Origin: Claveliimonas bilis | GTDB taxonomy: Bacteria > Bacillota > Clostridia > Lachnospirales > Lachnospiraceae | Assembly (NCBI RefSeq): GCF_030296775.1 | Contig: NZ_AP027742.1 | Coordinates: forward strand, 2,356,001-2,420,000 | DNA: 64,000 nucleotides | Direction: 5' to 3' | Part shown: in pieces, positions 1-64,000 of the stretch | Layout of the letters: every line of letters starts with the position of its first letter | Position numbering within the stretch: the first letter of the stretch is position 1 | The notes under the pieces: model-generated | The model's database searches: none | What the model was told of the DNA's origin: nothing | Seen by the model: only the letters and a program-made list of their open reading frames with translations | Translations under genes and position numbers: made by a program

Positions 1-49
1 ATCCAAAACAACAATTTCCGCTTCGCGCAAATACATATCCCACAGAGCG
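1..49 (-). pseudogene. possible fragment of an ABC ATPase (Walker B region) at window edge
   Basis: Read on the minus strand, one frame gives ALWDMYLREAEIVVLD, which resembles the stretch leading into the Walker B motif of ABC exporters (REAEIVVLDEP). It has no visible start, and continues off the window. It may be the broken edge of another transporter gene in this scrambled bacteriocin-type region. The match is short, so this is a weak call. Confidence 0.25.
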
Positions 50-87
50 TTTTATTTAACAGGGAGCAAAGTTCCTGTTAAATAAAA
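50..87. repeat. inverted repeat, 14-bp arms
   Basis: Arms at 50-63 and 74-87 (TTTTATTTAACAGG and its complement) with a 10-base loop. It lies about 100 bases downstream of the minus-strand ABC ATPase. No T-run follows it on the minus strand, so it is not a classic terminator. Confidence 0.5.
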
Positions 88-130
88 AAAATACCTCAAA
101 AATTAATAAATTAAATTTCAAGGTATTCTC

Positions 131-195
131 AATATAAATGCATCTTATGTAATGATTTTGAAATATATTTATTGTGTAAAGACAGATATTTTTAT
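131..195. repeat. direct repeat copy A (pairs with 2879-2942)
   Basis: About 64 bases nearly identical to 2879-2942. Read on the minus strand it encodes KISVFTQ-stop, which matches the last residues (KISVFTR-stop) of the CPBP protease that ends at 2918. Here it directly follows the ABC ATPase stop. It looks like a leftover 3' end of a second CPBP gene, or a recombination scar that bounds the transporter block. Confidence 0.7.
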
Positions 196-836
196 TTAAC
201 GCGTGTCATTTTTCCCGCATCCATTTCCCACACATGGTCTGCCAAAAGAGTAATGTCTTCACTGTTATGGCTGGTTAGAAGGATCGTTTTCCCTTTCTCC
301 TTCCACTCCATCAATAAAGCGCGTATCTCCTCCACTCCCCCCTTATCCAATCCATTAAAGGGTTCATCCAGTATCAGCAATTCCGGGGCTTCCATGATTG
401 CCTGGGCAATGCCAAGTCTCTGCTTCATTCCCATAGAATATTTGTCCACTGCTTTTTTTGAAGACGGATCCAGACCCACTTTACGGATGACCTCTTTGAT
501 CTGCTCATCCGTAATTTGACCGCGGATTCCCGCCATTAACCGGAGATTTTTAAATGCTGACATCTGCTGCATAAAGCCCGGATGTTCAATCAGAAGGCCA
601 ATAGATTCAGGAAAATCTACATCTTTTCCAATCTGCTTTCCTCCTACTGTAACCTGACCGGCTGTAGGCGTAAGAAAACCGCATACGCATTTAAAAAATA
701 CACTTTTTCCGGAACCGTTGTTTCCGATCACAGCATACGTCTTTCCTCTTAAAAACTCACAGTTTATCCCTTTGAGAACTTCCTGCTCCCGAAAGGTCTT
801 TCTCAAGTTTTCAACTTTTACCATTACTTCATTCAT
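192..836 (-). CDS. ABC transporter ATP-binding protein (lantibiotic-immunity / drug-efflux type)
   Basis: 214-residue cytoplasmic ATPase that would power the two permeases encoded just upstream. Visible motifs are Walker A GNNGSGKS (about residues 38-45), the signature YSMGMKQR, Walker B LLILDEPF and a switch histidine in LLTSHN. The length is that of small CcmA-like ATPases, such as those of bacteriocin self-immunity or bacitracin-type efflux. The start at 836 follows a GGAGGG site; an in-frame ATG lies four codons later. It is the last gene of a three-gene minus-strand operon. Its substrate cannot be read from the sequence. An immunity role is inferred only from the RiPP genes and decayed lipoprotein nearby. 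Confidence 0.88.
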   Translation of the reverse strand: MNEVMVKVENLRKTFREQEVLKGINCEFLRGKTYAVIGNNGSGKSVFFKCVCGFLTPTAGQVTVGGKQIGKDVDFPESIGLLIEHPGFMQQMSAFKNLRLMAGIRGQITDEQIKEVIRKVGLDPSSKKAVDKYSMGMKQRLGIAQAIMEAPELLILDEPFNGLDKGGVEEIRALLMEWKEKGKTILLTSHNSEDITLLADHVWEMDAGKMTRVK

Positions 837-854
837 CGTCTGCCCTCCGTTTCT

Positions 855-1739
855 CTATGAAAATACGAACTGGTAACGCCTGGCCAGCTTTCTGATAATC
901 AAAATATTTAACAGAACCCACACAACCAGAATCAGATAACTGTGCCATAACCTTGGCAACAGATCATAGCCGAAATTGTGCATATAATAGGTGGCATGAT
1001 TCAAAGGAGAAATCCACCCAGTAATCACATTACTTTTATATTGCAATATATCCGGTATATTTAAAAGCCTGCCTACCATATCCGGATTCAGAAGAAGGCC
1101 ATAAAGATTCAGGATGAATACACTTACAACGCCGCCAAACTTATTTTTCAGCAGATTAAAGATCATCATGAGCGTTGCTGCCAATAGGGTATATAAGGTC
1201 ATCAAAAAGAAAATAGCGGCCGTACACTTATAAGGTTTTGACATTTCCATTATTTTCACTGAAGCAGGAAGCGCCACCTTCTCTCCCACACCAGAGTACC
1301 CTAAAAGAGCTCCTGTCTCGCTCCACATATTCCCCACGAACGAGAGGGGTGCACATAATATACAAAATACTATCAGTATAAAAAACATATAGATCAATGT
1401 TACAGCCACAATATACAGGATCTGGGCCCAGATCCAGGTACTTCGCCTGGCCCTGACCAGATAATAGGGTGTTGCTTCGTTGATAAAGGGCATGTCCATA
1501 AAGAAGAAAATCAAAAGAAAAGAAGCAAGCAGAATTGATTTTCCATCACTGAATGCCCATACAAAAGGTTCAAAAATCTGCATGATCGTTCCATAGGTCC
1601 GGGCAAACATAATAGCCTTGGCAGACATCATAACACAGAACACAAATGCCAGAATAAACGCCAAAACAATCTGGGGATTTTTCTTCCACCCCAGGAAATT
1701 CAATCTGGTCATTGAGCATACAAGACAAAATTCACTCAT
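855..1739 (-). CDS. ABC transporter permease, ABC-2 type
   Basis: 294-residue integral membrane protein with about six hydrophobic segments and loops typical of ABC-2 permeases that lack clear sequence motifs. The start at 1739 overlaps the end of the upstream permease by 8 bases and has its ribosome site (AAGGTGG) inside that gene, so the two are translationally coupled. It ends 18 bases before the ATPase. Together the three form one exporter with two different permease chains, as in lantibiotic immunity FEG-type systems. The family assignment rests on topology and context rather than on a diagnostic motif. Confidence 0.75.
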   Translation of the reverse strand: MSEFCLVCSMTRLNFLGWKKNPQIVLAFILAFVFCVMMSAKAIMFARTYGTIMQIFEPFVWAFSDGKSILLASFLLIFFFMDMPFINEATPYYLVRARRSTWIWAQILYIVAVTLIYMFFILIVFCILCAPLSFVGNMWSETGALLGYSGVGEKVALPASVKIMEMSKPYKCTAAIFFLMTLYTLLAATLMMIFNLLKNKFGGVVSVFILNLYGLLLNPDMVGRLLNIPDILQYKSNVITGWISPLNHATYYMHNFGYDLLPRLWHSYLILVVWVLLNILIIRKLARRYQFVFS

Positions 1740-2481
1740 GTTTCCACCTTCTTTCCATCATAATAAGATATCCGGTTCCCGCTATCAAATTAGCAGCAAG
1801 CAAAATCACTATAACCTGACTTTCACTGGAAATTCTCAATAACATCCATTCTTCCGGATTCAAAATGGGATAATCTGAAAGATAGGCTTTCAATAAGGTG
1901 GATATGATATAATACAAAATAAAGGGAGAGGCATAGGCCATATAGCGATTATTAGAGCCAACGGAAATCACTCCCCCAAGCAAAGCATAAAAGGAGCTGT
2001 TTATACACAAAATTGCTGCCATCTTGCACAAATATATCAAACTATCTGTCTGGAAGGTCTGTATTTCCGCCTGCTTTGGCGGAAACAAGATGCCAAAAAT
2101 AATAAGCAGCAGTAAGATCATGGCAAGAACTGTTAAAAATCCAACCAATACACAGCTAAGTATTTTACTGGTATAGTAACGCTTCTTTGTCGTTCTAAGG
2201 ATACTATAATATAACACTCTGCTTTGCATATCTTCAATAAACATCCCACTTACTGCGAATGTACATACAATGGGCAATACATAAGCAATGGCTTCCGTTC
2301 GAAGCGCTATGCAGACCGCGGACAGGAAACGGATTTCTCCTTCCGGTATTATAGATTCTGCAATATTTTCCATCATCTCTCCCATGCCGAAAACAGCTGC
2401 TAAAGAACAAAGCACAATGCCCACATAAAACCCTGGTGAAGATAATCCACGTTTGATATCCATTCGATAGATTCCATTCAT
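1732..2481 (-). CDS. ABC transporter permease, ABC-2 type
   Basis: 249-residue membrane protein with six predicted membrane segments. It has the layout of an ABC-2 permease: an N-terminal cytoplasmic start (MDIKRG), a first TM, a large loop, then TM pairs. The start at 2481 follows a strong AAGGAGGGGG site. It is the first gene of the transporter operon. Its start lies 24 bases downstream of the stop of a broken lipoprotein relic (2505-2730), which implies that the transporter once followed a complete copy of that lipoprotein, as the precursor gene does at 7.9 kb. Confidence 0.72.
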   Translation of the reverse strand: MNGIYRMDIKRGLSSPGFYVGIVLCSLAAVFGMGEMMENIAESIIPEGEIRFLSAVCIALRTEAIAYVLPIVCTFAVSGMFIEDMQSRVLYYSILRTTKKRYYTSKILSCVLVGFLTVLAMILLLLIIFGILFPPKQAEIQTFQTDSLIYLCKMAAILCINSSFYALLGGVISVGSNNRYMAYASPFILYYIISTLLKAYLSDYPILNPEEWMLLRISSESQVIVILLAANLIAGTGYLIMMERRWKHE

Positions 2482-2504
2482 TCCTTACCCCCTCCTTTCA
2501 GGAT

Positions 2505-2730
2505 TTAGTCCACTTCAATCCCGGGATCCGCATTCGGCTGAATGTATCCTCCATCAATGGCATTTAATACGATGGTTTCTGTGCCCCATTTACGGATCTC
2601 CCCAGCCGAAGTTAAGCCTGTCCTTTCTAAATCGAAAACCCACACAGAAACCAACCATACTCTTTCAGGTTCTTCAATGCATTAATGTTGGCCGCACGAA
2701 TCCGAATAATTAAAACATTATATATGCGAT
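2505..2730 (-). pseudogene. 3' remnant of a second DUF6034-like lipoprotein gene
   Basis: Nucleotides about 2543-2735 are roughly 85% identical to 7953-8138, the 3' end of the lipoprotein gene at 7927-9438. The remnant has its own C-terminus (DGGYIQPNADPGIEVD-stop, stop at 2505-2507). It lost one A in a run (TCTTCAATGC here, TCTTCAAATGC in the intact copy), which breaks the frame, and it has no 5' part. It shows that a sister copy of the RiPP-associated lipoprotein once stood directly upstream of the ABC efflux operon. Confidence 0.85.
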
Positions 2731-2737
2731 AACGTAT

Positions 2738-2786
2738 AATTAATTGCAAAAAGGCCAGCAACTCCACTCAATATCTGCAATAAATA
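2738..2786 (-). pseudogene. short remnant of a peptide ABC exporter gene
   Basis: About 50 bases match 16163-16212 in the RiPP exporter gene (core CAGCAACTCCACTCAATATC and flanks). The fragment is fused directly to the lipoprotein remnant, which is not the gene order of the intact locus, so a deletion joined them. It is further evidence for a decayed sister copy of the RiPP locus. Confidence 0.65.
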
Positions 2787-2878
2787 AATCGCATTTTCCT
2801 GTTGAAACCAAGGGATTTTTCACCTCTTCCATACGTCTGCTTATGAAAACGAGAGTTAATTATCAAGGAAGTTCACAT

Positions 2879-2942
2879 CAATATAAATGCGTCTTATGTA
2901 ATGATTTTGAAATATATTTATCGCGTAAAAACAGATATTTTA
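2879..2942. repeat. direct repeat copy B (pairs with 131-195)
   Basis: Shares the stretch TATAAATGCRTCTTATGTAATG and its continuation with 131-195, with about 5 differences in 64 bases. This copy contains the 3' end of the CPBP gene (stop at 2918). The pair brackets the ABC transporter block and lipoprotein relic. Confidence 0.7.
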
Positions 2943-3601
2943 TAAGTTATTTCTGTAGTCAGAATGTGTGGCGCCATATGAAGGAAAACAGGGAAAAAAA
3001 TATTTCCTACTCTTTTATAAAAGAACATAAATATGTACTGTCCTGCTATACCAGAGGTTATTGAATTAAATATCAAAAGGCTATTCACTTGCATATAGGG
3101 ACGCCCAATATTCAAGAGAATATGCATACTCCCCCACAATGCTCCACTAATAACAGCTCCCAGATGCTTATTATATAATCTCATAAGCTTTGGCCCTAAA
3201 TAAGCTCTGTAAATAAATTCTTCTACAAAGAAAAACATACAAAAATATATAATCATATTAAAAATGTAATCACAAATTGAAACTTCTGAAGAAGAAAACT
3301 GCGGATAATTCATAAAGAAAGAAATTCCAACTATAAGCACAAATAATACTATCGTTATTTTCAAACCTTTCGTACAAATTCCTAACGAAGTTAGATCATG
3401 CCGATTTCTAAAAATAATAGCCCCAACATAAACTGCAGAAATTGCTATGCCTAAAAAACTAGTTAAGTAAAATTGATTCTTCTTATCAAAATGAACACTT
3501 ACTCCCATCATTACCAGTGTGTATAATATATAAAAAATAATAAAAAGATTTTTTCTTAAACCTGAAAATAAGGAACTATTATTTGGAAAACGGTTTTTCA
3601 T
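2918..3601 (-). CDS. CPBP family intramembrane metalloprotease
   Basis: 227-residue membrane protein of the CAAX protease / bacteriocin-processing (Abi) family. The conserved motifs are intact: EEFIYR (EExxxR), then WGSMH and a distal HMAPH, all within hydrophobic helices in the C-terminal half. The start at 3601 was chosen because AAGGAGGAGAAG precedes that ATG; the open frame continues 49 codons upstream into sequence unlike the family. In Firmicutes such proteins often sit in bacteriocin loci, as maturation or self-immunity factors. That role here is inferred from context. The last codons lie inside a direct repeat shared with 131-195. Confidence 0.85.
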   Translation of the reverse strand: MKNRFPNNSSLFSGLRKNLFIIFYILYTLVMMGVSVHFDKKNQFYLTSFLGIAISAVYVGAIIFRNRHDLTSLGICTKGLKITIVLFVLIVGISFFMNYPQFSSSEVSICDYIFNMIIYFCMFFFVEEFIYRAYLGPKLMRLYNKHLGAVISGALWGSMHILLNIGRPYMQVNSLLIFNSITSGIAGQYIFMFFYKRVGNIFFPVFLHMAPHILTTEITYKISVFTR

Positions 3602-3830
3602 CTTCTCCTCCTTCAAAAATAGGTGTGCTAACCAAAGTAGAACACCCATATAATTGATTATTCCGAGGCTCTTTGAGCCACCTGTCCGGACTTTGAGAGC
3701 TGCCATTCCGGAGAATGAAAGCCATATATTCCGGTAAGTCAGAGCCACATTAGGCTCTATTACATAGATTTCCTTTATACTGTAAGAACAACATCAGTAG
3801 ATATGAATACAGTTAAAGGAGGTCACCACT

Positions 3831-3930
3831 ATGACCAAATATCGAGAAATCCTTCGCCTGAAAAGCTTAGGATTCAGTGAACGGAACATCGCACATAGTT
3901 GCGGTGTGTCCCGTAACACAGTTACTGTTC
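3831..3930 (+). pseudogene. 5' fragment of an IS21-type istA
   Basis: ATG at 3831 after AAAGGAGGTC opens MTKYREILRLKSLGFSERN and continues as a helix-turn-helix (HSCGVSRNTVTV) typical of the IstA N-terminus. It is cut at about 3930, where sequence from an IS66 tnpC begins on the other strand. It is unrelated to the complete istA at 4898-6472, which starts differently. It is a relic of an older insertion. Confidence 0.7.
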
Positions 3931-3955
3931 GCCGGACGCCCATCCTTCGCTACTT
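3931..3955 (-). pseudogene. IS66 tnpC fragment, severed from 6681-6841 by the IS21 element
   Basis: Minus-strand reading gives KVAKDGRPA, the continuation of the ADETPVKV motif of IS66 transposases. If the IS21 element and one ACTT copy are removed, 6681 onwards joins here in frame to give ADETPVKVAKDGRPA. This proves the nested insertion. Confidence 0.8.
3952..3955. repeat. target site duplication ACTT (left) of the IS21 element
   Basis: ACTT precedes the element end TGTGC at 3956 and is repeated at 6681-6684 after GCACA. A 4-base duplication is within the range known for the IS21 family. Confidence 0.7.
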
Positions 3956-3965
3956 TGTGCAAATG

Positions 3966-4105
3966 TCAACCACTTTTTTACATTGTTAGGTAAGATGTTT
4001 TTTACACCGTATGGTAAGGAGTTTTTTACATCCCTTAGTAAGCAGATTTTTACATCGTAAGGTAAGCACTTTTTTACTTTACCCGGTAAGCAGTTTTTTA
4101 CATCC
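3966..4105. repeat. left terminal repeat array of the IS21 element
   Basis: Five to six imperfect copies of a unit like GGTAAGNAGTTTTTTACA, spaced about 27-28 bases apart. These are the presumed IstA binding sites and run up to the istB stop. Confidence 0.8.
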
Positions 4106-4901
4106 CTGTTTCTCCCTTTGGGTAAAGGTCAGGGTGCTTCAGCCGGTACGATTCCCCGCGGAAAGAGTAACACTTGGCATGGTGCAGGATCCGATCCAGC
4201 ATTGCAGTGGTAAGTACCGGATCCCCCATCATCTCAGCCCAGTCAACGATCTCTTTGTTGGTGGTAAAGATGATAGAACTGGTTTCATAGGTATCACTGA
4301 TAAATGTGAAAAATCTGTTTGCCTGTCCGCGGCTGATCGGTGTGTAGCCGATCTCATCAATTATGACAAGCTGTGCTTTCTTGATATTTTTGAGCCGGAA
4401 TCCGGCTGCACGCTCTGTCTCTGCGGTATCAAGGATCTTGATCAGACTGGTCATCTTCTCAAAACATACAGTATAGCCGCTGTTGACAGCCTGCAGACCA
4501 AGGCCACAGGCAACCATGGTCTTGCCGAGGCCCGGAGGCCCCGCAAAGACAAGGTTTCCGCAGTTGTCCAGCCAGGACAGTTCTTTCAAAACGGAGAGCT
4601 GTGCGTGGGTGATACCTGACTCCAGCTCTTCCGGATCAAACTCTTCCAGCGGCCGGATATTTGGTGGAAAATGCGCCGCGGAATAGTTACGCTTCCGACG
4701 CCGTTCATTCCGCCCTTTGACTTCGGTCTCAAGAACGGCCAGAAGAAATTCCCTGCAGGAGGAGTCCTGCAGATCCGCAGTTTCCAGAAGATCCGGAAGC
4801 ATGCGCGCCGCGTGCTTTAAGGTAAATGTTTCGAGCAACGCTGTGAGCCGCTGTACAGGGATATGGCCGGTATCCATACTTTTTAAGATTTCACGGTTCA
4901 T
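4098..4901 (-). CDS. istB: IS21 helper ATPase IstB
   Basis: 267-residue AAA+ ATPase of the DnaC/IstB type that assists the IstA transposase in choosing and engaging target DNA. Walker A is GPPGLGKT (about residues 122-129) and Walker B is LVIIDEIGY. Length and domain layout are normal for the family. Its start overlaps the istA stop in an ATGA, giving translational coupling. The stop lies within the left terminal repeat array. Confidence 0.95.
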   Translation of the reverse strand: MNREILKSMDTGHIPVQRLTALLETFTLKHAARMLPDLLETADLQDSSCREFLLAVLETEVKGRNERRRKRNYSAAHFPPNIRPLEEFDPEELESGITHAQLSVLKELSWLDNCGNLVFAGPPGLGKTMVACGLGLQAVNSGYTVCFEKMTSLIKILDTAETERAAGFRLKNIKKAQLVIIDEIGYTPISRGQANRFFTFISDTYETSSIIFTTNKEIVDWAEMMGDPVLTTAMLDRILHHAKCYSFRGESYRLKHPDLYPKGETGM

Positions 4902-6472
4902 CGAGCAGCAGCCTCCTTCCTTTCTGTGCGTTCCTGAAAGGCTTTTGCATAAACAGAAAGATCCGTGTAGCTGACACTGCCGGATGGAACCTGGGCACGG
5001 CAGTCGTCTGTGGTCAGTTCCCGGCCGGCTTTTGCAAGACTGTAAACAACTTTAAACTGTGAGAACTGATACCGGTATTTCTGGCAGCATTCCTTCATCA
5101 CCTGCGCTACCAGGGATTTATCCGGATTCTCAGAATCAAGGAACTGTTCAATTGCCCGAAGCTGTTTGGAGATATGCCGTGGATTTTCCTTTTTCACACC
5201 ATTGATGAAGTGCTGGAAGTCATAGCAGTTCCATTTCCCACGGAGACGCTCCATGATCTCGATCCAGTCTCCGGAGTCCTGTTTCCGGTGTTCCGGGAGC
5301 TGATTAACACTTCCCTTCCTCTCGCTGAGATTATGGGAACAGATATAGTTCAGCTGGTCATCATAAATGTGGATCTTCCCACTGACAACTTTGAACTGTA
5401 CCGTTTTGAAAGCATAATCACGTGGAACCGAATACCTGCATGATTTATACAGGACGTAAGGTATTGCCGCGATTTCATAAGTGCGGAATGTATTCGGAGA
5501 TGTTTCATACACGGATGGAAGAAGAGGCCGCATGGCTGACCTTTCAATGCTGTCGTAGACTGCTTTTGGGACCCGTAAGGTAGAACGGTGGATCCGCTGG
5601 TTCTTGCGTTCCAGCCATCCGGGCAGGGAACGCCATACATCATCGATACAGGTGACCTTCCGCGCACTGAAGAAGTTTTTCTTCACGAACCCGACAGAGT
5701 TTTCGATAGGTCCCTTGCTTTCCGGATCCGCTTTATTACACACCCAGAGCCGGATATCCTGTTCAGTACAGAAATCTTCAAAGGTCCTGGTCTTGATGAC
5801 TTCACCATAGGTTTCACTGGCGACAAACACGGCGTCCTGGTCAATGACCAGTTCTTTAGGACGCCCTCCAAGCCTGCAGAAACTACGGTAGATCGCCTTA
5901 CAGGCCTCTTCCGAGTTATACTTGTGATCCTGTGCATAGACGCATAAAAAACGGCTATAACGCAGCAAAAGGCACATGAAATGGATATGCGTTGTTTTTG
6001 AGAGAGTCTCCTCACCGAAGTCAATCAGCATCTGTTCTCCGGGCGGGGTGTCAAAAACATAATCATAGATACGGCGGTGCTCAGGCTCCCTGTTGATCTG
6101 TCCGGAATCCTCAAGATAATGGATGTAGTTCCGGAGCGTCTGTTGGTTCCCGGGAAGTTTCTCATAGTCTCCGTTTTCGATGAATTTTTCTTCCAGAACA
6201 TCGTAAACTGATGACATACAGAACGTTTTTCCGCTGTTTGTTTCAAGGATCCTGATAATCGTACTGCGGAAAGGTTCCGCATCAAAGGTTTTCGGTTTTG
6301 CGAGCTTAGCGCCGGGATCATCCGGGAGCACATCCATGTCATAATACTTGCTGATTGTGGGCCGGCTGGGAGGCTTGCGTCCCTGCGCTTCATAGTATCT
6401 GATAATATCAGCTTTTGTGTAACCTTGCAGTTTTAAATCCTGTATTTCCTGCATTTTTGTTTTTGTCAGCAT
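4898..6472 (-). CDS. istA: IS21 transposase IstA
   Basis: 524-residue DDE transposase. The N-terminus has a helix-turn-helix (about residues 5-45, YTKADIIRYYEAQGRKPP...). An rve integrase core lies around 140-300 with DFGEE (first Asp), IDQDAVF (second Asp) and the ENSVGFVKKNFF segment carrying the Glu. The length is usual for IstA. It starts 208 bases inside the right end of the element and overlaps istB by 4 bases. It appears intact. Confidence 0.95.
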   Translation of the reverse strand: MLTKTKMQEIQDLKLQGYTKADIIRYYEAQGRKPPSRPTISKYYDMDVLPDDPGAKLAKPKTFDAEPFRSTIIRILETNSGKTFCMSSVYDVLEEKFIENGDYEKLPGNQQTLRNYIHYLEDSGQINREPEHRRIYDYVFDTPPGEQMLIDFGEETLSKTTHIHFMCLLLRYSRFLCVYAQDHKYNSEEACKAIYRSFCRLGGRPKELVIDQDAVFVASETYGEVIKTRTFEDFCTEQDIRLWVCNKADPESKGPIENSVGFVKKNFFSARKVTCIDDVWRSLPGWLERKNQRIHRSTLRVPKAVYDSIERSAMRPLLPSVYETSPNTFRTYEIAAIPYVLYKSCRYSVPRDYAFKTVQFKVVSGKIHIYDDQLNYICSHNLSERKGSVNQLPEHRKQDSGDWIEIMERLRGKWNCYDFQHFINGVKKENPRHISKQLRAIEQFLDSENPDKSLVAQVMKECCQKYRYQFSQFKVVYSLAKAGRELTTDDCRAQVPSGSVSYTDLSVYAKAFQERTERKEAAAR

Positions 6473-6548
6473 AAAGGTCTCCTCTCTTGTGTACTGCTTA
6501 CAGTATACAAAATCGGATGAACTGCTGACTCCTCCTGTGATAAAACTC

Positions 6549-6675
6549 GCCGCAGAGGATGTAAAAAAGTTCTTACCGGACGGTGTAAAGAACTTCTTAC
6601 CAACTCATGTAAAAAACTCCTTACCGCGTCATGTAAAAAACTCCTTACCCTGTGGCTGTAAAATCACCTTACCAC
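6549..6675. repeat. right terminal repeat array of the IS21 element
   Basis: Five imperfect copies of TGTAAAAAANTCCTTACC, inverted relative to the left array, upstream of istA. Confidence 0.8.
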
Positions 6676-6680
6676 GCACA

Positions 6681-6841
6681 ACTTTGACTGGAGTCTCATC
6701 GGCCTGCAGCACATGGAAGCGGTACATCCTGTTATGAAGGTAATCATAAAGTGCCCCCAGATACCGGTCGGCACACTGGATCACCCAGTTGGCCATCACC
6801 TGCCGGGAGATGTGGAGTACTCTTAATTGAATGAATTGCAT
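6681..6841 (-). pseudogene. IS66 transposase TnpC core fragment
   Basis: Encodes SRQVMANWVIQCADRYLG followed by HVLQADETPVKV, the signature region of the IS66 DDE transposase. It is cut by the IS21 element after ...VKV, and upstream sequence fitting TnpC is missing. Confidence 0.85.
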
Positions 6842-6925
6842 GAGACCCGGATGTGGATAACTTCCACTGTATCTGCGAGGGCGAACCGGAAAAGATTTTT
6901 AAATTTCTCTGTTTTGCACAACGTA

Positions 6926-7095
6926 TCACAGGAGATTGCTGGGCTGCACTTCCTGGATCGGATGTCTGGATACGATCTCCAGCCCCTGCATCAGCGCCCG
7001 GTATTGTTCCGGCGTGATCTCCAGAGCCTCTTCTTTTGTACGGGACCAGCTGAAGCCGCCCTGTTTTAGCCTTTTGTAAACCTTCCGGAATCCGG
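6926..7095 (-). pseudogene. IS66 accessory protein TnpB, C-terminal fragment
   Basis: The minus-strand frame ending at TGA 6926-6928 reads RFPSGFRKVYKRLKQGGFSW, then RTKEEALEITPEQYRALMQG and ends in QPSNLL-stop, the normal C-terminus of the IS66 TnpB (Orf2) protein. The N-terminal half is absent and the piece is joined out of frame to tnpA. Confidence 0.8.
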
Positions 7096-7449
7096 ATGGA
7101 AAACGGATGATGCATCTGGTAACACAGCAGGAAGTTTGATCTCAGCGAAAGATACGGACTGCTGAACAGTAGATAACTGTCCCGTCTCTATAACTGCGGA
7201 CAGAGACGGATTTTGAGATGCTTCATAAGCTTCCCAGCGCAGGATGCGCTGCCAGTAAAAGAACTGTTTTCCAGAGATTCCGTTTGCCCGGCAGCAGGCG
7301 GTCTTTGGCATCCCGCTGTTCATACATTCATTCAGGATCTTGGTCCAGTGCTCTGCACGGACCTGATGTGTGATTTTATCTATGGCACTAACTCCTTTAA
7401 AAAACTTGTAGTTTTCTGGAGTTATTATCTCATGAGACAAGGAAACTAG
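7066..7449 (-). pseudogene. IS66 accessory protein TnpA, fused remnant
   Basis: The segment RAEHWTKILNECMNSGMPKT and FFYWQRILRWEAYE is the helix-turn-helix region of IS66 TnpA (Orf1). The tail (HPDSGRFTKG) is tnpB sequence read in the wrong frame, so the gene lost its own C-terminus by an internal deletion. Confidence 0.75.
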
Positions 7450-7517
7450 CACGGTACTAGTGATTTACCATATACAAACAAATTACTACATAATAATGAA
7501 TTAAACATATTATTGCT

Positions 7518-7556
7518 TTTCAGGCAAAGAAAACAATATGTTTTCTTTGCCTGAAA
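7518..7556. terminator. perfect hairpin downstream of the RiPP precursor
   Basis: Arms TTTCAGGCAAAGAAAACA at 7518-7535 and the exact complement at 7539-7556, with a 3-base loop, 63 bases after the precursor stop. No long T-run follows on the minus strand. It may act as a transcript end stabiliser or a weak terminator of the RiPP operon. Confidence 0.6.
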
Positions 7557-7618
7557 TTAATTAATTAAACATTCTAATATTACAACAAAAATATACTTTT
7601 AGCGCAGAAATAGAAAAA

Positions 7619-7798
7619 TCATGCTGTAATATTTCTGTCAATATTAGACTTCATGTTTTCACGTAAACTTTCTTTTGCAAGAGCCCACGGATATCCTCCC
7701 GGACCACAATAACAATCGCAATTGATATCACATACGCAATTCTTATACTGCTCTAATGTATTACGATTTTCTTGAATTCTTTTATTTAGTTTCTTCAT
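7619..7798 (-). CDS. Cys-rich RiPP precursor peptide (CLI_3235-class bacteriocin-like)
   Basis: 59-residue peptide, start ATG 7798 after AGGAGG (8-base spacing), stop at 7619. An N-terminal leader rich in K, N, R and E (about residues 1-20, MKKLNKRIQENRNTLEQYKN) is followed by a core with five cysteines at 21, 23, 27, 29 and 31 (CVCDINCDCYC), then GPGGYPW and a hydrophilic tail. Size, Cys spacing and position as last gene of a minus-strand operon with a SPASM radical SAM enzyme, exporter, acyl-carrier-like protein and S8 protease fit the TIGR04065-type 'CLI_3235' Cys-rich peptides. The modified residues, cleavage site and activity are not known. It is shorter than the usual ORF cutoff. Confidence 0.85.
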   Translation of the reverse strand: MKKLNKRIQENRNTLEQYKNCVCDINCDCYCGPGGYPWALAKESLRENMKSNIDRNITA

Positions 7799-7926
7799 TT
7801 CATATTCCTCCTATTTTTATAATGAATGCCTTATTATAAATAACATTATTCAAACTTCTTTAACTCTACTCCTCCTTTCCAAGAATAATTTTATGATTGA
7901 ATAATGTCATATATAGAAACAGTACA

Positions 7927-9438
7927 TTATCCTTCTCCCTGCTTGATCGATACAAATCCTCCATCAATTGCATTTAATACGACGTTTTCTGTGCCCCATT
8001 TAAGAACCTCCCCATCTGAAGTTAATCCTGTCTTTTCTAAATTGAAAACCCACACAGGAACCAACCATACTTTTTCAGGTTCTTCAAATGCATTAATGTT
8101 GGCCGCACGAATCTGTATATTTGTAACATTATATATACATTTTGTACCAGTATCCTTCAGCTCATCTCCATCGTCAGAAAGAGCGGAATACAGCAGGTGA
8201 TCTGCCAGTTTTTCCTTTATTTCATCAAAAGAAAGTAGCTTTGTGTTATTTGCAACTGTATCTATTTTCTTTGACATATTTGTCCAAGCAAATTTTTGAA
8301 CACCATCTTTCGTGATAATGATTTGAATTTTTTCGGAAGAAAATTGTGGGGCGTATACTGTTTCTGGAATTCCTTCTAGTATTTCAGGTGACCGCTGACT
8401 ATATCCCATCAAGTCTCCCAATGTACGATAAAAATAAATTGAAAATCCAACCTCATTAAAGGGATTATCTTCGTCCCATAATACCCATGTTTCTGTATTC
8501 CTATTTCCGATTGCTTTGACACAGCTGCCTACTTCAAACCCTTTTATTGATATTTTATCGAGTAAAGCCTTCGCTTCATTCAAAGCCTCCTCTTCAGATA
8601 GAGATGGTATCTCTTCCATATGTTCTTTTAATGATTTTAGCCAAGCATCATTTTTATTATTGCTATCTAAATTTCCATGAATCAAAGGCATCAGATATTC
8701 TTCATCAATAAACGTACCCTGGGAATACAGAAAATTGGTTGTGCTTCCTAATTTATCGCTATAGCTTATCGCACGGATTAAGGGGTTCTTTTCATTTTCT
8801 TTATCTATTTTGGCTGTGAAACCTAGTTTTTCGTCTGTATCATAATAATAATCACTTACTCCATCATAGAAATCTCTTTCTGTCTGTACCGGCTCCATAA
8901 GAACAGGCTTTATAGAATTCTTTGTTCCCGCTTTTTCTGGAGCTTCATCAATAAGTTGATCCATTTTACTAAGTTGATCCTGCCAATATTGAGTTGATCC
9001 TAATCCACCAGATAACGAAGCCCAAGTCCCCTCATAATTTTCCATTCTCGCTTTTTCCGATTCTAATTCATCTTTTGTCATCTTAGGATATTCATACAAT
9101 GGATTCCCATCTGAAAAATAATCGCATAATTTCTCCAACAATTCATTGGTCAATACTGATTGTTCATAAACATCTACAGGTGTATTGTATATTTCTGGTA
9201 TCTGTGGAGAATAATCTGCTTCTAAAGTAACAAAACCATCGCTTCTTTCAATCTTTTCGTGCCAATGATCAGGAATCTGCAGATCTTTTGGTACATCGTC
9301 ATCTTTTTCCAGAATGCTTTCTTTCGGAATCCCCTCTGATCGGTCAACAACAATTTCTTCTTGTGGCGTTTTAGCACATGCCATTAATCCAGAACTTAAA
9401 CATAGCAAACAAACCAAAATATATGTTTTGTTCTTCAT
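7927..9438 (-). CDS. DUF6034-like secreted lipoprotein of the RiPP locus
   Basis: 503-residue predicted lipoprotein. A signal peptide ends in the lipobox LMAC (lipidated Cys at about residue 21), so the protein is anchored outside the membrane. The rest is hydrophilic with no catalytic motif I recognise. The start PDHWHEKIERSDGFVTLEA resembles the DUF6034 family of Clostridia; this is from memory and unconfirmed. It lies 16 bases after the S8 protease gene and is followed by the precursor. A broken copy of its 3' end lies at 2505-2730 beside an ABC efflux operon. It could be an immunity or sensing component, but nothing in the sequence decides this. Confidence 0.75.
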   Translation of the reverse strand: MKNKTYILVCLLCLSSGLMACAKTPQEEIVVDRSEGIPKESILEKDDDVPKDLQIPDHWHEKIERSDGFVTLEADYSPQIPEIYNTPVDVYEQSVLTNELLEKLCDYFSDGNPLYEYPKMTKDELESEKARMENYEGTWASLSGGLGSTQYWQDQLSKMDQLIDEAPEKAGTKNSIKPVLMEPVQTERDFYDGVSDYYYDTDEKLGFTAKIDKENEKNPLIRAISYSDKLGSTTNFLYSQGTFIDEEYLMPLIHGNLDSNNKNDAWLKSLKEHMEEIPSLSEEEALNEAKALLDKISIKGFEVGSCVKAIGNRNTETWVLWDEDNPFNEVGFSIYFYRTLGDLMGYSQRSPEILEGIPETVYAPQFSSEKIQIIITKDGVQKFAWTNMSKKIDTVANNTKLLSFDEIKEKLADHLLYSALSDDGDELKDTGTKCIYNVTNIQIRAANINAFEEPEKVWLVPVWVFNLEKTGLTSDGEVLKWGTENVVLNAIDGGFVSIKQGEG

Positions 9439-9454
9439 TAGAAATCACCCCCTT

Positions 9455-10561
9455 CTATTCTTGTAATAATAATATCATATCTTTGCATATTGATTCTATT
9501 TCATGTTTACTATAATTGTGTATTACCTGGTTACAGACGGTTAATTTCATGCTATTTCGATACACATGTATCCAGCAACAATCAGTAGTATCTACTATAT
9601 TTGGAAATGTTAAAAGTATATTTGAATTTAATAATAAAAGATCAACATTACGATGAAATGAAATATTTATTTGTTGTTCGAAGTTTTGTTTATTATAATT
9701 TATAATTCTAAAATCATCGCTTGAAGAATTATTGTCTGTAATACATACACATTCATAACCAAATATTTTAGTAAGACAATTTAAAACATTAGAAAATATT
9801 GAAATATCATCTGATTCTATTAAAATAATTGGTGGATTGATAATTTTTTTTGGAAGCAGTGCTTCAGACAGTACATTAATCTGGCGATCATTACAGGTTT
9901 CTCCTTGGGCAAGAAACTGATTTATTAGGTTTCTTGAACATGAAAAACTACTTTCTTCGCATAACGCATCAACTTTATTTAACAAATTTGCCAAAACACG
10001 AGGAGCTGAAAAGCTATTTCCTATATTTGAATCCAAAACTGTCCCACAATCCACATGAAGATCATTATCTGGAATAGCATAGATTTTTTGACAACAAAAA
10101 TGTTCTACAGGTAATGCTATAGTTCCGATCACTTCTTGAAACGCTGCCGGCATAGTAATAAGATTAGCATTACTGCTTGCAGCTATTATAGTAATTCCAC
10201 TGTCATACATTTTTTTAATCAAAGGATATATTTCTTTTTGTTTTGATAATATCGTTGTGCCAATGCTCAAACATAATACATCAATTTGATTAGAAAAAAG
10301 AAATTCTAATGCAATTATGAAATCGTTAATATCTAATTGATTTTTATTCATAATATCAACATGTATTAAAACGTGGTTCTTAGGATTTCTTAAGTTATCG
10401 TTCAAAATCTTGCAGCATAATGTACTATGAGTAGAATTAACTATATCGTTTGTTTGGCATACCGTTTTTACTTGACATTTCGTTATTTTATACTTATGTA
10501 TCTGAGAAAAATCAAGCATTACATTATTATCTAAAGAATCGTCAATTATTCCTATTTTCAT
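9455..10561 (-). CDS. subtilisin-like (S8) peptidase of the RiPP locus
   Basis: 368-residue protein without a signal peptide, so probably cytoplasmic. The subtilase triad is recognisable: Asp7 in IGIIDDS, His45 in STHSTLCCKIL, oxyanion Asn131 in IAASSNAN and Ser183 in GNSFSAP. The catalytic domain covers about 1-200. The remaining ~170 residues are of unknown fold. ATG 10561 was chosen; an in-frame TTG at 10570 is close to GAGGCG and is an alternative. Either start overlaps the ACP-like gene. The ABC exporter lacks a C39 peptidase domain, so this protease is the natural candidate for leader removal, by inference from context. It may instead be a degenerate subtilase. Confidence 0.8.
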   Translation of the reverse strand: MKIGIIDDSLDNNVMLDFSQIHKYKITKCQVKTVCQTNDIVNSTHSTLCCKILNDNLRNPKNHVLIHVDIMNKNQLDINDFIIALEFLFSNQIDVLCLSIGTTILSKQKEIYPLIKKMYDSGITIIAASSNANLITMPAAFQEVIGTIALPVEHFCCQKIYAIPDNDLHVDCGTVLDSNIGNSFSAPRVLANLLNKVDALCEESSFSCSRNLINQFLAQGETCNDRQINVLSEALLPKKIINPPIILIESDDISIFSNVLNCLTKIFGYECVCITDNNSSSDDFRIINYNKQNFEQQINISFHRNVDLLLLNSNILLTFPNIVDTTDCCWIHVYRNSMKLTVCNQVIHNYSKHEIESICKDMILLLQE

Positions 10562-10808
10562 TAATGCCAATCGCCTCTATTTCTGCCGCCAAATTGTTAA
10601 CAGTAAATATTGGGCTATCATTCGTTTCTAAAATTCTGCAAATATTAATTCCATATTTAGTTTCAAGCGTATTAATTAAATATAAGAAATCAACGGTATC
10701 TATTCCAAACTTTTGATCAAGCAAATTATCATTTAAATCTGAAATAGTAATATCAAAAAGAGCACTAATTTCCTCTAACAACATTTTTTTAGCAATATCT
10801 TTTGTCAT
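10542..10808 (-). CDS. acyl carrier-related protein of the peptide maturation system
   Basis: 88-residue protein with the four-helix pattern of acyl carrier proteins. At the usual phosphopantetheine site, where ACPs have DSL, it has DTV (FGIDTVDFLYLI, Thr at about residue 38). The attachment serine is therefore missing and standard loading is unlikely. This fits the family of 'peptide maturation system acyl carrier-related proteins' (TIGR04069-type) seen next to CcpM-type radical SAM enzymes. It overlaps the protease gene and follows the TIGR04066-like gene by 33 bases. Its partner may be that protein or the maturase. Confidence 0.82.
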   Translation of the reverse strand: MTKDIAKKMLLEEISALFDITISDLNDNLLDQKFGIDTVDFLYLINTLETKYGINICRILETNDSPIFTVNNLAAEIEAIGINENRNN

Positions 10809-10841
10809 ATATATACCCCCTGTATATTTTTTACAAATGAT

Positions 10842-11906
10842 CTAAATTATCTCAGGATTTTCATTTAAAAGGGAAGTTAATTCATCTATGAATGTTTCAA
10901 TCCCTTTTTTATCGTCTGGAAGTAAGACAATATTGCTGTTCACAATTTCTGTTGGCAAATTTTCTTTACAAAACTTGTTAGAATAGAAATTATATTCTAC
11001 TTTTTCTTCCTCGGTATTTACATTATAAGTTTGATTACAGATATAGAATTTAATAATATCCACGCCCAATCGTAACTTACACAACTTTTTCATTTCATCA
11101 AAATATTTATCCGTATAGTATTTACTATAATGTATACAGAGAACACCATAATCACTTATTATTGCATTAGATAAAACATATGAAATTTCTCCAAAATAAT
11201 TGTGTTCATAATCATTTAATGTCATTATCCCACTAGGGCAACTAATCAGTATTATGTCAGGAAGTTTTTGCTCAGCTAAGTCACAAATAAAACTATTGGC
11301 TCGTTTAACTTTTAGAGGCAGAGATATATCATCCGCATATAAAAAATCAGGTAATACGTCACAATTAAATAACCTTGCAAGTGGATTCCCAGAAATTACT
11401 AAAACGCTATATCCTTTATCCTCTAAAACTTTTTTTACTGATAATATCAAAGAAAACTTATCACAATTTTCACCATCTCCTAATATAGAGATAACTGGGC
11501 ATGTCACTTTTCGTAATTTTTTTGACGAAGTACAAATTCTATTGTTATAGCTATTTAGAATTGTTGTCTCAGCATCTTTAAATACTTCAACTCCCAGCCA
11601 TTTATAGATAAAGCTGCTAGTGTATATTGGTATATTTTTTCGAATGGCTTCATTAATTCGATTAATATATGCTTTTTTGCCCATTTTTTGCACATTATCA
11701 CATAAAATCAAGACATCGCAATCCATAAGGGCTTTTTCGGAATCATTTGTGTAAATGCTATTTTTTTGAACTTCTATTTCATTTTCTTTATATGTAACTA
11801 TAAAACTTATTTCATATTTTTTTAATTCCTTGGAGTGTTCATAGATTACATTCGACTCATAATTTGCAGGGAACAATACAATTTTTCTCTTACTATTCTC
11901 ACTCAT
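10842..11906 (-). CDS. TIGR04066-like peptide maturation system protein
   Basis: 354-residue cytoplasmic protein starting MSENSKRKIVLFPANYESN. It has alternating Rossmann-like segments (for example VTCPVISILGDGENCDKFSL near 165 and DIILISCPSGIM near 235), consistent with a nucleotide-binding fold, but no catalytic motif that I can name. It matches the 'peptide maturation system protein, TIGR04066 family' found in clostridial CLI_3235 loci. ATG 11906 has GGAGG six bases upstream. Before the IS4-family insertion the radical SAM frame ended at 11899, overlapping this start by 8 bases, so the two were coupled. The insertion now separates this gene from its promoter. Confidence 0.78.
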   Translation of the reverse strand: MSENSKRKIVLFPANYESNVIYEHSKELKKYEISFIVTYKENEIEVQKNSIYTNDSEKALMDCDVLILCDNVQKMGKKAYINRINEAIRKNIPIYTSSFIYKWLGVEVFKDAETTILNSYNNRICTSSKKLRKVTCPVISILGDGENCDKFSLILSVKKVLEDKGYSVLVISGNPLARLFNCDVLPDFLYADDISLPLKVKRANSFICDLAEQKLPDIILISCPSGIMTLNDYEHNYFGEISYVLSNAIISDYGVLCIHYSKYYTDKYFDEMKKLCKLRLGVDIIKFYICNQTYNVNTEEEKVEYNFYSNKFCKENLPTEIVNSNIVLLPDDKKGIETFIDELTSLLNENPEII

Positions 11907-11993
11907 CATGATCCTCCTCGTGAAAATGATATCCATTTTCTATCAAAACACATAATTCTTTTAAATTATACAAAGTATCATTTATACTCGTTT

Positions 11994-12000
11994 TACAACT
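11994..12000. repeat. target site duplication TACAACT (left) of the IS4-family element
   Basis: TACAACT at 11994-12000 is repeated at 13573-13579, immediately outside the inverted ends of the element. Confidence 0.85.
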
Positions 12001-12157
12001 CTTGAGTTTCCGCAAACTGCATTAAAAAGATAGATATGTCTTCCTAAAGTACCAATCTGCTGTTTTTTGAGAAATTTAGAATGGCAGCACCGAGAATAGA
12101 GGCACTTTTATAAGCCCCGTCGGAACCGGGCTTGGGGAGATATATTCTTTTATCTAT

Positions 12158-13411
12158 TCAAACGGTCAGCTTAAGGCAGAGTTGACGGTTCACTGGACGT
12201 TTTGTCCTGTACCAGAGCCGGATGCCCTCTTTTGCATATGACAGTATGCCGAAGATGCCTTTTGCCAACCGATAATAGCAGAAACTGACTTTCTCCTTGA
12301 TTGGATTAGCTTCCTGTATGATTGAAACTTTCAGGGGGTTTGTATCAGGACTTAATTCTTCCTGCGCTAAAAATGCCATGGCTAAAGTAATATAAAAGTT
12401 AAGCGCATTAATGGCTTCCAGTTTCCTTACACGGAAGTTTTCAAACTGATAGGTCTGCTTTTTACAACGAAAATATTCCTCGATCCGCCATCTGGAAAAG
12501 TAGGTTCTGGCAATGCGGATCACATCATCCTTTGAACGGATCTCTTTGTTTGTAGCCAGCATCATGGGATGTTCCGTGATCCCATAGACCAGGACCAGAT
12601 AGATATCCTTCCGGGAGGCAGTGATATGAACTTTTACGTGGGAAAGATATGCGGTATGTCTTTTTCCTTTATAGAAAACATCCGCTTTTACTTTTCCTTT
12701 CCTCCGGTTCCGCAGTTCCGTTGCCTTTGTCCATTTATTGTGATAAAGAAGTTTCCGGTTGGATTTCAGACGGATCACGTAATTCTGCTTCAGATGGTCG
12801 AGGACGAGAAATATCTTATTGTCATCATAACCGCGGTCCATAACAAAGGTGGCCTTCCCAAAAAGAGCAGCTGCCTGTTTGATCGCATCAAACGTGATGG
12901 TGTTTACAGATTTATAGTCCTTCTCAGCAGAAGAATGGATCATGGAAAAAACACTGACAGGATGCTTGCTGGCAGTCAGGGCACAGGCCTCTGTTACATG
13001 GTATCCTTTTTTATAAACACTTTTCGTCTGTGTGCTTTCAGAACCATCGCGAATGATACCAAGAGCTTCAAACTGTTTTCCATCTGGTTTTACGATATCA
13101 CTTTCATCAATGAGGACCACTGGTTCAGAGGGAACGCGTCTCTTTACGGTATGGAGATAAGAAGCAGCCGCAGAAGCCGGCGTTCCTTCTGAAAGATGAT
13201 TGGAAAGCCGTTTTACAGTATTGGCTTTCTGTACTGTTTCATGAAGCTGGTCGGAAATATCAGTGAGCAGGCAGCTTCTGGATGCCAGAATGCCATAAAC
13301 CATATCTGCTGTGAACTTTCGGTCTGGTTTCGAAAGTCTGCGGGAGATTTTATTAGTAAAAGTCAAAATTTTTCTTTTCAAACGATAAGTAGTTGATGTA
13401 GAATTAGCCAT
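12158..13411 (-). CDS. IS4-family DDE transposase
   Basis: 417-residue transposase that catalyses cut-and-paste movement of the element. Acidic residues occur in VLIDESDI and FVMDRGYDD. The C-terminal segment YFSRWRIEEYFRCKK fits the IS4 signature Y-2-R-3-E-6-K. The start at 13411 follows AAAGGGGA. The gene is full length and fills nearly the whole element. Its start region is in an inverted repeat that could hide the ribosome site when transcription enters from outside. Confidence 0.92.
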   Translation of the reverse strand: MANSTSTTYRLKRKILTFTNKISRRLSKPDRKFTADMVYGILASRSCLLTDISDQLHETVQKANTVKRLSNHLSEGTPASAAASYLHTVKRRVPSEPVVLIDESDIVKPDGKQFEALGIIRDGSESTQTKSVYKKGYHVTEACALTASKHPVSVFSMIHSSAEKDYKSVNTITFDAIKQAAALFGKATFVMDRGYDDNKIFLVLDHLKQNYVIRLKSNRKLLYHNKWTKATELRNRRKGKVKADVFYKGKRHTAYLSHVKVHITASRKDIYLVLVYGITEHPMMLATNKEIRSKDDVIRIARTYFSRWRIEEYFRCKKQTYQFENFRVRKLEAINALNFYITLAMAFLAQEELSPDTNPLKVSIIQEANPIKEKVSFCYYRLAKGIFGILSYAKEGIRLWYRTKRPVNRQLCLKLTV

Positions 13412-13493
13412 AAGGAATCCCCTTTCTTTTTTGTTTAGTAAAGTTTTTGTTTGGTAGCTTAATTTTACATCAAAAAGGAACAGGATTCCTTAT
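13410..13493 (-). promoter_or_regulatory. inverted repeat that can sequester the transposase start
   Basis: ATAAGGAATCC at 13410-13420 covers the spacer between ribosome site and ATG; its exact complement lies at 13483-13493. mRNA reading in from the flanking operon would contain both arms and could close the start, while a transcript begun between them would not. Such protection from read-through is known in other insertion sequences. Here it is inferred from pairing only. Confidence 0.55.
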
Positions 13494-13567
13494 ATTTTGG
13501 ACATTTTTTGAAAGTTGTGGATAACAAAACGCAGCATATTTGTCTTAGGGGATAATTCTGCGGAAAC

Positions 13568-14899
13568 TCAAGTACAACTACATAACTTTCCTTCGCATGT
13601 TAATTTATTATTTGTAGGCTCAACTTGTCCTACACACATTCTACATAAACGTAAATTCCAACATTCCAAACATTCTTTTTCTGTCAATTGACCGATGTTC
13701 AAAATATAACGCATTTTATTATAATCAAATCCCTTTTCAACACTTCCTATCTTCATTCCTTGAACATTTTCACTAACTCTTTCGCATGGATAAAAATCTC
13801 CTGAAGTGTCTACAAACAACCTTCTTACCCCAGGGATGCATGGACCACCGTGATGCATTGCTTCCAGTTCTATATAATGTTGATGAGTCTCTTTATAAAA
13901 AAGTTCTATTGCTCTATGATCTGTAATATATAAGGGGTGTATATATTTCCGATCAATTTTTCCCAATAAGTATAGCAATACCTTTAAGTGTTCATATCTG
14001 TGTGGAATCCAAAATGAATCATTTACTTTAAGTAATCCATTATTTGATACACCTGTTTCATTTAACATACTTAATCTGACTTGAATAGGATTGAATAACT
14101 TTGAATTAGCGAAATAGTCTAAAACATTTTTTAAATCCGCTTTTGGATTGATGACGGTATTATATCTTACAGTAGAAAAAAATTCTTCGTCATACTTTTT
14201 TATTTTGTTTAAATTTCGAACGATTACATCAAAAGAACCTTGCCCATTTCTAAATTTACGATTTACATCGTGTTCTTCTTTTTTGCCGTCTAAACTGATT
14301 GTAACTGCAAATTTATGTTTTGCTAAAAAGCTAATAACCTCTTCTGATAATAAAGTTCCGTTAGTAGTTATAAAAAAACTCAATTCTTTATCCTGAACTT
14401 TTCCCTCGGCATACTCTACGCATTTTTTGATGAGCGGAAACTCTAATAATGGCTCTCCTCCGTAAAAAGCAATAATTAATTTATCTGAATCTATAGAATG
14501 TTCAAAATAAAAATCTATTGCTTCCCGTGCTATCTCCCAAGACATTCTTTTGTCTGAATGTCCTCTATTATAATAATTACCCGAATATGTACAATAGAAG
14601 CATCTTAAGTTGCATTGCTGCGTCACTTGTAATATTAGTTCTTTTAATTGCTTGTTTGCATAATATTCAATATCATCGGAAGAGGGGTGAATTATTTTTT
14701 TTGTAATCTTCTTCTGCAATAATCCTTTTTGTAAATATTTGTCTAATTCCCTGCAATTATTTGGAATTTTCCCATCTCGTTCGACATTTTTTAAGATTTT
14801 GTATTCCTCAGGATTTACGCAAACTACTGAATTTGTGTGTCGATCATAGAAATAATACTTTTTTAATGTTGAAAAACATTTTATTACAATTTCTCCCAT
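13568..14899 (-). CDS. SPASM radical SAM peptide maturase (CcpM-like), C-terminally truncated
   Basis: 443 residues as it stands. The radical SAM cluster is CNLRCFYC (Cys 96, 100, 103), followed by GGEP and a TIM-barrel region. Cysteines at about 345 and 365 and the groups CLECWNLRLCRMC and CEGKLCSC form the SPASM/twitch auxiliary-cluster domain. An N-terminal domain of ~80 residues fits leader binding. The family is that of Cys-rich peptide maturases (CcpM, TIGR04068-type), so its substrate should be the peptide at 7619-7798. ATG 14899 is preferred; GTG 14905 is possible. The IS4-family insertion supplies the stop: the original frame continued 31 codons to 11899. All visible cluster cysteines remain, but activity is uncertain. 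Confidence 0.9.
   Translation of the reverse strand: MGEIVIKCFSTLKKYYFYDRHTNSVVCVNPEEYKILKNVERDGKIPNNCRELDKYLQKGLLQKKITKKIIHPSSDDIEYYANKQLKELILQVTQQCNLRCFYCTYSGNYYNRGHSDKRMSWEIAREAIDFYFEHSIDSDKLIIAFYGGEPLLEFPLIKKCVEYAEGKVQDKELSFFITTNGTLLSEEVISFLAKHKFAVTISLDGKKEEHDVNRKFRNGQGSFDVIVRNLNKIKKYDEEFFSTVRYNTVINPKADLKNVLDYFANSKLFNPIQVRLSMLNETGVSNNGLLKVNDSFWIPHRYEHLKVLLYLLGKIDRKYIHPLYITDHRAIELFYKETHQHYIELEAMHHGGPCIPGVRRLFVDTSGDFYPCERVSENVQGMKIGSVEKGFDYNKMRYILNIGQLTEKECLECWNLRLCRMCVGQVEPTNNKLTCEGKLCSCT
13573..13579. repeat. target site duplication TACAACT (right) of the IS4-family element
   Basis: Second copy of the 7-bp duplication. It lies inside codons of the radical SAM gene (AGT TGT A..). Confidence 0.85.
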
Positions 14900-14984
14900 A
14901 GACACCTTCTCCCTTCTTTATATAGATACTTTTATAATTGTTTCCATCCTTAACATATTCAACTTCTTCTAATTAATTTATTGA

Positions 14985-15332
14985 CTATTTCTTTTGGATT
15001 TTATGACATTTAATCTCATATATTTTGTCTAAATTTTCTAGATTTTCTGCTTTATGGGTAACAATTATCACAGTTTTATTATTACATTTTTGAAAAATAT
15101 AATTGTGAATAAAACTGTCATATATCCGATCTATATTTGAAGTGGCTTCATCCATTATAATAATTTTTGCATCTTTGACTATTGCTCGTATGAAGGCAAC
15201 TTTTTGACGCTCCCCGCCGGATAAATTTCCTCCGTTTCTATCAAGTATCGTATTCAATCCTTGTGGCAAACTTTGAATAAACTTTTCTAACTTTAATTCT
15301 TCTATTATTTGCCAGAGTTGACTATCAGTCAT
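14985..15332 (-). CDS. C-terminal part of the RiPP ABC exporter ATPase (split gene)
   Basis: 115 residues holding the rest of the nucleotide-binding domain: signature LSGGERQ, Walker B IIIMDEATS and the H-loop VTHK. It starts at an ATG that overlaps the stop of the upstream part in ATGA, directly after seven A residues. Alone it lacks Walker A and cannot be an ATPase. It could work as a separately translated half, or be joined to the first part by -1 slippage on the A7 run (GGA AAA AAA TGA becoming GGA AAA AAA ATG). A simple inactivating one-base deletion, or a sequencing error in the homopolymer, is also possible. Confidence 0.85.
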   Translation of the reverse strand: MTDSQLWQIIEELKLEKFIQSLPQGLNTILDRNGGNLSGGERQKVAFIRAIVKDAKIIIMDEATSNIDRIYDSFIHNYIFQKCNNKTVIIVTHKAENLENLDKIYEIKCHKIQKK

Positions 15333-16594
15333 TTTTTTCCTAAAAGAATATTATTTCGCAAAGTATCTCTGAATAAATATATGTCTTGACTTATAACACT
15401 AAATAATTGACGATAACAATTAAGTTTTACTTCTCCAATATCAACGCCATCTATTAAAATTTGTCCCTTTTGTGGATGATAAAATTGTAATAGAAGTTGA
15501 ATTAAGGTTGATTTACCTGAACCATTATCTCCTATAAGGGCTATTCTTTCACCTTTCTTAATTGTTAATGAAATATCATTTAAAACAGGATGATTTTTAT
15601 CATAATAAAAACTAACATTATTAAAAATGATTTCTTTATCAAAATTTTTTATTTCACGATATCCGCTTAATGTTTGCTCGTTTTCCAGTTTTTTTAATTT
15701 TTGCAACCTTTTGATAGATGGTTTTATTTGTGCAAGCAAGAATTTCAAATTAAAAATCAAAGCTATAGGACCAATTACATAAGAACTGTATGTAATAAAT
15801 GCAGTTAAACTACCTACGGTCATTTCGTTGATACAAACAAAATAACCTCCTACGCCATAAAGGAATCCAGTGATAATCCATTGCAACAAAGTATCTCCTG
15901 CCAAATTAAATGAATTTAAGAGATTACCTTCTTTGAGAAACTTGAGATTATATTTTTGATATTTTATCAATTCTTTTTTCTTTATTTTAAATAAATTCCA
16001 TAATTTAATTTCAGCAATTCCATTTAATGTATCATCAAACCATCCGGAAAAATCGGAATAATATTTTAAAATACATTCTGTGTTTTGCTCTCTTTTATTT
16101 GAAAAAAAAGTAATTAAACAAAATTTTATTGGTACTGCAAGAAGAACAAAGATAGCAAGTTTCCAATTAATTACAAATAATCCAGCAACTCCACTCAATA
16201 TCTGCAATAAATAGCTTACTGTATTTATCAAGCCACTATTAAATAACGAACTAATATTGTCTATATCTGATGTAATTCTGTTAATAATTTCAGAAGAATT
16301 ATTATTTTTAAAATAAGCCACTTTAAGATTCAATAAATAGCTAAAATATTTGTAATACAGCCTTAATACAATCCAATTTTGTATATTTACATAAACCGAA
16401 GTTTGTAAAATACTAATCCCAGATTCTATAATAGATAATCCAACTAGTATAATAGAACATACTATTACGACACTAAAAGTTTTTCCTACTAATCCAGTAT
16501 CAACAATTTTCTGAATAACTAATGGACGGCCAAATGCAATAATTACTGTGATTACATAACAAAAAAATATCTCTATAATCCATCTCTTTTTCAT
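15329..16594 (-). CDS. RiPP ABC exporter, membrane domain and N-terminal ATPase part (split gene)
   Basis: 421 residues: six membrane helices of the ABC exporter type-1 fold (about 1-285) and the first part of the nucleotide-binding domain, with Walker A GDNGSGKS and a Q-loop (VISQDIYLF). There is no N-terminal C39 peptidase, so leader cleavage must be done elsewhere, probably by the S8 protein. The frame stops at TGA right after an A7 tract, just where the ATPase should continue. It is the first gene of the RiPP operon, about 90 bases downstream of a good promoter. Expected role: export of the matured peptide, possibly also self-protection. Confidence 0.88.
   Translation of the reverse strand: MKKRWIIEIFFCYVITVIIAFGRPLVIQKIVDTGLVGKTFSVVIVCSIILVGLSIIESGISILQTSVYVNIQNWIVLRLYYKYFSYLLNLKVAYFKNNNSSEIINRITSDIDNISSLFNSGLINTVSYLLQILSGVAGLFVINWKLAIFVLLAVPIKFCLITFFSNKREQNTECILKYYSDFSGWFDDTLNGIAEIKLWNLFKIKKKELIKYQKYNLKFLKEGNLLNSFNLAGDTLLQWIITGFLYGVGGYFVCINEMTVGSLTAFITYSSYVIGPIALIFNLKFLLAQIKPSIKRLQKLKKLENEQTLSGYREIKNFDKEIIFNNVSFYYDKNHPVLNDISLTIKKGERIALIGDNGSGKSTLIQLLLQFYHPQKGQILIDGVDIGEVKLNCYRQLFSVISQDIYLFRDTLRNNILLGKK
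15332..15338 (-). other. A7 tract at the exporter frame break
   Basis: The minus strand reads GGAAAAAAATGA. The upstream frame ends at TGA and the downstream frame starts at the overlapping ATG. One extra A, or a -1 slip, gives a single 535-residue exporter. Confidence 0.75.
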
Positions 16595-16683
16595 ATGATA
16601 CGCCTTACACGATTTTTATTACGATTGTTGTTGAGTAATCCACTTATAACCTTGTCATCTATGCGATAATTTATTTTTAATAT

Positions 16684-16712
16684 ATTATATAATATCAAGT
16701 CATTATTTTCAA
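16684..16712 (-). promoter_or_regulatory. sigma-70 type promoter of the RiPP operon
   Basis: On the minus strand, TTGAAA (16712-16707), 17 bases, TATAAT (16689-16684). It lies about 90 bases upstream of the exporter start. The surroundings are very A+T rich, but both boxes and spacing are near consensus. Confidence 0.6.
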
Positions 16713-16990
16713 TATATTTTTAACATATTAAATTATATACTAATAATAAATTAAATCAATTGAATTTTACACATTATATTCAAATTTAAATTAATATTAA
16801 AGGAAATATCGAAATTTAATTTACTGCTTTAGATTGCTAAGGTTTTCAGCACAAAATTATTAAAGATTACGGAAATAAAGCAATAAGATGTTATTATTGA
16901 TTATTCAATATTTTTATATTATTAAATAGTGAAATATAAATAATAATGTGTTATTATAATAATATATAACGGTTGCAAAGGAGGATAAAA
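16713..16990. promoter_or_regulatory. A+T-rich divergent control region with dyad at 16940-16957
   Basis: The gap between the RiPP operon (minus) and the BlaI operon (plus) holds no gene. A dyad ATAATAA-TGTG-TTATTAT at 16940-16957 lies just upstream of the blaI-like ribosome site (AAAGGAGG, 16977-16984). It is a candidate operator for autoregulation by the BlaI-type protein. Low complexity makes chance occurrence possible. Confidence 0.35.
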
Positions 16991-17365
16991 ATGATTAAGT
17001 TAACACGAAGGCAGGAAGATATCATGAAAATATTGTGGGAATCGGACAAACCATTAATTGCATCAGAAATCGAAAAAAAGCAGGATGATCTTAATATTAA
17101 TACTGTCCAGGCTACGCTCCGAGCTCTTATGAAGAAAAATGCCATTGAAGTTGCAGACATTGTTTATAGTGGAACTGTATTGTCCAGAAGCTATAGGCCA
17201 ATTATAAGTCGGGATCAGGTTATCACAGAATATGATCAGGTAGTTAGTAAGGTATTAAATGATAAGAACCTGATTGCACATTATGTGGATGAAATTAACG
17301 ATCTGGCTGCTATTACAGAATTAGAAAAAATAATCAAAGAAAAAAGGAAAAAATTGGAGAAATAA
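16991..17365 (+). CDS. BlaI/MecI-family transcriptional repressor
   Basis: 124-residue winged-helix repressor. The N-terminal part (ITKLTRRQEDIMKILW-like start, then NTVQATLRALMKK) is the BlaI/MecI DNA-binding domain, and the C-terminal helices serve dimerisation. Such repressors are inactivated when a partner M56 membrane peptidase senses a signal and triggers cleavage. ATG 16991 follows AAAGGAGGATAAAA. The M56 gene begins 4 bases after its stop, so they form an operon. With no beta-lactamase nearby, the target is more likely its own operon with the small secreted protein, and perhaps the divergent RiPP operon. Confidence 0.88.
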   Translation: MIKLTRRQEDIMKILWESDKPLIASEIEKKQDDLNINTVQATLRALMKKNAIEVADIVYSGTVLSRSYRPIISRDQVITEYDQVVSKVLNDKNLIAHYVDEINDLAAITELEKIIKEKRKKLEK

Positions 17366-17368
17366 TAT

Positions 17369-18514
17369 ATGCGCTTAGTTTCTTTTGGATCCCTTTTGAT
17401 ATGTTTTTTGTCAATTATTGTTCTGACTATATATATGTATTTAACTTTAAACAGGGCAAAAGGCATTTTGATCTGTTACCTAAAACCTATATTTGTTTTG
17501 TCAGCCATTATTATGCTTCGAATGCTGATACCTGTTAATTTTCCATTTACCTATTCCTTTCGCGGAGCAAAAATCATGAATGCTGTAGGGAATATTGTAT
17601 ACATTAAAATAACCGAAACTGTAAATATTTTTGATATAATGCTGGGCATTTGGTTCATAGGAGCAGTCATCCAGATTATTCGTTATATACTAAAAAGAAA
17701 AAAAGTATATACCTATATTACCCCCTATATCCTGTCAGCAGAAGAAGTAAAAGAATCTGAATATTATTATTTGTTAAATACATATAAACAAAGCAAAATG
17801 CAAGTAGCTTGTGTACCAGAAAATGTTAGTCCTTCTATCTTTGGTATCTTTCATCCAATTATTATTTTTCCACAAAATATTGTTTCTTCAAAGGACTTAC
17901 ATTTTATTTTATCACATGAAATACAACATTATCGTAACTTTGATTTACATTTAAAAGTTATACTTGATTTATTAGTTGCAGTGCATTGGTGGAATCCTTT
18001 TGTATATATGCTAAGAAAGAAATATAATAGTGCAATAGAATTTTCAAATGACTATATGGTATCCAGGCAATTAAATGAAACTGAAAAAATAGAATATGCA
18101 GAATCACTTCTGAATATTGCAAAGATACCATTTTCAGACAAATCCTTCGACCTTTCATTAGTTGAGAACGCTAATTTTAAAAAAAGAATCTCTCTGCTTG
18201 TAGAAAATGCTAATGTTGCTAACAGCAGGAAAATGGTCACCTTGATTTTAAATATTATGTTTATTTCAATAATAATGTTTATTTCTTTGTTTTTTGTTCC
18301 AGAGGCAGATTACAGTAAAGAAGCAGAGGAAGTTTTTAAAGAAGCAGGCGCATTCAGTATTACTCCAGATAACGCTTATATAGTAACTGCCATTGATGGT
18401 TATAAATTATATATGAATGGAGAATTTATCGGTACAATGACCAGTATACCGGAGGATTTAAAGGAGGTTCCAATTTATGAAGAGAAAACTATTAATCAAA
18501 AGTCTGGTGACTAA
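17369..18514 (+). CDS. M56 family (BlaR1-type) membrane metallopeptidase
   Basis: 381-residue membrane protein. Four or so N-terminal membrane helices carry the zinc-site motif HEIQH (LSHEIQHYRN, about residues 190-194). A further helix near 285-310 is followed by only ~70 extracellular residues. It lacks the penicillin-binding sensor domain of true BlaR1, so its signal differs from beta-lactams. It is expected to pass an outside signal to the BlaI-type repressor encoded 4 bases upstream. The last 38 bases overlap the next gene in another frame. Confidence 0.88.
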   Translation: MRLVSFGSLLICFLSIIVLTIYMYLTLNRAKGILICYLKPIFVLSAIIMLRMLIPVNFPFTYSFRGAKIMNAVGNIVYIKITETVNIFDIMLGIWFIGAVIQIIRYILKRKKVYTYITPYILSAEEVKESEYYYLLNTYKQSKMQVACVPENVSPSIFGIFHPIIIFPQNIVSSKDLHFILSHEIQHYRNFDLHLKVILDLLVAVHWWNPFVYMLRKKYNSAIEFSNDYMVSRQLNETEKIEYAESLLNIAKIPFSDKSFDLSLVENANFKKRISLLVENANVANSRKMVTLILNIMFISIIMFISLFFVPEADYSKEAEEVFKEAGAFSITPDNAYIVTAIDGYKLYMNGEFIGTMTSIPEDLKEVPIYEEKTINQKSGD

Positions 18515-18716
18515 TTTGCTGGTATTAACAATGCTTTTTCCTTGTTATACAGCATATGCGCAACAACCGATTACTAATCCAATCTCAAAAGAAGAATCAC
18601 AAATAGGAAAGGCAAATAGATATGTGTGGAAGTATAAAGAGATTAACGGAAAGATTTATAAAAGATTATATGACCTTACTGAAAACAGATGGATTGGTGA
18701 CTGGATCTTAGTATAA
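18477..18716 (+). CDS. small secreted protein downstream of the M56 peptidase
   Basis: 79 residues. MKRKLLIKSLVTNLLVLTML then FPCYTAYA is a clear Sec signal peptide with cleavage expected after AYA (about residue 28). The mature ~50 residues are hydrophilic with aromatic repeats (KANRYVWKYKEINGKIYKRL) and no cysteine. GGAGG precedes the ATG, which lies inside the end of the M56 gene, so the two are translationally coupled. Function unknown. As third gene of a BlaI/M56 operon it may be the signal, a co-sensor, or a defence factor. Confidence 0.75.
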   Translation: MKRKLLIKSLVTNLLVLTMLFPCYTAYAQQPITNPISKEESQIGKANRYVWKYKEINGKIYKRLYDLTENRWIGDWILV

Positions 18717-18762
18717 TCAAATATTATATCAATCTCTCAAATGTGCGTTGTCTTTATAAATA

Positions 18763-18797
18763 GTTAGCTCCTTTCAAATAAAAAATCAGGAGCTAAC
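18763..18797. terminator. hairpin with perfect 10-bp stem after the BlaI operon
   Basis: GTTAGCTCCT (18763-18772) pairs with AGGAGCTAAC (18788-18797) across a 15-base loop. No strong T-run follows on the plus strand, so termination is only suggested by position. Confidence 0.45.
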
Positions 18798-18816
18798 AGG
18801 GTCACAACCTATAATA

Positions 18817-18860
18817 AGAGACAGGCCTCCTTTTATGCAAGCATAAGGAGTCCTGCCTCT
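18817..18860. terminator. bidirectional terminator between the BlaI operon and leuS
   Basis: Long hairpin with arms AGAGACAGGCCTCCTT and AAGGAGTCCTGCCTCT (one mismatch/bulge), loop around TTATGCAAGCAT, T-rich on the plus-strand side. It ends 18 bases before the leuS stop codon. Confidence 0.75.
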
Positions 18861-18877
18861 TCTTTTATCCGCACAGC

Positions 18878-21304
18878 TTACTTCTGTACAATATTTATAA
18901 TTCTTCCCGGCACATAGATTTCCTTTACAATGGTTCCGGTCAGTTTGTCTTTGACAGCTTCTTTTCCTTTCTCCAGGGCTTCTTCTTTAGAAATCTCTGC
19001 AGGAAGTGATACGACTGCTCTTGTTTTTCCATTGATCTGGACAGCGATCTCAATCTCATCGTCCTTCATTGCTTCTTTATCGTAAGACGGCCATCCTGCA
19101 TGGAATACAGTCTCTTCATGCCCCAGCTCTTCCCACATTTCCTCTGCCATATGAGGTGCAAACGGAGCAAGGAGCACAGCCAGAGCTTCCAATGTCTCTT
19201 TGTCTATGCCGCCGGCTTTCTTCGCGATCTCTGTCAGCTTGTTTGTATGTTCCATAAATGCGGAAATAACTGTATTGAGGCTGAAGCTCTCCAGACGAGT
19301 TGTAACATCATAAATCAGTTTATGACGTTCTTTTACCATATCCTTTGACGCCTCGATCTCTTTCTCCTTGCTGTCCTGAAGGAGGTTCCATACTTTCTTC
19401 AGGAAACGATATACTCCGTCGATTCCTCTGTCATCCCACTCGGCATCCAGTTCCGGCGGACCTACAAACAGCTCATACATTCTAAGAGAATCGCATCCGT
19501 AATCTCTTACCAGATCATCCGGAGATACGACATTTCCTTTGGATTTGCTCATCTTGATACCATTCTTTCCGGTGATCATTCCCTGATTGAACAGCTTTGT
19601 AAACGGCTCGTCAAAATCGATCACTCCGATATCACACAGGAATTTTGTGTAAAATCTGGAATAGAGCAGATGGAGCACCGCATGCTCTACTCCGCCGATA
19701 TACATATCTACCGGAAGCAGCGCATCTGCCTTCTCCCTTGATACAAGCTCCTCGCTGTTGTGATTATCCACATAGCGCAGGAAATACCAGGAAGATCCTG
19801 CCCACTGCGGCATGGTATTTGTCTCTCTCTTAGCTGGTTTTCCACATACCGGACACTTGCAGTTTACCCATTCCTCGATACCTGCAAGCGGAGATTCTCC
19901 TGTACCTGTAGGCTCATAGGACTCCACATCCGGCAGACGGAGCGGCAGCTCCTCTTCCGGTACCGGCACAGCGCCGCAGTCCGGACAGTGTACGATCGGG
20001 ATCGGTTCTCCCCAGTAACGCTGACGGGAAAATACCCAGTCACGCAGCTTGTAATTTACCGTAGCTCGTCCGATTCCTTTTTTCTCTATAATATGCGGGC
20101 CTTCCTTTTTCAGCACAGAAGATTCCATTCCGTTCCACTCTCCGGAATTGATCATGATTCCTGATGCCTCGGTATATGCCTCTGTCATATTTTCTATTTC
20201 TTTGCCGTCTTTGGAAATAACCTGAACGATCGGGATTCCGAATTTGGTAGCAAATTCAAAGTCGCGGTCATCATGGGCAGGTACGCACATGATCGCTCCT
20301 GTACCATAATCCGCCAGTACATAATCGGACAGCCAGATCGGTGTCTTCTCTCCGTTCAGCGGGTTGATGGCATAACTTCCTGTAAAAACGCCTGTCTTCT
20401 CCTTATCCTGCAGACGATCCACGTTTGACTTCATGGATGCCTCATAAATATACTGGTCAACCGCCTCTTTATATTCCGGTGTAGCGAGCTCTGCCGCCAG
20501 CTTATGTTCCGGAGCAAGTACCATGAAAGTAGCGCCGTACAGCGTATCCGGTCTTGTGGTGTAGACTGTGATCTTATCGTCCCGTCCTTCTACCGGGAAA
20601 TCCACTTCCGCTCCGTAGGATTTACCGATCCAGTCAGACTGCATCTTTTTCACTTTCTCCGGCCAGTCAAGCTTGTCCAGATCATTTAAAAGACGCTCTG
20701 CATAAGCGGTGATCTTCAGCATCCACTGACGGAGGTTTTTCTTCGTCACTTCCGTACCGCATCTTTCACATTTTCCGTTTACAACCTCTTCATTTGCAAG
20801 ACCTGTCTTACAGGACGGACACCAGTTGATCGGAAATTCTTTTTCATATGCCAGACCCTCTTTGAACATTTTCACAAAGATCCACTGTGTCCATTTATAA
20901 AATTCCGGGTCCGTTGTATTGACTTCCATATCCCAGTCATACAACGCTGCGATCTGGTTGATCTGCTCTTTGATGTGCTTTACATTTTCTGCAGTAGATT
21001 TTGCCGGATGTACTCCCATCTTGATCGCATAGTTTTCTGCCGGAAGTCCGAACGCATCCCATCCCATGGGATGAATAATATAATATCCCTGCAATAATTT
21101 GTATCTGCTCCACACATCAGAAATAACATATCCTCTCCAGTGTCCTACGTGGAGGCCATTTCCTGATGGATACGGAAACATATCCAGGCAGTAATATTTC
21201 TCGCGCTCTTTGCCAGTCTTATCTACTTTGACGTTAACTGGATTTTTCTCCCAGTTTTCCCGCCATTTTTTCTCAATCGCCTTATGATTATAAGGTACAG
21301 CCAT
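18878..21304 (-). CDS. leuS: leucyl-tRNA synthetase
   Basis: 808-residue class I aminoacyl-tRNA synthetase that charges tRNA-Leu. The HIGH motif reads HVGH (in GNGLHVGHWRGY, about residues 49-60), the KMSKS motif is exact (KMSKSKGN), and the editing (CP1) domain and zinc-binding cysteine pairs (CPSCKTG, CERCG) lie between. Length is normal for bacterial LeuS. AGGAGGAATGAATA precedes the ATG. A consensus-like promoter lies 90 bases upstream and no T-box leader was found in the short 5' region. Confidence 0.97.
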   Translation of the reverse strand: MAVPYNHKAIEKKWRENWEKNPVNVKVDKTGKEREKYYCLDMFPYPSGNGLHVGHWRGYVISDVWSRYKLLQGYYIIHPMGWDAFGLPAENYAIKMGVHPAKSTAENVKHIKEQINQIAALYDWDMEVNTTDPEFYKWTQWIFVKMFKEGLAYEKEFPINWCPSCKTGLANEEVVNGKCERCGTEVTKKNLRQWMLKITAYAERLLNDLDKLDWPEKVKKMQSDWIGKSYGAEVDFPVEGRDDKITVYTTRPDTLYGATFMVLAPEHKLAAELATPEYKEAVDQYIYEASMKSNVDRLQDKEKTGVFTGSYAINPLNGEKTPIWLSDYVLADYGTGAIMCVPAHDDRDFEFATKFGIPIVQVISKDGKEIENMTEAYTEASGIMINSGEWNGMESSVLKKEGPHIIEKKGIGRATVNYKLRDWVFSRQRYWGEPIPIVHCPDCGAVPVPEEELPLRLPDVESYEPTGTGESPLAGIEEWVNCKCPVCGKPAKRETNTMPQWAGSSWYFLRYVDNHNSEELVSREKADALLPVDMYIGGVEHAVLHLLYSRFYTKFLCDIGVIDFDEPFTKLFNQGMITGKNGIKMSKSKGNVVSPDDLVRDYGCDSLRMYELFVGPPELDAEWDDRGIDGVYRFLKKVWNLLQDSKEKEIEASKDMVKERHKLIYDVTTRLESFSLNTVISAFMEHTNKLTEIAKKAGGIDKETLEALAVLLAPFAPHMAEEMWEELGHEETVFHAGWPSYDKEAMKDDEIEIAVQINGKTRAVVSLPAEISKEEALEKGKEAVKDKLTGTIVKEIYVPGRIINIVQK

Positions 21305-21389
21305 TATTCATTCCTCCTAAATCATGCATACGCGTAAATACTCTTCCTTGATAAATGCATATACAGCCAAGAGTATACACTATCTTTTA

Positions 21390-21417
21390 ATTTTACCATA
21401 CGAGTTTTTCCTGTCAA
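21390..21417 (-). promoter_or_regulatory. promoter of leuS
   Basis: Minus strand: TTGACA (21417-21412), 16 bases, TAAAAT (21395-21390), about 85 bases before the start codon. Confidence 0.65.
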
Positions 21418-21591
21418 GTTTTCCCCGGCAATTATCTTTAATAATATGTAAGAAAATTTCCCGGTTTTGCTGGACAAACCCCGCTTCTTTCTATTATGAT
21501 ATATAAGCATGGCCATTTTAGAGGAAGCGCATATTTCCTGCCAAAATGACCGATTATAGAATCCAACACAACAGGAAAGAGAGGTTTGAAC

Positions 21592-22995
21592 ATGTTTGCA
21601 CAAATCATCAACACTTTGAGCGATCTTTTGTACAGCTACATTCTGATTGTCCTGCTTCTTGGTACAGGGATCTACTTTACTTTCAAGACACGTTTCGTAC
21701 AATTTCGCATGCTGGGTGAGTCTATCCGCGTCGTAATGGAACCCAAAAATGACGAAAACGGTCTTTCTTCTTTTCAGGCTCTGATGGTATCCACCGCTTC
21801 CAGAGTAGGAACGGGAAACATTGCCGGTATTTCTACGGCCATATGCCTTGGCGGCGCCGGAGCTGTCTTCTGGATGTGGGTAACTGCTCTTCTCGGCAGT
21901 GCCTCTGCGTTTATTGAGAGTACTCTGGCACAGATCTACAAAAGAAAAGCTCAAGACGGAACCTGCTATGGCGGGCCTGCCTACTATATCCAGGCAGTTC
22001 TGAAAAAACGATGGCTGGGAGCCTTGTTTGCTGTCTTTTTGATCATGACCTACATGGTTGGTTTCAATCTTGTAGCATCTTTCAACATCACTGACTCCTT
22101 CCGTACTTACAGTTTTTTTAATGAATCCACGACTCCGATGGTAGTTGGAGGTATTCTTGCAGTTATTTTCTGCCTGTGTGTATTTGGCGGAAGTACACAG
22201 ATTTCCAAAATCACCGGAATCCTTGTTCCTTTTATGGGTATTTTTTATCTTGCTGTAGCGCTGTTTATCGTTGTAACACATTTTAATCTTATACCGCAGA
22301 TGTTTGCAGATATTTTCTCCAATGCTTTTGACTTAAAGGCTATCTTTGGAGGCTTTACAGGATCCTGCATCATGCAGGGTATCAAAAGAGGACTTTTCTC
22401 CAATGAAGCCGGTGTCGGTTCCGCTCCTAACGCCGCTGCAAGCGCATCCGTATCCCACCCTGTAAAACAGGGACTTGTCCAGATGCTTTCTGTATTCATT
22501 GACACAATCCTGATCTGCTCCGCAACGGCATTTATGCTTCTTTGCTCTGGGGTAGCTCCCAGTGATGAACTCAAAGGTATGCCCTGGGTCCAGACTGCGG
22601 CAGCGGAATCTCTTGGATCCTTTGGTACTGTTTTCATCACGGTAGCCCTGTTCCTTTTTGCCTTTACAACTCTGATCGGAAATTACTTTTATGCAGAAAT
22701 GGGCCTTGGTTATCTCTGTGATAAAAAACCGGGCAAAAAACTTCTGACTGTTTTCCGTCTGTTTGCAGCAGTTGTAGTATTTGGCGGATCCTTAATGGAA
22801 TTTAGCGTAGCATGGAGTACAGCAGACGTAATCATGGGCTTTCTGGCACTGATCAACCTGCCTGTCATCATCCTGCTGGGCGGACCTGCCGTACATTGTC
22901 TGCAGGATTATATCAAACAGAAAAAAGCCGGCAAAAATCCGGTCTTCAAAGCTGCAGATATTGCCCTGAAAGACAAGACAGACTTCTGGAATTAA
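21592..22995 (+). CDS. AGCS family amino acid (alanine/glycine):cation symporter
   Basis: 467-residue membrane protein with about 11 helices. It has AGCS signatures such as GTGNIAGISTAI near the N-terminus, YGGPAYYI, and GLFSNEAGVGSAPNAAA in the middle. It imports alanine or glycine with Na+ or H+. ATG 21592 follows GAGAGG at 7 bases; a TTG two codons upstream is less likely. It stands alone, divergent from leuS. Confidence 0.93.
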   Translation: MFAQIINTLSDLLYSYILIVLLLGTGIYFTFKTRFVQFRMLGESIRVVMEPKNDENGLSSFQALMVSTASRVGTGNIAGISTAICLGGAGAVFWMWVTALLGSASAFIESTLAQIYKRKAQDGTCYGGPAYYIQAVLKKRWLGALFAVFLIMTYMVGFNLVASFNITDSFRTYSFFNESTTPMVVGGILAVIFCLCVFGGSTQISKITGILVPFMGIFYLAVALFIVVTHFNLIPQMFADIFSNAFDLKAIFGGFTGSCIMQGIKRGLFSNEAGVGSAPNAAASASVSHPVKQGLVQMLSVFIDTILICSATAFMLLCSGVAPSDELKGMPWVQTAAAESLGSFGTVFITVALFLFAFTTLIGNYFYAEMGLGYLCDKKPGKKLLTVFRLFAAVVVFGGSLMEFSVAWSTADVIMGFLALINLPVIILLGGPAVHCLQDYIKQKKAGKNPVFKAADIALKDKTDFWN

Positions 22996-23077
22996 GTATT
23001 GTTTCTCTCATTAAATTCATGTATAATAAATGTTAAGAAAATACGTATGTCAAATACATAAAAAAGGAGTGTTTCCC

Positions 23078-23503
23078 ATGGTAAATTTATTGACAGGGCC
23101 GAAAGGCAGCGGTAAGACACAGCAGATGATCGATCTTGCAAATCAACAGGCAAAGGCATGCAGCGGGAATGTAGTTTTTATCAAAAACAGTCATCGTGAT
23201 ACAAGCAGCGTAGCATTTGATATTCGGGTTGTATGTATGGACGACTATGATGCGATCACAAATATTGATGAATATATCGGTTTCCTGTACGGAATGTACA
23301 GTGCTAATCACGATGTAGAGTGTATCTTTATCGATGGAATTTTGAAACGCGACCACATCAAATCAGAGGACATGCCAAAATTCGTAGAACGTCTGGAAAA
23401 GATTTCCGCACAATGCGACATTGATTTTTACGTCAGCATCAGCGCCGGAAAGGATGATCTCACAGGAATCAATCTTTCAGAGACCTGTAAGGTATTAAAT
23501 TAA
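23078..23503 (+). CDS. small P-loop ATP-binding protein
   Basis: 141-residue protein beginning MVNLLTGPKGSGKTQQM, with a textbook Walker A at residues 6-14 and a Walker B-like VECIFIDG around 85. It resembles short thymidine-kinase-like or twitching-type P-loop proteins of unknown function that are common in Lachnospiraceae. The ATG at 23078 follows AAAAAAGGAGTG. It is followed by a strong terminator, so it is monocistronic. Confidence 0.8.
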   Translation: MVNLLTGPKGSGKTQQMIDLANQQAKACSGNVVFIKNSHRDTSSVAFDIRVVCMDDYDAITNIDEYIGFLYGMYSANHDVECIFIDGILKRDHIKSEDMPKFVERLEKISAQCDIDFYVSISAGKDDLTGINLSETCKVLN

Positions 23504-23521
23504 AAAGTTGGGGAAAACAAA

Positions 23522-23564
23522 AAGGTTCTGTGCAAATGAAAATGATTGACACAGGACCTTTTTT
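23522..23564 (+). terminator. rho-independent terminator of the P-loop gene
   Basis: AAGGTTCTGTG pairs with CACAGGACCTT, followed by TTTTTT. Confidence 0.85.
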
Positions 23565-23580
23565 AGACCGTAAAATAACG

Positions 23581-23617
23581 TCGGGGACAGAGTATTTGCA
23601 AAATACTCTGTCCCCGA
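23581..23617. repeat. perfect palindromic element with 17-bp arms
   Basis: TCGGGGACAGAGTATTT, 3-base loop GCA, then the exact complement. It lies 22 bases after the stop of the minus-strand Na/Pi symporter and may serve as its terminator stem. Its perfect symmetry and lack of a T-run on the minus strand suggest a dispersed palindromic repeat recruited at a gene end. Confidence 0.75.
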
Positions 23618-23639
23618 TCTGTAAAAAGAAGTTTTCCTT

Positions 23640-25268
23640 CTATGCTATCTCATTATATTTCTGTGCAATATTCAGCGCATGATCTCCGATTCGCTCAAAA
23701 TCTGTAAGGATTTCGGAATAGATAATACCTGTATCTGCCTGGCAGGTTCCTTTCTGCATGCGGTTTACCTGTTTGTCACGGTATTCATCCCTCATATCGT
23801 CAATCCTCTGCTCATTCTGTGCTGTGCGCTCCAGAATCTTTTCCTTCTCTCCCCGCGTAAATCCTTCCAGTGTATCGATCGTTTTCAGACACATGTCACG
23901 CATCGCCCGCACTTCGGAAAGCGCTTCCTCGGAGAAAGTCTGTTTCCACTTTTTCAGATTAGATGCATATCCCGCAATATTCATCGCATGATCGCCAATT
24001 CGTTCCAGATTGCCCACTACAGTATAGTAGCCGTTGATATTTACCAAATCCTGACTGCCGGCCTCTGTAGACATTACATGGACAATATAACGGGATATCT
24101 CCACATTGAGGTAGTCAATGTATTCTTCCCTCTCATCAATCTCTTCCCGCTTCTCAACATCATTGTTTAAGAGGGCATCAAAACTCTCCTCTACATTTTT
24201 ACGGACCATACCTGTCATACGGTCAACTTCCTTCTCAACCTGTGTCTGTACAATTGCTGCATGTCCCACCTGATAATTGGTCTCAAAGGGAACAATATAT
24301 TTGAGACGTTTGACTTCCTCCTTCTCTTTTTCGCTCTCCGGAAGGATTTTCTCTGCCAGCTTCGCCATATAAGTTCCGAATGGCAGAAGGAGCAGTGTCG
24401 TCACAATATTAAACGTCGTATGCACATTGGCGATCTGTGCAGCCGGGTTACCCGGTGCTGTCTGTGCCATCAAAGATGTGAATGGTGTCACTATACAAAT
24501 AATTGTAAATAAAACAGAACCGATAATATTGAACATTAAATGAATGATCGTGGTTCTCTTCGCGTTCGTCTTTGTTCCGATAGACGCCAGAACCGCTGTA
24601 ATACATGTTCCTATATTCTGTCCAAACAGAATATATACCGCACTGGAAAGAGGAACAAGTCCAGCTGTAGCAAGCGCCTGCAGAATACCTACTGACGCGG
24701 AAGAGGACTGGATGATCGCGGTAAAAATCGCACCCATTGCAATTCCTGCCAGCGGATTCTGGAAGGTTGTCATAAAGTTAATGAACACTTCCGAGCTCTG
24801 GAGAGGAACCATAGCAGCCCCCATCATATCCATACCGATGAAGAGCACACCGAATCCGGCGATCACTTCACTGATATGTCTTACTTTTTCTTTTTTCACA
24901 AACATGATGCACGCCACGCCGACAAATGCAAAAAACGGCGCCATAGCCCCTACATCGAGAGCGATCAGCTGTCCGGTAATGGTTGTACCGATATTGGCTC
25001 CCATAATTACCCATACAGCCTGTCTAAGAGTCATAAGTCCTGAATTTACAAATCCCACAACCATGACTGTGGTTGCTGAAGACGACTGAATAACTGCGGT
25101 AATGATCGCACCTGCAATAACACCTTTGATCCGGTTAGAAGTAAGTTTTTCCAGGATTGTCTTCATTTTGTTTCCTGCCGCTGTTTCCAGACCGGTACTC
25201 ATCATCTGCATACCGTACAGGAAAAGTGCAAGTCCCCCTAGCAACTGCAAAACTTCTGTGATTCCCAT
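23640..25268 (-). CDS. Na/Pi cotransporter family protein with PhoU-like domain
   Basis: 542-residue protein. The N-terminal ~310 residues hold two inverted Na/Pi repeats, each with the QSSSA signature (QSSSATTVMVVGF and QSSSASVGIL). The C-terminal ~200 residues are a PhoU-like helical domain (repeated ERIGDHAMNIA and ERIGDHALNIA). It moves phosphate with sodium, or regulates phosphate flux, at the membrane. ATG 25268 (MGITEV) has AAAGGATGG 8 bases upstream; the ATG at 25280 overlaps that site and is less likely. Confidence 0.92.
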   Translation of the reverse strand: MGITEVLQLLGGLALFLYGMQMMSTGLETAAGNKMKTILEKLTSNRIKGVIAGAIITAVIQSSSATTVMVVGFVNSGLMTLRQAVWVIMGANIGTTITGQLIALDVGAMAPFFAFVGVACIMFVKKEKVRHISEVIAGFGVLFIGMDMMGAAMVPLQSSEVFINFMTTFQNPLAGIAMGAIFTAIIQSSSASVGILQALATAGLVPLSSAVYILFGQNIGTCITAVLASIGTKTNAKRTTIIHLMFNIIGSVLFTIICIVTPFTSLMAQTAPGNPAAQIANVHTTFNIVTTLLLLPFGTYMAKLAEKILPESEKEKEEVKRLKYIVPFETNYQVGHAAIVQTQVEKEVDRMTGMVRKNVEESFDALLNNDVEKREEIDEREEYIDYLNVEISRYIVHVMSTEAGSQDLVNINGYYTVVGNLERIGDHAMNIAGYASNLKKWKQTFSEEALSEVRAMRDMCLKTIDTLEGFTRGEKEKILERTAQNEQRIDDMRDEYRDKQVNRMQKGTCQADTGIIYSEILTDFERIGDHALNIAQKYNEIA

Positions 25269-25311
25269 AATTTTTTCCATCCTTTGTATGATTGTTTTTA
25301 TTTTTTACCTT

Positions 25312-26244
25312 TTAGATAAGCTCTTCATAAAAGAGCAGCATCAAAGGCATAGTAACAATACAGAAAATTACAGACATAACATTTATTACACTGGCATATA
25401 TGGCATCTCTGTCATGTATCTGCGCAAGCTGCGTCACCATAACCGCTGCCGGAGCGCTGGCTGCCAGTATGACGATCATCAGGATATATTCAGCATCCGG
25501 ATGAAGATTTCGGATTCCACTGCATGCAAAAATCAGTATAATGATCATCGGAAAGAAAATCAGCCGTAAAAAGCAGATAAAATATGGCCTTTTCTGGCAA
25601 AATACCCATTTCAAATCTACATTTCCAATGATCATTCCCACAACCATCATGCTTGCAGGTCCTATCATATCCCCAAATCCACTGATACACTCATTTACGA
25701 TCACAGGCAGGCGTATTTTCGTAAGGAACAAAAACAGTCCTGTTATAATCGCAATGATATTCGGATTCAGTAATATTTTCCTGTAATTCATCTCCAGTCC
25801 CTGACAGATCACTGACTGCCCATGGGTCCAGATAAGTATCGTCTGTACGATCATAAATGCAGTTGTGTAAAATACCCACTCTGCTCCAAGTACTGCTCCC
25901 ACCAGGGGAACGATCAGATTTCCGGAGTTACTGTATTCCACTGAAGCTTTCTCAATCCCATTCAAATGGAACGGTTTCGATAGAAGCTTCCCTCCACCGA
26001 TCAAAATAATATGCACCAGTATCGAAGCCCCTCCGGCCAGAAGGAGCCCCTTGACCTTATCTGCAGTAAAATCGATCTGAAATGCATCAATGATCACACA
26101 AGGAGAACAGATATACACTACCAGATTTGAAATGATCCGGCTTTCATATTCTCTGAATTTTCCGGATTTCACGGCCAGATAACCTACCAGCCCCATCAAA
26201 AAGAGCGCTGCGATCTGCTCCGCCAGCAGTATACTTAATTCCAT
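25312..26244 (-). CDS. AEC (auxin efflux carrier) family transporter
   Basis: 310-residue membrane protein with about ten helices in two five-helix halves. Typical features are the N-terminal LFLMGLVGYLAVKSG, NLVVYICSPCVI and the central broken helix with GNVDLKW. In bacteria these carriers move organic acids such as malate or malonate, or small amino acids. The substrate is not readable. It stands 44 bases upstream of the Na/Pi gene on the same strand. Confidence 0.88.
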   Translation of the reverse strand: MELSILLAEQIAALFLMGLVGYLAVKSGKFREYESRIISNLVVYICSPCVIIDAFQIDFTADKVKGLLLAGGASILVHIILIGGGKLLSKPFHLNGIEKASVEYSNSGNLIVPLVGAVLGAEWVFYTTAFMIVQTILIWTHGQSVICQGLEMNYRKILLNPNIIAIITGLFLFLTKIRLPVIVNECISGFGDMIGPASMMVVGMIIGNVDLKWVFCQKRPYFICFLRLIFFPMIIILIFACSGIRNLHPDAEYILMIVILAASAPAAVMVTQLAQIHDRDAIYASVINVMSVIFCIVTMPLMLLFYEELI

Positions 26245-26275
26245 TGTTCTCTCATCCCATCTTTTCCTCGCCCGT

Positions 26276-27871
26276 CTAACGGATAGCCGTTACCGTATTG
26301 GCAGGAGTATCTTCTTTATACTCCATTGTAATTGTCTGTCCTTCTTCATATCGAATGATGTCGATATGATCCACTACCGATACATCAAAAATCTGGTCTG
26401 AACTGTCAAGCATAATATAGTAGTGAGAATTTCCATCCACGACACCTTGAGCAATTTTCGTAATCTTGCCGCTTATGCTCTTTTCCTGCCGGGTATCCTC
26501 TTCTTCTTTTGTAATTCCATTTTTCACAAGGAGATTTCTGTAGCTTTCCTCACATTCATTTACACTGTCTCCCACTGCCACAATCTGATATTTCTGAATA
26601 TTGACAAGGGCATATTTTTTTACCAGCCCGGCATCATCTTTCAGTGCGATAAAATATGTCGGTTCATCTGCCACATTAAGCAGCATCGGAAAAGTGGCCG
26701 TGTATTTCAGATTCTGCACCTGCCCTTCGGCAGACGCCATGGCCGCTGCCTCTGTTGCACCTTCCACTTCATAGTACCTTGTTTCCATTGTCCTCTGGTT
26801 TGCCAGAACGAATCCTACATTGGACTGATCTCCATTTACTGAGGTCACGCCGGTATACATCCACACATCATCATCCAGAGCCAGATAATTATATCCTTCT
26901 GTAGCCCGCAGACAATCCCTCTGCCCTAAAATACTATTGAAGAATCCATGCTTCAACGTACCGTAATAATTGAACAGTTCCACCAGAAGATCTGCGGAAT
27001 AGGCACGGTCAATCCACTGTGGCGCATCTTCCACATCATAGGTTGTCGTTTCCCCTGTAATTGCATTACAGAGTACGACCTTTCCTACTGTTTCTCCTCC
27101 AAATAATCCAATATTAAATTTTTTCACCGGAGCGATCCAATATGGAACTCCTTCATCATCAATTTCAAAGCTCAGTTCCCCGTAAATATAGGTCGGATGA
27201 GCAAACCTCAAATGACGGTATATATTCCTGTTAAAGTATTCGCTTGTGGAATATTTGATACCTTCCTCCAATTTAACCAGCTCTGTATTTTGATTCGTCA
27301 TATCGATCATGATATAGGCCGGTATTCCTTCCGACTGATTTGTCAGCCACTTAATGGGACTTGCATATTTCAGAGGAGATACCCTCACCGGTCTGTCCTG
27401 GTAGTTGATCTGACTGTAGATATTATCTGCCTCAAACTGTGATACCATGTCCACCATGCTTCCCATTTTTCTGTCGCCGAGAATTTCAGCAGAATCCTTA
27501 TCAAGAAGCGGTATTTTGTCAAAAGAAACTTCTTCGATATCTTTTGTAAATTCTCGTTCCTCTACCTTTAAAAGACTTTGATATTTTTTCGCATTAATAA
27601 TAGGTGAGGACAGGAGTGTCCCTGCCAGATAAACCACTCCGATAATCAGGATCAAAATCCCGAAAATTTTCATGACTCTGGACTGCTTCAGTTCTGTTCT
27701 TCCCAACCGTTTTCTTACTGCATAGGCAACTGCAAGCACAGCAAGAAGGAACAGCGCAAAAAACCAGACGTCCGACGAGTGGATATTAATTGCCGGGAGC
27801 GCTACATAATAGTAGATTCCTGCAAGGATCAGGACAATCATCCCCAGCAATACTTTTCTGCTTGTTTTCAT
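26276..27871 (-). CDS. unknown membrane protein with large soluble domain
   Basis: 531 residues. Three hydrophobic segments occur within the first ~95 residues (8-28, 36-52, 70-90), followed by a ~430-residue hydrophilic domain that should face outside. The end (SISGKITKIAQ... ITMEYKEDTPANTVTAIR) looks like a small beta-barrel or OB-like fold. I recognise no catalytic motif. It sits 22 bases downstream of trkH and upstream of the AEC gene, so co-transcription with the potassium uptake genes is likely. Function unknown. Confidence 0.7.
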   Translation of the reverse strand: MKTSRKVLLGMIVLILAGIYYYVALPAINIHSSDVWFFALFLLAVLAVAYAVRKRLGRTELKQSRVMKIFGILILIIGVVYLAGTLLSSPIINAKKYQSLLKVEEREFTKDIEEVSFDKIPLLDKDSAEILGDRKMGSMVDMVSQFEADNIYSQINYQDRPVRVSPLKYASPIKWLTNQSEGIPAYIMIDMTNQNTELVKLEEGIKYSTSEYFNRNIYRHLRFAHPTYIYGELSFEIDDEGVPYWIAPVKKFNIGLFGGETVGKVVLCNAITGETTTYDVEDAPQWIDRAYSADLLVELFNYYGTLKHGFFNSILGQRDCLRATEGYNYLALDDDVWMYTGVTSVNGDQSNVGFVLANQRTMETRYYEVEGATEAAAMASAEGQVQNLKYTATFPMLLNVADEPTYFIALKDDAGLVKKYALVNIQKYQIVAVGDSVNECEESYRNLLVKNGITKEEEDTRQEKSISGKITKIAQGVVDGNSHYYIMLDSSDQIFDVSVVDHIDIIRYEEGQTITMEYKEDTPANTVTAIR

Positions 27872-27893
27872 AATTCCTCCTTTTTATGGAGTC

Positions 27894-29336
27894 TTAAAAT
27901 TTTTTTCTCCATACATAAGAGAATAACATTAAAAACGGGAAGATTTCAAGCCTTCCGGCCAACATATCTAAACAAAACACAAATTTTGCCAGAAGTGAAT
28001 AGTCTGCAAAACTTCCCACCGGCCCGGTCATACCAAGGCCGGGGCCAACATTACCCAGCGCTGTGATCACCGAACCGACTGTCGTTTCAAAATCAAAATT
28101 ATCCAGTGAAACAATCAAAACTGATACGATCGCAAGGGTAATATAGGCAAGCAGATATACATAGACATTTCTTATTGTATCCTCGCCCAGCTTCTTTTTA
28201 TTCAGCTTTACTACATTTACTGACTTAGGGTGCAGCATCTGTTTGATTTCTTTATAAATACTTTTCAGGGAGATCAAAAGTCTTGATACTTTGATTCCGC
28301 CTCCTGTGGAAGACGCACAGGCTCCAATGATCATCAGTGCTACAAGCACACATCTGGAAAACTCCGGCCACAGCATATAATCTGCTGTAGCGTATCCGGT
28401 AGTGGTAATGATCGATGCTACCTGAAATGCCGAATAGCGGAATGCTTCGGCCACAGACCCGTATATCGGATAAATATTGATCATTATCATTACGACCGCA
28501 CCTGATATGATGAGCAGATATGCCCGTAATTCTTCATTTTTAAATACCAGTTTAAATTCACGGACCGCCAGGAAAAAGTACAGGTTAAAGTTGATCCCGA
28601 ACAGAATCATAAATACACTGATCACTCCATCCAGATAGGCGCTGTCGAAATGCCCCACACTGTCTGCATAATTGGAAAATCCGCCTGTCCCCGCTGTCCC
28701 AAATGCATGGATCAGAGAATCAAAAAGATTCATTCCTCCCAAAAGCAGAAGAACAACCTGGATCGCCGTCAAAATAAAATACATTCCGTAAAGGATCTGC
28801 GCTGTTGTCCGTGATTTTGGAACCAGTTTATCTTTCTCTGGCCCTGGTACTTCCGCGCGCATCAGATGAATGGAACTTTGCTTGTCCAGGTTCGTCAGCA
28901 CCATAACAAAAACGAGCACACCCATTCCGCCTACCCAGTGTGTCAGACTTCTCCAGAAAGTCATACACTGCGGAAGCACTTCCACGTTCTTCAGAATCGT
29001 AGATCCTGTCGTGGTAAATCCGGATACGGTTTCAAAAAATGCATCCATATAATTCGGGATCGATCCGGAAAGGAAAAAAGGAAGTGCTCCAAAAAGCGAC
29101 CACAAGATCCAGGCTGATGAAACGATCAGCAGGCCGTCTTTTCCGTAAAGCATCGTATTTTCCGGTTTCTTCCTTCCTGTCAGCAGGAAAATAACTGCCA
29201 GCACCGCGGCCGTAATAACAAAATAAACCGCACATTTTTCCTGATAGATCAATCCTACAAGCGCCGGGATCAGAAGGAGAAGCCCCTCCACTCCCATCAT
29301 TTTACCGAGAATATGTAAAATCATCTTCCTGTTCAT
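27894..29336 (-). CDS. trkH: TrkH family potassium uptake protein
   Basis: 480-residue potassium channel subunit with four M1-P-M2 repeats. Selectivity segments are visible (TVSGFTTTGST, GTAGTGGFS, TTTGYATADY, TALGNVGPGLG). It imports K+ at the membrane and is gated by the TrkA ring encoded just upstream (13-base gap). Length is normal. Confidence 0.93.
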   Translation of the reverse strand: MNRKMILHILGKMMGVEGLLLLIPALVGLIYQEKCAVYFVITAAVLAVIFLLTGRKKPENTMLYGKDGLLIVSSAWILWSLFGALPFFLSGSIPNYMDAFFETVSGFTTTGSTILKNVEVLPQCMTFWRSLTHWVGGMGVLVFVMVLTNLDKQSSIHLMRAEVPGPEKDKLVPKSRTTAQILYGMYFILTAIQVVLLLLGGMNLFDSLIHAFGTAGTGGFSNYADSVGHFDSAYLDGVISVFMILFGINFNLYFFLAVREFKLVFKNEELRAYLLIISGAVVMIMINIYPIYGSVAEAFRYSAFQVASIITTTGYATADYMLWPEFSRCVLVALMIIGACASSTGGGIKVSRLLISLKSIYKEIKQMLHPKSVNVVKLNKKKLGEDTIRNVYVYLLAYITLAIVSVLIVSLDNFDFETTVGSVITALGNVGPGLGMTGPVGSFADYSLLAKFVFCLDMLAGRLEIFPFLMLFSYVWRKKF

Positions 29337-29349
29337 TTTTTGTTTCCCT

Positions 29350-30711
29350 CTATTTCTCCAGCATATCCTTCAGGTCATTGACTCCCCGCTCTGTTGTTAC
29401 GATTACAACGCTGTCCCCGACTTCAATATGATCATCACCATTGGGAATCCGGATTTTTCCCTTTCTCCCGATGCAGGCAATAAGATAGTTTTTCTTTGTC
29501 TTCAGATCTTTCAGAGGGATGTTGGTGTATTCACATTCCTTCCGGATAATAAATTCCAATGCTTCAACTTTACCGTTTACCAGTCGGTACAGAGCTTCCA
29601 CGTTGGCACTTTTTAAGGATTTACGCCTTGCCCTCACATAGCTTAGAATCACATCGGCAGTTGCACTCTTTGCCGACACAATACTGTCAATTCCCAGTCC
29701 TTCCACCATCTGTGCCCTGGAATCCTCATTAACCTTAGCAACGATCTTCGGCACATTTTTTGTTTTCGCAAACAGCGCCATGATAATATTTTCTTCATCC
29801 ATTCCTGTCAGAGCCACAAGGGCATCAGCATGCTCAATCCCCTCTTCGATCAAAAGGTCGTGATTTGTAGCATCTCCATGGATGATCGTTGCGTCCGGCA
29901 GCATTTCACAGAGCTTTTCACATTTATTATAATCCTTCTCGATGATCTTTACATTCATTCTGTCTGATCCGAGCTGGCTTGCCAGATAATAGCTTACGCT
30001 GCCGCCTCCGCAGATCAGCACATTTTTTACTTTTCCGCTTCTCTTTCCCAGGGCATTAAAAAATGACTCCAGCTCCTTATGGGTAGCAGCCATATGGATC
30101 TTATCCCCTTCTCTTAACACTGTTTCTCCATCCGGAATAAATACATCATTTCCACGCTTTACTGCACATACCAGTATCTTGATCTGATATCTCCGGTAAA
30201 TCTCTGCCAATGAAAGATCTTTCAGGCGGCTCTCAGCACGAATGGGAAATTCCACCAACTCCACCCGGCCTTTTACAAAAGTTTCCACCTTGCTGGTATC
30301 CGGAAAAAGAAGTACTCTTGCAATCTCATGAGAAACTGCAAGTTCCGGATTTACAGCCATACTAAGATGCAGATCCTCTTTGAGCAACCCGATCTGTTTA
30401 TAATAGATGGGATTCCTTACTCTGGCAATCGTATGCTTTGCCCCCAAACGCTTGGCAAGGAGACAGCTTAGCATATTCAACTCGTCTGTAGATGCACAGG
30501 CAATCACCAGATCGGCATGTGGAACGTCCGCTTCCTTCTGAACTTCAACATTTGCGCCGTCTCCTGTAATACAGAATATATCCATGCGATTCAGCGCTTC
30601 CTTCAGTCTGCCTTCATTCTGGTCGATCAACACAATATCATAATCCTCTTCGGAAAGCTGGGCAGTCAGTTTATGGCCTACCTTTCCATCTCCAATGATA
30701 ACTATCTTCAC
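29350..30711 (-). CDS. trkA: Trk system potassium transport regulator TrkA
   Basis: 453-residue cytoplasmic protein with two tandem RCK units, each having a Rossmann NAD-binding half (GDGKVGHKLTAQL at the N-terminus, CGGGSVSYYLASQL near 235) and a C-terminal RCK_C half. It binds nucleotides and gates the TrkH pore. It is the first gene of the trkA-trkH-unknown operon. Confidence 0.94.
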   Translation of the reverse strand: MKIVIIGDGKVGHKLTAQLSEEDYDIVLIDQNEGRLKEALNRMDIFCITGDGANVEVQKEADVPHADLVIACASTDELNMLSCLLAKRLGAKHTIARVRNPIYYKQIGLLKEDLHLSMAVNPELAVSHEIARVLLFPDTSKVETFVKGRVELVEFPIRAESRLKDLSLAEIYRRYQIKILVCAVKRGNDVFIPDGETVLREGDKIHMAATHKELESFFNALGKRSGKVKNVLICGGGSVSYYLASQLGSDRMNVKIIEKDYNKCEKLCEMLPDATIIHGDATNHDLLIEEGIEHADALVALTGMDEENIIMALFAKTKNVPKIVAKVNEDSRAQMVEGLGIDSIVSAKSATADVILSYVRARRKSLKSANVEALYRLVNGKVEALEFIIRKECEYTNIPLKDLKTKKNYLIACIGRKGKIRIPNGDDHIEVGDSVVIVTTERGVNDLKDMLEK

Positions 30712-30810
30712 CGTTTTTCCCTCTTTTTTATGTAGTTTTTCTATAGGTTTTTTCTTGCCCTGATATTATGGCAAGTGGATTATAGCACTTTTAGTATTAT
30801 ACTGCAATAG

Positions 30811-30858
30811 AAAAAAGAGACATTCCAGGAAAGGAATTTCCTCCCTGAAATATCTCTT
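30811..30858 (-). terminator. terminator of the EF-G-like gene
   Basis: AAGAGATATTTCAGG pairs with CCTGGAATGTCTCTT (one mismatch), followed by TTTTTT on the minus strand. Confidence 0.8.
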
Positions 30859-30881
30859 AAATCACTTTGTTTTAGGTTATC

Positions 30882-32960
30882 TTATGCCTCTTCTGCAGCT
30901 CTCTTTGCAATCTCTGCTTCCTGTACATCAGACGGGGCCTGCTCATAGCGGGCAAATTCATACTCATACGTACCGCGTCCGCCTGTCATGGAACGAAGAT
31001 TTGTACAATATCCGAACAGACCTGTCATCGGCACATCTGCTTCAACTACCTGATAACCGCCGCTTACCGGGTTCATACCAAGCACACGGCCTCTTCTCTT
31101 ATTCAGATCACCCATAATATCTCCGGTATACTCATCCGGGACTGTGACCTTCACAGAAGCGATCGGCTCAAGCAGAACGGGGCCTGCCTCCATGAAACCT
31201 TTCTTAAATGCCTGGATCGTTGCTGTCTTGAACGCCATTTCTGAAGAATCTACAGGATGGTAAGATCCGTCATAGAGAACTGCCTTCACGCCTACAACAG
31301 GATATCCTGCCAGAGGTCCTTTCAGGACAGATTCCTGCAGTCCCTTCTCTACTGCCGGGAAGTAGTTCTTCGGAACAGCGCCTCCAACTACTTCTTCTTC
31401 AAATACATAAGGAGTCTCCAGATCGCCGGACGGCTCAAAACGCATTTTAACATGTCCATACTGTCCGTGTCCTCCGGACTGTTTCTTATACTTTGTATCA
31501 ACATCGGATTTTTTACGGATAGTTTCCCGGAAAGCAACCTTCGGCGTCTCCAGAGTAATCTCGCATTTATACCTTGCAAGGAGCTTGCTTGCAACTACCT
31601 CCAGGTGCTGATCTCCCATACCATAGATCAGGCTCTGCCGGTTTTCGCTGTCATTGACTGCGCGAAGCGTAACATCCTCTGCCATCATTTTCTGCAGCGC
31701 CTGTGATACTTTGTCCTCGTCGCCTTTATTTTTCACTACATACTTCATATATGTATATGGTTTGGAATAATCTGTCTTTCCGTATACGATCTGACTGGAT
31801 TTCGCGGACAGTGTATCCCCGGTCTTTGTGCTGGAAAGCTTTGCGATGGCGCCGATGTCTCCGGCAAACATCTCGCTTACCTCAACCGGCTTGTTTCCGC
31901 ACATTGTATAGATCTTTCCAAGTTTTTCCTCTGTCTCTGAAGTAGTATTGTAGAGAACATCATCTCCCTTCAGAACGCCGGAGCATACTTTAACGAAGGA
32001 ATATTTACCGATAAACGGATCCACCATTGTTTTAAATACATACGCGCTCTTTGCTGCGGAAAAATTGTAGTCTGCTTCAAAGATCTCATTTGTTGTTTTG
32101 TTGAGTCCCGCACATTTTCTGCAGTCCGGGCTTGGGAAGAAACGAACAATATCAGAAAGGAGGTTGGCAACTCCCTGTGCCTGAATATTGGATCCCATTG
32201 CCACCGGAACAATATCGCCGTCCATAACCTCAGTACGCATTGCCGCCCTGATTTCTTCTATTGAAAATTCTTCTCCGGCAAAATACCGTTCCATAAATTC
32301 TTCACTTGTCTCTGCTACTGCTTCAAGAAGTTTTTCCCTGTAGATTTCCAGGTTTGGTTTACAGTAATCCGGAATCTCGCACTCTTCTCTCTGGCCGATG
32401 CCTGTATAACGTCTTCCTGCATTCTTGATAACATTTACATAGCCTACTAACTTTTCATTTTCGCGGATCGGCTGAAAATGAGGCGCGATCACCTTTCCAT
32501 ACCGGTCTGTCAGCTGCTGTACCACTTCACGGAAGCTGGCATCATCCACATCCATCTCTGTCACATAAACCATGCGGGGCAGATTGTATTTATCGCAGAG
32601 TGCCCAGGCCTTCTCCGTTCCTACCTCTACACCTGCTTTTCCGGAAACAACAATAACTGCGGCGTCAGCTGCACTGACCGCTTCCTCCACTTCTCCGACA
32701 AAGTCGAAATATCCCGGCGTATCCAGAATATTGATCTTTGCTTTTTCCCACTCGATGGGTACCAGTGTTGTGCTGATAGAAAATCCCCGCTTCTGTTCCT
32801 CTTTATCAAAATCACTGATCGTATTGCCGTCGGCTACCTTTCCCATACGGCTGGTGGCTCCCGATACGTAAGCCATTGCCTCAACAAGGCTTGTCTTTCC
32901 GCATCCTCCGTGTCCCAAAAGAACCACGTTCCTGATTTCGTCCGTTCTGTAAACCTTCAT
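30882..32960 (-). CDS. elongation factor G-like translational GTPase (EF-G paralog)
   Basis: 692-residue protein with the five-domain plan of EF-G. G1 GHGGCGKTS, G3 DTPGYFDF and the domain IV loop region are present. G4 is altered: where EF-G has NKMD this protein has TEMD (RMVYVTEMDVDD, about residues 130-141), so guanine recognition may differ. It has the size and character of the EF-G2/FusB-like paralogs of Clostridia rather than the str-operon fusA, and no ribosomal protein genes are nearby. It probably acts on the ribosome, but a housekeeping translocase role is not shown. Monocistronic. Confidence 0.88.
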   Translation of the reverse strand: MKVYRTDEIRNVVLLGHGGCGKTSLVEAMAYVSGATSRMGKVADGNTISDFDKEEQKRGFSISTTLVPIEWEKAKINILDTPGYFDFVGEVEEAVSAADAAVIVVSGKAGVEVGTEKAWALCDKYNLPRMVYVTEMDVDDASFREVVQQLTDRYGKVIAPHFQPIRENEKLVGYVNVIKNAGRRYTGIGQREECEIPDYCKPNLEIYREKLLEAVAETSEEFMERYFAGEEFSIEEIRAAMRTEVMDGDIVPVAMGSNIQAQGVANLLSDIVRFFPSPDCRKCAGLNKTTNEIFEADYNFSAAKSAYVFKTMVDPFIGKYSFVKVCSGVLKGDDVLYNTTSETEEKLGKIYTMCGNKPVEVSEMFAGDIGAIAKLSSTKTGDTLSAKSSQIVYGKTDYSKPYTYMKYVVKNKGDEDKVSQALQKMMAEDVTLRAVNDSENRQSLIYGMGDQHLEVVASKLLARYKCEITLETPKVAFRETIRKKSDVDTKYKKQSGGHGQYGHVKMRFEPSGDLETPYVFEEEVVGGAVPKNYFPAVEKGLQESVLKGPLAGYPVVGVKAVLYDGSYHPVDSSEMAFKTATIQAFKKGFMEAGPVLLEPIASVKVTVPDEYTGDIMGDLNKRRGRVLGMNPVSGGYQVVEADVPMTGLFGYCTNLRSMTGGRGTYEYEFARYEQAPSDVQEAEIAKRAAEEA

Positions 32961-33128
32961 ATGGCTGCCTCCTTGTTTTGTAAAATCTCATGGGTATATT
33001 GTACTAAAAAAAAACTGTTTTTACAACTATTTCATGCACATTTTACAAAATACTGCCTGGTATTAATATACAATTCTGTCTTGAGGAAATTTTTTTCCAT
33101 TCAGTCAGATTTAAATATCACCTGGTCT

Positions 33129-33157
33129 TTGACAAGCCCCGGCGGACATAGTAAAAT
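33129..33157 (+). promoter_or_regulatory. promoter of the tyrA-aroA operon
   Basis: TTGACA (33129-33134), 17 bases, TAAAAT (33152-33157), about 65 bases upstream of tyrA. No attenuator leader is visible. Confidence 0.7.
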
Positions 33158-33222
33158 TTAACTAATTGTGATGAAAGATCATTTCATCTGACTACAGCTA
33201 TCAGAGAGGACTTTAGCAATTT

Positions 33223-34359
33223 ATGAATGAATTTACACACTCCTTTTTATCGTCTGCTGAGGTAAGACGCAAAAAAATCGGTTTTATCGGACTTGGGCTG
33301 ATCGGCGGCTCCATTGCCCGGGCAATCCGGCAGTATTATCCGGAATATACCATTACCGCATTTGACAAAAACAAAGAAACGCTGGCACTTGCTACCCAGG
33401 AGTCTGTGATCGACGTTGCCGCCGTTCATATTGACGACAGTTTCCGGGGATGCGACTATATTTTCTTATGCGCCCCTGTTTCCTATAATAATGCTTATCT
33501 TAAGCAGGTTGCCTGTTATCTGAAAGAGGGATGCATTCTGACGGATGTAGGCAGCGTGAAGACAAGCATCCATCAGGAAATTAAAAAACTGAAATTAGGG
33601 AAGTATTTCATTGGCGGACATCCTATGGCCGGCTCTGAAAAAAGCGGATATACCAATTCCAAGGCAATGCTGATCGAAAATGCCTACTATATCCTGACTC
33701 CTGCCCAGGAAGTCCCTGAAGAGAAGATTTCGGAATTTCAGAATTTTATTGAAAGCCTGAAGGCGCTGCCGGTTGTGCTGGACTATCATCTCCATGATCA
33801 GATCACAGCCGCTATCAGCCACCTTCCCCACATTATCGCCTCCACCCTCGTCTGCCTGGTAAGAGATGCAGATACGCCGGATGAGCTGATGAAACAGCTG
33901 GCAGCCGGAGGTTTTAAAGATATCACGCGGATCGCCTCCTCCTCGCCTACCATGTGGCAGCATATCTGTCTGAAAAACAAAGAGAATATCTCTCATATTC
34001 TGGAACAGTATATTTCTGTACTGGAAGAGGCAAAAGCATCGGTAGACGAAGGGGATGAACAGGCCCTTTACCATCTTTTCGACAGTTCAAGGAATTATAG
34101 AAATTCGATTCCCGGCGGATCATCAGGACCCATCAAAAAAGTATTTGCCGTTTACTGTGATATCATTGACGAAGCCGGAGGGATTGCAACAATTGCCACC
34201 ATTCTTGCTTCCAATAACATCAACCTGAAAAACATCGGCATCATTCACAACCGCGAATTTGAAGAAGGGGTTCTGCGCATAGAATTTTACGATGACGCCT
34301 CCTCAAGAAAGGCGTCGGAACTTCTGCAGAAATACAGGTATATTGTTTATGAACGGTAA
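33223..34359 (+). CDS. tyrA: prephenate dehydrogenase
   Basis: 378-residue enzyme of tyrosine synthesis: oxidises prephenate to 4-hydroxyphenylpyruvate with NAD+. The N-terminal Rossmann motif is GFIGLGLIGGSIARAI (about 20-35), the catalytic region has GGHPMAGSEKSG, and the last ~75 residues form an ACT domain (IIDEAGGIATIATILASNN), suggesting feedback control by tyrosine. It overlaps aroA by 11 bases. Confidence 0.95.
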   Translation: MNEFTHSFLSSAEVRRKKIGFIGLGLIGGSIARAIRQYYPEYTITAFDKNKETLALATQESVIDVAAVHIDDSFRGCDYIFLCAPVSYNNAYLKQVACYLKEGCILTDVGSVKTSIHQEIKKLKLGKYFIGGHPMAGSEKSGYTNSKAMLIENAYYILTPAQEVPEEKISEFQNFIESLKALPVVLDYHLHDQITAAISHLPHIIASTLVCLVRDADTPDELMKQLAAGGFKDITRIASSSPTMWQHICLKNKENISHILEQYISVLEEAKASVDEGDEQALYHLFDSSRNYRNSIPGGSSGPIKKVFAVYCDIIDEAGGIATIATILASNNINLKNIGIIHNREFEEGVLRIEFYDDASSRKASELLQKYRYIVYER

Positions 34360-35710
34360 GTTTACACACAATCAGTTGATCACTCCCGCAATGCACCCGC
34401 TGTCCGGAACTATCCGCATTCCCGGCGATAAATCTATTTCTCACCGCGCCGTTATGCTGGGCGCCATTGCAAAGGGAACCACAAGGATACAGGGATTTCT
34501 GCCCGGAGCGGACTGCCTGTCTACAATAGAATGTTTTCAGAAAATGGGGATACGTATAGAATATGCAGACTCTTCCAGCGTACGTTCCGACAATTCTTTT
34601 TCACCGGAACTTCTTGTACATGGCCAGGGGCTCCATGGATTGAAGCAGCCGGATGGACCTTTGTATACGGGAAACAGCGGAACAACTACCCGGCTGATCT
34701 CCGGTATTCTGGCAGGACAGGATTTCAGCTGCATTTTGACAGGGGACGACTCTCTGAACCGGCGGCCGATGAATCGGATCATCGAGCCTCTGTCCCAGAT
34801 GGGCGCTTCTATTAAAAGCATTTCCGGAAATGGCTGTGCGCCCCTTGGCATCTCCCCCGGAAAGCTTCATGGGATCCGGTATAACTCCAAAGTTGCATCT
34901 GCCCAGGTAAAATCTGCCGTCCTTCTGGCCGGGCTGTATGCAGACTCCCCCACAGAGGTGACAGAGCCCGCGCTTTCCCGAAATCATACGGAATCCATGC
35001 TGTCCGGCTTTGGTGCCGACGTTTCCTCGCATCAAAATGAGAATGGTTCCTGGTGCGCCTCCATCCAGCCCTGCCGGGAACTTTTTGCCCAGGATATCCA
35101 GGTACCCGGAGACATTTCCTCAGCAGCCTATTTCATTGCTGCTGCCCTTCTGATCCCCGGCTCCCGGCTTCTTATCAAAAACACCGGGATCAATCCCACC
35201 CGGGCCGGCATCCTGAAAATATGCAGGGAAATGGGCGCTGACATCACCTGCATCAATCAGCATGTTTCTGCCGGTGAGCCTACCGCTGATCTGCTGGTAA
35301 ACTACTCTCCTCTTCACGGCACAGCCATTGGCGGATCTGATATCCCTACTCTCATTGACGAGCTGCCGGTTATCGCTGTTCTTGCAGCATACGCCAAAGG
35401 TACCACTGTCATCTCCGATGCCGCTGAACTGAAAGTCAAAGAAAGCAACCGGATCGACAGCATCACCCGCGGACTTCAGGCTATGGGCGCTGATGTCATT
35501 CCCACTGATGACGGCATGATCATCCACGGCGGAAAAGCATTGAGGGGCGCCGCAATCGACAGCTTCCTTGATCACCGGATTGCCATGGCATTTACAGTGG
35601 CGGCCCTTGCAGCGGAAGGGGAGACCATTATACAAAACGCCCAGTGCGTGGACGTTTCCTATCCGGGATTTTATGATGAAATATGCAGTTTGGGACGTAA
35701 CACTTTTTAA
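34349..35710 (+). CDS. aroA: 3-phosphoshikimate 1-carboxyvinyltransferase (EPSP synthase)
   Basis: 453-residue shikimate-pathway enzyme that joins shikimate 3-phosphate with PEP. Motifs are GDKSISHRAVMLG near the N-terminus, YTGNSGTTTRLISG (about 109-122), and RNHTESML. The start at 34349 lies inside the tyrA end (ATGAACGGTAA), giving coupled translation. The last nine codons lie within a 51-base perfect palindrome, so the C-terminal residues (SLGRNTF) seem imposed by that element. Confidence 0.95.
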   Translation: MNGKFTHNQLITPAMHPLSGTIRIPGDKSISHRAVMLGAIAKGTTRIQGFLPGADCLSTIECFQKMGIRIEYADSSSVRSDNSFSPELLVHGQGLHGLKQPDGPLYTGNSGTTTRLISGILAGQDFSCILTGDDSLNRRPMNRIIEPLSQMGASIKSISGNGCAPLGISPGKLHGIRYNSKVASAQVKSAVLLAGLYADSPTEVTEPALSRNHTESMLSGFGADVSSHQNENGSWCASIQPCRELFAQDIQVPGDISSAAYFIAAALLIPGSRLLIKNTGINPTRAGILKICREMGADITCINQHVSAGEPTADLLVNYSPLHGTAIGGSDIPTLIDELPVIAVLAAYAKGTTVISDAAELKVKESNRIDSITRGLQAMGADVIPTDDGMIIHGGKALRGAAIDSFLDHRIAMAFTVAALAAEGETIIQNAQCVDVSYPGFYDEICSLGRNTF

Positions 35711-35733
35711 AAGTGTTACGTCCCAAACTGCAT
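35683..35733. repeat. 51-base perfect palindrome overlapping the aroA stop
   Basis: Arms of 25 bases (ATGCAGTTTGGGACGTAACAC plus TTTT, and the exact complement) around one central base. It includes the aroA stop codon. It can serve as a terminator for aroA and the convergent phosphatase gene, but the symmetry is far beyond need. It resembles the GGGGACAGAG palindrome at 23581 in style. Confidence 0.85.
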
Positions 35734-35775
35734 AATACCATGGGTAAAACTGCGAAATACCCCGTCCTTTTTTGC

Positions 35776-36948
35776 TTAATAATACTTCACTGTCACACTT
35801 TTCCCCAAATGTTCCGCACATTCTTTCAGCTGTTCCACAAGATTCATCCGAACACTCAGATCAAAAGGAAGATTAGAGCTTTGATGTGCCGGATTCAAAG
35901 ATTTCCCCACAAAGAGGTGAAGATCCGTACATTCTTCGATTAAAAGCTTGGCCAGCTTTGCCGCTCCGCTTTTTCCGTCCAGTTCATCGAAAAATTCTTC
36001 ATCAAAATCATCCTGCTCATATCTTTTCAAAAGTCCCAATGCTTTACCGATGGTAAGAACCCCTTCCGTCACCAGATCCAGACCTTCGATCGTCGCTGTA
36101 GGCGGAACGCTCGGATCTGCATAATCCAGTGATGTAATGATCTCCTTTTTCAGGACTCTGGCAGCAATATTGGCACTTGTACCTCCGCAGACAACTTTTT
36201 TCCCTTCGTTTTTCATAAAATCATGAATCACCTGTTCATCGTCCTCTTTATTGGTTGGAGGACCGGTAAAAATATTCACAATTCTCCGTTCGATCACACG
36301 AGTCACTGCTACTGTCGTATCATCTCCCGGCTTCTCGCCATACAGCTCAAAGCAGGCCTGCGACAGCATTGCGGCAAGCCGGGATGCGGATAATGTCTCT
36401 TTCGTGCATTTCAGTGTATATTCAGCCATGCTTTCCCATGTCCATCCGAAATTCAAAAGCTCGCCGACTCCCGCATAGATCACGCCGTCGCTCATCAGCA
36501 CAAAGCAGTCGTTTAACTGTACCTGAAACCGATATTCCCTGATCTTCTTGTCCTCGATCATCCGTTCCTCATATGGATAATCCACGATTTTTTTATCCCG
36601 GATAAAAACGCAGGAAGGATTGTCAAATTCTACCAGATACGCACTTCCATCATGGAAAATCTGCAGAATACTGAAGGTGGCATAGGCAACTTCTCTCACT
36701 TTACAGACCGGCAGCGTACTCGCGATGGTCTCCACACAGGAATCAATGGCCGCTCCATTCAGAAGCATGGTGCCGAGGATTTTAGACGTCAAAGTTGCCA
36801 GAATATTGGCTTTTACTCCGCTTCCCATGCCATCTGCCAGGATCACAATATCTGAATCCTTTGTTTTCAGAATCTCAACCTTATCTCCACACAGCTCCTC
36901 ATGGTGTTTATTCAGACTCTTCCACGCTATATCAACACGAACGCTCAT
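35776..36948 (-). CDS. SpoIIE-type PP2C serine/threonine phosphatase
   Basis: 390-residue phosphatase with PP2C metal-site motifs (ILADGMGSG near 40 and GDDTTVAV near 215) and a ~170-residue C-terminal extension of unknown fold. The start (MSVRVDIAWKS) overlaps the stop of the HydS-like hydrogenase gene upstream (36950), so the two are coupled. Known sensory [FeFe] hydrogenases are often paired with such phosphatases, so it probably converts a redox or H2 signal to dephosphorylation of a target. The target is unknown. Confidence 0.88.
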   Translation of the reverse strand: MSVRVDIAWKSLNKHHEELCGDKVEILKTKDSDIVILADGMGSGVKANILATLTSKILGTMLLNGAAIDSCVETIASTLPVCKVREVAYATFSILQIFHDGSAYLVEFDNPSCVFIRDKKIVDYPYEERMIEDKKIREYRFQVQLNDCFVLMSDGVIYAGVGELLNFGWTWESMAEYTLKCTKETLSASRLAAMLSQACFELYGEKPGDDTTVAVTRVIERRIVNIFTGPPTNKEDDEQVIHDFMKNEGKKVVCGGTSANIAARVLKKEIITSLDYADPSVPPTATIEGLDLVTEGVLTIGKALGLLKRYEQDDFDEEFFDELDGKSGAAKLAKLLIEECTDLHLFVGKSLNPAHQSSNLPFDLSVRMNLVEQLKECAEHLGKSVTVKYY

Positions 36949-36949
36949 A

Positions 36950-38668
36950 TCATTCTTCCTCTTCAAATAAAATGGAATCCCTAAGCTTTGACAGCGTTAC
37001 CTTTGTCTCTGCCGTTGTTTCTCCAAGAAGCCCTGCAATCTCCTGCGCAACCATCATCTGTTTGTCAATGACTTTCTGCGCCATCTCCACTGTCTCCATC
37101 TTCAAATGGTAATGCTGTTCCCTTGCCTTTTCTTCTTTTGTCACATCCTGGTAAGTCACAAGAACGGATTCCAGATGGTCAATATAAATAATGCTCTCTA
37201 CTACCATCATTTCCGACGCATCCAGGCTGACTTTCTTTCGTATGATCTGTTCCTTTGTATCCAATACCTGAACGATATCCTCCGGCTCAATAAATTCAAA
37301 AATATACCGCTCCAGCGCCTCTTCTCTGGATACCCCCAGCATCTTCTGGGCTTTTTTATTACATTCCCGGATCCGAAGCTCTTTATCAATGATCAGTATC
37401 ATACTGGGCGTCACATCCATAACAATATTGGACATAGACTCTGCCTGTGCAACTGCATGGGGCAGACACATGCCGATCTCTGCTTTTTTCTGAAAAACTG
37501 CTTTCGCCTTTGCACGACAGCTTGGATAACCGCATGCCCCGCAGTTCAGCTCATCTTCTTTGGTGTATTTTCCCATAGCGTGCAGCACTTCTTCCATCTG
37601 CTCTTCTGTCGGCTCCATATCTGTCACACGGCGGTCCATAAATATTTTCTCCATGTCCACGCCGCTGCCATCGATCTCACTTGCTTCCTCCCGGTAAACC
37701 GCCTGATCCTCTACGTCCATCTTTGCTCGGACCACAGACCGCTGCCATTTATCGGATGCAGGCCCTTTTATGCACCCTCCTTCACAGACATTCACCTCAA
37801 AAAAGCAGTTTTCAATCTCATTCTTTTTCAATTCATCAAAAAGTTCCATACATGCAGTAAGTCCGTCTACAGAAACTTTATAGTAATTATCCTCCACGGA
37901 ACTTGCCCGAATGGATTTGATAATACCCCCTCCTACAGGATACAGCTGATTTACTTTCGGACTCGGGTTGCCAAGAGGCTCGCTTGGACACTCTTTCGGG
38001 TTGATTCCTTCCCTTTCCCACCACTTTACAATTTCTTCAAAGGTAAGAATAGCGTCAATAGCCCCGCTTACTCTTTCATCACCTTCCGCTTCCTCTTTTT
38101 TGGCAATACAGGGACCCAGAAATACAACTTTCACATCATCCCCGTAAATCTGCCGGATCAGGCGTCCATGAGCGATCATAGGCGATACCACCGGCGCCAT
38201 CAAAGGAACAAGCTCAGGGTAATATTTCTCGATCAGATCGTTTACACTGGGACAGCATGTTGTGATAATGTTGGTCATCTTTCCCTCTTTTAAGAGCCGG
38301 CGATATTCTTTTGTTACCAGGGCCGCTCCTTCCGCCGTTTCTCTCACTTCATAAAATCCAAGCTTTTTCAGGGCCGATACAACCTGTCCCGGCTTGTCAT
38401 AGTCCAGCACTCCCAGATAGGAAGGCGCAATAGAAATGATAACCTTCATATTCTGCCGAAGATAGCCTACAACCCGGTCCATATCACTTGCAAATTTCTT
38501 CGCATTCTGGGGACAGACTTCCAGACAATGCCCGCAGTTGATACAGTGGTCTTTCATAATATGAGCCTGGGCATTCTGCACGGAGATTGCCTTTACCTCG
38601 CAGTGACGTACACATTTATAGCAATGTCTGCAGCTTGCATCCTTAAAATCTATAACCCGCATTCTCAC
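36950..38668 (-). CDS. sensory [FeFe]-hydrogenase-like protein with PAS domain (HydS type)
   Basis: 572 residues. Two [4Fe-4S] ferredoxin motifs (CRHCYKCVRHC, CINCGHCLEVC) occur at about 13-52. The H-cluster domain follows with TTCCPS (L1), GPCIAKK (L2) and VNVCEGGC (L3), so all four cysteine ligands are present, although L1 lacks the usual TSCCPxW form. Then come a four-cysteine Fe-S motif (CGACGYPSC...C, about 385) and a PAS domain (about 415-530) with a coiled tail. This layout matches group C sensory hydrogenases. It probably senses H2 or redox state and signals to the phosphatase encoded next. It overlaps neighbours on both sides. Confidence 0.9.
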   Translation of the reverse strand: MRMRVIDFKDASCRHCYKCVRHCEVKAISVQNAQAHIMKDHCINCGHCLEVCPQNAKKFASDMDRVVGYLRQNMKVIISIAPSYLGVLDYDKPGQVVSALKKLGFYEVRETAEGAALVTKEYRRLLKEGKMTNIITTCCPSVNDLIEKYYPELVPLMAPVVSPMIAHGRLIRQIYGDDVKVVFLGPCIAKKEEAEGDERVSGAIDAILTFEEIVKWWEREGINPKECPSEPLGNPSPKVNQLYPVGGGIIKSIRASSVEDNYYKVSVDGLTACMELFDELKKNEIENCFFEVNVCEGGCIKGPASDKWQRSVVRAKMDVEDQAVYREEASEIDGSGVDMEKIFMDRRVTDMEPTEEQMEEVLHAMGKYTKEDELNCGACGYPSCRAKAKAVFQKKAEIGMCLPHAVAQAESMSNIVMDVTPSMILIIDKELRIRECNKKAQKMLGVSREEALERYIFEFIEPEDIVQVLDTKEQIIRKKVSLDASEMMVVESIIYIDHLESVLVTYQDVTKEEKAREQHYHLKMETVEMAQKVIDKQMMVAQEIAGLLGETTAETKVTLSKLRDSILFEEEE

Positions 38669-38904
38669 TCCTCCTTTCCTATGATCTTAAAAAAGAACTC
38701 ATCCACCTCTTCCGGCCCGATATGGTAAATCTCATCATCCACTTTCACACTGACTTTCCTGGAGCACTTTCCCATGCAAAAAGATCCTCCCAGTTCAATC
38801 TGTTCATCCATTCCCTGTTCTTTTACCAGTTCCTGTATCCTTTTTACTACAGTCTCTGATCCCCGCAAATGACAGGAACTTCCAATACAAATTTTAATCT
38901 TCAT
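38665..38904 (-). CDS. thioredoxin-like [2Fe-2S] ferredoxin domain protein
   Basis: 79 residues with the four cysteines of the NuoE-like fold (CIGSSC near the start, then FCMGKC near 43-48). ATG 38904 follows a GGGGGATACCGG region. It overlaps the HydS-like gene by 4 bases (ATGA), so it is the first gene of the sensory module and likely supplies or takes electrons from it. Confidence 0.85.
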   Translation of the reverse strand: MKIKICIGSSCHLRGSETVVKRIQELVKEQGMDEQIELGGSFCMGKCSRKVSVKVDDEIYHIGPEEVDEFFFKIIGKEE

Positions 38905-39101
38905 CCGGTATCCCCCTTTATTTTTCGGGCTTTTATCATAGTATATCATCCGCTTTGTCCCCCTGCAACGGAAACAGCAATATACGCCACAATAATAGTG
39001 TCTGATACCGCTTGCTTTTTGTCCTGCTCAGATTTACAATAAAATCAGTTTACAAAAACACATTGGTTGTACTTATGTAACATACAAAAGAGGTGGGGAA
39101 C

Positions 39102-40448
39102 ATGTCGGAATTGAAACGTCACAGAAAAAAACAAAAAAGGAGAAAGTCCAGACATCTGCTGGCCGGAAGCTCGGCATTCTATGCCGGTGTTTTCTCCTGT
39201 ATTGCTGCAGCCATTGTTGTTTCAGCCCTTCTGTCTGTCTATTTTCCGACTGCAGCAAAACCGGAAAAGGGAAAGCCCAAGGCAGTGGAAGTATCCGCAG
39301 AGCCTTCCACCGCCAAAAAACCGGCTTCTATCACTTATACAGCCGCCGGAGACATTATTCTCCACAAACCGTTTCTGGAATCTCCCGTTTATCTGGATTC
39401 CCAGGACGGGACCTATGATTACACATCCATTTTCACCTACTGCAAAGATCTCCTGTCAGAGGCCGACTATACCTCTGTCACCTTTGAAGGTTCTCTTGTA
39501 GATGGAAGTAACGGCTACAGCGGATACCCTATGTTTCAGGGTCCTGACGCCCTGGCCGACGCTCTGGCAGCAAGCGGGATCGATATGGTAAATCTTGCCA
39601 GCAATCATGTATATGATGCAGCAGAAGAAGGTTTTCTGCGTACATTGGATGTAATAAAGCAGAAAAATCTTATCCCCTGCGGTGTCCGGTCTTCCGAAGA
39701 GGAAAACAGATATACTATTCAGGATATCGGCGGGATCAAAGTCGGCATCATCAGTTATGTATATGAGACAACCGAAGCGGGCGGGGCTCCATCCATTAAC
39801 GGCATTCCCTTGTCCGACAGCGCTTCCGCTCTGATCAATTCTTTCGATTACAATGATCTGGACAGTTTCTATACAGAACTTCAGGATTCTTTGGAGGCAA
39901 TGGAAAAAGACGGAGCTGAATATACTATCGCTTATATGCATTGGGGCACTGAGTACCAGACGCAACAGTCCCAGCAACAGGAGGAGATTGCACAGAAATT
40001 ATGTGATCTGGGGATTGACGTTCTGATCGGCAGTCATCCTCATGTCATTCAGCCGGTAGATCTTCTCACAAGCACGAACGGAGAACACCAGATGGTATGC
40101 GCCTACGCCATCGGCAACTTTCTTTCCAATCAGCAAAAAGAATATATGCAGGCCGAAATGCCCACAGGCGAGACAGAGGATGGATATGTTCTCAGTCTTT
40201 CTATCGACAGAGATAAAAAAGGCAATATTTCTCTGACTGACGCTGTTTTCACTCCTACCTGGGTCTATCGCTTTGATGATGTGGGAGCACAGTTTTATAT
40301 CCTTCCTGTCAACGATCCGGCTGCCCTGGAAACTTCAACCGGCATTTCCGGCATTTCAGCGGAAGCCCAGGAGTCTGCCAGCCGCACCGGGGCTATCATT
40401 AACGAAGGAGTGGAAAAAGTAAGAGCAGCTCTTCCCATCAGAAGTTAA
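39102..40448 (+). CDS. CapA family (poly-gamma-glutamate synthesis type) metallophosphatase-like protein
   Basis: 448 residues: a basic N-terminus (KRHRKKQKRRKSR), one membrane anchor (about 25-48), a linker, then the CapA domain with AAGDIILH, NLASNHVYD and IGSHPHVIQP metal-site motifs. It is expected outside the membrane. The family includes proteins for polyglutamate capsules, but no capB/capC is nearby, so the substrate is unknown. ATG 39102 follows GAGGTGGGGAAC. Confidence 0.88.
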   Translation: MSELKRHRKKQKRRKSRHLLAGSSAFYAGVFSCIAAAIVVSALLSVYFPTAAKPEKGKPKAVEVSAEPSTAKKPASITYTAAGDIILHKPFLESPVYLDSQDGTYDYTSIFTYCKDLLSEADYTSVTFEGSLVDGSNGYSGYPMFQGPDALADALAASGIDMVNLASNHVYDAAEEGFLRTLDVIKQKNLIPCGVRSSEEENRYTIQDIGGIKVGIISYVYETTEAGGAPSINGIPLSDSASALINSFDYNDLDSFYTELQDSLEAMEKDGAEYTIAYMHWGTEYQTQQSQQQEEIAQKLCDLGIDVLIGSHPHVIQPVDLLTSTNGEHQMVCAYAIGNFLSNQQKEYMQAEMPTGETEDGYVLSLSIDRDKKGNISLTDAVFTPTWVYRFDDVGAQFYILPVNDPAALETSTGISGISAEAQESASRTGAIINEGVEKVRAALPIRS

Positions 40449-40465
40449 ATCTGATGGGATTTTTA
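40434..40465 (+). terminator. terminator overlapping the capA-like stop
   Basis: CCCATCAGA and TCTGATGGG pair around the stop codon; ATTTTTAT follows. Confidence 0.8.
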
Positions 40466-41110
40466 TACGCTGCCGTAAATATCTTCCACTGTTTCCGCAA
40501 GGTAATCCGCCCCGGCCGTCTCCAGTTCTTCCCTGCTTCCGTATCCGTACAGCACGCCCATACTGTCAAGGCCGTTTTCTTTCGCCCCCTGGATATCATG
40601 CTTCCTGTCGCCGATCATGAGTGCTTTTCTTTTATCTGTAATACTGCACTGCTCCAGGGCATAGGCGATCACATCTCCCTTTTTCACACGATTTTCATCC
40701 ATAGTAGCCCCGGCAACAAACGTAAAATAGCTGTCCAGGTGAAAGTATTCCAGAATCTGGCCTGCAAAAAATTCCGGTTTTGAGGTGGCCAGCACCAGCG
40801 TTTTGCCGTCTTCCTTCATTCTCTTCAACACATCTTCTATTCCCGGATAAAGCTTATTCTCAAATATTCCTTTTTTGCTGTAATATTCCCGGTAAAACCT
40901 GATCCCTTTTTTCGCCTCGTCCGCCGAAAATCCATAAAACTCCCGGAAGGAATCTGCCAGCGGGGGGCCGATAAATCGATAGAGTTTCCTTCTGTCCCTC
41001 TCATGGATTCCGAATTTTTGCAGTGCATACATAACAGAATTGGTAATTCCCTCTCCCGGGTCTGTCACCGTTCCGTCCAGATCAAACAAAAAATACTGAT
41101 AATTCTTCAT
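40463..41110 (-). CDS. HAD family hydrolase, phosphoglycolate-phosphatase-like
   Basis: 215-residue HAD phosphatase with DLDGT near the N-terminus, a helical cap, TSKP (motif II), and GDRKHDIQGAK (motif IV). Probably a small-molecule phosphatase of the Gph/PpaX group. Its 5' end is 25 bases from the 3' end of the group II intron, with AGGAGGAAAC before the ATG. Confidence 0.87.
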   Translation of the reverse strand: MKNYQYFLFDLDGTVTDPGEGITNSVMYALQKFGIHERDRRKLYRFIGPPLADSFREFYGFSADEAKKGIRFYREYYSKKGIFENKLYPGIEDVLKRMKEDGKTLVLATSKPEFFAGQILEYFHLDSYFTFVAGATMDENRVKKGDVIAYALEQCSITDKRKALMIGDRKHDIQGAKENGLDSMGVLYGYGSREELETAGADYLAETVEDIYGSV

Positions 41111-41134
41111 GTTTCCTCCTGAAATCTCCTTCTA

Positions 41135-42979
41135 ATCGAGTAGGAGGTAGGCGATTATTTCGCCTACCGACCTCTCACACCACCGTGCGTACCGTTCGGT
41201 ACACGGCGGTTCAATCAACTTAACAAGTAACCCGCCTTTCGGCGTAGTAGTCTTCCATAGATACAAGCCCAAACTTAGCCAGTCTCTCTTTACTGATTCC
41301 AATGTGGAGATTCCAGCTCCTGCACACTCTGGCATATCCCTTTGCATACGAAATACCATGTGCCGCACGCCGTGGCAGTCCGAGCTTGATAAGGTTCTTT
41401 TCCCTGTTCTTAGGTGTTTTCCAGTGTTTCCAGATACACATCCGCAATCGAAAGCGGATATGCTTATCGAGCTTTCCACATAACTTTTTCATGCTTCCGA
41501 TTTTGAAGTAATTAATCCATCCTCGTATCAGTTGGTTGAGTTTCTCCACCTTATAGGTGTTGCTGACTCCCCAACTCCTACATGTAAGTTTCTTCATTTG
41601 CTCCTTAAACTTTTCCACCGCTTTCGTGTGGGGTCTGGCTTTATATCCTTTGGCAAATGAGTCATAGTAAAATCCAAACCCAAGATACTTTATCCCTTTT
41701 GGTTTATCTACCTTGCTCTTTTCGGCATTCACTTTGAGTCCGAGTTTATTCTCTATAAATCTCGTCACACTCTTCATGACCCGTTCCGCCGCCTGCCTGC
41801 TCCCGACCATGATGATTAGGTCATCGGCATACCTGACAAAATCCAGCCCTCTTGCTTCCAGTTCCTTGTCCAGCTCGTTAAGCATGATATTCGCTAATAA
41901 TGGCGAGATATTCCCTCCCTGCGGTGTGCCGACTATTGTATCTTCATACTCATCGTCTATCATCACTCCGCTGACTAGAAACTTTCTTACCACTGATATC
42001 ACATCCCCGTCCTTTATGGTTCGTCCGATGATTGTCATCAGCTTATCATGGTCTACCGTATCAAAGAACTTCGCAAGGTCAATGTCTACTATCCAGCTGT
42101 GTCCGTCATTCATCATCTCCAATGCCTTTAGGACTGCCTGCTGTGCGCATCGGTTTGGTCTGAATCCGTAACTATGGTCATGAAACTGCTCCTCAAATAT
42201 CGGAGTCAATACCTGTGCTACCGCCTGTTGTACAAAACGATCAACTACCGTCGGCACCCCCAGGTTCCTTACTCCTCCGTCTGGCTTCGGTATCTCCACT
42301 CTGCGTACCGGCTGCGGCTTATATTTTCTCCTCCGTAGCTGTTCCATGATGTTCTCGCCGTTTTCCGAAAGGTATGGACCGAGTTCTTCCACGGTCATTC
42401 CGTCTACCCCTGCCGCTCCTTTGTTCCTGACGACTTGCAGATATGCCGCATTAAGATTGTCCTTACTCAATATCTGCTCCATTAGACTACTTATGTCCAT
42501 GCGTTGTTTCCTTTCTGCCCCTTTTGCCTTTTCCGCCTTTGAAGTTATCGACAGGCGTTGCTCCGGCTACGAAGTGGAACGTACTTCAACTGATTGATTG
42601 TTCAGCCCTTCGCTCCATTCCCATTACAGGAACTTCCTCACTACTATGGCTTCTGCTGACTTCTCACTGTTCGTTGTTACTACGGCTGATGAAACCGCCT
42701 GTGAGACCTCCCCAGTTAAGGTGCGTATTCTTTCCCTCCATGCACCTGCCACATTTACTCGTACTTCCGGCAACCTTTTGGACTTCAGTGCCTTTTGCCA
42801 CCTTATCCGCATTTCCGAGCCTTATATGCGGTTCCTGTCCGTCAGGTCAGAGGTTTGCTTACAGCTTCTTTCAGATTCCGTCTCACGGCGGACACCCTTG
42901 CTGTTCGGCTATGTGCTTCGTCGTTGCCTACGCGCACTTGGGACTTTCACCCATTAGAATACGCCCATGCTGGGCAAAC
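41135..42979 (-). mobile_element. class C (IIC) group II intron with maturase
   Basis: About 1.85 kb on the minus strand. The 5' end (GTTTGCCCAGCATGGGCG... GGTGAAAGTCCC) begins at about 42979, directly after the terminator hairpin of hydA. The 3' end has a domain V-like hairpin (GAACCGCCGTGTACCG ... CGGTACGCACGGTGG, about 41176-41208) and a domain VI hairpin ending in CTACTCGAT at 41135. Insertion behind a rho-independent terminator is the known habit of class C introns. Exact ends are approximate, and the 5' GTTTG differs from the common GTGYG. Confidence 0.85.
41220..42500 (-). CDS. ltrA: group II intron reverse transcriptase/maturase
   Basis: 426 residues: reverse transcriptase with YADD (FVRYADDLI, about 222-225), the SPLLANIMLNELD segment and a maturase (X) domain at the C-terminus (GWINYFKIGSMKK). 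No HNH endonuclease domain follows, as in class C introns, which retrotranspose without one. The ORF lies within the intron, and both RT and intron core look intact. Confidence 0.95.
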   Translation of the reverse strand: MDISSLMEQILSKDNLNAAYLQVVRNKGAAGVDGMTVEELGPYLSENGENIMEQLRRRKYKPQPVRRVEIPKPDGGVRNLGVPTVVDRFVQQAVAQVLTPIFEEQFHDHSYGFRPNRCAQQAVLKALEMMNDGHSWIVDIDLAKFFDTVDHDKLMTIIGRTIKDGDVISVVRKFLVSGVMIDDEYEDTIVGTPQGGNISPLLANIMLNELDKELEARGLDFVRYADDLIIMVGSRQAAERVMKSVTRFIENKLGLKVNAEKSKVDKPKGIKYLGFGFYYDSFAKGYKARPHTKAVEKFKEQMKKLTCRSWGVSNTYKVEKLNQLIRGWINYFKIGSMKKLCGKLDKHIRFRLRMCIWKHWKTPKNREKNLIKLGLPRRAAHGISYAKGYARVCRSWNLHIGISKERLAKFGLVSMEDYYAERRVTC

Positions 42980-42980
42980 A

Positions 42981-43020
42981 AAATCCCGGAGACGGTATGT
43001 TTGCTCCGCCTCCGGGATTT
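42981..43020 (-). terminator. terminator of the hydABC operon, target of the intron
   Basis: AAATCCCGGAGGCGG pairs with CCGTCTCCGGGATTT (minus strand, one G-T); the T tail runs into the intron 5' end. Confidence 0.85.
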
Positions 43021-43051
43021 CTTATTATTTGTGGATCTTTTCCTTATCCGG

Positions 43052-44803
43052 CTAATTCACAGTCCTCTTTACATAAGTTGTATGCAGATATTCGTGAGCC
43101 TTATGGCTTCCCGGTTCGCCCAGATATTCCTCATAAAGCTTTTTGATCGCCGGATTTTCGTGGGATTTCCGGATTGATTTTGCCTGATCATTCCGATAGA
43201 GCACTCCTGCCCGGATGGCACGTACATCTGTAAAGTTTCTCACATCGCCGGATACCTGCGGCTGTCCGCCTCCATTGACGCATCCGCCCGGACATCCCAT
43301 GATCTCTATGAAATGATAGCTGGCTTCTCCGGATTTCACCTTATTAAGCAGATTCCTTGCATTGTTAAGTCCTGAAGCAACTGCCACTTTAATGTCCATT
43401 CCGGCCACATTGTAGCTGGCCTCCTTGATTCCTTCTGTGCCGCGCACATCGGTAAATTCCAGATTGGCAAGTTCTTCACCGGTCAGAACTTCCACTGCAG
43501 TACGAAGAGCGGCTTCCATTACTCCTCCGGTTGCGCCGAAGATCACACCTGCACCTGTAGATTCGCCCATCGGATCGTCAAATTTCTCATCCGGCAGCGC
43601 AGTAAAGTCAATGCCGCACCTTTTGATCAGCCGGGCCAGTTCTCTTGTGGTGATGGCAATATCCACATCCGGAACTCCCGCTGCATTCTGATCATCTCTT
43701 CCGATTTCAAATTTCTTTGCCGTACAGGGCATTACACTGACGGACACAATCTTTTTCGGATCGATTCCTTCTTTTTCAGCAAAATATGTTTTCAGCATCG
43801 CCCCGAACATCTGCTGGGGTGATTTGCAGCTGGACAGATTTTCTGTCATATCCGGGAAATAATGCTCACAATATTTGATCCATCCCGGTGAGCAGGAAGT
43901 GATCAGCGGAAGTACGCCGCCGTTTTTCACGCGATCCAGAAGTTCTGTAGCCTCCTCCATGATCGTAAGATCGGCTGCCCAGTCCGTATCAAATACCTTA
44001 TCAAATCCGATCCTTCTAAGTGCTGCAGCCATCTTTCCTTCTACATCTGTTCCCATGGGATATCCAAACTCTTCTCCAAGTCCCGCTCTTACGGAAGGAG
44101 CAGTCTGAACCACTACATATTTATCCGGATCTGCAATCGCTTCTATGATCTGATTTGTATAATCTTTTTCATACAATGCCCCTGTAGGACAGACTGCAAT
44201 ACACTGTCCACAGGATACACAACTGGTCTCCCCCAGCCCCATATCAAATGCGGATCCGATAAATGTATCAAATCCCCGGTTGTTGGGTCCGATCACACCG
44301 ATCCCCTGGGTCTTTTCGCACACTGCCACACAGCGCCGGCACAAAATACATTTGTTGTTGTCGCGGATCATATGAGCAGCAGAATCATCCAGCTCATAAT
44401 GATTGGTTTTTCCTTCAAAATAGTTCTCATCCTCTACTCCGTACTCCCTGCAGAGCTGCTGAAGCTCGCAGTTTCCGCTCCTTACGCATGAGAGACATTT
44501 CTTATCGTGATTGGACAAAAGAAGCTGGAGCGTTCTCCTTCTTGACTTGATCAGTTTTGGTGTGTTGGTGTACACTTCCATTCCTTCCGTCACCGGATAT
44601 ACACAGGCTGCCACCAGGTTTCTGGCTCCCTTGACTTCCACCACACACATACGGCATGCACCGATCTCATTGATTTCCTTCAGGAAACACAAAGTCGGTA
44701 TCTTAATTCCTGCCAGATGTGCCGCTTCAAGAATGGTGGAGCCGGCTGGAGCGGATACTTCAAGACCATTGATTTTTAAGTTTACGTTTTCCATATTCTC
44801 CAT
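43052..44803 (-). CDS. hydA: [FeFe] hydrogenase catalytic subunit HydA (NADH/ferredoxin-linked, bifurcating type)
   Basis: 583 residues. N-terminal [2Fe-2S] domain (C39-C50-C53-C67 region), a His-Cys3 [4Fe-4S] motif (HDKKCLSCVRSGNC), two [4Fe-4S] ferredoxin motifs (CILCRRCVAVC, CVSCGQCIAVC), then the H-cluster domain with TSCSPGW (L1), MPCTAKKFE (L2) and MGCPGGCVNGGGQP (L3), and the small-subunit-like tail. It makes or oxidises H2. Fusion layout and neighbours hydB and hydC indicate the trimeric electron-bifurcating enzyme that uses NADH plus reduced ferredoxin. It starts 6 bases after hydB. Confidence 0.96.
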   Translation of the reverse strand: MENMENVNLKINGLEVSAPAGSTILEAAHLAGIKIPTLCFLKEINEIGACRMCVVEVKGARNLVAACVYPVTEGMEVYTNTPKLIKSRRRTLQLLLSNHDKKCLSCVRSGNCELQQLCREYGVEDENYFEGKTNHYELDDSAAHMIRDNNKCILCRRCVAVCEKTQGIGVIGPNNRGFDTFIGSAFDMGLGETSCVSCGQCIAVCPTGALYEKDYTNQIIEAIADPDKYVVVQTAPSVRAGLGEEFGYPMGTDVEGKMAAALRRIGFDKVFDTDWAADLTIMEEATELLDRVKNGGVLPLITSCSPGWIKYCEHYFPDMTENLSSCKSPQQMFGAMLKTYFAEKEGIDPKKIVSVSVMPCTAKKFEIGRDDQNAAGVPDVDIAITTRELARLIKRCGIDFTALPDEKFDDPMGESTGAGVIFGATGGVMEAALRTAVEVLTGEELANLEFTDVRGTEGIKEASYNVAGMDIKVAVASGLNNARNLLNKVKSGEASYHFIEIMGCPGGCVNGGGQPQVSGDVRNFTDVRAIRAGVLYRNDQAKSIRKSHENPAIKKLYEEYLGEPGSHKAHEYLHTTYVKRTVN

Positions 44804-44809
44804 CCTCCA

Positions 44810-46597
44810 TTATTCTTTGTAAATAGCACCAAAACGACATTTCTCCATGCAGGCGCCGCATTTCACACATTTCTCCTGATTGATCACATGCGGCTCTTTT
44901 ACCTTGCCGATGATAGCGTCGTTCGGACAGGTTCTTGCACACAGAGTACATCCTTTACATTTATCTGCATCAATCCGGTACTGCAGAAGATCCTTACAGA
45001 CTCCTGCCGGACATTTCTTGTCTACAATATGAGCGATATATTCGTCCCGGAAATACCGCAGGGTGGAAAGAACCGGATTGGGAGCTGTCTGCCCCAGCGC
45101 ACACAGAGAATTGGATTTCAGATGTTCTGCCAGTTCTTCCAGGCGATCGAGATCCTCCATGGTTCCCTGACCCTTGGTGATCTTTTCCAGAATTTCCAGC
45201 ATGCGCCTTGTTCCCACACGGCACGGCGTACATTTTCCACAGGATTCATCCACTGTAAATTCCAGGAAGAATTTAGCGATATCCACCATACAGGTATCTT
45301 CATCCATAACGATCAGTCCGCCGGATCCCATCATGGAACCAATGGCGATCAGGTTATCGTAATCAATAGGAACATCAAAATGCTCTGCCGGGATACAGCC
45401 GCCGGACGGTCCTCCGGTCTGGGCCGCTTTGAATTTCTTGCCTCCCGGGATTCCTCCTCCGATCTCCTCTACAATCTCCCGGAGTGTAGTTCCCATTGGA
45501 ATCTCCACAAGTCCCGTATTGTTTACTTTACCGCCGAGGGCAAAAACTTTTGTTCCTTTGGACTTCTCCGTTCCCATAGATGCAAACCATTCCGGTCCGT
45601 TCAAAATGATCTGCGGAATGTTTGCGTAAGTTTCCACATTGTTAAGGATCGTCGGCTTCTGGAACAATCCTTTCAGCGCCGGGAACGGCGGACGGGGACG
45701 AGGCTCCCCTCTGTTTCCTTCAATGGATGTCATAAGAGCAGTCTCTTCGCCGCATACAAAGGCACCGGCTCCAAGACGAAGCTCAATATCAAAATCAAAT
45801 CCGGTTCCGAAAATATCTTTTCCCAGAAGACCGTATTCTCTTGCCTGACCGATGGCAATGTTCAAACGCTCTACCGCGATCGGATATTCTGCACGCACAT
45901 AGATATATCCCTGGGATGCTCCGATAGCGTATCCTGCAATTGCCATAGCTTCCAGTACAACATGGGGATCACCTTCCAGTACAGATCGATCCATGAATGC
46001 ACCGGGATCCCCTTCATCTGCATTACAGCAGACATATTTCTGATCCGCCTCATTTGCCGCTGCAAACTTCCATTTCAGACCTGTGGGGAATCCTGCTCCT
46101 CCCCTTCCTCTAAGTCCGCTGTCCAGAAGGATCTGGATCACATCCTCCGGTTTCATCTCTGTCAGCACTTTTCCGAGCGCCTCATAGCCTCTTGTACCGA
46201 TATATTCTTCAATATTCTCCGGATTGATCACACCGCAGTTCCTAAGGGCGATTCTGTGCTGTTTCTTATAAAACTTTGTCTCCTGCAGGGGAAGCACTTC
46301 CGTTCCTTTTACTGTCTCATCATAGAGGAGACGTTTTACAACTCTTCCTTTCAGCAGATGTTCCGATACAATTTCCGGGATATCTTCCTCCTTTACCATG
46401 GAATAGAAGGAACCTTCCGGGTATACGATCATAATAGGGCCTAAGGCGCACAGGCCGAAACATCCTGTTTTCACAACGCCAACTTCATTTTCCAGCCCCT
46501 GCTTTCTGATTTCTTCTTCCAGTTTCTCTCTGATCCTCTGGCTGCCTGAGGAGGTACATCCGGTTCCTCCACAGACCAGTACATGTGAACGATACAT
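44810..46597 (-). CDS. hydB: bifurcating hydrogenase NADH/FMN subunit HydB (NuoF-like)
   Basis: 595 residues: N-terminal thioredoxin-like [2Fe-2S] domain (CGGTGC, TGCFGLC), NuoF core with NAD/FMN motifs GRGGAGFPTGLKW and GEETALMTSIEG, [4Fe-4S] site CGKCTPCRVG ... C, and two C-terminal ferredoxin motifs (CKGCTLCARTC, CVKCGACMEKC). It oxidises NADH and is the likely site of flavin-based bifurcation. ATG 46597 follows AAAAGGAGGTTACAT; an upstream in-frame extension has no ribosome site. Confidence 0.96.
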   Translation of the reverse strand: MYRSHVLVCGGTGCTSSGSQRIREKLEEEIRKQGLENEVGVVKTGCFGLCALGPIMIVYPEGSFYSMVKEEDIPEIVSEHLLKGRVVKRLLYDETVKGTEVLPLQETKFYKKQHRIALRNCGVINPENIEEYIGTRGYEALGKVLTEMKPEDVIQILLDSGLRGRGGAGFPTGLKWKFAAANEADQKYVCCNADEGDPGAFMDRSVLEGDPHVVLEAMAIAGYAIGASQGYIYVRAEYPIAVERLNIAIGQAREYGLLGKDIFGTGFDFDIELRLGAGAFVCGEETALMTSIEGNRGEPRPRPPFPALKGLFQKPTILNNVETYANIPQIILNGPEWFASMGTEKSKGTKVFALGGKVNNTGLVEIPMGTTLREIVEEIGGGIPGGKKFKAAQTGGPSGGCIPAEHFDVPIDYDNLIAIGSMMGSGGLIVMDEDTCMVDIAKFFLEFTVDESCGKCTPCRVGTRRMLEILEKITKGQGTMEDLDRLEELAEHLKSNSLCALGQTAPNPVLSTLRYFRDEYIAHIVDKKCPAGVCKDLLQYRIDADKCKGCTLCARTCPNDAIIGKVKEPHVINQEKCVKCGACMEKCRFGAIYKE

Positions 46598-46610
46598 ATG
46601 TAACCTCCTT

Positions 46611-46991
46611 TTATTCTTTACTGATTTTTTCCGCTGCAAGCGTATATTTTGTTACAACCTGCCCGCCCTTAAGATGCAGGCGGAACACTTCCATTGCCTT
46701 TTCCGGCGTCATTTTCACATAAGTAACCTTTTCTTTGCCCGGCTCCATCACCTCAACAATCGGCTCATACTGACAAAGTCCGATGCATCCGGTCTGGGTT
46801 ACGTTAATATTATTTAATCCTTCCTCCTGTACAGCATCTGCCAGCGCTGCCAGAACCGGGCGGGCGCCGCTTGCGATTCCGCAGGTTGCCATACCCACAA
46901 CTACTCTTGTCTGTGTCGCATCTTCGGAGCGGAAGCCGACTTTTCCCTGCATTTTCTCTCTAATTGCCCGTAACTCTTCCAGAGATTTCAT
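46611..46991 (-). CDS. [2Fe-2S] thioredoxin-like ferredoxin of the hydrogenase operon
   Basis: 126 residues, with MATCGIASGARP and TQTGCIGLCQYEP, the pattern of small NuoE-like ferredoxins found in hyd operons (three cysteines are visible, one fewer than usual). Probably an electron carrier between HydC/HydB and partners. Located between the HATPase and hydB genes with short gaps. Confidence 0.87.
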   Translation of the reverse strand: MKSLEELRAIREKMQGKVGFRSEDATQTRVVVGMATCGIASGARPVLAALADAVQEEGLNNINVTQTGCIGLCQYEPIVEVMEPGKEKVTYVKMTPEKAMEVFRLHLKGGQVVTKYTLAAEKISKE

Positions 46992-47024
46992 ACTCTTCCT
47001 CCATTTCTTTTTCAGATCTTTCCG

Positions 47025-47582
47025 TTACAAATTTTTCCCTCCGCTTACTTCCCTGTGATTTTCCTTAAGATAATCCATAATGAATGCGGAAACTTCCGGG
47101 GAATGAAGCGGCACATCGCCTAACATTTCTTTCATCTCTCTTGTATCGAGGACAAATTCCCGGCCATCGCACGCATAACGATACCGAAAATCCACTTCCT
47201 CATGGTATACCATCAGATTATGTACAGTCATACTCATATCGCCAAGAGGCATTCTGTCAATACTGGACAGGACAAACCGGGCGGTAAGGACCGTCCCTTT
47301 CCCTTTCTTGGATGTAATCTGAAAGCTCCCTCCTGATATTTCCGCTGCCTGCTTAAAAAACGGAACACCAAGCCCTACCTTGCGCGTTGTCCGGGTAGTA
47401 AAAAAGGGATCCGTCACTCTTTGCACCTGTTCAGGGTCCATACCGGATCCGTTATCTTTGATGGTAATACTAAGAGAATCTTCTGCAGTACTGACTGCAA
47501 CTTCTATTTCGACAAAAGCTGCTCCCGCACGGACAGAATTTTCCGCCGTATCAAGAACATGCAATGATATTTCCGGCAGCAT
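47025..47582 (-). CDS. HATPase (histidine-kinase-like ATPase) protein in the hydrogenase operon
   Basis: 185 residues. GHKL ATPase boxes are visible: N-box HVLDTAENSVRAG, G1 IKDNGSGMD, F-region FFTTRTTRKVGLGVPF. There is no dimerisation/phosphoacceptor histidine domain, so it is not a complete sensor kinase. The C-terminal ~60 residues are of unknown fold. It is embedded between hydC (3-base gap) and the [2Fe-2S] gene. Proteins of this kind accompany hydABC in other Clostridia; a regulatory or assembly role is inferred only. Confidence 0.85.
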   Translation of the reverse strand: MLPEISLHVLDTAENSVRAGAAFVEIEVAVSTAEDSLSITIKDNGSGMDPEQVQRVTDPFFTTRTTRKVGLGVPFFKQAAEISGGSFQITSKKGKGTVLTARFVLSSIDRMPLGDMSMTVHNLMVYHEEVDFRYRYACDGREFVLDTREMKEMLGDVPLHSPEVSAFIMDYLKENHREVSGGKNL

Positions 47583-47585
47583 AGG

Positions 47586-48080
47586 CTATTCGTACTTTGC
47601 CAAAATATCGTCAATATCATCTACTTTTAACCTGCCATATACATCGTCATTGATGGTCATGACAGGGGCCAGACCACAGGCACCGATACAACGGCACGCA
47701 TCCAGGGAAAACTTACCGTCGGGGGTACATTCTCCTCCCACGATCCCCAGCTTTTCCATCAACTTATTGTAGATGTCGCCGGAGCCCTTTACATAGCATG
47801 CCGTGCCAAGACAGACGGAAATCTTATATCTGCCCTTGGGACTTAACGTAAACTGAGAATAAAATGTCGCAACGCCATAAATTTTTTCCAGCGGTATTCC
47901 CGTTTCATTGGAAATGATCTTCTGCACTTCTATCGGAAGATATCCGTAAATATCCTGCGCCTTTTGCAGGATAGGCATAAGCGCACCTTTTTCATCTTTC
48001 ATTTCGCGGATCACTTCCAGCAGTGCCTGTTCCTGTGCTTCAGTTCCGCGAAACGGAACTGATGTTTTCTTAGAAAGCAT
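47586..48080 (-). CDS. hydC: bifurcating hydrogenase subunit HydC (NuoE-like)
   Basis: 164-residue NuoE homolog. The thioredoxin-like [2Fe-2S] site has CLGTAC and CRCIGAC. The helical N-terminus (LPIEVQKIISNETGIPLEKIYG) is typical. It is the first gene of the minus-strand operon hydC, HATPase, [2Fe-2S], hydB, hydA. Confidence 0.95.
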   Translation of the reverse strand: MLSKKTSVPFRGTEAQEQALLEVIREMKDEKGALMPILQKAQDIYGYLPIEVQKIISNETGIPLEKIYGVATFYSQFTLSPKGRYKISVCLGTACYVKGSGDIYNKLMEKLGIVGGECTPDGKFSLDACRCIGACGLAPVMTINDDVYGRLKVDDIDDILAKYE

Positions 48081-48305
48081 TTCTGAACCTCCCTTGTTTG
48101 TATTTTGTCTGAAAATTGCCCAGCGCTCCTATATAGAGGCTGACTATTGTTTATAACACATTCTACCACAGTACATACTAAATATCCACTTATTTTTTCC
48201 TTATATTTTGTTAAATTTGTTTACATTCAAGCTATTTTTTTCACAATCATGTCAATAAATGCACAATATTTAACCTCGTTTTTTATATATTTTATACAAA
48301 ATGTA
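48081..48305. promoter_or_regulatory. divergent control region between hydC and the DRTGG operon
   Basis: No gene seen. On the minus strand, TGGATA, 17 bases, TAGAAT (around 48150-48180) is a weak candidate promoter for hydC. A TTGTTAAATTTG half-site resembling a Rex box occurs near 48208 but lacks the second half. Confidence 0.35.
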
Positions 48306-48334
48306 TTGATTTGCCATATTCTCAATGCTATACT
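48306..48334 (+). promoter_or_regulatory. promoter of the DRTGG/hydrogenase-like/PHP operon
   Basis: TTGATT (48306-48311), 17 bases, TATACT (48329-48334), about 50 bases before the first start codon. Confidence 0.6.
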
Positions 48335-48385
48335 TTATTAAAGTCAATTGTTTCATATTAGTATTCTGTTTTGCAGGAGGTTCCT

Positions 48386-48739
48386 ATGATAATCAGAGAA
48401 ATCCAATCGCTCCTGAAGGCCCGTATTCTGGAGGGCGAAGCACAGCTTGACCACACTGTCTCCGAAGCCTTTGCCTCGGATATGATGAGTGATGTGCTGG
48501 CTTATGCTTCTCCCCATTCCGCCCTTCTCACCGGCCTTTGCAATCCGCAGGTCATACGTACTGCAGAAATGATGGATATGCCGTGCATTATTTTTGTCCA
48601 GGGAAAATCCCCCGGCTTAGAGGCTCTTGCTCTTGCGGGAGAAAGGGATATCTGTATTTTGCAGACATCTTTGGACATGTTCTGCGCATGCGGTATCCTG
48701 TATACTCACGGACTGCCTGGAGGTGGTGCGCATGAGTAA
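48386..48739 (+). CDS. DRTGG domain protein of the hydrogenase-associated operon
   Basis: 117 residues, a stand-alone DRTGG-type domain (LLTGLCNPQVIRTAEMMDMP ... CIIFVQGKSP). DRTGG domains are small regulatory domains seen in pyruvate/phosphate metabolism proteins and beside [FeFe] hydrogenases. ATG 48386 follows GCAGGAGGTTCCT. It overlaps the next gene by 8 bases. It may bind a ligand and control its partners; the ligand is unknown. Confidence 0.78.
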   Translation: MIIREIQSLLKARILEGEAQLDHTVSEAFASDMMSDVLAYASPHSALLTGLCNPQVIRTAEMMDMPCIIFVQGKSPGLEALALAGERDICILQTSLDMFCACGILYTHGLPGGGAHE

Positions 48740-49154
48740 AACACTGACATTTGAATATCAGGTTCCGGGCGATGATTTTACCCGCGCCGGCGAAGCAAGC
48801 AGCAGCGTAAAGAATAAGCTGAAAATGATGGGTGTAGACAGCACAGTGATCCGCAAAGTGTCCATTGCCATGTATGAAGGAGAGATCAACATGGTGATCC
48901 ACGCAAACGGCGGTACAATCAAAGTACTGGTCTCTGATGACAACATCCGGATCATCCTTGCCGACACCGGCCCCGGCATTCCCGATGTGGAAAAAGCCAT
49001 GCAGCAGGGATACTCTACCGCTCCGGAGGAAGTTCGTTCTCTTGGCTTCGGCGCCGGAATGGGACTTCCCAATATGAAGAAGTATTCTGACGATATGAAG
49101 ATCGACACCATAATCGGAAGCGGAACTACCGTCACCATGGATATCCATATGTAA
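48732..49154 (+). CDS. RsbW/SpoIIAB-like ATPase (anti-sigma factor type)
   Basis: 140 residues. GHKL boxes: N-box AMYEGEINMVIHANGG, G1 LADTGPGIPD and GAGMGLPNMKKYSDD. Single-domain proteins with this layout act as anti-sigma or anti-anti-sigma kinases. No sigma or STAS partner is encoded nearby, so the target is unknown. ATG 48732 lies within the end of the DRTGG gene, showing coupled expression. Confidence 0.83.
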   Translation: MSKTLTFEYQVPGDDFTRAGEASSSVKNKLKMMGVDSTVIRKVSIAMYEGEINMVIHANGGTIKVLVSDDNIRIILADTGPGIPDVEKAMQQGYSTAPEEVRSLGFGAGMGLPNMKKYSDDMKIDTIIGSGTTVTMDIHM

Positions 49155-49196
49155 GAGATTCATCAAAAGGACTGACAGGAAGGAGGCACTTCAGCT

Positions 49197-50579
49197 TTGG
49201 ATCATAACGATAAATTTATAAATTCTGTAAAACTGGATAAGGACGCCTGCACCGGCTGCATCAACTGCATCAAATACTGTCCCACCCAGGCAATACGGGT
49301 ACATAACGGCAAGGCTTCCATAAATCCGGATTTCTGCGTGGACTGCGGACGGTGTATCCGCTACTGCCCCAACCATGCCAAAATACCTGTATCTGACTCC
49401 CTGGAGGAGATCACACATTATAAATACACAGTGGCTCTCCCCGCCCCTTCCCTCTATGCGCAGTTCAACAATCTGACAAACATAGATATTGTGTTAAATG
49501 CCCTGATCTCTATGGGATTTGATGATGTTTTTGAAGTGAGTGCGGCAGCGGAGCTTGTTTCGGAAATGACAAGAAATTACATTGCACAGCATCGGGATGA
49601 AGCTCCTTTCATCAGTACAGCCTGTCCCACCATTGTCCGTATGATCCGGGTTCGCTTTCCTACGCTTATCCCCCGTCTTCTGCCCCTTAAGCCTCCTGTG
49701 GAGATCGCAGCCGAGATTGCCAGAAAAAAGGCAATGGAAAAGACAGGACTTCCCGCTTCGGATATCGGGATCTTTTTCATTTCTCCCTGTCCTTCCAAGG
49801 TAACTTATGCCAAAGCACCTCTTGGCATTGAAAAAAGCCAGATTGACAAGGTATTGGCGATCAAGGACGTTTACCCCGTCCTCTTAACTCATATGACCCA
49901 CGATGAGTCCCGCCTGAAGCCGCTTGCCGCCTCCGGCCGTATCGGAATTGGCTGGAGCAACAGCGGGGGAGAGGCAGCCGGGCTGATCACAGACAATTAT
50001 CTGGCAGCTGACGGCATTATGAACGTCCTTCGCGTCCTGAGCGATCTGGAAGATGAAAAATTTTACGGTCTGAAGTTCGTGGAACTGAATGCCTGCAACG
50101 GCGGCTGTGTCGGCGGCGCTTTGACGGTGGAAAATCCCTACATTGCCACTGCAAAGACGAAGAAGCTGCACCGCTATCTTCCTGTGTCCCGCACCCACTC
50201 CAACATGTATCCCGATGTGGATTATCACTGGGACAGCTATGTGGAATACGAGCCTGTATTCCGGCTTGGGAAGACATTCCGGGAAAGTCTGGAAATGATG
50301 GGCATGGTAGAAGAGCTGACAGAACAGCTCCCCGGCCTGGACTGCGGCTCCTGCGGTGCGCCCACATGCCGTGCTCTGGCCGAAGATATTGTAAGGGGCG
50401 AGGCAGACAGAACCGACTGTATCTATGTATTTTTTGAATATATCGGAAATCTCTCCCGGGAAATTTCCTATACGGCGCGGAATCTTACTTCTTCTGAAGA
50501 CGGATCTGAAATTTCCAGGGAAGACCTGGAAGACTATGTAAAAAAACTGGAGGCAGAGTTAAAGAGAAAGGATGTGTAA
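49197..50579 (+). CDS. [FeFe]-hydrogenase-like protein of unknown function (group D-like)
   Basis: 460 residues: two ferredoxin motifs (CTGCINCIKYC, CVDCGRCIRYC), a hydrogenase large-subunit domain with STACPTIV (L1), SPCPSKV (L2) and NACNGGCVGG (L3), and a C-terminal Fe-S motif (CGSCGAPTCRALAEDI). The core cysteines that hold the H-cluster remain, but surrounding residues differ strongly from catalytic HydA, and there is no PAS domain. It likely senses or relays electrons rather than turning over H2. The start is TTG 49197 with GGAGG 11 bases upstream. It is flanked by two DRTGG genes. Confidence 0.87.
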   Translation: MDHNDKFINSVKLDKDACTGCINCIKYCPTQAIRVHNGKASINPDFCVDCGRCIRYCPNHAKIPVSDSLEEITHYKYTVALPAPSLYAQFNNLTNIDIVLNALISMGFDDVFEVSAAAELVSEMTRNYIAQHRDEAPFISTACPTIVRMIRVRFPTLIPRLLPLKPPVEIAAEIARKKAMEKTGLPASDIGIFFISPCPSKVTYAKAPLGIEKSQIDKVLAIKDVYPVLLTHMTHDESRLKPLAASGRIGIGWSNSGGEAAGLITDNYLAADGIMNVLRVLSDLEDEKFYGLKFVELNACNGGCVGGALTVENPYIATAKTKKLHRYLPVSRTHSNMYPDVDYHWDSYVEYEPVFRLGKTFRESLEMMGMVEELTEQLPGLDCGSCGAPTCRALAEDIVRGEADRTDCIYVFFEYIGNLSREISYTARNLTSSEDGSEISREDLEDYVKKLEAELKRKDV

Positions 50580-50581
50580 AA

Positions 50582-50911
50582 ATGGCTTCTGTACAGGATC
50601 TTATCAATTCCGGAATATTCCATACCGAAAATCCGGGGAGAAGCGAACAGCCGATCACCCGTGTATTTTGCTGCGACCTCTTAAGCGTCGCCATGGGGAA
50701 AGCGCCTTCCGGCTGCGCCTGGGTCACAGTCATTGGCAACCGGAACACCCTGGCTGTCGCTTCTCTTGCAGATGTATCCTGCATCGTCCTTGCGGAAGGG
50801 GCCTCTTTTACAGAGGACGATATGCAGTGTGCCAAAGAGCAGGAAATCGCAGTATTTTCCACGGATCTTCCTGTCTTTGAAGCCGCGCTGAAGGTTCATC
50901 AGCTGTTATGA
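50582..50911 (+). CDS. second DRTGG-like domain protein
   Basis: 109 residues, similar in plan to the first small protein (VFCCDLLSVAMGKAPSG, ASLADVSCIVLAEG, IAVFSTDLPVFEAA). It begins 2 bases after the hydrogenase-like gene and overlaps the PHP gene by 4 bases. A paired regulatory role with the first DRTGG protein is an inference. Confidence 0.75.
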   Translation: MASVQDLINSGIFHTENPGRSEQPITRVFCCDLLSVAMGKAPSGCAWVTVIGNRNTLAVASLADVSCIVLAEGASFTEDDMQCAKEQEIAVFSTDLPVFEAALKVHQLL

Positions 50912-51633
50912 TCCCGCTCTATTATGACCTGCACATCCATTCCTGCCTGTCGCCCTGCGGAGATGACGATATGACCCCTTCCAACATCACCGGCATGGCC
51001 GCAGTCAAGAATCTGGATGTCATTGCACTTACGGATCACAATTCCTGCAGGAACTGCCCTGCTGCCATAGAGGCTGGCAAACGTCTGGGAATCACAGTCC
51101 TTCCCGGCATGGAACTCACTACATCGGAAGAGATCCATGTCCTTTTCCTGTTTGCCTCCCTCGGTCGCGCCCTTTCCTTTGACGCCTATGTGTATGAGCA
51201 TCTTCTTCCCGTAAGAAACCGCCCGGAAATCTTCGGCACTCAGCTGATCGTAGATGAAAATGACAAAGTGTCCGGATCCCTGGATAAACTTCTGATCAGC
51301 GCCACAGACATCCCTTTTGATGAAACGGGAAAGCTGGCTGACTCCTTTGGCGGCATCTGTTTTCCGGCCCATCTTGACAAGTCCTCTACCAGCCTGATCT
51401 CCAATCTGGGAGCGATCCCGCCGGACAGCACCTTTTCCTGTGCAGAACTGAAAGATATGAAAAATCTGCACCGGCTGAAAAGAGAACACCACTATCTGGA
51501 AAACTGCCGGATTCTCTCCAGCTCGGACGCCCACTATCTATGGGATATTGCAGAGCCAAACCTGCAGATCTATGCCCGTTCAAAGTCTCCTTCTGATATC
51601 TTGGAAGCACTTGGCCGCGGTGTTTTAAGATGA
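50908..51633 (+). CDS. PHP domain phosphoesterase
   Basis: 241-residue metal-dependent phosphoesterase. PHP motifs: YDLHIHSCLSPCGDDD (I), LTDHNSCRN (II), FPAHLDK (III), SSSDAH (IV). This family hydrolyses phosphate esters or dinucleotides, and the last gene of a hydrogenase-linked operon may make or remove a nucleotide signal. Overlaps the DRTGG gene start-to-stop (ATGA). Confidence 0.9.
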   Translation: MIPLYYDLHIHSCLSPCGDDDMTPSNITGMAAVKNLDVIALTDHNSCRNCPAAIEAGKRLGITVLPGMELTTSEEIHVLFLFASLGRALSFDAYVYEHLLPVRNRPEIFGTQLIVDENDKVSGSLDKLLISATDIPFDETGKLADSFGGICFPAHLDKSSTSLISNLGAIPPDSTFSCAELKDMKNLHRLKREHHYLENCRILSSSDAHYLWDIAEPNLQIYARSKSPSDILEALGRGVLR

Positions 51634-51655
51634 GCAGGAACGCTTTTAGAAATGC

Positions 51656-51684
51656 TTGACTTTTGAAAAACGCCATGCTATTAT
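51656..51684 (+). promoter_or_regulatory. promoter of the cobalamin-regulated cbi operon
   Basis: TTGACT (51656-51661), exactly 17 bases, TATTAT (51679-51684), just upstream of the riboswitch. Confidence 0.75.
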
Positions 51685-51714
51685 TTATCCTGTTAAAAGT
51701 AAAACTAAATACAT

Positions 51715-51920
51715 TCAGGTGCCTGTAAAGTCTGTGTGTGCAGCCTTGTACAGGATAATAGGGAAACAGGTGCAAATCCTGTACGGTCCCGCCGCTGTAA
51801 GGAAGGAGCGATTTTTATTATGCCACTGTATCTTATGCTGTGATATGCGGCAGATATGGGAAGGGAAAAACCGTGATGATCTCCAAGTCAGAAGACCTGC
51901 CTGTCTGTATGGAACTGCCG
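51715..51920 (+). promoter_or_regulatory. cobalamin (B12) riboswitch
   Basis: The conserved core GGTGCAAATCCTGTACGGTC and CCGCCGCTGTAA (51769-51800) and the B12 box AAGTCAGAAGACCTGCCTG (51885-51904) are present in the right order and spacing. It should shut off cbiMNQO expression when cobalamin is abundant. Confidence 0.93.
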
Positions 51921-51951
51921 TCTGTCACGGAGTATGACACAAGGTATAAAG

Positions 51952-51987
51952 GAAGCAAAGTTTTCGTTCTTTTGCTTCTCTTTTTGG
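51952..51987 (+). terminator. riboswitch-controlled terminator
   Basis: GAAGCAAA pairs with TTTGCTTC, followed by TCTTTTT, between riboswitch and cbiM. It suggests control by premature termination. Confidence 0.75.
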
Positions 51988-52057
51988 TGCCCTTGTTCTT
52001 CCCACGACAGGGGCATTTCTATTGACTGTAGAATATAATCTAAAGGAGGAGCATTTT

Positions 52058-52831
52058 ATGACAAATCGATCCATGACACTTTATGAGAAAATGCTGGTAT
52101 CTTTAACAGCTGTCCTGGCCCTGTCCCTGGGGACGGCCCCCAGCGTACATGCCATGCATATTATGGAGGGCTATCTTCCCGGCGATTCCTGCATCGCCTG
52201 GGGCGTTATCTGCCTTCCCTTCCTTTTAGCCGGCTTTTTCTCTATTCGCCGAACACTTGCGTCCAACCGGAAAGCGCTGGTTCTTCTTGCCATGTCCGGA
52301 GCATTCATTTTCGTTATTTCTTCTTTGAAGATCCCTTCCGTAACCGGAAGCTGTTCCCACATGACAGGTACCGGCCTGGGAGCTATTTTATTCGGCCCTT
52401 CTGCTGTAAGCATTCTGGGCCTCATTGTGCTTTTGTTCCAGGCAATTCTCCTGGCTCACGGAGGGCTTACTACTCTTGGCGCAAACACCTTCTCCATGGC
52501 TATTGCAGGACCCATTTTATCCTGGCTCATTTATACGATCTGCAAAAAGCTCAAAATAAACCGGCGTGTCAGCATCTTTCTCGCTGCTGCCCTGGGTGAT
52601 CTTTTCACCTACTGTATTACCAGCATTCAGCTGGCGCTTGCCTACCCGTCCCAGCAGGGAGGATTCCTCACATCTGCTGTAAAATTCCTGGGCGTGTTTG
52701 CTCCCACACAGCTTCCCCTTGCTGTCATCGAGGGAATCCTGACCGTTGTCATCGTCATTGCTCTGGAAACCTATGCACAGCCTGAGCTGAAGTTGATCGG
52801 ATATCATAAGGAGGCAAAAACATATGAGTAA
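52058..52831 (+). CDS. cbiM: cobalt ECF transporter substrate-binding subunit CbiM
   Basis: 257-residue membrane protein. The signature MHIMEGYLP follows a cleavable N-terminal segment (ending SVHA), so His/Met of the new N-terminus can bind Co2+, as known for CbiM. Further family segments include [20 protein letters not shown] and [18 protein letters not shown] 52058 follows AAAGGAGGAGCA. It overlaps cbiN by 8 bases. Confidence 0.95.
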
Positions 52832-53150
52832 AAATAAACGAACCGTCATTCTTTTACTGATCCTCGCTGTTCTTCTGGTGATTTCCCCTCTGTTTTTCCA
52901 AAAAGACGCTGACTTCGGCGGATCCGACGACGCCGGAAGCGTCATGGTGGAAGAAGTCCAGGGAGAAGCCTATGAGCCCTGGTTCACGCCTGTCCTTGAA
53001 ACCTTCCTTGGCGGGGAAGTTCCTGGAGAAATAGAAAGTTTGATCTTCTGCGTACAGACCGGTATCGGCGTAGGGATCATCGCATTTTTCATGGGAAGAT
53101 TTGTAGAACGAAAAAAATGGATGAAGGATACGGATCCAACCGAAGATTAA
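52824..53150 (+). CDS. cbiN: cobalt ECF transporter subunit CbiN
   Basis: 108 residues with two membrane helices (about 7-25 and 75-92) around an extracellular loop containing [12 protein letters not shown] and PWFTP, the usual CbiN plan. It assists cobalt uptake by CbiM. Confidence 0.92.
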
Positions 53151-53178
53151 CGCTTGTATCCGTCAGGAGGCTGTTTCC

Positions 53179-53979
53179 ATGTCACTTATTGATAAATTAT
53201 GCTATACGTCCAAACTGCGATATACAAATGCCGGAGAAAAGTTTTTCTTTTCTCTGGCCTCTTTGTGCTTCTGCATCGTCAGCCGTTCTGTCCTTGTAGC
53301 CTTGATCGTCCTTTTGGCATCCTCCTGCCTTACCATAAAAAAAGGCGGTATTTCTCTCCGTTACTACCGGAAACTGATGGAGATCCCTTGCGCCTTTTTA
53401 CTCGTCAGTACAGCGGCCATTATTGTAAATATCTCTTCCGTTCCCCTTGACGCATTTGCCCTTCCTGTGGGATCCTGGTACATAAGCGGAAGCTGGGAAG
53501 GGATTTATCGCGGGATCCAGCTCATCCTCACTGCCCTTGCCTGTGTTTCCTGTCTGTATTTCCTGTCCCTTAGCACTCCTGTGACAGACATGGTTTCCGT
53601 TTTGGAATCCTGGCATATCCCCTGGCTCATCATTGAACTTATGATGCTGATCTACCGGTTCATTTTTCTCCTGCTGGAAATTGCTTCCTCCATTTCCTGT
53701 TCCCAGCGCTCGCGGCTGGGGAACAGGAATTTGAGCACTTCCATAAAATCATATGGTCTCCTGGCCTCCTCTTTGTTTATTCTTTCTATCCGGCGGGCCA
53801 GCACTGTATACGACGCGATGGAAGCCCGGTGCTATAATGGCAGGATCCATGTTTTAAAAGAGCATCACCCCGTCAGACGCAAAGAAATCCTCTGGCTCAT
53901 CTTATTTGAAGGGGTTCTTTTCCTGATCACTGTATTTGATGCCAGGCTATCAGAAATACTTTTCAGAATGTGGAGGTAA
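53179..53979 (+). CDS. cbiQ: cobalt ECF transporter transmembrane subunit CbiQ
   Basis: 266-residue EcfT-type protein with about five helices and the coupling motif region SIRRASTVYDAMEARCYNG near 200-222, which docks to the ATPase. Preceded by a GGAGG site; 4 bases before cbiO. Confidence 0.93.
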   Translation: MSLIDKLCYTSKLRYTNAGEKFFFSLASLCFCIVSRSVLVALIVLLASSCLTIKKGGISLRYYRKLMEIPCAFLLVSTAAIIVNISSVPLDAFALPVGSWYISGSWEGIYRGIQLILTALACVSCLYFLSLSTPVTDMVSVLESWHIPWLIIELMMLIYRFIFLLLEIASSISCSQRSRLGNRNLSTSIKSYGLLASSLFILSIRRASTVYDAMEARCYNGRIHVLKEHHPVRRKEILWLILFEGVLFLITVFDARLSEILFRMWR

Positions 53980-53983
53980 TCTT

Positions 53984-54829
53984 ATGAGAGATATCATACT
54001 GGAAGCCCGAAACCTTTCTTATTCCTATGAGGACTCATCCTCTCCTGCCTTAAACGGTCTCTCTCTTTCCGTCGCCCGCGGCAGCAAGATCGCCGTTATG
54101 GGAGCCAACGGTTCCGGAAAATCCACCTTCTTCTTATGCTGCAACGGAATCTTAAAACCGGATCAGGGAGAACTCCTTTTCAAGGGACAGCCGGTATCTT
54201 ACCGCAAAAAAAATCTGCTGGAACTTCGCAGCAAAGTGGGAATCGTCTTTCAAAATCCCGACACCCAGCTTTTCTGTGCCAGCGTCTATCAGGAAATTTC
54301 CTTCGGACCTCTCAATCTGGGTATTCCGGAAAAAGAAGCCGCAGAAGCGGTAGAAAATATCATTGAAACACTTGAGATCACAGACTTTCGCCACCGCCCC
54401 GCCCACGCTTTAAGCGGCGGACAAAAAAAGCAGGTGGCGCTTGCTGACATCCTGGTAATGAAACCGGAAATCATGATCCTGGACGAGCCCTTTGCCGCCC
54501 TGGATCCTGTCCACACCCGGATCATCCGCCAGCAGATTGACAAAATGTGCGCTTCCGGCATGACTGTGCTCCTGGCAACTCACAATACAGACTATGCCCT
54601 GGAATGGGCCGATGAAGTTGTCCTTTTAAAAAACGGACGCGTCCTAAGTCAGGACCGTCCTGACAAAGCGCTTACAGATGAAGAACTTTTAAAAGAGACG
54701 AACCTGGAACTTCCTTCCGTGATCCGCCTCCATAAATTTCTGTGCAGCCGGGGGATGGCTGATCCTTCTTTGCCTGTCCCCAGAAACATGGATGAACTGG
54801 AAAAAGAGCTGCTTGCTGTCAGATCCTGA
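53984..54829 (+). CDS. cbiO: cobalt ECF transporter ATP-binding protein CbiO
   Basis: 281-residue ABC ATPase: Walker A GANGSGKST, signature LSGGQKKQ, Walker B MILDEPFAALDP, H-loop LLATHN. It drives cobalt uptake with CbiMNQ. The start at 53984 has GGAGG 7 bases upstream; the longer upstream frame is the cbiQ end. Confidence 0.95.
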   Translation: MRDIILEARNLSYSYEDSSSPALNGLSLSVARGSKIAVMGANGSGKSTFFLCCNGILKPDQGELLFKGQPVSYRKKNLLELRSKVGIVFQNPDTQLFCASVYQEISFGPLNLGIPEKEAAEAVENIIETLEITDFRHRPAHALSGGQKKQVALADILVMKPEIMILDEPFAALDPVHTRIIRQQIDKMCASGMTVLLATHNTDYALEWADEVVLLKNGRVLSQDRPDKALTDEELLKETNLELPSVIRLHKFLCSRGMADPSLPVPRNMDELEKELLAVRS

Positions 54830-54866
54830 AACCTCTTCTGCCGCTTAAAACTCCCGCATCTTAAAA

Positions 54867-54897
54867 GGACCATGGCTTACGCCACGGTCCCTCTTTT
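54867..54897. terminator. bidirectional terminator between cbiO and kynU
   Basis: GGACCATGG and CCACGGTCC arms with CTCTTTTA on one side and CCTTTTAA on the other. It overlaps the kynU stop at 54877. Confidence 0.7.
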
Positions 54898-56151
54898 ATT
54901 TGCAAAGTTTTCATATTCTTTCTTTTCCATAATGTCCACAATAATATCTACCATATCATACACCTCTGTATAGGAGATATAAAGTGGAACCGGAGCCAGT
55001 CTGATCACATCCGGGAACCGGAAATCCGGAATAATATTTCTTGCTTTCATTGCCGCATTGATGCGGATCGCATCCTCATGCACCAGCGCAACATGGCCGG
55101 TACGTTTGGAATCTTCCCTGTAATTTCCTACGGAAAATCCATATTTTGAAAGTCTGGTATCGATCAGATACATCAGATATTCTGTGATATCCAGGGATTT
55201 CTTCCGCAGATTTTCAAGGCCTGCTTCTTTGATCATTTCAAGGCTTCCTTCCAATGGCGCCATAGAAAGAACCGGCTGTGTTCCTGTCTGCCATCCTCCT
55301 GCATATTCTGCATGTTCAAAATACTGCTCCAGATTGAACTGTGTATCCTTTCTGTTTCCATGCCATCCTGCAAGTCCCGGTTCCATGGAAAAATGTTTCT
55401 TATTGATATACAGACCTGCAATCGCTCCCGGGCCGCCGTTCAGGTATTTGTATGTACACCACACTGCAAAATCCGGCTGGATCTCCTTAAAATCATGGGG
55501 AACTGCTCCAATAGAATGGCAAAGGTCAAATCCTACATAGATTCCTCTTTCATGTGCAGCGTCTGCAATCTTTTTCATATCAATGAGCTGGGCGCTTCTG
55601 TAGAGAGCAGAAGGAAGAAGAACAAGGCATACGTCATCTGTCATCGCTTCAATCACATCGTCCTCATAAATATATTCTCCGTCCCGGCTCTTTACCACTT
55701 TCAGACATTCATCCGGATCATATCCATGTACGCGGATATTGCTGTATACCGCATACCGGTCTGTCGGGAAATTCAAGTCATCCATAATAATCTTATTTCT
55801 TTCCGGAGTCGGCTTATAGAAAGTAGCAATCGCCTGATGCACATTCATTGTTGTGCTCATGCAGATAGTCACCTCTTCCGGATCCGCATTTACAAGGGGT
55901 GCACACATTGCTCCCAGTTTATCCTGATACAGGAAGTAATCATATTTCTCCCACATATCAATTCCGGCCTTTTTCCACACTTCCAGCGCATTCATCAGCG
56001 CTTTTTCCGCATCTTTGCTGCACAATCCAAGAGAGTTTCCGTCCATGTAAATGACACCCTCCTGCTTATAAAACCTCTGCTGGAAATCCTTCAACGGATC
56101 TTCCTGATCCTTTTTCTGCGCAAACGCTCTTCCATCTTCATATTGTCTCAT
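54877..56151 (-). CDS. kynU: kynureninase
   Basis: 424-residue PLP enzyme that cleaves kynurenine to anthranilate and alanine. Family features are YMDGNSLGL near the N-terminus, the PLP-lysine region CTYKYLNGGPGA (Lys about 240), and GWQTGTQPVLSMA. ATG 56151 follows AGAAAGGAG. No other kynurenine-pathway gene is in the window, so it may degrade host or diet-derived kynurenine. The transporter 17 bases beyond its start... upstream on the same strand may bring in the substrate. Confidence 0.94.
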   Translation of the reverse strand: MRQYEDGRAFAQKKDQEDPLKDFQQRFYKQEGVIYMDGNSLGLCSKDAEKALMNALEVWKKAGIDMWEKYDYFLYQDKLGAMCAPLVNADPEEVTICMSTTMNVHQAIATFYKPTPERNKIIMDDLNFPTDRYAVYSNIRVHGYDPDECLKVVKSRDGEYIYEDDVIEAMTDDVCLVLLPSALYRSAQLIDMKKIADAAHERGIYVGFDLCHSIGAVPHDFKEIQPDFAVWCTYKYLNGGPGAIAGLYINKKHFSMEPGLAGWHGNRKDTQFNLEQYFEHAEYAGGWQTGTQPVLSMAPLEGSLEMIKEAGLENLRKKSLDITEYLMYLIDTRLSKYGFSVGNYREDSKRTGHVALVHEDAIRINAAMKARNIIPDFRFPDVIRLAPVPLYISYTEVYDMVDIIVDIMEKKEYENFANKRGTVA

Positions 56152-56203
56152 ATTGGTCTCCTTTCTGATCTCACCCCACGAAATCATATACCTTTTTCAC
56201 TTT

Positions 56204-57331
56204 TTAATTTTGGGCTTTTCCTACAACATCATTTTCGTCAAACTCTTCGTACTTCTTTTTCTTAATATATTTTGTATAGATCATTCCTGCAAAAATGACA
56301 ACTCCCGCATATCCGGAAATCGGATAGATAATGCTGATCATAGTGGAAAAGGACAGCTGCCCTCCAAATATACTTACAATCGCCGTCACAATTGCAGCCA
56401 CACGATATGGTGTACTCTTGGAGTCAGAAGAAATTTTATTACATACTGTATAGAGCATCGGAACTGCAGTAGTGTAGATTGCCCCAATCAGAAGAACAGA
56501 AAATATCTGTCCGAAAATCGGATGAATTGACGCTGCCACAAACAGAGACGGAATCTCAAGATTATAAACATCGCTTAAGTTTGCAAGCAGTCCGAAGTTC
56601 AGGATCATAACTGCGATCAAAAATGCTCCGCCTCCAAAGATTCCTCCCAGCAATGCATTCTTTCTGTTGGTAGCGGTAGACTTTCCAATGTCAGCAAGGT
56701 AGGGAACCACTCCGGTCACTGTATATGCCCCGTACATAAATCCGGATACCGCCCAGTTATTGAAATTATTACGCACTTCCACCTGCTTCAGCGTAGCATC
56801 CGCCTCTGCAATTCCTGCCGGGTTACTTACAATAGAGATAATGCCTATCAGAATCGTCACAGCCAGAAGCACCGGAGCAATATATCCCACGATCTTTACC
56901 AGCTTGTTCAGTCCCAGAAGAACGGTCAGAAGCGAAACAATGATCATAAATGCCCGTCCGATATTTCCATTGACACCATAGTACTCTTCAAACGTAGACC
57001 CTGCCCCTGATATCATAGTGGAATATACAAAGAACAACATGATCGGAGTAAACCATTCCATGACAAATCCCAAATACTTTCCAAGGTAAAAGTTGAACAT
57101 CTTACCTGAATTGTGAAGCTTAAGTTTCCGTCCATCTTCTACGATCACAGTAACAAACCATACATACAGCAAAAGCGCAATAATCCCAGCACCTATACTT
57201 CCCAGTACCCCGTGTCCGGTAAAATACTGCATACACTCTTGCCCTGAAGCGAAACTTGAACCAATAACAAATCCCATAAATGCTCCGCCTATGGCAATTA
57301 CCTGAGATATGCTGATTTTTTTCTCTTCCAT
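56204..57331 (-). CDS. YkvI-like membrane transporter
   Basis: 375 residues, about ten membrane helices starting ISQVIAIGGAFMGFVIGSSFASGQE, with the glycine-rich first helix of the LeuT-like fold and the COG3949/YkvI family. The substrate is unknown; the kynureninase gene directly downstream suggests kynurenine or tryptophan. ATG 57331 has AAAAGGAGGGGCTAT upstream; the open frame continues 53 codons further without family match. Confidence 0.8.
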   Translation of the reverse strand: MEEKKISISQVIAIGGAFMGFVIGSSFASGQECMQYFTGHGVLGSIGAGIIALLLYVWFVTVIVEDGRKLKLHNSGKMFNFYLGKYLGFVMEWFTPIMLFFVYSTMISGAGSTFEEYYGVNGNIGRAFMIIVSLLTVLLGLNKLVKIVGYIAPVLLAVTILIGIISIVSNPAGIAEADATLKQVEVRNNFNNWAVSGFMYGAYTVTGVVPYLADIGKSTATNRKNALLGGIFGGGAFLIAVMILNFGLLANLSDVYNLEIPSLFVAASIHPIFGQIFSVLLIGAIYTTAVPMLYTVCNKISSDSKSTPYRVAAIVTAIVSIFGGQLSFSTMISIIYPISGYAGVVIFAGMIYTKYIKKKKYEEFDENDVVGKAQN

Positions 57332-57457
57332 ATAGCCCCTCCTTTTTTCTGAATATTTTTCCGTTTTTTTGTTGTTGAATTTACTATACCGTATTTTGAC
57401 AGTTATATTCAATTGAATCGGATAGCTATTGCAAAACGTCAACAGGGTCAAAAAAGA

Positions 57458-57486
57458 GGAAGTTGAATTCAAGTTATTCAACTTCC
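57458..57486 (-). terminator. terminator of the XRE-type regulator
   Basis: GGAAGTTGAAT pairs with ATTCAACTTCC; TCTTTTTTG follows on the minus strand. Confidence 0.8.
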
Positions 57487-57525
57487 CCACCGTTCTTCTT
57501 ATTGTCCGGGTGCAAAATCTTTGCA

Positions 57526-57575
57526 GATACCGGCGTGTCTACAGATACTGACATGTCTACAGATACCGGCGCAGT
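57526..57575. repeat. 18-bp tandem repeat at the 3' end of the regulator gene
   Basis: Almost three copies of CAGATACNGRCRTGTCTA in a row. The gene's stop is in the first copy (minus strand ...RRYL-stop), and the next copies repeat the last codons and the stop (QYL-stop, RRYL). Confidence 0.75.
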
Positions 57576-58990
57576 TCTTCCGGAGTCAGCTCATAACAAT
57601 CCGGACGCTGTATCATGGCATCAAAATATTTTTCAAACACTCTTATAATCTGCGGATACATAGAAATATGATAATTTTCATTTGGCTTCCTTCTGGAATT
57701 TTCCAGCGTTACTGCCATTGTATCAATAAATATAGAGGGAAACATTTTAAGGTTCTCTGACTCACTCACCGTATCCCGCAGAACATAAACCTTAAATCCA
57801 TGATTTTCCTCCATACACTTGCTAATGTAATGAATATGGTCCCTCACCTGCTTTTCTGTCAGATGATGCGGCACATTTCCCAGGCTTAACTCTCCTGTTG
57901 CAATATACTCGCTGATCACCGAGGAAAACAAAAGAAGATCCACTCTGGCATTATATGTATAGGAAGAAAATACTTTCTTCAGCTTCCTTAAATAATCCGA
58001 ATAATCTTTACTCTCACTTTGCTTTGCCAGTTCTTCCATTACATTTTCCGGCAGGAGCATAGCAGGTGCCTCATTGAAAAACAATCTCTGCCGGCGGCAG
58101 GAATAAGAATCCAGCTGTACATTCGTTTTTCTTAAATTTTCCGGCGAAGCATAGCTCAAAACCTGCTCGGCATTCTCAAAAATTTCTCTCCCGATTCTGC
58201 GGAACATAGACGCCACTTCCGGATCCGTGCTGAAGCAGGCTGCAAAATCATCCTCTTTCTGATACAGGATCTGTATGTAAAAAAATCCATTCACCACGAT
58301 GATCCATGGCGTCTGCTCTTTTGCAGCAACAATAGAAATTTCCGCTCTTTCATAGCCCGCAACAATATTCAGGAGCATATCACAGTACAGCTTGTTTTCT
58401 ACTTCCTGCTCCGGCATATTCATGCACATTTTCATGCTGAATCTCTTTGTTCCGGCAGACGGCAGCTTCTGCAGCAGCTCATAAAACCGATGTCCCAGAT
58501 GTTCCAGTACATTAAAGGAGGCGGCAATCTCAACAGTGTGGTCGTCCAGCGCGCTGACCTGACGGAACAGCTTCTCAAACACATCAAAGAAATCCTTTCT
58601 GCTGTCCACAAAAGACAGAGAATAAGTTCCCTGTATCTCCATCTCTTTAAACAATTCATCCTTCCTGCAGGCGTTCAAAAGCTCCTCCGCAATCTCTGCC
58701 GCATCTGCACCCACATCTTTCATATTCTGTGCAAAGCACTCCGCCAGTGCATAAATGATCTCACTTCGGTTCCGTTTGGAGGGCAGCTTAGCTCCATTCA
58801 CCCACTTGCTGATGGAAGTAATATCATAGTTAATAAAATTTGCCAGCTCTCTCTCCTTCAATCCGGCAAGATGCATCAGCTTTCTAAGCTCTTCTCCGAA
58901 TTTTTTACTTTCTGTCTTTCTTTTATCTGTCAATTTCTTTACCTGCCTCTGCTGTTGTCTTTTGTCATAATTTGCAGCAATATCTGCCAA
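57557..58990 (-). CDS. XRE-type helix-turn-helix regulator with long C-terminal domain
   Basis: 477 residues. Helix-turn-helix at about 33-80 (KFGEELRKLMHLAGLKEREL then ANFINYDITSISKWVNGAKLP), followed by ~390 residues without a recognised motif, probably ligand- or partner-sensing. Divergent context is absent; it lies upstream of the YkvI-like/kynU pair on the same strand, so it may control them. An alternative is regulation of the nuclease island beyond it. The 3' end is tandemly duplicated. Confidence 0.75.
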   Translation of the reverse strand: MADIAANYDKRQQQRQVKKLTDKRKTESKKFGEELRKLMHLAGLKERELANFINYDITSISKWVNGAKLPSKRNRSEIIYALAECFAQNMKDVGADAAEIAEELLNACRKDELFKEMEIQGTYSLSFVDSRKDFFDVFEKLFRQVSALDDHTVEIAASFNVLEHLGHRFYELLQKLPSAGTKRFSMKMCMNMPEQEVENKLYCDMLLNIVAGYERAEISIVAAKEQTPWIIVVNGFFYIQILYQKEDDFAACFSTDPEVASMFRRIGREIFENAEQVLSYASPENLRKTNVQLDSYSCRRQRLFFNEAPAMLLPENVMEELAKQSESKDYSDYLRKLKKVFSSYTYNARVDLLLFSSVISEYIATGELSLGNVPHHLTEKQVRDHIHYISKCMEENHGFKVYVLRDTVSESENLKMFPSIFIDTMAVTLENSRRKPNENYHISMYPQIIRVFEKYFDAMIQRPDCYELTPEELRRYL

Positions 58991-59107
58991 TATTGCTATA
59001 AAACAAACAATAATAAAATTATAATACCTGCAGGATAAAAGAGCAATAGAGTTTATGGCCGCTGACCTGACACTTTAGCGGAAAATTAGCAATCCCCGTT
59101 CTTCCCG

Positions 59108-59856
59108 TTACTCCATCTTACGGCGGATTGCCTCAATCTCTTCCTCGCTCCACCCACTGGCTTTTTTGATCATCCAGGTGTCCGCGCCTGCTTTCAGAAA
59201 AGCAAGGATCATTTCTCGTTTTCCTTCCAGCTTTCCCTCCTCGCGGCCCTTTTCTTTCAGTTTCTCTAATGCCGTACACATATTCATTCCTCCTTCACTC
59301 TCCAAGGCTTCTTCAACGATCAGGCTGCTGTCTGTCATAACTCCGATCACTGCACCCACGTCGGATTTTACTACTTTTTCTCCGTAAAATTTCTTCACTT
59401 TAGCAAATTCACCCTGATAAATATATCTGGTGATCTCAAAAATGGTCTGGACATCTTCATTATCAAAATGATATTGGGATGACTCCCTCACCTGCAGCAG
59501 ATTCATCCGATAATCCGAAAACACTCCGGAAATCTCCGAGGGCATATCTCTGATCATGTCCTTCAGGCTCTGTGCAGTATCCCATGATGGATCTTCCGCT
59601 GATTCTCAATTCCCAGTATCACAAAGTCCGTACCATGAGCTGCCTTTTTCACAACATCTCTGGCTCTTGTCAAAGATTCCTCATACTTTCCAGATTTTAT
59701 GAGATTAGATACATCCGTATCCAACTCTTTCAGCGCCTCCGGCTGGATCACTGTCTTACCGCCAAATACAACTGTGTTAAAGAGACTGGCAAAATGTCCG
59801 TTATCTCTCCAAAAGTTTTTAAATATAACGTCAGGCTTGATTCCCGTGTTTCTCAT
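59108..59856 (-). pseudogene. Rpn-family nuclease/transposase, internally deleted and frameshifted
   Basis: The 5' part (59563-59856) begins MRNTGIKPDVIFKNFWRDNG then FASLFNTVVFGGKTVIQPEA and stops after GIENQRKIHHG. The 3' part (59108-59557, another frame) resumes with LKDMIRDMPSEIS, then MNLLQVRES and ends SEEEIEAIRRKME. Roughly 100 codons between these are missing compared with family members as I recall them, and the frame is broken. The start at 59856 has GAGGAGCGAAT upstream. Confidence 0.75.
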
Positions 59857-60008
59857 ATTCGCTCCTCTTCCATTCTGCTGCTGAAAATAAGTAACAATCT
59901 GTCATTACTGTATCTAATTAGTTATCACGGAAAGAATCTGCTCCGGGCTATATCTCTATTCATCGTCAAGGGCAGGCGACCTTCTCATATTCCATCTGCC
60001 CTTTTGTC

Positions 60009-60457
60009 AATTTACATAATTTTATTATAGGATAAAAAAGAAGGAAAGTAAAGACCGGATTTATGGAAATTAAATTCCAGCTTACTTTCCTTTTTAACAT
60101 CTGCTTTTCTCAAGATCCTCCATAATTTTCCCACATAATATTTCAAAACCACGTCTTTATCCATATGGGAAGGTATGCACAAAATATAGTATAGATCTCC
60201 ATACAAAGACTTTATCTTTACTTCGACATCGCTGCCCCTTCAGCAAGCCATTGCTGAATCTGGTCCATGCTTTCCTTTACCGCCTGTGAAATCTTATTGA
60301 CAGGCATTCCCATTGAGGCAAGTGTCATGGCTGTTTCTTTTTTGGCCTTTTGTTCTCCAATCTCAATTCCCTCATTATAAATCTCATCCATCTCACGACA
60401 CATATCCTCTACTCCTTTCGGCGTTTCCTTTAACTCCCGGACACGCTCTGCCAGAAT
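60009..60457. repeat. ~450-bp direct repeat, copy 1
   Basis: Close match to 61921-62385 (about 90% by eye). Contains a terminator hairpin and the 3' end of an Rpn nuclease gene. The two copies flank the RhuM-family gene. Confidence 0.85.
60043..60096 (-). terminator. terminator hairpin in repeat copy 1
   Basis: Arms AAGGAAAGTAAG/CTTTACTTTCC-type around a 30-base loop, T-rich on the minus strand. The same structure recurs at 61955-62008. Confidence 0.6.
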
Positions 60458-60460
60458 CAT
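60218..60460 (-). pseudogene. C-terminal fragment of an Rpn-family nuclease
   Basis: 80 residues, nearly identical to the C-terminus of the full gene at 62131-63003 (LAERVRELKETPKGVEDMCREM ... QIQQWLAEGAAMSK). It lacks the nuclease domain and a proper start. It is the gene part carried by repeat copy 1. Confidence 0.85.
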
Positions 60461-60512
60461 ACTCTACATTCTATCCATAATCATAGGAAAAGATCTCCTT
60501 ATTCCTATCCAG

Positions 60513-61535
60513 TTACTTTTCCTCAGTGCTGGCCACAAGACGGTCAAAATCGCTCTGATACTGACGATCTTGAAGAATACGATATTGTTCAAATTCACTT
60601 TCTGCAAAAGCTTTTGCGATTTCAGCCGTAACCTTTCCTTTATCATGTAAGATTTCAGCATCGTTAAATTGCAGAAACGCATCCAGTTTGGAAGCCCAAT
60701 CTGCCATCGTCATAGGAATATGGCGCCTGGCTTGCCTTGTCGCATAGTCCAGGTACATTGTGACAATCTCGTTCAACTCTTCCATTTCATCGACAGATAA
60801 GTAATTTTTTGCGATAGATACATCAGCTTTCACAATCTTTCCATTAGGAGCATTACGCCAAGATGTTAATCCCATATGCTCTTTTGTGTAATCTGCTCTT
60901 GCTGTGATAACCTCCGCTGCGGTATTACCATGAATAGCATAATGCATCTTGTTCTGCACTGTTGCAAAAAATTCTCGCGTGATTTGACTATCGAAAGAAT
61001 AATCAACCGCAGTAGCATATATGTCCGTGATTTTCTGATAAAAACGGCGCTCACTAGCTCGAATTTCCTGTATTTCGGAAATCAGGTGGTCAAAATAGTC
61101 CTCGTCAAAAATTTGCCCGTTAATCAGTCTACTTTTATCCAAAACATATCCTTGTTTGGCAAAAGTGTCCAATACTTTCGTTGCCCATTGCCGGAACTGT
61201 GTTGCCCTGCCAGAGTTAACGCGATACCCGACAGCAATGATAGCAGATAACGAATAGAACTTATATTGATAAGTTTTTCCATTATCCGCAACTTGTGCAA
61301 AATTTGCACAAGTTAAATCCGCAGACAATTCACCGCTTTCGTAAAGATTTTTGAGATGCTTTGTAACAACGCTTCTGTCCACATCAAAAAGCTGACCAAT
61401 CGCTTTTTGCGTTAGCCATACATCGTTATCCTGCACACGGACTTCAATCCCATCCTCGTGAGCGTCCTTCGTAAACACAAGGAAATCTACGGTACTATTT
61501 CGAATCTGCAATTTAACGTTTTTATTTTCAGCCAT
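60513..61535 (-). CDS. RhuM family protein
   Basis: 340 residues with an N-terminal winged-helix-like/Fic-associated region typical of RhuM (VWLTQKAIGQLFDVDRSVVTKHL, YKFYSLSAIIAVGYRVNSGRATQFRQWA). First described as a Salmonella island protein, found widely near mobile genes; biochemical role unclear, DNA binding likely. It appears intact and is boxed in by direct repeats with nuclease fragments, indicating recent arrival. Confidence 0.88.
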   Translation of the reverse strand: MAENKNVKLQIRNSTVDFLVFTKDAHEDGIEVRVQDNDVWLTQKAIGQLFDVDRSVVTKHLKNLYESGELSADLTCANFAQVADNGKTYQYKFYSLSAIIAVGYRVNSGRATQFRQWATKVLDTFAKQGYVLDKSRLINGQIFDEDYFDHLISEIQEIRASERRFYQKITDIYATAVDYSFDSQITREFFATVQNKMHYAIHGNTAAEVITARADYTKEHMGLTSWRNAPNGKIVKADVSIAKNYLSVDEMEELNEIVTMYLDYATRQARRHIPMTMADWASKLDAFLQFNDAEILHDKGKVTAEIAKAFAESEFEQYRILQDRQYQSDFDRLVASTEEK

Positions 61536-61920
61536 TGTATATCACTGTCCCATCATTCATCATCAGATTTATTTTCTTTATACTACTCTTGTAATTATTA
61601 CACTTGCTTCAATCTGCATTATCACTCGATAATTTGACCTTATAATGTCGATTATACTATCCATTTCTCCGGTTATCAACTGCCAGCTCATGTTCTCATA
61701 CTTAACATAATTAAGCATGCTCTGTTAATATCTGTTTGTACATCGCATTCGCATTTTTATACTAAAAGTCATGCAGCAAATATCCAAACGTAATCCAAAT
61801 TCTTCTATTTGCTTCTTTCCTTTACTCCATCCACATCGGATTGCTTCAATCTCTTCCTCACTTTCTATTTGCTATTATGGGCAGATTCCATCTGTTAGTA
61901 TACCATTCGCCCTCGCTTTT
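61536..61920. other. gene-free stretch with a relic Rpn 3' end
   Basis: No intact gene. About 61833-61862 (ACTCCATCCACATCGGATTG and following TTCAATCTCTTCCTCAC) matches the 3' end of the Rpn pseudogene at 59111-59150 (EEEIEAIR), so a further decayed copy once lay here. The rest is A+T rich without recognisable features. Confidence 0.6.
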
Positions 61921-62385
61921 AATTTACATAATTTTATTATAAGGTAAAAAAGAAGGAAAGTAAAGACCGGATTTATGGAAATTAAATTCCAGCTTACTTT
62001 CCTTTTTAACACTCTGCTTCTCTCAAAATCCTCCGTAATTTTCCCACATAATATTTCAAAACCATATCTTTATCCATACGGGAAAGTATACAAAAGATAT
62101 AGTATGGATTTTCATACAAAGACTTCTTCTTTACTTCGACATCGCTGCCCCTTCAGCAAGCCATTGCTGAATCTGGTCCATGCTTTCCTTTACTGCCTGT
62201 GAAATCTTATCGATAGACATTCCCATTGAGGCAAGTGTCATGGCTGCTTCTTTTTTGGCCTTTTGCTCTCCTCGCTTTTCTCCAATCTCCATTCCTTCAT
62301 TATAAATCTCATCCATCTCACGACACATATCCTCTACTCCTTTCAGCGTTTCCTTTAACTCCCGGACACGCTCTGCCAGAATCTC
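61921..62385. repeat. ~450-bp direct repeat, copy 2
   Basis: Partner of 60009-60457. This copy contains the true 3' end of the full Rpn gene, so it is the parental copy. It carries a small extra segment (GGEKRGEQKAKK instead of GEQKAKK). Confidence 0.85.
61955..62008 (-). terminator. terminator of the Rpn nuclease gene
   Basis: Same hairpin as at 60043-60096, with TTCTTTTTTACC on the minus strand. Confidence 0.65.
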
Positions 62386-63003
62386 GCTAAACATCTCATC
62401 TGCAGTTCTGCATTGCAGATCGTGCATTAAACGGCCCAATGCAGTCTCTTTATCCTTGATTTTTGCATTCACATAGATAAGGTGAGCACCGTCCTGAAAA
62501 TCTTCCCTTGCCTCTTCAATTTTTTTATTAATGTGATAAATAGGAAGTCCATAGCCAAGCACATCATCTCTTGTAATGAAAATTACATAGCTTTCTGGCA
62601 GTTCATCAAAATCCTGTCCGGCTTCCAGAGTATTCATATCCAAAAGTCCACTGTGATATCTGGCTCGTTTGGCAGAAGCCCCTTCCTCTTCCTGCTGGAG
62701 TTCCACATCGTACCGTTTCGACTGAGTGTCACGGGCAACGCAGTCCAAAACAGCCGATCGTCCCTGCAGATTCTTATAATCCTTCTGCAGGACCTGCTCC
62801 TTCACTTCCAAATCTTCTTTGTCCATAATGATCCGTAAAATATACTCTGTGCATTCCCGCTTTTTCAAGACATTTCGCATGAAGATATCGCTCATGATCG
62901 TAAGTCCTGCAAGAATCCGCTTGTATTTTTCATATCGATCCTCAAGCTCATGCTCTTCCACCGGTACGTCAAAGTTTCTGGCATCTTGTGCCTCTTTCCC
63001 CAT
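62131..63003 (-). CDS. Rpn-family PD-(D/E)XK nuclease / putative transposase
   Basis: 290 residues. The PD-(D/E)XK-type core lies around 25-150 with IMSDIFMRNVL and the motif region RSAVLDCVARDTQSKRYDVELQQ (Asp and Glu-x-Gln catalytic positions). The C-terminal ~80 residues are charged and helical and are duplicated at 60218-60460. ATG 63003 follows AAAAGGAGGCTGCCT; an earlier in-frame ATG at 63087 lacks a good ribosome site. Such proteins promote RecA-independent recombination in E. coli; here the role is inferred by family. Confidence 0.85.
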   Translation of the reverse strand: MGKEAQDARNFDVPVEEHELEDRYEKYKRILAGLTIMSDIFMRNVLKKRECTEYILRIIMDKEDLEVKEQVLQKDYKNLQGRSAVLDCVARDTQSKRYDVELQQEEEGASAKRARYHSGLLDMNTLEAGQDFDELPESYVIFITRDDVLGYGLPIYHINKKIEEAREDFQDGAHLIYVNAKIKDKETALGRLMHDLQCRTADEMFSEILAERVRELKETLKGVEDMCREMDEIYNEGMEIGEKRGEQKAKKEAAMTLASMGMSIDKISQAVKESMDQIQQWLAEGAAMSK

Positions 63004-63087
63004 AGGCAGCCTCCTTTTCTTGATTGTATAAAGAGGCTCTTTCTCCCTCTGGTTCCGTTGATTGTCCTGCCTTATTTTATTTTCCAT

Positions 63088-63320
63088 ACCATCCAGGAAA
63101 GAACCTCTTTACTGTATATAAATCAGTTGTAAAAGCATTGAGATATCTTTCCTGATGTGTATTTAGAAAATAAGATACAGGAAACAAAACTAAGACGCTT
63201 GCCGCTTCCTGTGAAAGACACAAAAGATTGTGAAGATATAATGCTTTAGATATATGTTAACATATGTAGAATGGTTTGTCTAGTAGTTTGACATAATCGT
63301 CACATTTCTACTTTCTCGCT
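63088..63320. other. gene-free stretch upstream of the Rpn gene
   Basis: No coding or RNA feature recognised in this A+T-rich spacer; it should contain the promoter of the minus-strand Rpn gene. Confidence 0.4.
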
Positions 63321-63328
63321 AAATGCAA

Positions 63329-63373
63329 AAAACTCGCTTTCCTTACATTATTATATATAAGAACAGCGAGTTT
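63329..63373 (-). terminator. terminator of the wecB-like gene
   Basis: AAACTCGCT pairs with AGCGAGTTT, followed by TTTGC on the minus strand, 94 bases after the stop. Confidence 0.75.
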
Positions 63374-63466
63374 CTACTAACATTAATATTTTTACCTATC
63401 TTTTTACTATTGCAAAGTAAAGTATTACTATAACTTATTAATTTTAAAAAATCCTTTTATATACTT

Positions 63467-64000
63467 TTAACTGAACGGCCTCGGTGTTTTTCCTTCCAAA
63501 ATGTCAGCAATTCTTTCACTGGCGAATCCGTCTCCATAAGGATTAGAAGCTTTACTCATGGTAGTGTATACCTCATCATTTATTAACAAATTAGAAAAAT
63601 TCTGATAAATTGTCTCTTCATCAGTTCCTACCAATTTAAGAGTTCCTGCCGCAATTCCCTCTGGTCTCTCTGTTGTATCTCGCATAACTAAAACTGGTTT
63701 TCCTAATGAAGGAGCTTCCTCTTGGATCCCCCCAGAATCTGTAAGAATCAAATAACTTCTATTCAAAAAATTGTGGAAATCCAAAACATCTAACGGCTCA
63801 ATTATTCTTATACGATCACAACCTGAAAGTTCCTGCTCAGCCTTTTCTCTTACAGCCGGATTCATATGAATAGGATAAATAGCTTTAACATCTGGATGTT
63901 CTTCCATCACACGCCGAATAGCTCTAAACATATGTCGCATAGGTTCGCCTAAATTTTCTCTTCTATGAGCAGTAATCATAATCAGTCTGCTTCCCTCTGC
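63467..64000 (-). CDS. wecB: UDP-N-acetylglucosamine 2-epimerase (non-hydrolysing), C-terminal part, runs off the window
   Basis: About 178 residues of the C-terminal half of WecB/MnaA. It reads AEGSRLIMITAHRRENLGEP at the window edge, then LTDSGGIQEEAPSLGKPVLV and RDTTERPEGI, the conserved nucleotide-sugar-binding segments. The frame is open to base 64000, so the gene starts outside. It interconverts UDP-GlcNAc and UDP-ManNAc for cell-surface polysaccharide, suggesting a glycan locus beyond the window. Confidence 0.93.
   Translation of the reverse strand, partial: AEGSRLIMITAHRRENLGEPMRHMFRAIRRVMEEHPDVKAIYPIHMNPAVREKAEQELSGCDRIRIIEPLDVLDFHNFLNRSYLILTDSGGIQEEAPSLGKPVLVMRDTTERPEGIAAGTLKLVGTDEETIYQNFSNLLINDEVYTTMSKASNPYGDGFASERIADILEGKTPRPFS

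Follow-up and report, generated by a model that had tools for sequence, protein, structure and literature searches.

A CLI_3235/CcpM-type bacteriocin-class RiPP cluster in Claveliimonas bilis, probably inactivated in its source strain

The CLI_3235/CcpM system is described by the models TIGR04065, TIGR04066, TIGR04068 and TIGR04069, and its core gene set recurs, together with precursor-like ORFs, in Bacillota, Spirochaetales and Halodesulfovibrio. In Paenibacillus polymyxa #23, the SacP23 cluster combines a cysteine-rich CLI_3235 precursor with an ABC transporter, TIGR04068, TIGR04066 and TIGR04069 proteins, and a subtilisin-like protease, and its product is active against Gram-positive bacteria (PMC10731318). 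A sactipeptide-like cluster of Roseburia intestinalis L1-82 also encodes TIGR04068, TIGR04066 and TIGR04069 proteins, a subtilase, and an ABC transporter; according to its authors, it contains no obvious structural or immunity gene (PMC4573289). With a functional antimicrobial member of the class on record, a further cluster comes as no surprise.

The locus described here lies in a window of 64,000 nucleotides from the gut bacterium Claveliimonas bilis (contig NZ_AP027742.1, positions 2,356,001 to 2,420,000); all coordinates are those of the window, and all features are on the minus strand unless stated otherwise. The locus is a true member of the CLI_3235/CcpM family, with precursor, radical SAM enzyme, and TIGR04066 protein all scoring above curated cut-offs. 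At a probability of roughly three in four, it represents a RiPP (bacteriocin-class) cluster of CLI_3235/CcpM type, situated within a stretch of 19 kb or more that strains of a single Lachnospiraceae species have recently shared, and inactivated here. The class is already known, and the locus is a further member that is probably non-producing in the source strain. SacP23 differs in being intact and in possessing a sigma-24 gene and 23sacG, and no DUF6034 lipoprotein is listed for it (PMC10731318). Relative to the CLI_3235/CcpM system as defined, the present locus has an ACP-like protein that falls below the TIGR04069 cut-off, an extra DUF6034 lipoprotein, and broken maturase and exporter genes. 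The sequence-only reading had listed exporter, maturase, TIGR04066-like protein, ACP-like protein, protease, lipoprotein, and precursor in one minus-strand order; all are present, but the reading overlooked the split in the exporter and an insertion sequence (IS) that separates the maturase gene from that for TIGR04066, and the source genome does not support the intact, working locus that this list implied.

The precursor gene occupies exactly 7619–7798, as first read, and encodes 59 residues with five cysteines: a leader (MKKLNKRI..TLEQY) followed by the Cys block NCVCDINCDCYC. A GGAGG ribosome-binding site lies directly upstream. The peptide matches TIGR04065 over model positions 1–34 of 34 (37.4 bits; cut-off 26) and is the only match above cut-off in the genome. 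This match, and the related peptides that adjoin the maturase family in dozens of genomes, bear out the original filing of the locus under CLI_3235/CcpM; the HMM search proposed alongside it gave hits above cut-off for TIGR04065, TIGR04066, and TIGR04068, but not for TIGR04069. Precursor recurrence, the absence of which would have counted against that filing, is extensive, with 61 non-duplicate precursor-like ORFs among ccpM loci. The same gene order (ABC exporter, CcpM, TIGR04066, ACP, S8, precursor) is found in locus L119 of genome G101, where the lipoprotein is missing. Neither the maturase nor the lipoprotein had relatives in scans of IMG/VR, and promoter and terminator scans gave signals at the level of shuffled sequence.

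The TIGR04066 protein (10842–11906, with 11906 likely the true start) scores 215 bits against its model (cut-off 200). Its AlphaFold model (pLDDT 91) matches PDB entries 2g0t, 2obn, and 7xrj, and points to a fold like that of DUF1611/DgcN in which the P-loop is degenerate. The predicted overall fold resembles these structures at a TM of about 0.5–0.6, but identity is about 11% and the Walker A motif is degenerate, its lysine lacking a following serine or threonine. The SacP23 authors guess that TIGR04066 is an immunity protein (PMC10731318); this role is disfavoured by the predicted fold, by near-universal linkage, and by a natural CcpM–TIGR04066 fusion of 726 aa in locus L030. The fold and the fusion likewise speak against a role as ATPase subunit.

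The neighbouring ACP-like protein (10542–10808) is of the right size and in the right place, and matches the ACP-like neighbour that recurs at ccpM loci, although it reaches only 20.6 bits against TIGR04069 (cut-off 70). It carries a threonine at the phosphopantetheine serine position; the serine is kept in just 5 of 68 relatives, which is not the pattern of a functional acyl carrier protein. The subtilase-type (S8) protease (9455–10570), in which no signal peptide is apparent by eye, scores slightly under the cut-off for Pfam Peptidase_S8, and its best NCBIfam match is QhpE (37.9 bits; cut-off 165). Its residues D10, H48, N134, and S186 are invariant, and its modelled fold is like those of subtilisins, the RiPP protease PagA, and the lanthipeptide protease 4zoq, all of which is consistent with leader removal by this protein. 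The C-terminal domain of the protease is itself related to TIGR04066 (hhalign, 97.7%, E 2.2e-12).

Between protease and precursor lies the gene for a DUF6034 lipoprotein (7927–9438), which scores 99.9 bits against PF19499 (cut-off 27) and possesses a lipobox cysteine, Cys21, that is invariant among 20 relatives. The suggestion that this lipoprotein is an addition to the usual gene set is confirmed by neighbourhood comparison, though not as a conserved one: among about 90 ccpM loci, the only ones with DUF6034 are those of the source species and a single decayed locus of Blautia massiliensis. Profile searches of the PDB with DUF6034 yielded chance-level matches only, and no mention of the family was found in the literature searched. 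An ABC-2-type transporter comprising two permeases and an ATPase (192–2481) is a candidate immunity transporter and adjoins the remnant of a second DUF6034 gene (2505–2654), recognised because 49 aa of it match a DUF6034 profile constructed in this analysis. Two ABC-2 permeases and an ATPase adjoin DUF6034 in most loci examined, and a response regulator and histidine kinase are often present in these contexts. The ATPase is best matched, out of 183 NCBIfam families, by the lantibiotic protection ABC family TIGR03740 (190.9 bits; cut-off 309.75); the permeases matched no Pfam or NCBIfam model. An ABC-2-like permease pair, an ATPase, and a lipoprotein adjoining a peptide cluster recall the LanFEG/LanI lantibiotic immunity systems, but the ATPase here is below the TIGR03740 cut-off, the permeases match no model, and DUF6034 is not a LanI family.

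The DUF6034 lipoprotein may be proposed as an immunity component or accessory. The case is one of association, since 56 of 299 family genomes carry DUF6034, mostly without ccpM, and there is an appreciable, if lesser, chance that the protein instead has no immunity role, serves more generally in the envelope or in peptide sensing, and came to lie beside the precursor by accident. Its wide occurrence without ccpM fits such an accident, as do two further paralogues in the source genome (about 40% identical) and the surrounding IS elements and duplications. An accidental neighbour would not, however, be expected in the operon between protease and precursor, nor does it sit easily with a second ccpM locus (L057), in which DUF6034 directly follows ccpM and ABC-2 genes directly precede it.

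The cysteine-rich peptide itself is probably antimicrobial. That it serves in signalling or metal binding instead is unlikely: the core sequence does differ strongly between members of the precursor family, but Gram-positive bacteria are inhibited by SacP23, the product of the same gene set (PMC10731318), and a lantibiotic-protection-like ABC transporter is encoded nearby.

The maturase gene, ccpM (13568–14905), encodes a radical SAM/SPASM protein that matches TIGR04068 at 541 bits (cut-off 500), reaching only position 440 of the 462 in the model. Its stop codon is supplied by an IS element (12001–13572) with a DDE (IS4-like) transposase at 12158–13411, inserted in the 3′ end of the gene. The element is 1572 bp long, has perfect 14-bp terminal inverted repeats, and is flanked by a 7-bp target duplication, TACAACT, one copy of which (11994–12000) is included in the severed 3′ end of ccpM (11899–12000). 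Three identical copies are present in the source genome and none in G343, a further genome of this species, where the insertion site is empty and the genes are intact; in the same-species locus L118, ccpM is unbroken and encodes 475 aa counted from the first start codon. The CxxxCxxC cysteines C98, C102, and C105 are invariant, as are five SPASM cysteines (C412, C415, C421, C424, and C444). All 70 relatives carry at least 24 residues after Cys444, compared with one residue in the truncated protein; the IS has removed this tail, so that CcpM is not complete here and has presumably lost its function. Retention of all five SPASM cysteines means that some activity is possible.

The exporter gene is also broken. 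Its transmembrane and Walker A part (15329–16594; PF00664 and the N-terminal half of PF00005), for which no C39 peptidase match was found, stops early after an A7 tract at about 15332–15338, and the 3′ fragment of the ATPase (14985–15332) is out of frame. The gene has been split by the loss of one base from an A8 tract, which is present in L118, where the ORF is continuous (536 aa), and in G343. The loss could be an assembly error or could be bypassed, the latter being conceivable because A_AAA_AAA, a classical -1 slippery sequence, immediately precedes the stop. That the locus still works, through a tail-less but active CcpM and an exporter that arises at A7 from -1 frameshifting or transcript slippage, is decidedly improbable: the retained cysteines, the heptamer before TGA with its ATGA overlap, and the other genes, intact and nearly identical to those of G343, favour it, but the tail kept by all 70 relatives, the mostly single full-length exporter ORFs of relatives, and an IS that parts three downstream maturation genes, lipoprotein, and precursor from sequence lying upstream of the exporter all speak against it.

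Divergent from the exporter, on the plus strand, are genes for a BlaI-like repressor and a BlaR1/M56-like sensor (16973–18514), which are possible regulators; the sensor scores 92.9 bits against PF05569, and the BlaI match is weak. As a general feature of the class, such regulation was rejected, M56 adjoining few other ccpM loci. IS elements and duplications surround the locus. The low-divergence block is not limited to the RiPP genes, spanning from about window position 1 to 18946, and is interrupted by SNPs inside an IS21-like element.

In the intact form, CcpM would modify the cysteine-rich part of the 59-residue precursor, probably through thioether cross-links. The TIGR04066 protein, with its DUF1611-like fold and degenerate P-loop, and the serine-less ACP-like protein may act as non-catalytic partners of CcpM, and the TIGR04066-related C-terminal domain would recruit the subtilase to the CcpM complex, where it would remove the leader. 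Export of the product would fall to the ABC exporter, which has no peptidase domain, with the DUF6034 lipoprotein and the nearby ABC-2 transporter protecting the producer. A broader and tentative proposal, doubtful as it stands, is that a single assembly centred on DUF1611-like domains processes the peptides of this class: TIGR04066 would bind CcpM, the leader protease would dock through its related C-terminal domain, and the serine-less ACP would serve as adaptor. DUF6034 and ABC-2 would then form a module, not described before, that confers immunity to these peptides and perhaps to further antimicrobial peptides in Lachnospiraceae.

The details new to the class are the predicted TIGR04066 fold, the related C-terminal domain of the subtilase, and the serine mostly missing from the 'ACP'. 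Three unexplained partners, namely TIGR04066, the serine-less ACP, and the DUF6034 lipoprotein, gain testable roles, and because one species has both a broken and an intact natural copy, a clean comparison of producer and non-producer becomes possible.

The cluster is best read, from its sequence, as one that would be inactivated or nearly so in this strain. All the genes named by the sequence-only reading are present on the minus strand (exporter, radical SAM enzyme, TIGR04066 protein, ACP-like protein, S8 protease, lipoprotein and peptide), but the intact working locus that it implied is not, the maturase gene ccpM being interrupted by an insertion sequence (IS) and the exporter gene being split. 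In profile searches, the expected family matches stood for the 59-aa precursor peptide (7798–7619; TIGR04065, 37.4 bits, cut-off 26), the radical SAM enzyme CcpM (14905–13568; TIGR04068, 541, cut-off 500) and a third protein (TIGR04066, 215, cut-off 200), and failed for the ACP-like protein, which falls short of TIGR04069 (20.6, cut-off 70). Across the whole genome, no second TIGR04065 peptide occurs, and no other CcpM scores over the cut-off.

A DDE (IS4-like) transposase gene lies between the CcpM and TIGR04066 genes; the element that carries it (12001–13572) is exactly 1572 bp long, has 14-bp perfect terminal inverted repeats and is flanked by a 7-bp direct duplication, TACAACT (11994–12000 and 13573–13579). 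In G343, a second genome of the same species, the alignment runs to 12000 and resumes at 13573 with a single TACAACT—a clean empty site—and the CcpM ORF is 475 aa; the window genome carries three identical copies of the IS, and G343 has no copy. The window CcpM match stops at TIGR04068 model position 440 of 462, and one residue follows the last SPASM cysteine (Cys444), compared with at least 24 in 70 of 70 relatives examined. Loss of function of this truncated enzyme is likely, though not certain, because all five invariant SPASM cysteines (412, 415, 421, 424, and 444) are retained.

The exporter gene (16594–14985, minus strand) falls into two parts, of 421 and 115 codons, that divide at GGAAAAAAATGA, where the window has seven A and G343, with a continuous 536-aa ORF, has eight. 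Exporter could possibly still be made by leaky −1 frameshifting, since the seven-A form reads A_AAA_AAA TGA; an assembly error in the homopolymer is also possible. The IS insertion holds regardless of this assembly doubt.

Over 7453–18946, the window genome and G343 differ by three substitutions and one indel, against approximately 1.9% over the next 41 kb. The near-identical block, broken solely by SNPs within an IS21-like element, extends from about window position 1, beside the ketol-acid reductoisomerase gene ilvC, to a point inside leuS. No homologues of the cluster genes were found beside leuS in three congeners examined and this, together with the low divergence of the block, indicates that the cluster is located in an exchanged island recently shared between strains. 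From the shared-block comparison, the IS and the indel would most simply have arisen after the two copies separated. The IS21-like istB/istA pair (4098–6472, minus strand), the sole SNP-rich stretch of the block (around 80 per 2.4 kb), looks as if converted from another copy.

Several neighbouring features were also observed. A 14-bp perfect hairpin, CAGGCAAAGAAAAC...GTTTTCTTTGCCTG (7520–7553), lies 3′ of the precursor gene and is a possible terminator without a T tail; just downstream of that gene, ORFs at 6629–7452 (minus strand) resemble, by eye, IS66-type element fragments. Divergent from the exporter is a BlaI-like/M56 pair, and after it comes a 79-aa ORF whose N terminus is signal-like (16973–18716, plus strand). 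CPBP/Rce1-like proteases are self-immunity proteins in some bacteriocin loci, and two near-identical genes of this type lie approximately 10 kb apart (window 2918–3748 and L161:4814–5545, both minus strand).

A scan of GTDB genomes and Lachnospiraceae yielded around 90 ccpM loci. The recurrent genes at these loci are precursor-like, TIGR04066, ACP-like, ABC, and S8, and their order differs from locus to locus. The 61 non-duplicate precursor-like ORFs contain three to nine cysteines, most commonly five, and share the leader pattern MKKLxKK...T[VIL]xAY. One locus (L119) has exactly the window gene order without the lipoprotein, and in Bacterium 1XD42-54 a single 726-aa ORF (L030:9986–12166) fuses CcpM to a TIGR04066 domain. 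The predicted TIGR04066 structure (pLDDT 91.4) matches 2g0t and 2obn, both DUF1611 proteins, as well as the acetyltransferase DgcN (7xrj); its P-loop has lysine in 38 of 50 sequences, with no Ser/Thr after it. The subtilase resembles RiPP proteases such as PagA in structure comparison, and its catalytic residues are invariant; its C-terminal part matches TIGR04066 in a two-profile comparison (97.7%, E 2.2e-12), which generic Rossmann likeness could also explain. The ACP-like protein is probably an adaptor rather than an acyl carrier, because, of 68 relatives, 50 have Pro or Ala at the phosphopantetheine serine position, and the window protein has Thr.

The lipoprotein (7927–9438, minus strand), suspected of being an addition, is a DUF6034 protein by profile match, with a lipobox cysteine invariant among relatives; among the approximately 90 loci, it adjoins ccpM only in the window species and in a decayed locus of Blautia massiliensis GD8 (L057:7690–15028). 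The latter comprises ABC-2 genes directly upstream of a split (frameshifted) ccpM, then DUF6034, S8, and a truncated exporter, and it yielded neither a precursor nor a TIGR04066 or ACP gene. Of 299 Lachnospiraceae genomes sampled, 56 carry DUF6034, and the window genome has two further copies (around 40% identical). Most of the DUF6034 neighbourhoods examined have a pair of homologous permeases and an ATPase after the DUF6034 gene, in many cases together with a response regulator and histidine kinase, and in the window an ABC-2 module (192–2481) adjoins a DUF6034 remnant (2505–2654). The nearest family of the ABC-2 ATPase is TIGR03740, lantibiotic protection ABC, with a score under the cut-off. 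Given this co-occurrence and ATPase likeness, a LanI/LanFEG-like immunity role, as distinct from family membership, would be the best inference, and the accessory lipoprotein is best read, by analogy, as part of an immunity module. Elsewhere, six tandem DUF6034 genes without adjoining ABC-2 permeases occur in another Lachnospiraceae genome (L180:8194–17000, G103).

SacP23 of P. polymyxa, active against Gram-positive bacteria, derives from an eight-gene cluster expressed in B. subtilis, the same gene families being common to it and the window; the study gives the main mass of SacP23 as 3404 without assigning its cross-links (PMC10731318). Other published cases are a similarly composed cluster in Roseburia (PMC4573289) and, in Blautia, TIGR04065 peptides (PMC7872077). 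No product structure for the CLI_3235/CcpM class was found in the literature searched. The class is therefore already known, with at least one antimicrobial product. The cluster is a further case of it, and the partner-protein hypotheses are of more interest than the cluster itself.

Follow-up and report, generated by a model that had tools for sequence, protein, structure and literature searches.

Recent insertion of an ISPepr1-like IS4-family element at the 3' end of the ccpM maturase gene in a CLI_3235-type RiPP operon of Claveliimonas bilis

The nearest studied cluster to the operon described here is the SacP23 cluster of Paenibacillus polymyxa #23, which specifies a bacteriocin and has been heterologously expressed (PMC10731318). 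The likeness extends to a CLI_3235 precursor, an ABC transporter, TIGR04068, TIGR04066, and TIGR04069 proteins, and a subtilisin-like protease (PMC10731318). For the radical SAM maturase CcpM (TIGR04068), the closest solved structure by both sequence (4e-53 with a family profile) and fold is CteB, a SCIFF/thioether maturase (PDB 5WGG and 5WHY). The published SPASM motif is CX2CX5CX3C (PMC6231123). Among insertion sequences, the ISPepr1 subgroup of IS4 was defined by De Palmenaer et al. in 2008, with a length of 1500 to 1600 bp, 5'-CT ends, target repeats of 7 to 8 bp, and a YREK motif as its traits, and with D(60-110)D(100-150)E and Y(2)R(3)E(6)K as the criterion for the transposase (PMC2266710).

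We analyzed a stretch of 64,000 nucleotides from the genome of Claveliimonas bilis (contig NZ_AP027742.1, positions 2,356,001 to 2,420,000; here called the window). By its gene content, the operon in the window is a RiPP operon of the CLI_3235 type, as genes for TIGR04065, TIGR04066, and carrier-like proteins lie beside ccpM, the carrier-like one being recognized weakly (Table 1). The gene order from the transporter through ccpM and the TIGR04066 and carrier genes to the gene for the S8-like protein is conserved in another genome of the genus (L074), and partial versions of it were found elsewhere in the family, in other genera. Relatives of the S8-like protein occur in several operons of the CLI_3235 type.

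Table 1. Features of the operon and of the insertion sequence, in window coordinates
Feature	Position	Strand	Evidence or remark
CLI_3235-family Cys-rich precursor peptide, 59 aa	7619..7798	-	TIGR04065 37.4 bits, cut-off 26
DUF6034 protein	7927..9438	-	PF19499 99.9 bits
Subtilase-like (S8-type) protein	9455..10570	-	Weak: NF049966 37.9 bits, PF00082 21.5 bits, both below cut-off
Acyl-carrier-like protein	10542..10808	-	Weak TIGR04069 20.6 bits, cut-off 70; position conserved in L074
TIGR04066-family peptide maturation protein	10842..11906	-	TIGR04066 215 bits, cut-off 200
Displaced ccpM 3' end (31 codons + stop, minus duplicated-target bases)	11899..11993	-	Continuous with ccpM in c-25
Target duplication TACAACT, copy 1, 7 bp	11994..12000	.	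Single copy in c-25
Insertion sequence	12001..13572	- (transposase strand, same orientation as operon)	Inverted ends, empty c-25 site, two further 100% identical copies
Terminal inverted repeat CTTGAGTTTCCGCA	12001..12014	.	14/14 complementary to 13559-13572
DDE transposase, 417 aa	12158..13411	-	Pfam PF01609 2e-16
Hairpin, transposase 5' leader	13410..13493	-	Covers ribosome-binding site and start codon
Terminal inverted repeat, other end	13559..13572	.	Source of maturase premature TGA (13570-13568)
Truncated ccpM radical SAM/SPASM maturase, 443 aa (residues 1-442 + one Thr)	13568..14899	-	TIGR04068
Target duplication TACAACT, copy 2, 7 bp	13573..13579	.	Single copy in c-25
ABC transporter C-terminal fragment, 115 aa	14985..15332	-	Signature motif and Walker B; joined in c-25
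ABC transporter N-terminal fragment, 421 aa	15329..16594	-	Frameshifted; 536-aa single ORF in c-25
A7 tract (A8 in c-25), frameshift	15332..15338	-	Comparison with c-25

The insertion sequence is 1572 bp long, and the coordinates given for it in a sequence-only reading of this DNA all hold. That reading had described a recent and precise insertion removing 31 maturase codons and had predicted a 473-residue maturase with a given C-terminus in a sister strain lacking the element. We rely here on C. bilis c-25 (NZ_AP024845.1), which was scored as belonging to the species of the window genome; it was the one close relative found by a protein search of contigs representing one genome per species, and the within-species comparison is with this one sister strain. 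Its maturase is 100% identical over the shared residues. The alignment of the window with c-25 breaks exactly at the insertion sequence, where the two flanks share the 7 duplicated bases. Strain c-25 has a single TACAACT and an uninterrupted maturase of 473 amino acids, read from an ATG and ending in CSCKTSINDTLYNLKELCVLIENGYHFHEEDHDE, as predicted. Its stop codon corresponds to window position 11899, and the next gene starts at ATG 11906, with an 8-base overlap, or at ATG 11909; the frame proposed for the element-free site is present in c-25 letter for letter. Together with the homolog alignment described below, this empty site proves that the insertion was recent and precise and removed 31 codons while sparing every SPASM cysteine.

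The window genome contains three copies of the element that are 100% identical. The other two are both intergenic and are flanked by the 8-bp repeats GGATTTGC and ATATTCTC. All three sites are empty in c-25, and a search of the c-25 genome for the element found no copy. Within the genus, three further genomes carry copies with 94-95% identity, and the plasmid collection yielded no match to the element. A solitary 24-bp end of the element, the remainder of which is missing, was observed at L004 (G000:C1:1578524-1578547). A literature search on the species returned no paper bearing on this locus.

Between about 6.4 and 18.9 kb, the stretch that bears the operon differs from c-25 by three substitutions, one indel, and the insertion sequence and by nothing else. 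In the adjoining leuS gene, about 2 kb contain 32 substitutions, and divergence over much of the surrounding sequence is about 1-3%. The near-identity of the operon stretches indicates a very recent common ancestor of the two operon copies, with the insertion sequence arriving later; this recent ancestry is perhaps owed to exchange between strains. Window positions 1 to about 4000 and 6400 to 18900 are near-identical to c-25 and resemble a recently exchanged block. Between them, the IS21-like transposition genes at 4001-6000 (with an rve/Mu C-terminal domain and an ATPase-like protein) carry 78 substitutions relative to c-25, and represent either a different copy or gene conversion within the near-identical block.

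The element had been assigned to the IS4 family, and its traits fit the ISPepr1 subgroup. Its length, its CTTGAG ends, and its target repeats of 7, 8, and 8 bp fall within the published range, and the transposase has the expected D-D-E spacing (D102, D192, and E311) and the motif Y304-(2)-R307-(3)-E311-(6)-K318. The likeness to ISPepr1 is incomplete at the ends, which agree with the published consensus at 6/8 fixed positions. The transposase scored under every curated NCBIfam IS4 cut-off, the best match being NF033591 with 55.9 bits against a cut-off of 152; these cut-offs are a curated naming rule outside the family definition (PMC2266710), and the models may not cover the ISPepr1 subgroup. 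The family call thus rests on traits and not on a curated model; despite the sub-cut-off score, it is supported by the YREK motif and the spacing of the D-D-E residues, and also by the element's size and its duplications of 7-8 bp. The hairpin over the transposase start has a predicted RNA fold of -23.3 kcal/mol (z of -3.9 versus shuffles). Hairpins covering a start codon are a known route by which insertion sequences avoid translation from outside transcripts.

The window maturase reads EGKLCSCT at its end and then TGA, which confirms that its in-frame stop codon lies inside the inverted end of the element. Both the truncated allele (541 bits, profile positions 1-440 of 462) and the intact c-25 allele (558 bits, positions 1-461) exceed the TIGR04068 equivalog cut-off of 500 bits. 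The window allele stops at position 440 and does not reach the full-length C-terminus at profile position 461-462. Judged from these alignments, the window maturase is a truncated allele of a CcpM member and not a separate family. We aligned 22 family members, namely, c-25 and 21 homologs from other genomes. The 22 sequences share ten invariant cysteines: C96, C100, and C103 of the radical SAM CX3CX2C motif and C354, C372, C410, C413, C419, C422, and C442 of a seven-cysteine SPASM domain, in which the spacing is CX2CX5CX2C. C442 is the last of them, and the element enters one codon later, so that all ten are kept; the claim that every SPASM cysteine lies upstream of the insertion was borne out. 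None of the 22 members ends at C442, and the shortest tail, in L062, has about 18 residues. The truncation therefore withstood the search for intact homologs with an equally early end, as 22/22 extend beyond C442. The residues L, Y/L/I, C, V/L, L, E, G, Y/C, and F recur as a pattern after C442, and the lost tail is moderately conserved, below the level of the core. C457 was rejected as a cluster ligand, since it is present in 14/22 members and replaced by I, L, or T in the others.

In an AlphaFold model of the c-25 maturase (mean pLDDT of 72.8 and pTM of 0.80), residues 441-461 form a helix. The input included distant rows from viral contigs, and confidence in the tail is moderate, with block means of about 73-75 over 441-460 and lower values beyond. 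Model residues 3-464 align to CteB, up to CteB residue 450, with a Z score of 28.4 over 402 residues. The alignments with anSMEcpe and ChlB extend to model residues 462-466 and meet the last residues of those chains. These alignments indicate that the deleted part corresponds to the closing helix of solved SPASM enzymes; residues 443-473 would thus make up the C-terminal helix which, in these relatives, comes after the last SPASM cysteine. A single 726-aa frame at L059:727-2907 (-) is a fusion of CcpM to a TIGR04066 domain (TIGR04066 140 bits, residues 441-721), which suggests that the CcpM C-terminus lies near its TIGR04066 neighbor protein. In the window strain, the ccpM and TIGR04066 genes are separated by the insertion sequence.

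A second lesion, absent from the sequence-only reading, was found in the transporter gene just upstream of ccpM. The A8-to-A7 change is the sole indel besides the insertion sequence within the operon, and it breaks the 536-aa protein in two, with Walker A on the first fragment and the signature motif on the second. The reading frame of the second fragment begins with an ATG that overlaps the stop codon of the first, behind an AGGA-like site. The A7 tract could be a homopolymer sequencing or assembly error; if the frameshift is real, export and maturation are both damaged.

It had also been suggested that the insertion may leave the maturase partly active and may cut transcription of the four downstream genes and the precursor gene. 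We found no convincing terminator within the element; the lone operon-strand terminator-like site in it (13179-13165) is weak, and the region contains 4 such sites where chance predicts 4.1. Promoter-like sites were also near chance (64 versus 54.5, standard deviation of 9.3). Because the transposase is co-oriented with the operon as well, polarity is weakened as a prediction; a transcription block of the downstream genes is possible, though the sequence lends it no support beyond general polarity.

We consider it highly probable that an ISPepr1-like IS4 element recently hit the 3' end of ccpM, with loss of the C-terminal helix, and that this loss, combined with a frameshifted transporter, has probably shut the pathway down. 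A cut-and-paste DDE element transposed into ccpM with duplication of 7 bp, and 31 codons (residues 443-473) were lost while every invariant cysteine survived. The insertion also abolished the overlap by which ccpM is joined to the following gene. Without its C-terminal helix, the truncated CcpM is likely unstable or much less active, as we infer from the helix of the solved relatives. With both ccpM truncated and the transporter frameshifted, there is a good chance that the peptide pathway is off in the window strain. That the truncated maturase instead remains functional, with the insertion close to neutral, is unlikely. The protein retains its seven SPASM and three radical SAM cysteines, and the tail, which is short in L062, shows lower conservation than the core; these points would be in line with such a neutral insertion. 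However, every aligned member has residues with a recurring pattern after C442, the tail is included in the curated TIGR04068 model, and solved relatives keep the equivalent helix. The broken transporter also argues against a working pathway.

Two further explanations concern the direction and permanence of the change. The interrupted gene could be ancestral and the gene in c-25 derived by excision, as cut-and-paste elements are able to leave a site. This is hardly credible, since the single TACAACT of c-25 carries no footprint, its genome is without any copy of the element, all three sites are empty there, and ccpM homologs in other genera are uninterrupted; we rejected it on the single TACAACT and the element-free c-25 genome. 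It is also conceivable that the operon is not decaying but is reversibly switched, with slippage in the transporter's A8 tract and excision of the element as the mechanisms. The A7/A8 difference falls in a homopolymer, the second transporter fragment can restart at the overlapping ATG, and the element is intact and precisely inserted. However, this explanation is very improbable: two strains were compared, nothing shows both states within one strain, and precise excision of cut-and-paste insertion sequences is normally rare. A population-level variant, in which A7/A8 slippage and movement of the element combine with a helix-less CcpM of changed activity, is most improbable.

An insertion sequence disrupting a biosynthetic gene is a common event, and this case is an ordinary disruption. 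The two strains are a natural near-isogenic pair, with operons that differ by a few substitutions, one insertion sequence, and one homopolymer indel, and are modestly useful as such: they could reveal whether peptide maturation depends on the C-terminal helix of CcpM and at what pace peptide operons of this kind disappear. The window protein is like CcpM (TIGR04068) in its score (541 versus 500 bits), its N-terminal domain alignable to CteB, its radical SAM core, and its seven-cysteine SPASM domain, and the TIGR04066 and CLI_3235 precursor genes are its neighbors as in that family. Unlike CcpM, it lacks the last 31 residues and has one Thr in their place. CteB has a helix after the last SPASM cysteine, as the intact protein is predicted to have, but it is about 24% identical and acts on another precursor family, and the CcpM tail is longer. 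Compared to the SacP23 cluster, the window operon has a broken maturase and a broken transporter, an added DUF6034 gene, and the precursor gene at its 3' end.

Follow-up and report, generated by a model that had tools for sequence, protein, structure and literature searches.

In the Claveliimonas bilis genome studied here, the ABC exporter gene of a peptide cluster of the CcpM/CLI_3235 type has probably lost one A from a tract of eight, which would leave the strain with a non-functional or barely functional exporter. That the A was truly lost by mutation, and not dropped in assembly, is our inference, as is the loss of exporter function. The gene lies in a stretch of 64,000 nucleotides (the window), which comes from a complete 3.11-Mb genome.

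Sequence and reading frames at the break site

The break site (GGAAAAAAATGA, window 15329-15340, minus strand) consists of an A7 tract with TGA stop and ATG overlapping; in the sister strain the tract is A8. Read directly on the minus strand from 15340 to 15329 it is GGA AAA AAA TGA, and on the plus strand a run of exactly seven T's occupies positions 15332-15338. The upstream exporter fragment (15329-16594, minus strand) encodes 421 amino acids up to the stop codon TGA and comprises the ABC_membrane domain and the N-terminal half of the ATPase. The downstream fragment (14985-15332, minus strand) encodes the 115 amino acids of the C-terminal half and lies in the −1 frame relative to the 421-codon ORF, the overlap of the two being ATGA. 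Together the two ORFs make up a complete ABC exporter. Transmembrane domain, Walker A and Q-loop region remain on the first chain; the LSGGE signature, Walker B and the H-loop histidine are on the second. The split therefore divides the nucleotide-binding domain after the Q-loop and before the signature motif, with positions 1-74 of Pfam ABC_tran in the first chain and positions 84-137 in the second. The initial annotation had described the GGA AAA AAA TGA end with an ATG overlapping in the −1 frame, and a match of the two parts without loss of residues. Sequence and ORFs bear out both statements, the sum of 421 and 115 residues being 536 as in the intact protein of strain c-25.

Two elements at the junction resemble translation signals. 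On the minus strand the slippery motif A_AAA_AAA stands in the correct phase before the TGA, as at programmed frameshift sites, and an AGGA is found five bases upstream of the ATG of the second fragment. This AGGA abuts the A tract and is the sole Shine-Dalgarno-like element.

An intact allele in strain c-25

The comparison within the species was made with one other strain, C. bilis c-25 (NZ_AP024845.1). At the break site c-25 has eight A's, and its exporter is a single ORF of 536 amino acids (2280751-2282358 of the record). Eight A's in a sister strain had been named beforehand as the finding that would speak against a functional split, and c-25 returned this result together with an unbroken gene. 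Cluster and gene order are the same in both strains, and 535 of the 536 exporter residues are identical. The missing A is the sole gap in a 7,886-bp alignment to c-25; the only other difference in the exporter is codon 287 (Phe/Leu), apart from which the first fragment equals the first 421 residues of the intact protein. Thus c-25 combines A8, one ORF and a ccpM gene without an insertion sequence (IS), whereas the strain studied here has A7 and an IS. An intact collinear homologue in a close relative and a single disrupting indel are what is expected of a frameshift pseudogene. Furthermore, the ATG of the second fragment is the codon for Met422 of the intact protein, and in the c-25 allele both ATG and AGGA are ordinary coding sequence. 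The overlapping ATG only resembles a designed restart.

Exporters of more distant relatives

Exporters were also taken from CcpM (radical-SAM RiPP) clusters of other genera of the family. All nine (29-39% identical) read through the junction as a single ORF, and none of them has an A-run of such length there. Their junction codons are unrelated, e.g. GGG GAG AAA TTA or TAT AAG CAG GTG, and an ATG is present at the same place in one of the nine homologues (L068) as an ordinary in-frame codon. Because these relatives are single ORFs without the A-run, the unsplit exporter is the ancestral state and neither the slippery tract nor the restart is conserved. The nine homologues and c-25 are unshifted at the site, and in none of these relatives do the two chains occur as separate units. 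Among 11 genomes of the genus that were searched no close orthologue was found beyond those of the two strains (next best match 33% identical), and a DNA search of 60 relatives gave short partial matches only. A literature search by species name yielded, as far as titles and abstracts tell, nothing on the exporter gene.

Age of the deletion

We compared the 334 kb shared by this genome and c-25. The surroundings of the cluster mostly show about 1-3% divergence between the two strains. Within window 6,363-18,946, IS excluded, there are three substitutions (8553, 11793, 15736) and the one-base loss. With so few differences the loss of the A must be very recent, and almost everything else that separates the two cluster copies is older than the split. 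The copies seem to share a very recent origin, which would have left little time for a recoding signal to evolve. The low-divergence segment comprises the peptide cluster and the adjacent BlaI/M56 pair; at 18947, inside leuS, divergence rises sharply to about 1.3%. The segment looks like a recently shared or exchanged stretch.

The shared 334 kb contain 37 one-base indels, with 23 extra and 14 missing bases in the genome studied here. A systematic shrinkage of homopolymers relative to c-25 was not seen in this region, and A/T tracts of seven or eight change in both directions. Among the 21 A/T8 tracts in the alignment, two are not the same in both strains; it is not unusual in these genomes for a long A/T run to change its length. 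A second differing A/T tract is found at window 25301-25306 (T6 here, T8 in c-25) in an apparently intergenic position.

The peptide cluster and its second lesion

The following genes of the cluster are encoded on the minus strand. A CLI_3235-family Cys-rich precursor peptide of 59 amino acids (7619-7798, TIGR04065) is accompanied by a subtilase-like (S8/QhpE-like) cluster protein (9455-10570, weak match), an acyl-carrier-related protein (10542-10808, TIGR04069, weak match below cut-off), a TIGR04066 family peptide maturation system protein (10842-11936, profile match) and ccpM, encoding a radical SAM Cys-rich peptide maturase (13568-14905, TIGR04068, over cut-off). The precursor peptide was absent from the initial annotation. 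Scores of 541 bits against a cut-off of 500 for TIGR04068, 215 against 200 for TIGR04066 and 37.4 against 26 for TIGR04065 assign the locus to the CcpM RiPP clusters. As in CcpM/CLI_3235 radical-SAM RiPP clusters (TIGR04065, 04066, 04068, 04069), precursor, CcpM, TIGR04066 protein and ACP-like protein are situated beside an ABC exporter, but in this copy the exporter is broken and the maturase is truncated by an IS.

This insertion sequence of 1572 bp (12001-13572) carries an IS4-type DDE transposase gene (12158-13411, minus strand), has matching terminal sequences at its ends (CTTGAGTTTCCGC) and is flanked by a 7-bp target duplication, TACAACT. Three identical copies are present in this genome and none in c-25; the element is recently active. 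In CcpM the IS replaces the last 26 residues by one Thr, so that the protein is 25 residues shorter (445 amino acids compared to about 470 in c-25). The operon thus carries two strain-specific lesions, the deletion in the exporter gene and the IS in ccpM.

At window 2505-2790 lie decayed fragments that resemble the cluster lipoprotein (7927-9438) at its end and, over 49 bp (92%), the exporter. A second cluster copy may have left them behind. The alignment to c-25 is gapless at this position.

Origin of the split

The contraction from A8 to A7 would most likely have occurred by replication slippage. Loss of the A would put the TGA in frame directly after the tract and cut the ATPase between Q-loop and signature motif. 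Little or no activity is expected of the exporter, because signature motif, Walker B and H-loop are missing from the first chain. A one-base loss was one of three explanations offered by the initial annotation, and it is the one favoured by the A8 tract and the unbroken gene of c-25. The other two, programmed slippage and a two-chain ATPase, are opposed by relatives that are unsplit and lack the A-run, by a downstream RNA of no more than ordinary structure and by the very recent date of the split.

Programmed −1 ribosomal frameshifting at A_AAA_AAA, or transcriptional slippage, would produce a 536-residue fusion that equals the intact protein exactly, and the heptamer is in the right phase for it. 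The A-run in −1 phase followed by a stop is reminiscent of programmed sites with A_AAA_AAA or A_AAA_AAG heptamers (dnaX, IS elements). Unlike at those sites, neither conservation nor a stimulatory structure was detected: folding of the 80 nt downstream is hardly more stable than that of shuffled sequences (z −0.94, calculated without pseudoknots), and an upstream Shine-Dalgarno stimulator was not found, as the AGGA abuts the tract. In E. coli, heptamers without stimulators shift little, with a background of 0.055% and a ratio between motif and no motif of at most 10 (PMC4066793). Selection against transcriptional slippage is evident mostly at nine A's (PMC1088944). The site is missing from every relative, and with A8 the intact allele is read without any slippage. 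With no conservation, no structure and an intact sister allele, we rejected programmed recoding as exceedingly improbable; a low level of full-length product by adventitious recoding at A_AAA_AAA is possible. Hardly any probability falls to a genuine two-chain ATPase made by ATGA-coupled re-initiation either. The AGGA could serve as ribosome site for the overlapping ATG, and genes of ABC transporters are often translationally coupled (PMC3711429). Nevertheless the published example, drrAB, joins whole genes, while the cut reported here lies inside a domain; the would-be start signals belong to the coding sequence of the intact allele, and we rejected this explanation since no relative is split at the junction. 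Some internal initiation from AGGA/ATG could occur in the broken allele. A programmed function for the split exporter is not supported.

An error deserves more weight, although we consider it unlikely. The strain would then truly have A8 and an intact exporter, the A7 being due to assembly or sequencing. Miscounting of homopolymers is a classic source of error, and apart from the missing A and one codon the gene equals its intact counterpart in c-25. A survey of frame transitions counts in the same direction: where a frameshift is isolated and validated by homology, it expects a sequencing error in most cases (PMC3711429). On the other hand, the 23 extra and 14 missing bases argue against a general homopolymer shrinkage, and the neighbouring IS indicates an operon that is taking real hits. 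A slippage mutation and an isolated base-calling error both fit, and we prefer the mutation. There is a slim chance that peptide export is switched on and off by the A7/A8 tract: one strain would be off (A7) and one on (A8) with genes otherwise nearly identical, and homopolymeric tracts within genes have been put forward as a general means of switching in prokaryotes (PMC2831843). Against this, the tract is short, the homologues do not conserve it, and similar one-off tract changes are seen at other sites of the two genomes. Equally slight is the probability of a reversible switch in which, when off, A_AAA_AAA still yields small amounts of full-length exporter.

A one-base loss by mutation, the preferred explanation, is an ordinary kind of event. 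Like other frameshifted genes at homopolymers (indel pseudogenes, 'authentic frameshifts'), the exporter gene shows a single-base poly-A contraction and two collinear fragments matching one intact homologue. It differs in that the event is very recent and the fragments are as yet without further decay.

The main importance of the finding is for annotation: both small ORFs are best entered as a single frameshifted gene. It also shows that one lost base is enough to create what looks like a neat slippery site with an overlapping ATG. For the strain itself, these comparisons suggest a peptide cluster with a probable defect in export and a possible one in maturation.

Follow-up and report, generated by a model that had tools for sequence, protein, structure and literature searches.

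A five-gene operon opposite hydC in Claveliimonas bilis may form part of a redox-responsive control module for ferredoxin-NAD complexes

Why should a relative of the hydrogenase subunit HydA be encoded together with an ATPase, a phosphoesterase and two small ligand-binding-like proteins, directly opposite the genes of a bifurcating hydrogenase? We examined this question at positions 48386-51633 (+) of a 64,000-nucleotide stretch of the Claveliimonas bilis genome (the window). Five coupled genes are found here in the order DRTGG1, SpoIIAB-like HATPase, HydD, DRTGG2 and PHP phosphoesterase, where HydD is the name given here to the HydA relative (Table 1). The operon is divergent from the NuoE-type hydC gene; behind hydC come the genes of a second HATPase, a 2Fe-2S protein, HydB and a group A6 HydA. 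The HATPase ORF overlaps that of DRTGG1 by 8 bp, the PHP ORF overlaps that of DRTGG2 by 4 bp, and HydD starts with TTG preceded by AAGGAGG. The original prediction of five tightly coupled genes opposite hydC is thus borne out by the ORFs, which make up one module. The HATPase, the HydD domains (Fe_hyd_lg_C, FeS and Fer4) and PHP were above the Pfam cut-offs, and the genome also encodes HydE, HydF and HydG. We assign a probability of about 0.5 to the reading that the operon forms the core of a conserved six-protein phospho-switch, which includes the HATPase of the hyd operon, senses redox state and nucleotides and acts on NADH-ferredoxin complexes.

Table 1. Features of the HydD operon and its neighbours (window coordinates)
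Feature	Position	Strand	Remarks
DRTGG1	48386-48739	+	small DRTGG-fold protein, 117 aa; proposed nucleotide-sensing regulatory subunit
SpoIIAB/RsbW-like GHKL HATPase	48732-49154	+	140 aa; proposed kinase; HATPase_c 41.8 bits
HydD	49197-50579	+	460 aa; Fe_hyd_lg_C, FeS, 2x Fer4; group D (M2e) putative sensory [FeFe]-hydrogenase
DRTGG2	50582-50911	+	second DRTGG-fold protein, 109 aa; PF07085 23.9 bits
PHP phosphoesterase	50908-51633	+	241 aa; PF02811 35.5 bits
Promoter-like site upstream of DRTGG1	48306-48334	+	TTGATT-17-TATACT, extended TG; consensus match only
HydC, NuoE-type, of bifurcating hydrogenase	47586-48080	-	2Fe-2S_thioredx 173 bits
Second HATPase, histidine-kinase-type, within hyd operon	47025-47582	-	HATPase_c 59.9 bits
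2Fe-2S thioredoxin-like protein of hyd operon	46611-46991	-	profile match
HydB (NuoF-type) of bifurcating hydrogenase	44810-46639	-	Complex1_51K, NADH_4Fe-4S; proposed target family
HydA, group A6 NADH-dependent [FeFe]-hydrogenase	43052-44803	-	NF040763 927 bits, cut-off 765
Group C (M2f) HydS	36950-38668		about 10 kb from HydD operon; with SpoIIE-like PP2C

HydD belongs to the group D (M2e) putative sensory [FeFe]-hydrogenases. Its H-cluster cysteines C143, C198, C300 and C304 are present in 151/151 homologues, and its two N-terminal [4Fe-4S] motifs (C18, 21, 24, 28 and C47, 50, 53, 57) are kept in 150/151. The proton-path cysteine is absent (the C299 position is A142), the M353 position is S196 (S or T in 147/151 homologues), and a C-terminal cluster Cx2Cx4Cx16C is formed by C383/386/391/408. 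In the window protein the [2Fe]-pocket residues A83-P84-S85 and K201 are intact. These features agree with the earlier description of a diverged HydA with changed H-cluster surroundings: HydD is an [FeFe] protein outside group A. Membership in group A was rejected by the TIGR02512 score (90.6 bits vs a cut-off of 405.95) and by the tree, in which HydD forms a clade apart from groups A and C (SH-aLRT 100, branch length 2.95), its deep placement being uncertain as long branches meet there. It is not a group C (M2f) HydS either; a Pfam scan of HydD found no PAS domain, which group C proteins carry at the C-terminus, and the HydS of the same window lies outside the HydD clade. A generally degenerate pseudo-enzyme was also rejected, since the cysteines are invariant and hydrogenase-linked members retain the [2Fe] pocket.

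The gene order of the module is conserved far above chance. All five genes occur in the same order and on the same strand at 72/80 loci, and at 40/59 loci of a phylum-wide sample, with median gaps of -1, 23, -0.5 and -4 bp along the module. Among 398 genomes, the PHP gene was found in 152/165 with HydD vs 5/233 without it (phi 0.91), counts that may contain misses as only the top candidates per genome were scored in the phylum-wide searches. Natural fusions join DRTGG1 to the HATPase at three loci (L164, L179 and L204), HydD to DRTGG2 at L163 (PF07085 25.7 bits), and PHP to the second HATPase at five (L153, L203, L240, L241 and L248); HATPase-HydD and CBS-HATPase fusions also exist. HydD and the HATPase, with or without DRTGG1, stand apart from the other genes at L176, L182, L189 and L196, a point against the six-protein reading. 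Some modules have no HydD, and the second HATPase remains with them. Together with its fusions to PHP, this supports the earlier suggestion that the extra HATPase of the hyd operon belongs with the module, of which it is the sixth member. The module is conserved across many anaerobic bacteria.

The closest solved relatives of the first HATPase in a PDB search were SpoIIAB structures only (1til), and its E49, N53, DxGPG and GFGAGMG boxes vary little or not at all across 120 sequences. This kinship could point to transcriptional partner switching, in which the HATPase, as an anti-sigma factor or kinase, would capture a sigma factor or set it free according to the state of HydD and so adjust hyd, fdh or rnf transcription. 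Deletion of hfsB, a group C sensor of T. saccharolyticum, alters adhE expression (PMC5707799), as such a scheme would allow. However, the TIGR01925 score of 58.5 bits is far under the curated SpoIIAB cut-off of 135. Neither the module nor the ORFs read around it in the window include a STAS partner or a sigma factor, and the profiled neighbours included no STAS anti-anti-sigma protein. A Rex operator sought in the divergent promoter region gave no match at ≤3 mismatches, matches across the whole window were at chance level, and no DNA-binding domain was detected in the module proteins scanned. We consider partner switching unlikely. Because the module contains neither a phosphorylated substrate nor a STAS protein, the kinase role that the phospho-switch reading gives to the HATPase is based on homology.

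The two DRTGG proteins of the window scored just under the PF07085 gathering score of 25.2 (DRTGG1 22.3 bits; DRTGG2 is given in Table 1), and homologues passed it with 25.7 and 32.0 bits. An AF2 model of DRTGG1 (pLDDT 96.3), the only one of the two tested, matches AF1212 (2ioj; E 3.8e-08, TMq 0.84) and also the CBS/DRTGG region of CBS-PPase (3l2b). This fold is that of the CBS-PPase regulatory region and of the HPr kinase N-domain. The PHP protein has both the family assignment and the metal-binding His/Asp/Glu set, H9, H11, D43, H44, E69, H77, H155, D207 and H209 being present at ≥99% in 118 sequences. Its fold matches EndoQ, RNase AM and TM0559. The PHP proteins with the most similar folds, nucleases and nucleotide phosphatases including Cv1693 (solved with AMP), have nucleic acids or nucleotides as substrates, which tells against the phospho-switch. 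These relatives, the CBS-HATPase fusions and a DRTGG-CBS pairing like that of the CBS-PPase regulatory region would fit a nucleotide second-messenger circuit, with AMP, Ap4A or a dinucleotide bound by DRTGG1, DRTGG2 and the CBS pair and degraded by PHP, HydD as the gate, and the HATPases as ATP-dependent switches only. The module has no gene for a synthetase, though, and the fusion partner of DRTGG1 is the HATPase rather than PHP. As a separate account this circuit appears quite unlikely; it may instead be one side of the phospho-switch.

The original prediction had dedicated the operon to the bifurcating hydrogenase. This holds in so far as a group A [FeFe]-hydrogenase is present in 156/165 HydD genomes, but in other genomes the module lies beside operons for selenocysteine formate dehydrogenase (FDH) or Rnf, and some modules lack HydD. 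The contexts were called with single-sequence profiles, as the first HydS/HydA profiles also picked up HydD. First-pass "HydA" labels of 350-360 aa were discarded, being the N-terminal part of FdhA before the in-frame TGA. Common to the contexts is a ferredoxin/NAD complex bearing NuoF or RnfC (HydABC, NuoEFG-FdhA or Rnf). Moreover, six genomes have no [FeFe]-domain protein other than HydD (four of the six cases are robust, all in one family), and that family has no HydE, HydF or HydG. G158 and G200 have no group A hydrogenase and no maturases, yet an intact pocket, and their relatives have a group A hydrogenase; the two were not counted as strong evidence because MAG incompleteness is possible. 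Genomes with the operon and without any [FeFe]-hydrogenase, which if frequent were to speak against the original prediction, are rare, but these exceptions still change the interpretation: the module probably controls ferredoxin-NADH enzymes generally and not hydrogenase alone.

The [2Fe]-subcluster pocket of HydD is eroded in 13/14 rows with FDH or Rnf context vs 1/38 hydrogenase-linked rows, a contrast that amounts to about four independent switches only; an independent-pairs test of erosion against context yielded two supported pairs and lacked power. On this pattern we tentatively propose, at somewhat less than even odds, a general and previously undescribed module that controls ferredoxin-NAD complexes (HydABC, FDH and Rnf) and whose HydD repeatedly became an H2-independent FeS redox sensor, keeping the [4Fe-4S]H cysteines and losing the [2Fe] subcluster. 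The eroded pockets, the missing proton-path cysteine and the nearly constant embedding of HydD among HATPase and DRTGG genes all argue against the view that HydD is no sensor but catalyses ferredoxin-linked H2 turnover or serves as an additional subunit. TamHydS of group D does turn over H2, at low activity (PMC8163306), but we regard a catalytic HydD as highly improbable.

An assembly system had been suggested as well; in that case the HATPases would be chaperones and HydD would provide an FeS scaffold for NuoEF-type complexes. GHKL ATPases do include Hsp90-type chaperones, and the module adjoins three different FeS/flavin complexes. However, HydD is absent from 142/298 genomes with group A [FeFe]-hydrogenases and is therefore not generally needed, and the module proteins do not resemble known FeS scaffold or maturation proteins. 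Nothing that we found points to assembly, and this role is very unlikely.

For the phospho-switch we propose the following mechanism. HydD would report H2 or the redox state of ferredoxin through its FeS clusters and H-cluster, and the DRTGG subunits, in some species together with a CBS pair, would report a nucleotide. Both inputs may govern how active the SpoIIAB-like HATPase is as a protein kinase, and the PHP protein would be the opposing phosphatase. The switch would act after translation, its target in the complex encoded next to it being the flavoprotein part that oxidises NADH (HydB/NuoF or RnfC). HydABC would be the target in C. bilis, whose HydD probably holds a full H-cluster; in lineages where the module is linked to FDH or Rnf and the [2Fe] pocket is eroded, HydD probably senses redox state through its FeS clusters and has no H2 chemistry.

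Such a module matters in several respects. The FDH and Rnf contexts suggest one control device for electron bifurcation shared among anaerobes, with a bearing on how H2, ethanol and acetate are produced. A HydD whose pocket has eroded would part the FeS scaffold from H2 chemistry as an experiment of nature. The fused and co-occurring proteins are named candidate partners for group D, the so-called H2 sensors, to which no partner or output had been assigned.

A literature search on DRTGG, PHP or SpoIIAB with hydrogenase found no description of this operon. The statement that it has no assigned function needs modification, as group D proteins have already been proposed to be H2 sensors that undergo an H2-induced structure change; it stands for their partners, which those papers left open (PMC8163306, PMC13104023) and a 2026 paper asks for. 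The SpoIIAB/RsbW anti-sigma kinases share the GHKL fold and the complete N, G1 and G2 boxes with the module HATPase, but some genomes have the latter in fusion with DRTGG, CBS or HydD. The CBS-pyrophosphatase regulatory region (3l2b, 3l31) likewise combines CBS with the DRTGG fold; here there is no pyrophosphatase domain, and the regulated unit would be the HATPase. Group C (M2f) HydS with PAS (TmHydS, HfsB; HydDB class C3 "phosphatase-linked") is also putatively sensory, carries the additional FeS motif at its C-terminus and is encoded near signalling genes, whereas HydD has its own clade and has HATPase, DRTGG and PHP in place of PP2C or a histidine kinase. The closest likeness is to TamHydS of Thermoanaerobacter mathranii in domain order, H-cluster cysteines, absent C299, M353 to Ser, Cx2Cx4Cx16C and lack of PAS, and its gene also adjoins a bifurcating hydrogenase and a HATPase. 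In L195, which has the full five-gene module, HydD matches TamHydS at 16/17 named residues at the same numbers. The neighbours named for TamHydS are the HATPase and an "AraC" regulator (PMC8163306, PMC13104023). Because the gene downstream of HydD in L195 is DRTGG2 (PF07085 32 bits, no HTH), this "AraC" is probably a misnamed DRTGG2. Unlike those accounts, the present analysis links two DRTGG proteins, PHP, a second HATPase and CBS fusions to group D, and extends its contexts to FDH and Rnf and its forms to proteins with eroded [2Fe] pockets.

All five open reading frames that the original prediction had placed in this operon are present at their predicted positions, every one on the forward strand, with overlaps of 8 bp (DRTGG1/HATPase) and 4 bp (DRTGG2/PHP). 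Divergent from them are hydC, a second HATPase, a 2Fe-2S protein, HydB and a group A6 HydA; Pfam and NCBIfam back the annotations of both gene sets. The DRTGG sequence scores in the window are marginal (22.3 and 23.9 bits vs. a cut-off of 25.2), and the assignment is clear from fold and homologues. A cobalamin riboswitch (119 bits) lies directly 3' of the PHP gene, followed by cobalt/energy-coupling transport genes, and a group II intron with reverse transcriptase lies directly downstream of hydA. A second sensory [FeFe] operon, of HydDB class C3 type, encodes a 2Fe-2S protein, a group C HydS with PAS-like C-terminus and a SpoIIE-like PP2C phosphatase; thus two different putative sensors lie beside one bifurcating hydrogenase.

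Features of the operon and its surroundings in the window
Feature	Position	Strand	Evidence
DRTGG1	48386-48739	+	ORF; Pfam/NCBIfam
HATPase	48732-49154	+	ORF; Pfam/NCBIfam
HydD	49197-50579	+	ORF; Pfam/NCBIfam
DRTGG2	50582-50911	+	ORF; Pfam/NCBIfam
PHP	50908-51633	+	ORF; Pfam/NCBIfam
Cobalamin riboswitch	51700-51918	+	
Group II intron	41135-42892	-	
Second sensory [FeFe] operon	35776-38949	-	

The five genes stand in this order on one strand in 72/80 genome loci and in 40/59 loci sampled across the phylum, fusions and contig ends being counted against conserved order; median gaps are -1, 23, -0.5 and -4 bp. Among 398 phylum genomes, HydD was found in 165, PHP in 157 and both in 152 (phi 0.91; the Fisher value is descriptive only because the genomes are related). 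Fusions join DRTGG1 to HATPase (loci L164, L179, L204), HATPase to HydD (L184), HydD to DRTGG2 (L163), PHP to the second hyd HATPase (L153, L203, L240, L241, L248) and a CBS pair to HATPase (L187, L193, L165, L202). This chain is consistent with one complex or one pathway, and makes the hyd-operon HATPase a sixth module member.

HydABC is the neighbour at most loci. A NuoE-(HATPase)-Fd-NuoF-FdhA operon without HydA adjoins the module in families f45 (L153, L203, L240, L241, L248) and f59 (L232, L245-L247; loci from four genomes) and in L170, L205 and L237. In the five loci checked, an in-frame TGA splits FdhA within the motif DHCARL-U-H[AS][PA]T, identifying a selenocysteine formate dehydrogenase (FDH). 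The module leads into Rnf genes in L161, L165, L202 and L180. It lacks HydD in L251 and L252 (f69) and in L253 (f106, adjoining Rnf), where the HATPases (305-326 aa) have the size of the CBS-fused form; HydD and the remaining genes occupy two separate loci in genomes G175, G443 and G336. At L253:5000-8800, the HydD-less module has Rnf genes on one side and genes for Mrp/NBP35-like P-loop ATPases on the other. In several genomes (L170, L236, L249) the NuoEF operon linked to the module has a Rex-like redox repressor gene beside it; in L249, with module and NuoEF present, HydA and FdhA were not found.

No DNA-binding domain was detected in the module proteins scanned, and the constant neighbour is an NADH-oxidising complex bearing NuoF or RnfC, which together favour post-translational control. 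HydD would be the sensor, and HATPase a kinase gated by redox state and nucleotide and opposed by PHP; we infer the ligand, kinase substrate and target, and put this scheme at about even odds. The HATPase N, G1 and G2 boxes are conserved across the aligned homologues, and SpoIIAB is the sole family among its close solved relatives. The nine PHP metal-site residues are conserved at 99% or more among homologues, and the PHP model (pLDDT 96.4) is nearest to EndoQ, RNase AM, TM0559 and Cv1693. The DRTGG1 model (pLDDT 96.3) is nearest to AF1212, the CBS/DRTGG region of CBS-PPase and the HPr kinase N-domain.

In the alignment to HydA, A83-P84-S85 and K201 of HydD match the A-P-S and Lys of group A, which are known to hold the [2Fe] cyanides (CpI A230-P231-S232 and K358). 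K201 is Lys in 80 of 87 HydD aligned, and is replaced by Q in f59, E in G085 (Rnf context), R in G108 (FDH context) and E in G394 (isolated HATPase-HydD). The pocket, scored intact when A83, P84 and K201 are all present, is intact in 37/38 hydrogenase-linked rows vs. 1/14 FDH/Rnf-linked rows. The tree requires about four context and about four pocket changes, and two pairs give support in an independent-pairs test, so the pattern is strong with few independent events. All the proteins retain the four H-cluster cysteines; judged from sequence, those with an eroded pocket plausibly lack the [2Fe] subcluster. A group A enzyme is present in 156/165 HydD genomes. HydD is the only PF02906 protein in G086, G286, G216 and G264 (all f59; four genomes, two genera, completeness 91-99%) and in G158 and G200, which may be incomplete MAGs; neither HydG nor HydE scored above cut-off in these six, and the same holds for all 37 HydD genomes in which HydF had no match. 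A HydF match is also absent in 63 of 298 phylum-sample genomes with a group A enzyme, and the 28 bearing HydD lack HydG and HydE too; the cause is a different route of maturation or a limit of the search.

Bifurcating hydrogenases of thermocellum have been treated before (PMC3492117), so the idea of regulation itself is not new. The module as defined here, its fusions, its FDH/Rnf settings and the erosion of the pocket were found in none of the literature searched, which most subscription papers lie outside, and are therefore provisionally new. HydD was ruled out as group A (TIGR02512 90.6 bits vs. cut-off 405.95) and forms its own clade, separate from A and C. It has two ferredoxin clusters, an H-domain and Cx2Cx4Cx16C, no PAS, all four H-cluster cysteines, and A and S at the C299 and M353 positions, in agreement with the group D/M2e definition (PMC8163306). 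Among 151 homologues the cysteines are invariant and 147 carry Ser/Thr at M353. Of 17 TamHydS residues named with numbering (PMC13104023), 16 are found at the published numbers in L195 of one sampled genome (next best, 11), a locus that carries the same five genes and then HydABC. The 'AraC' neighbour of PMC8163306 is probably DRTGG2, because the L195 gene directly downstream of HydD matches PF07085 (32 bits) with no HTH detected. Given the residue match and gene order, the group D enzyme that has been characterised is most likely a member of this module.
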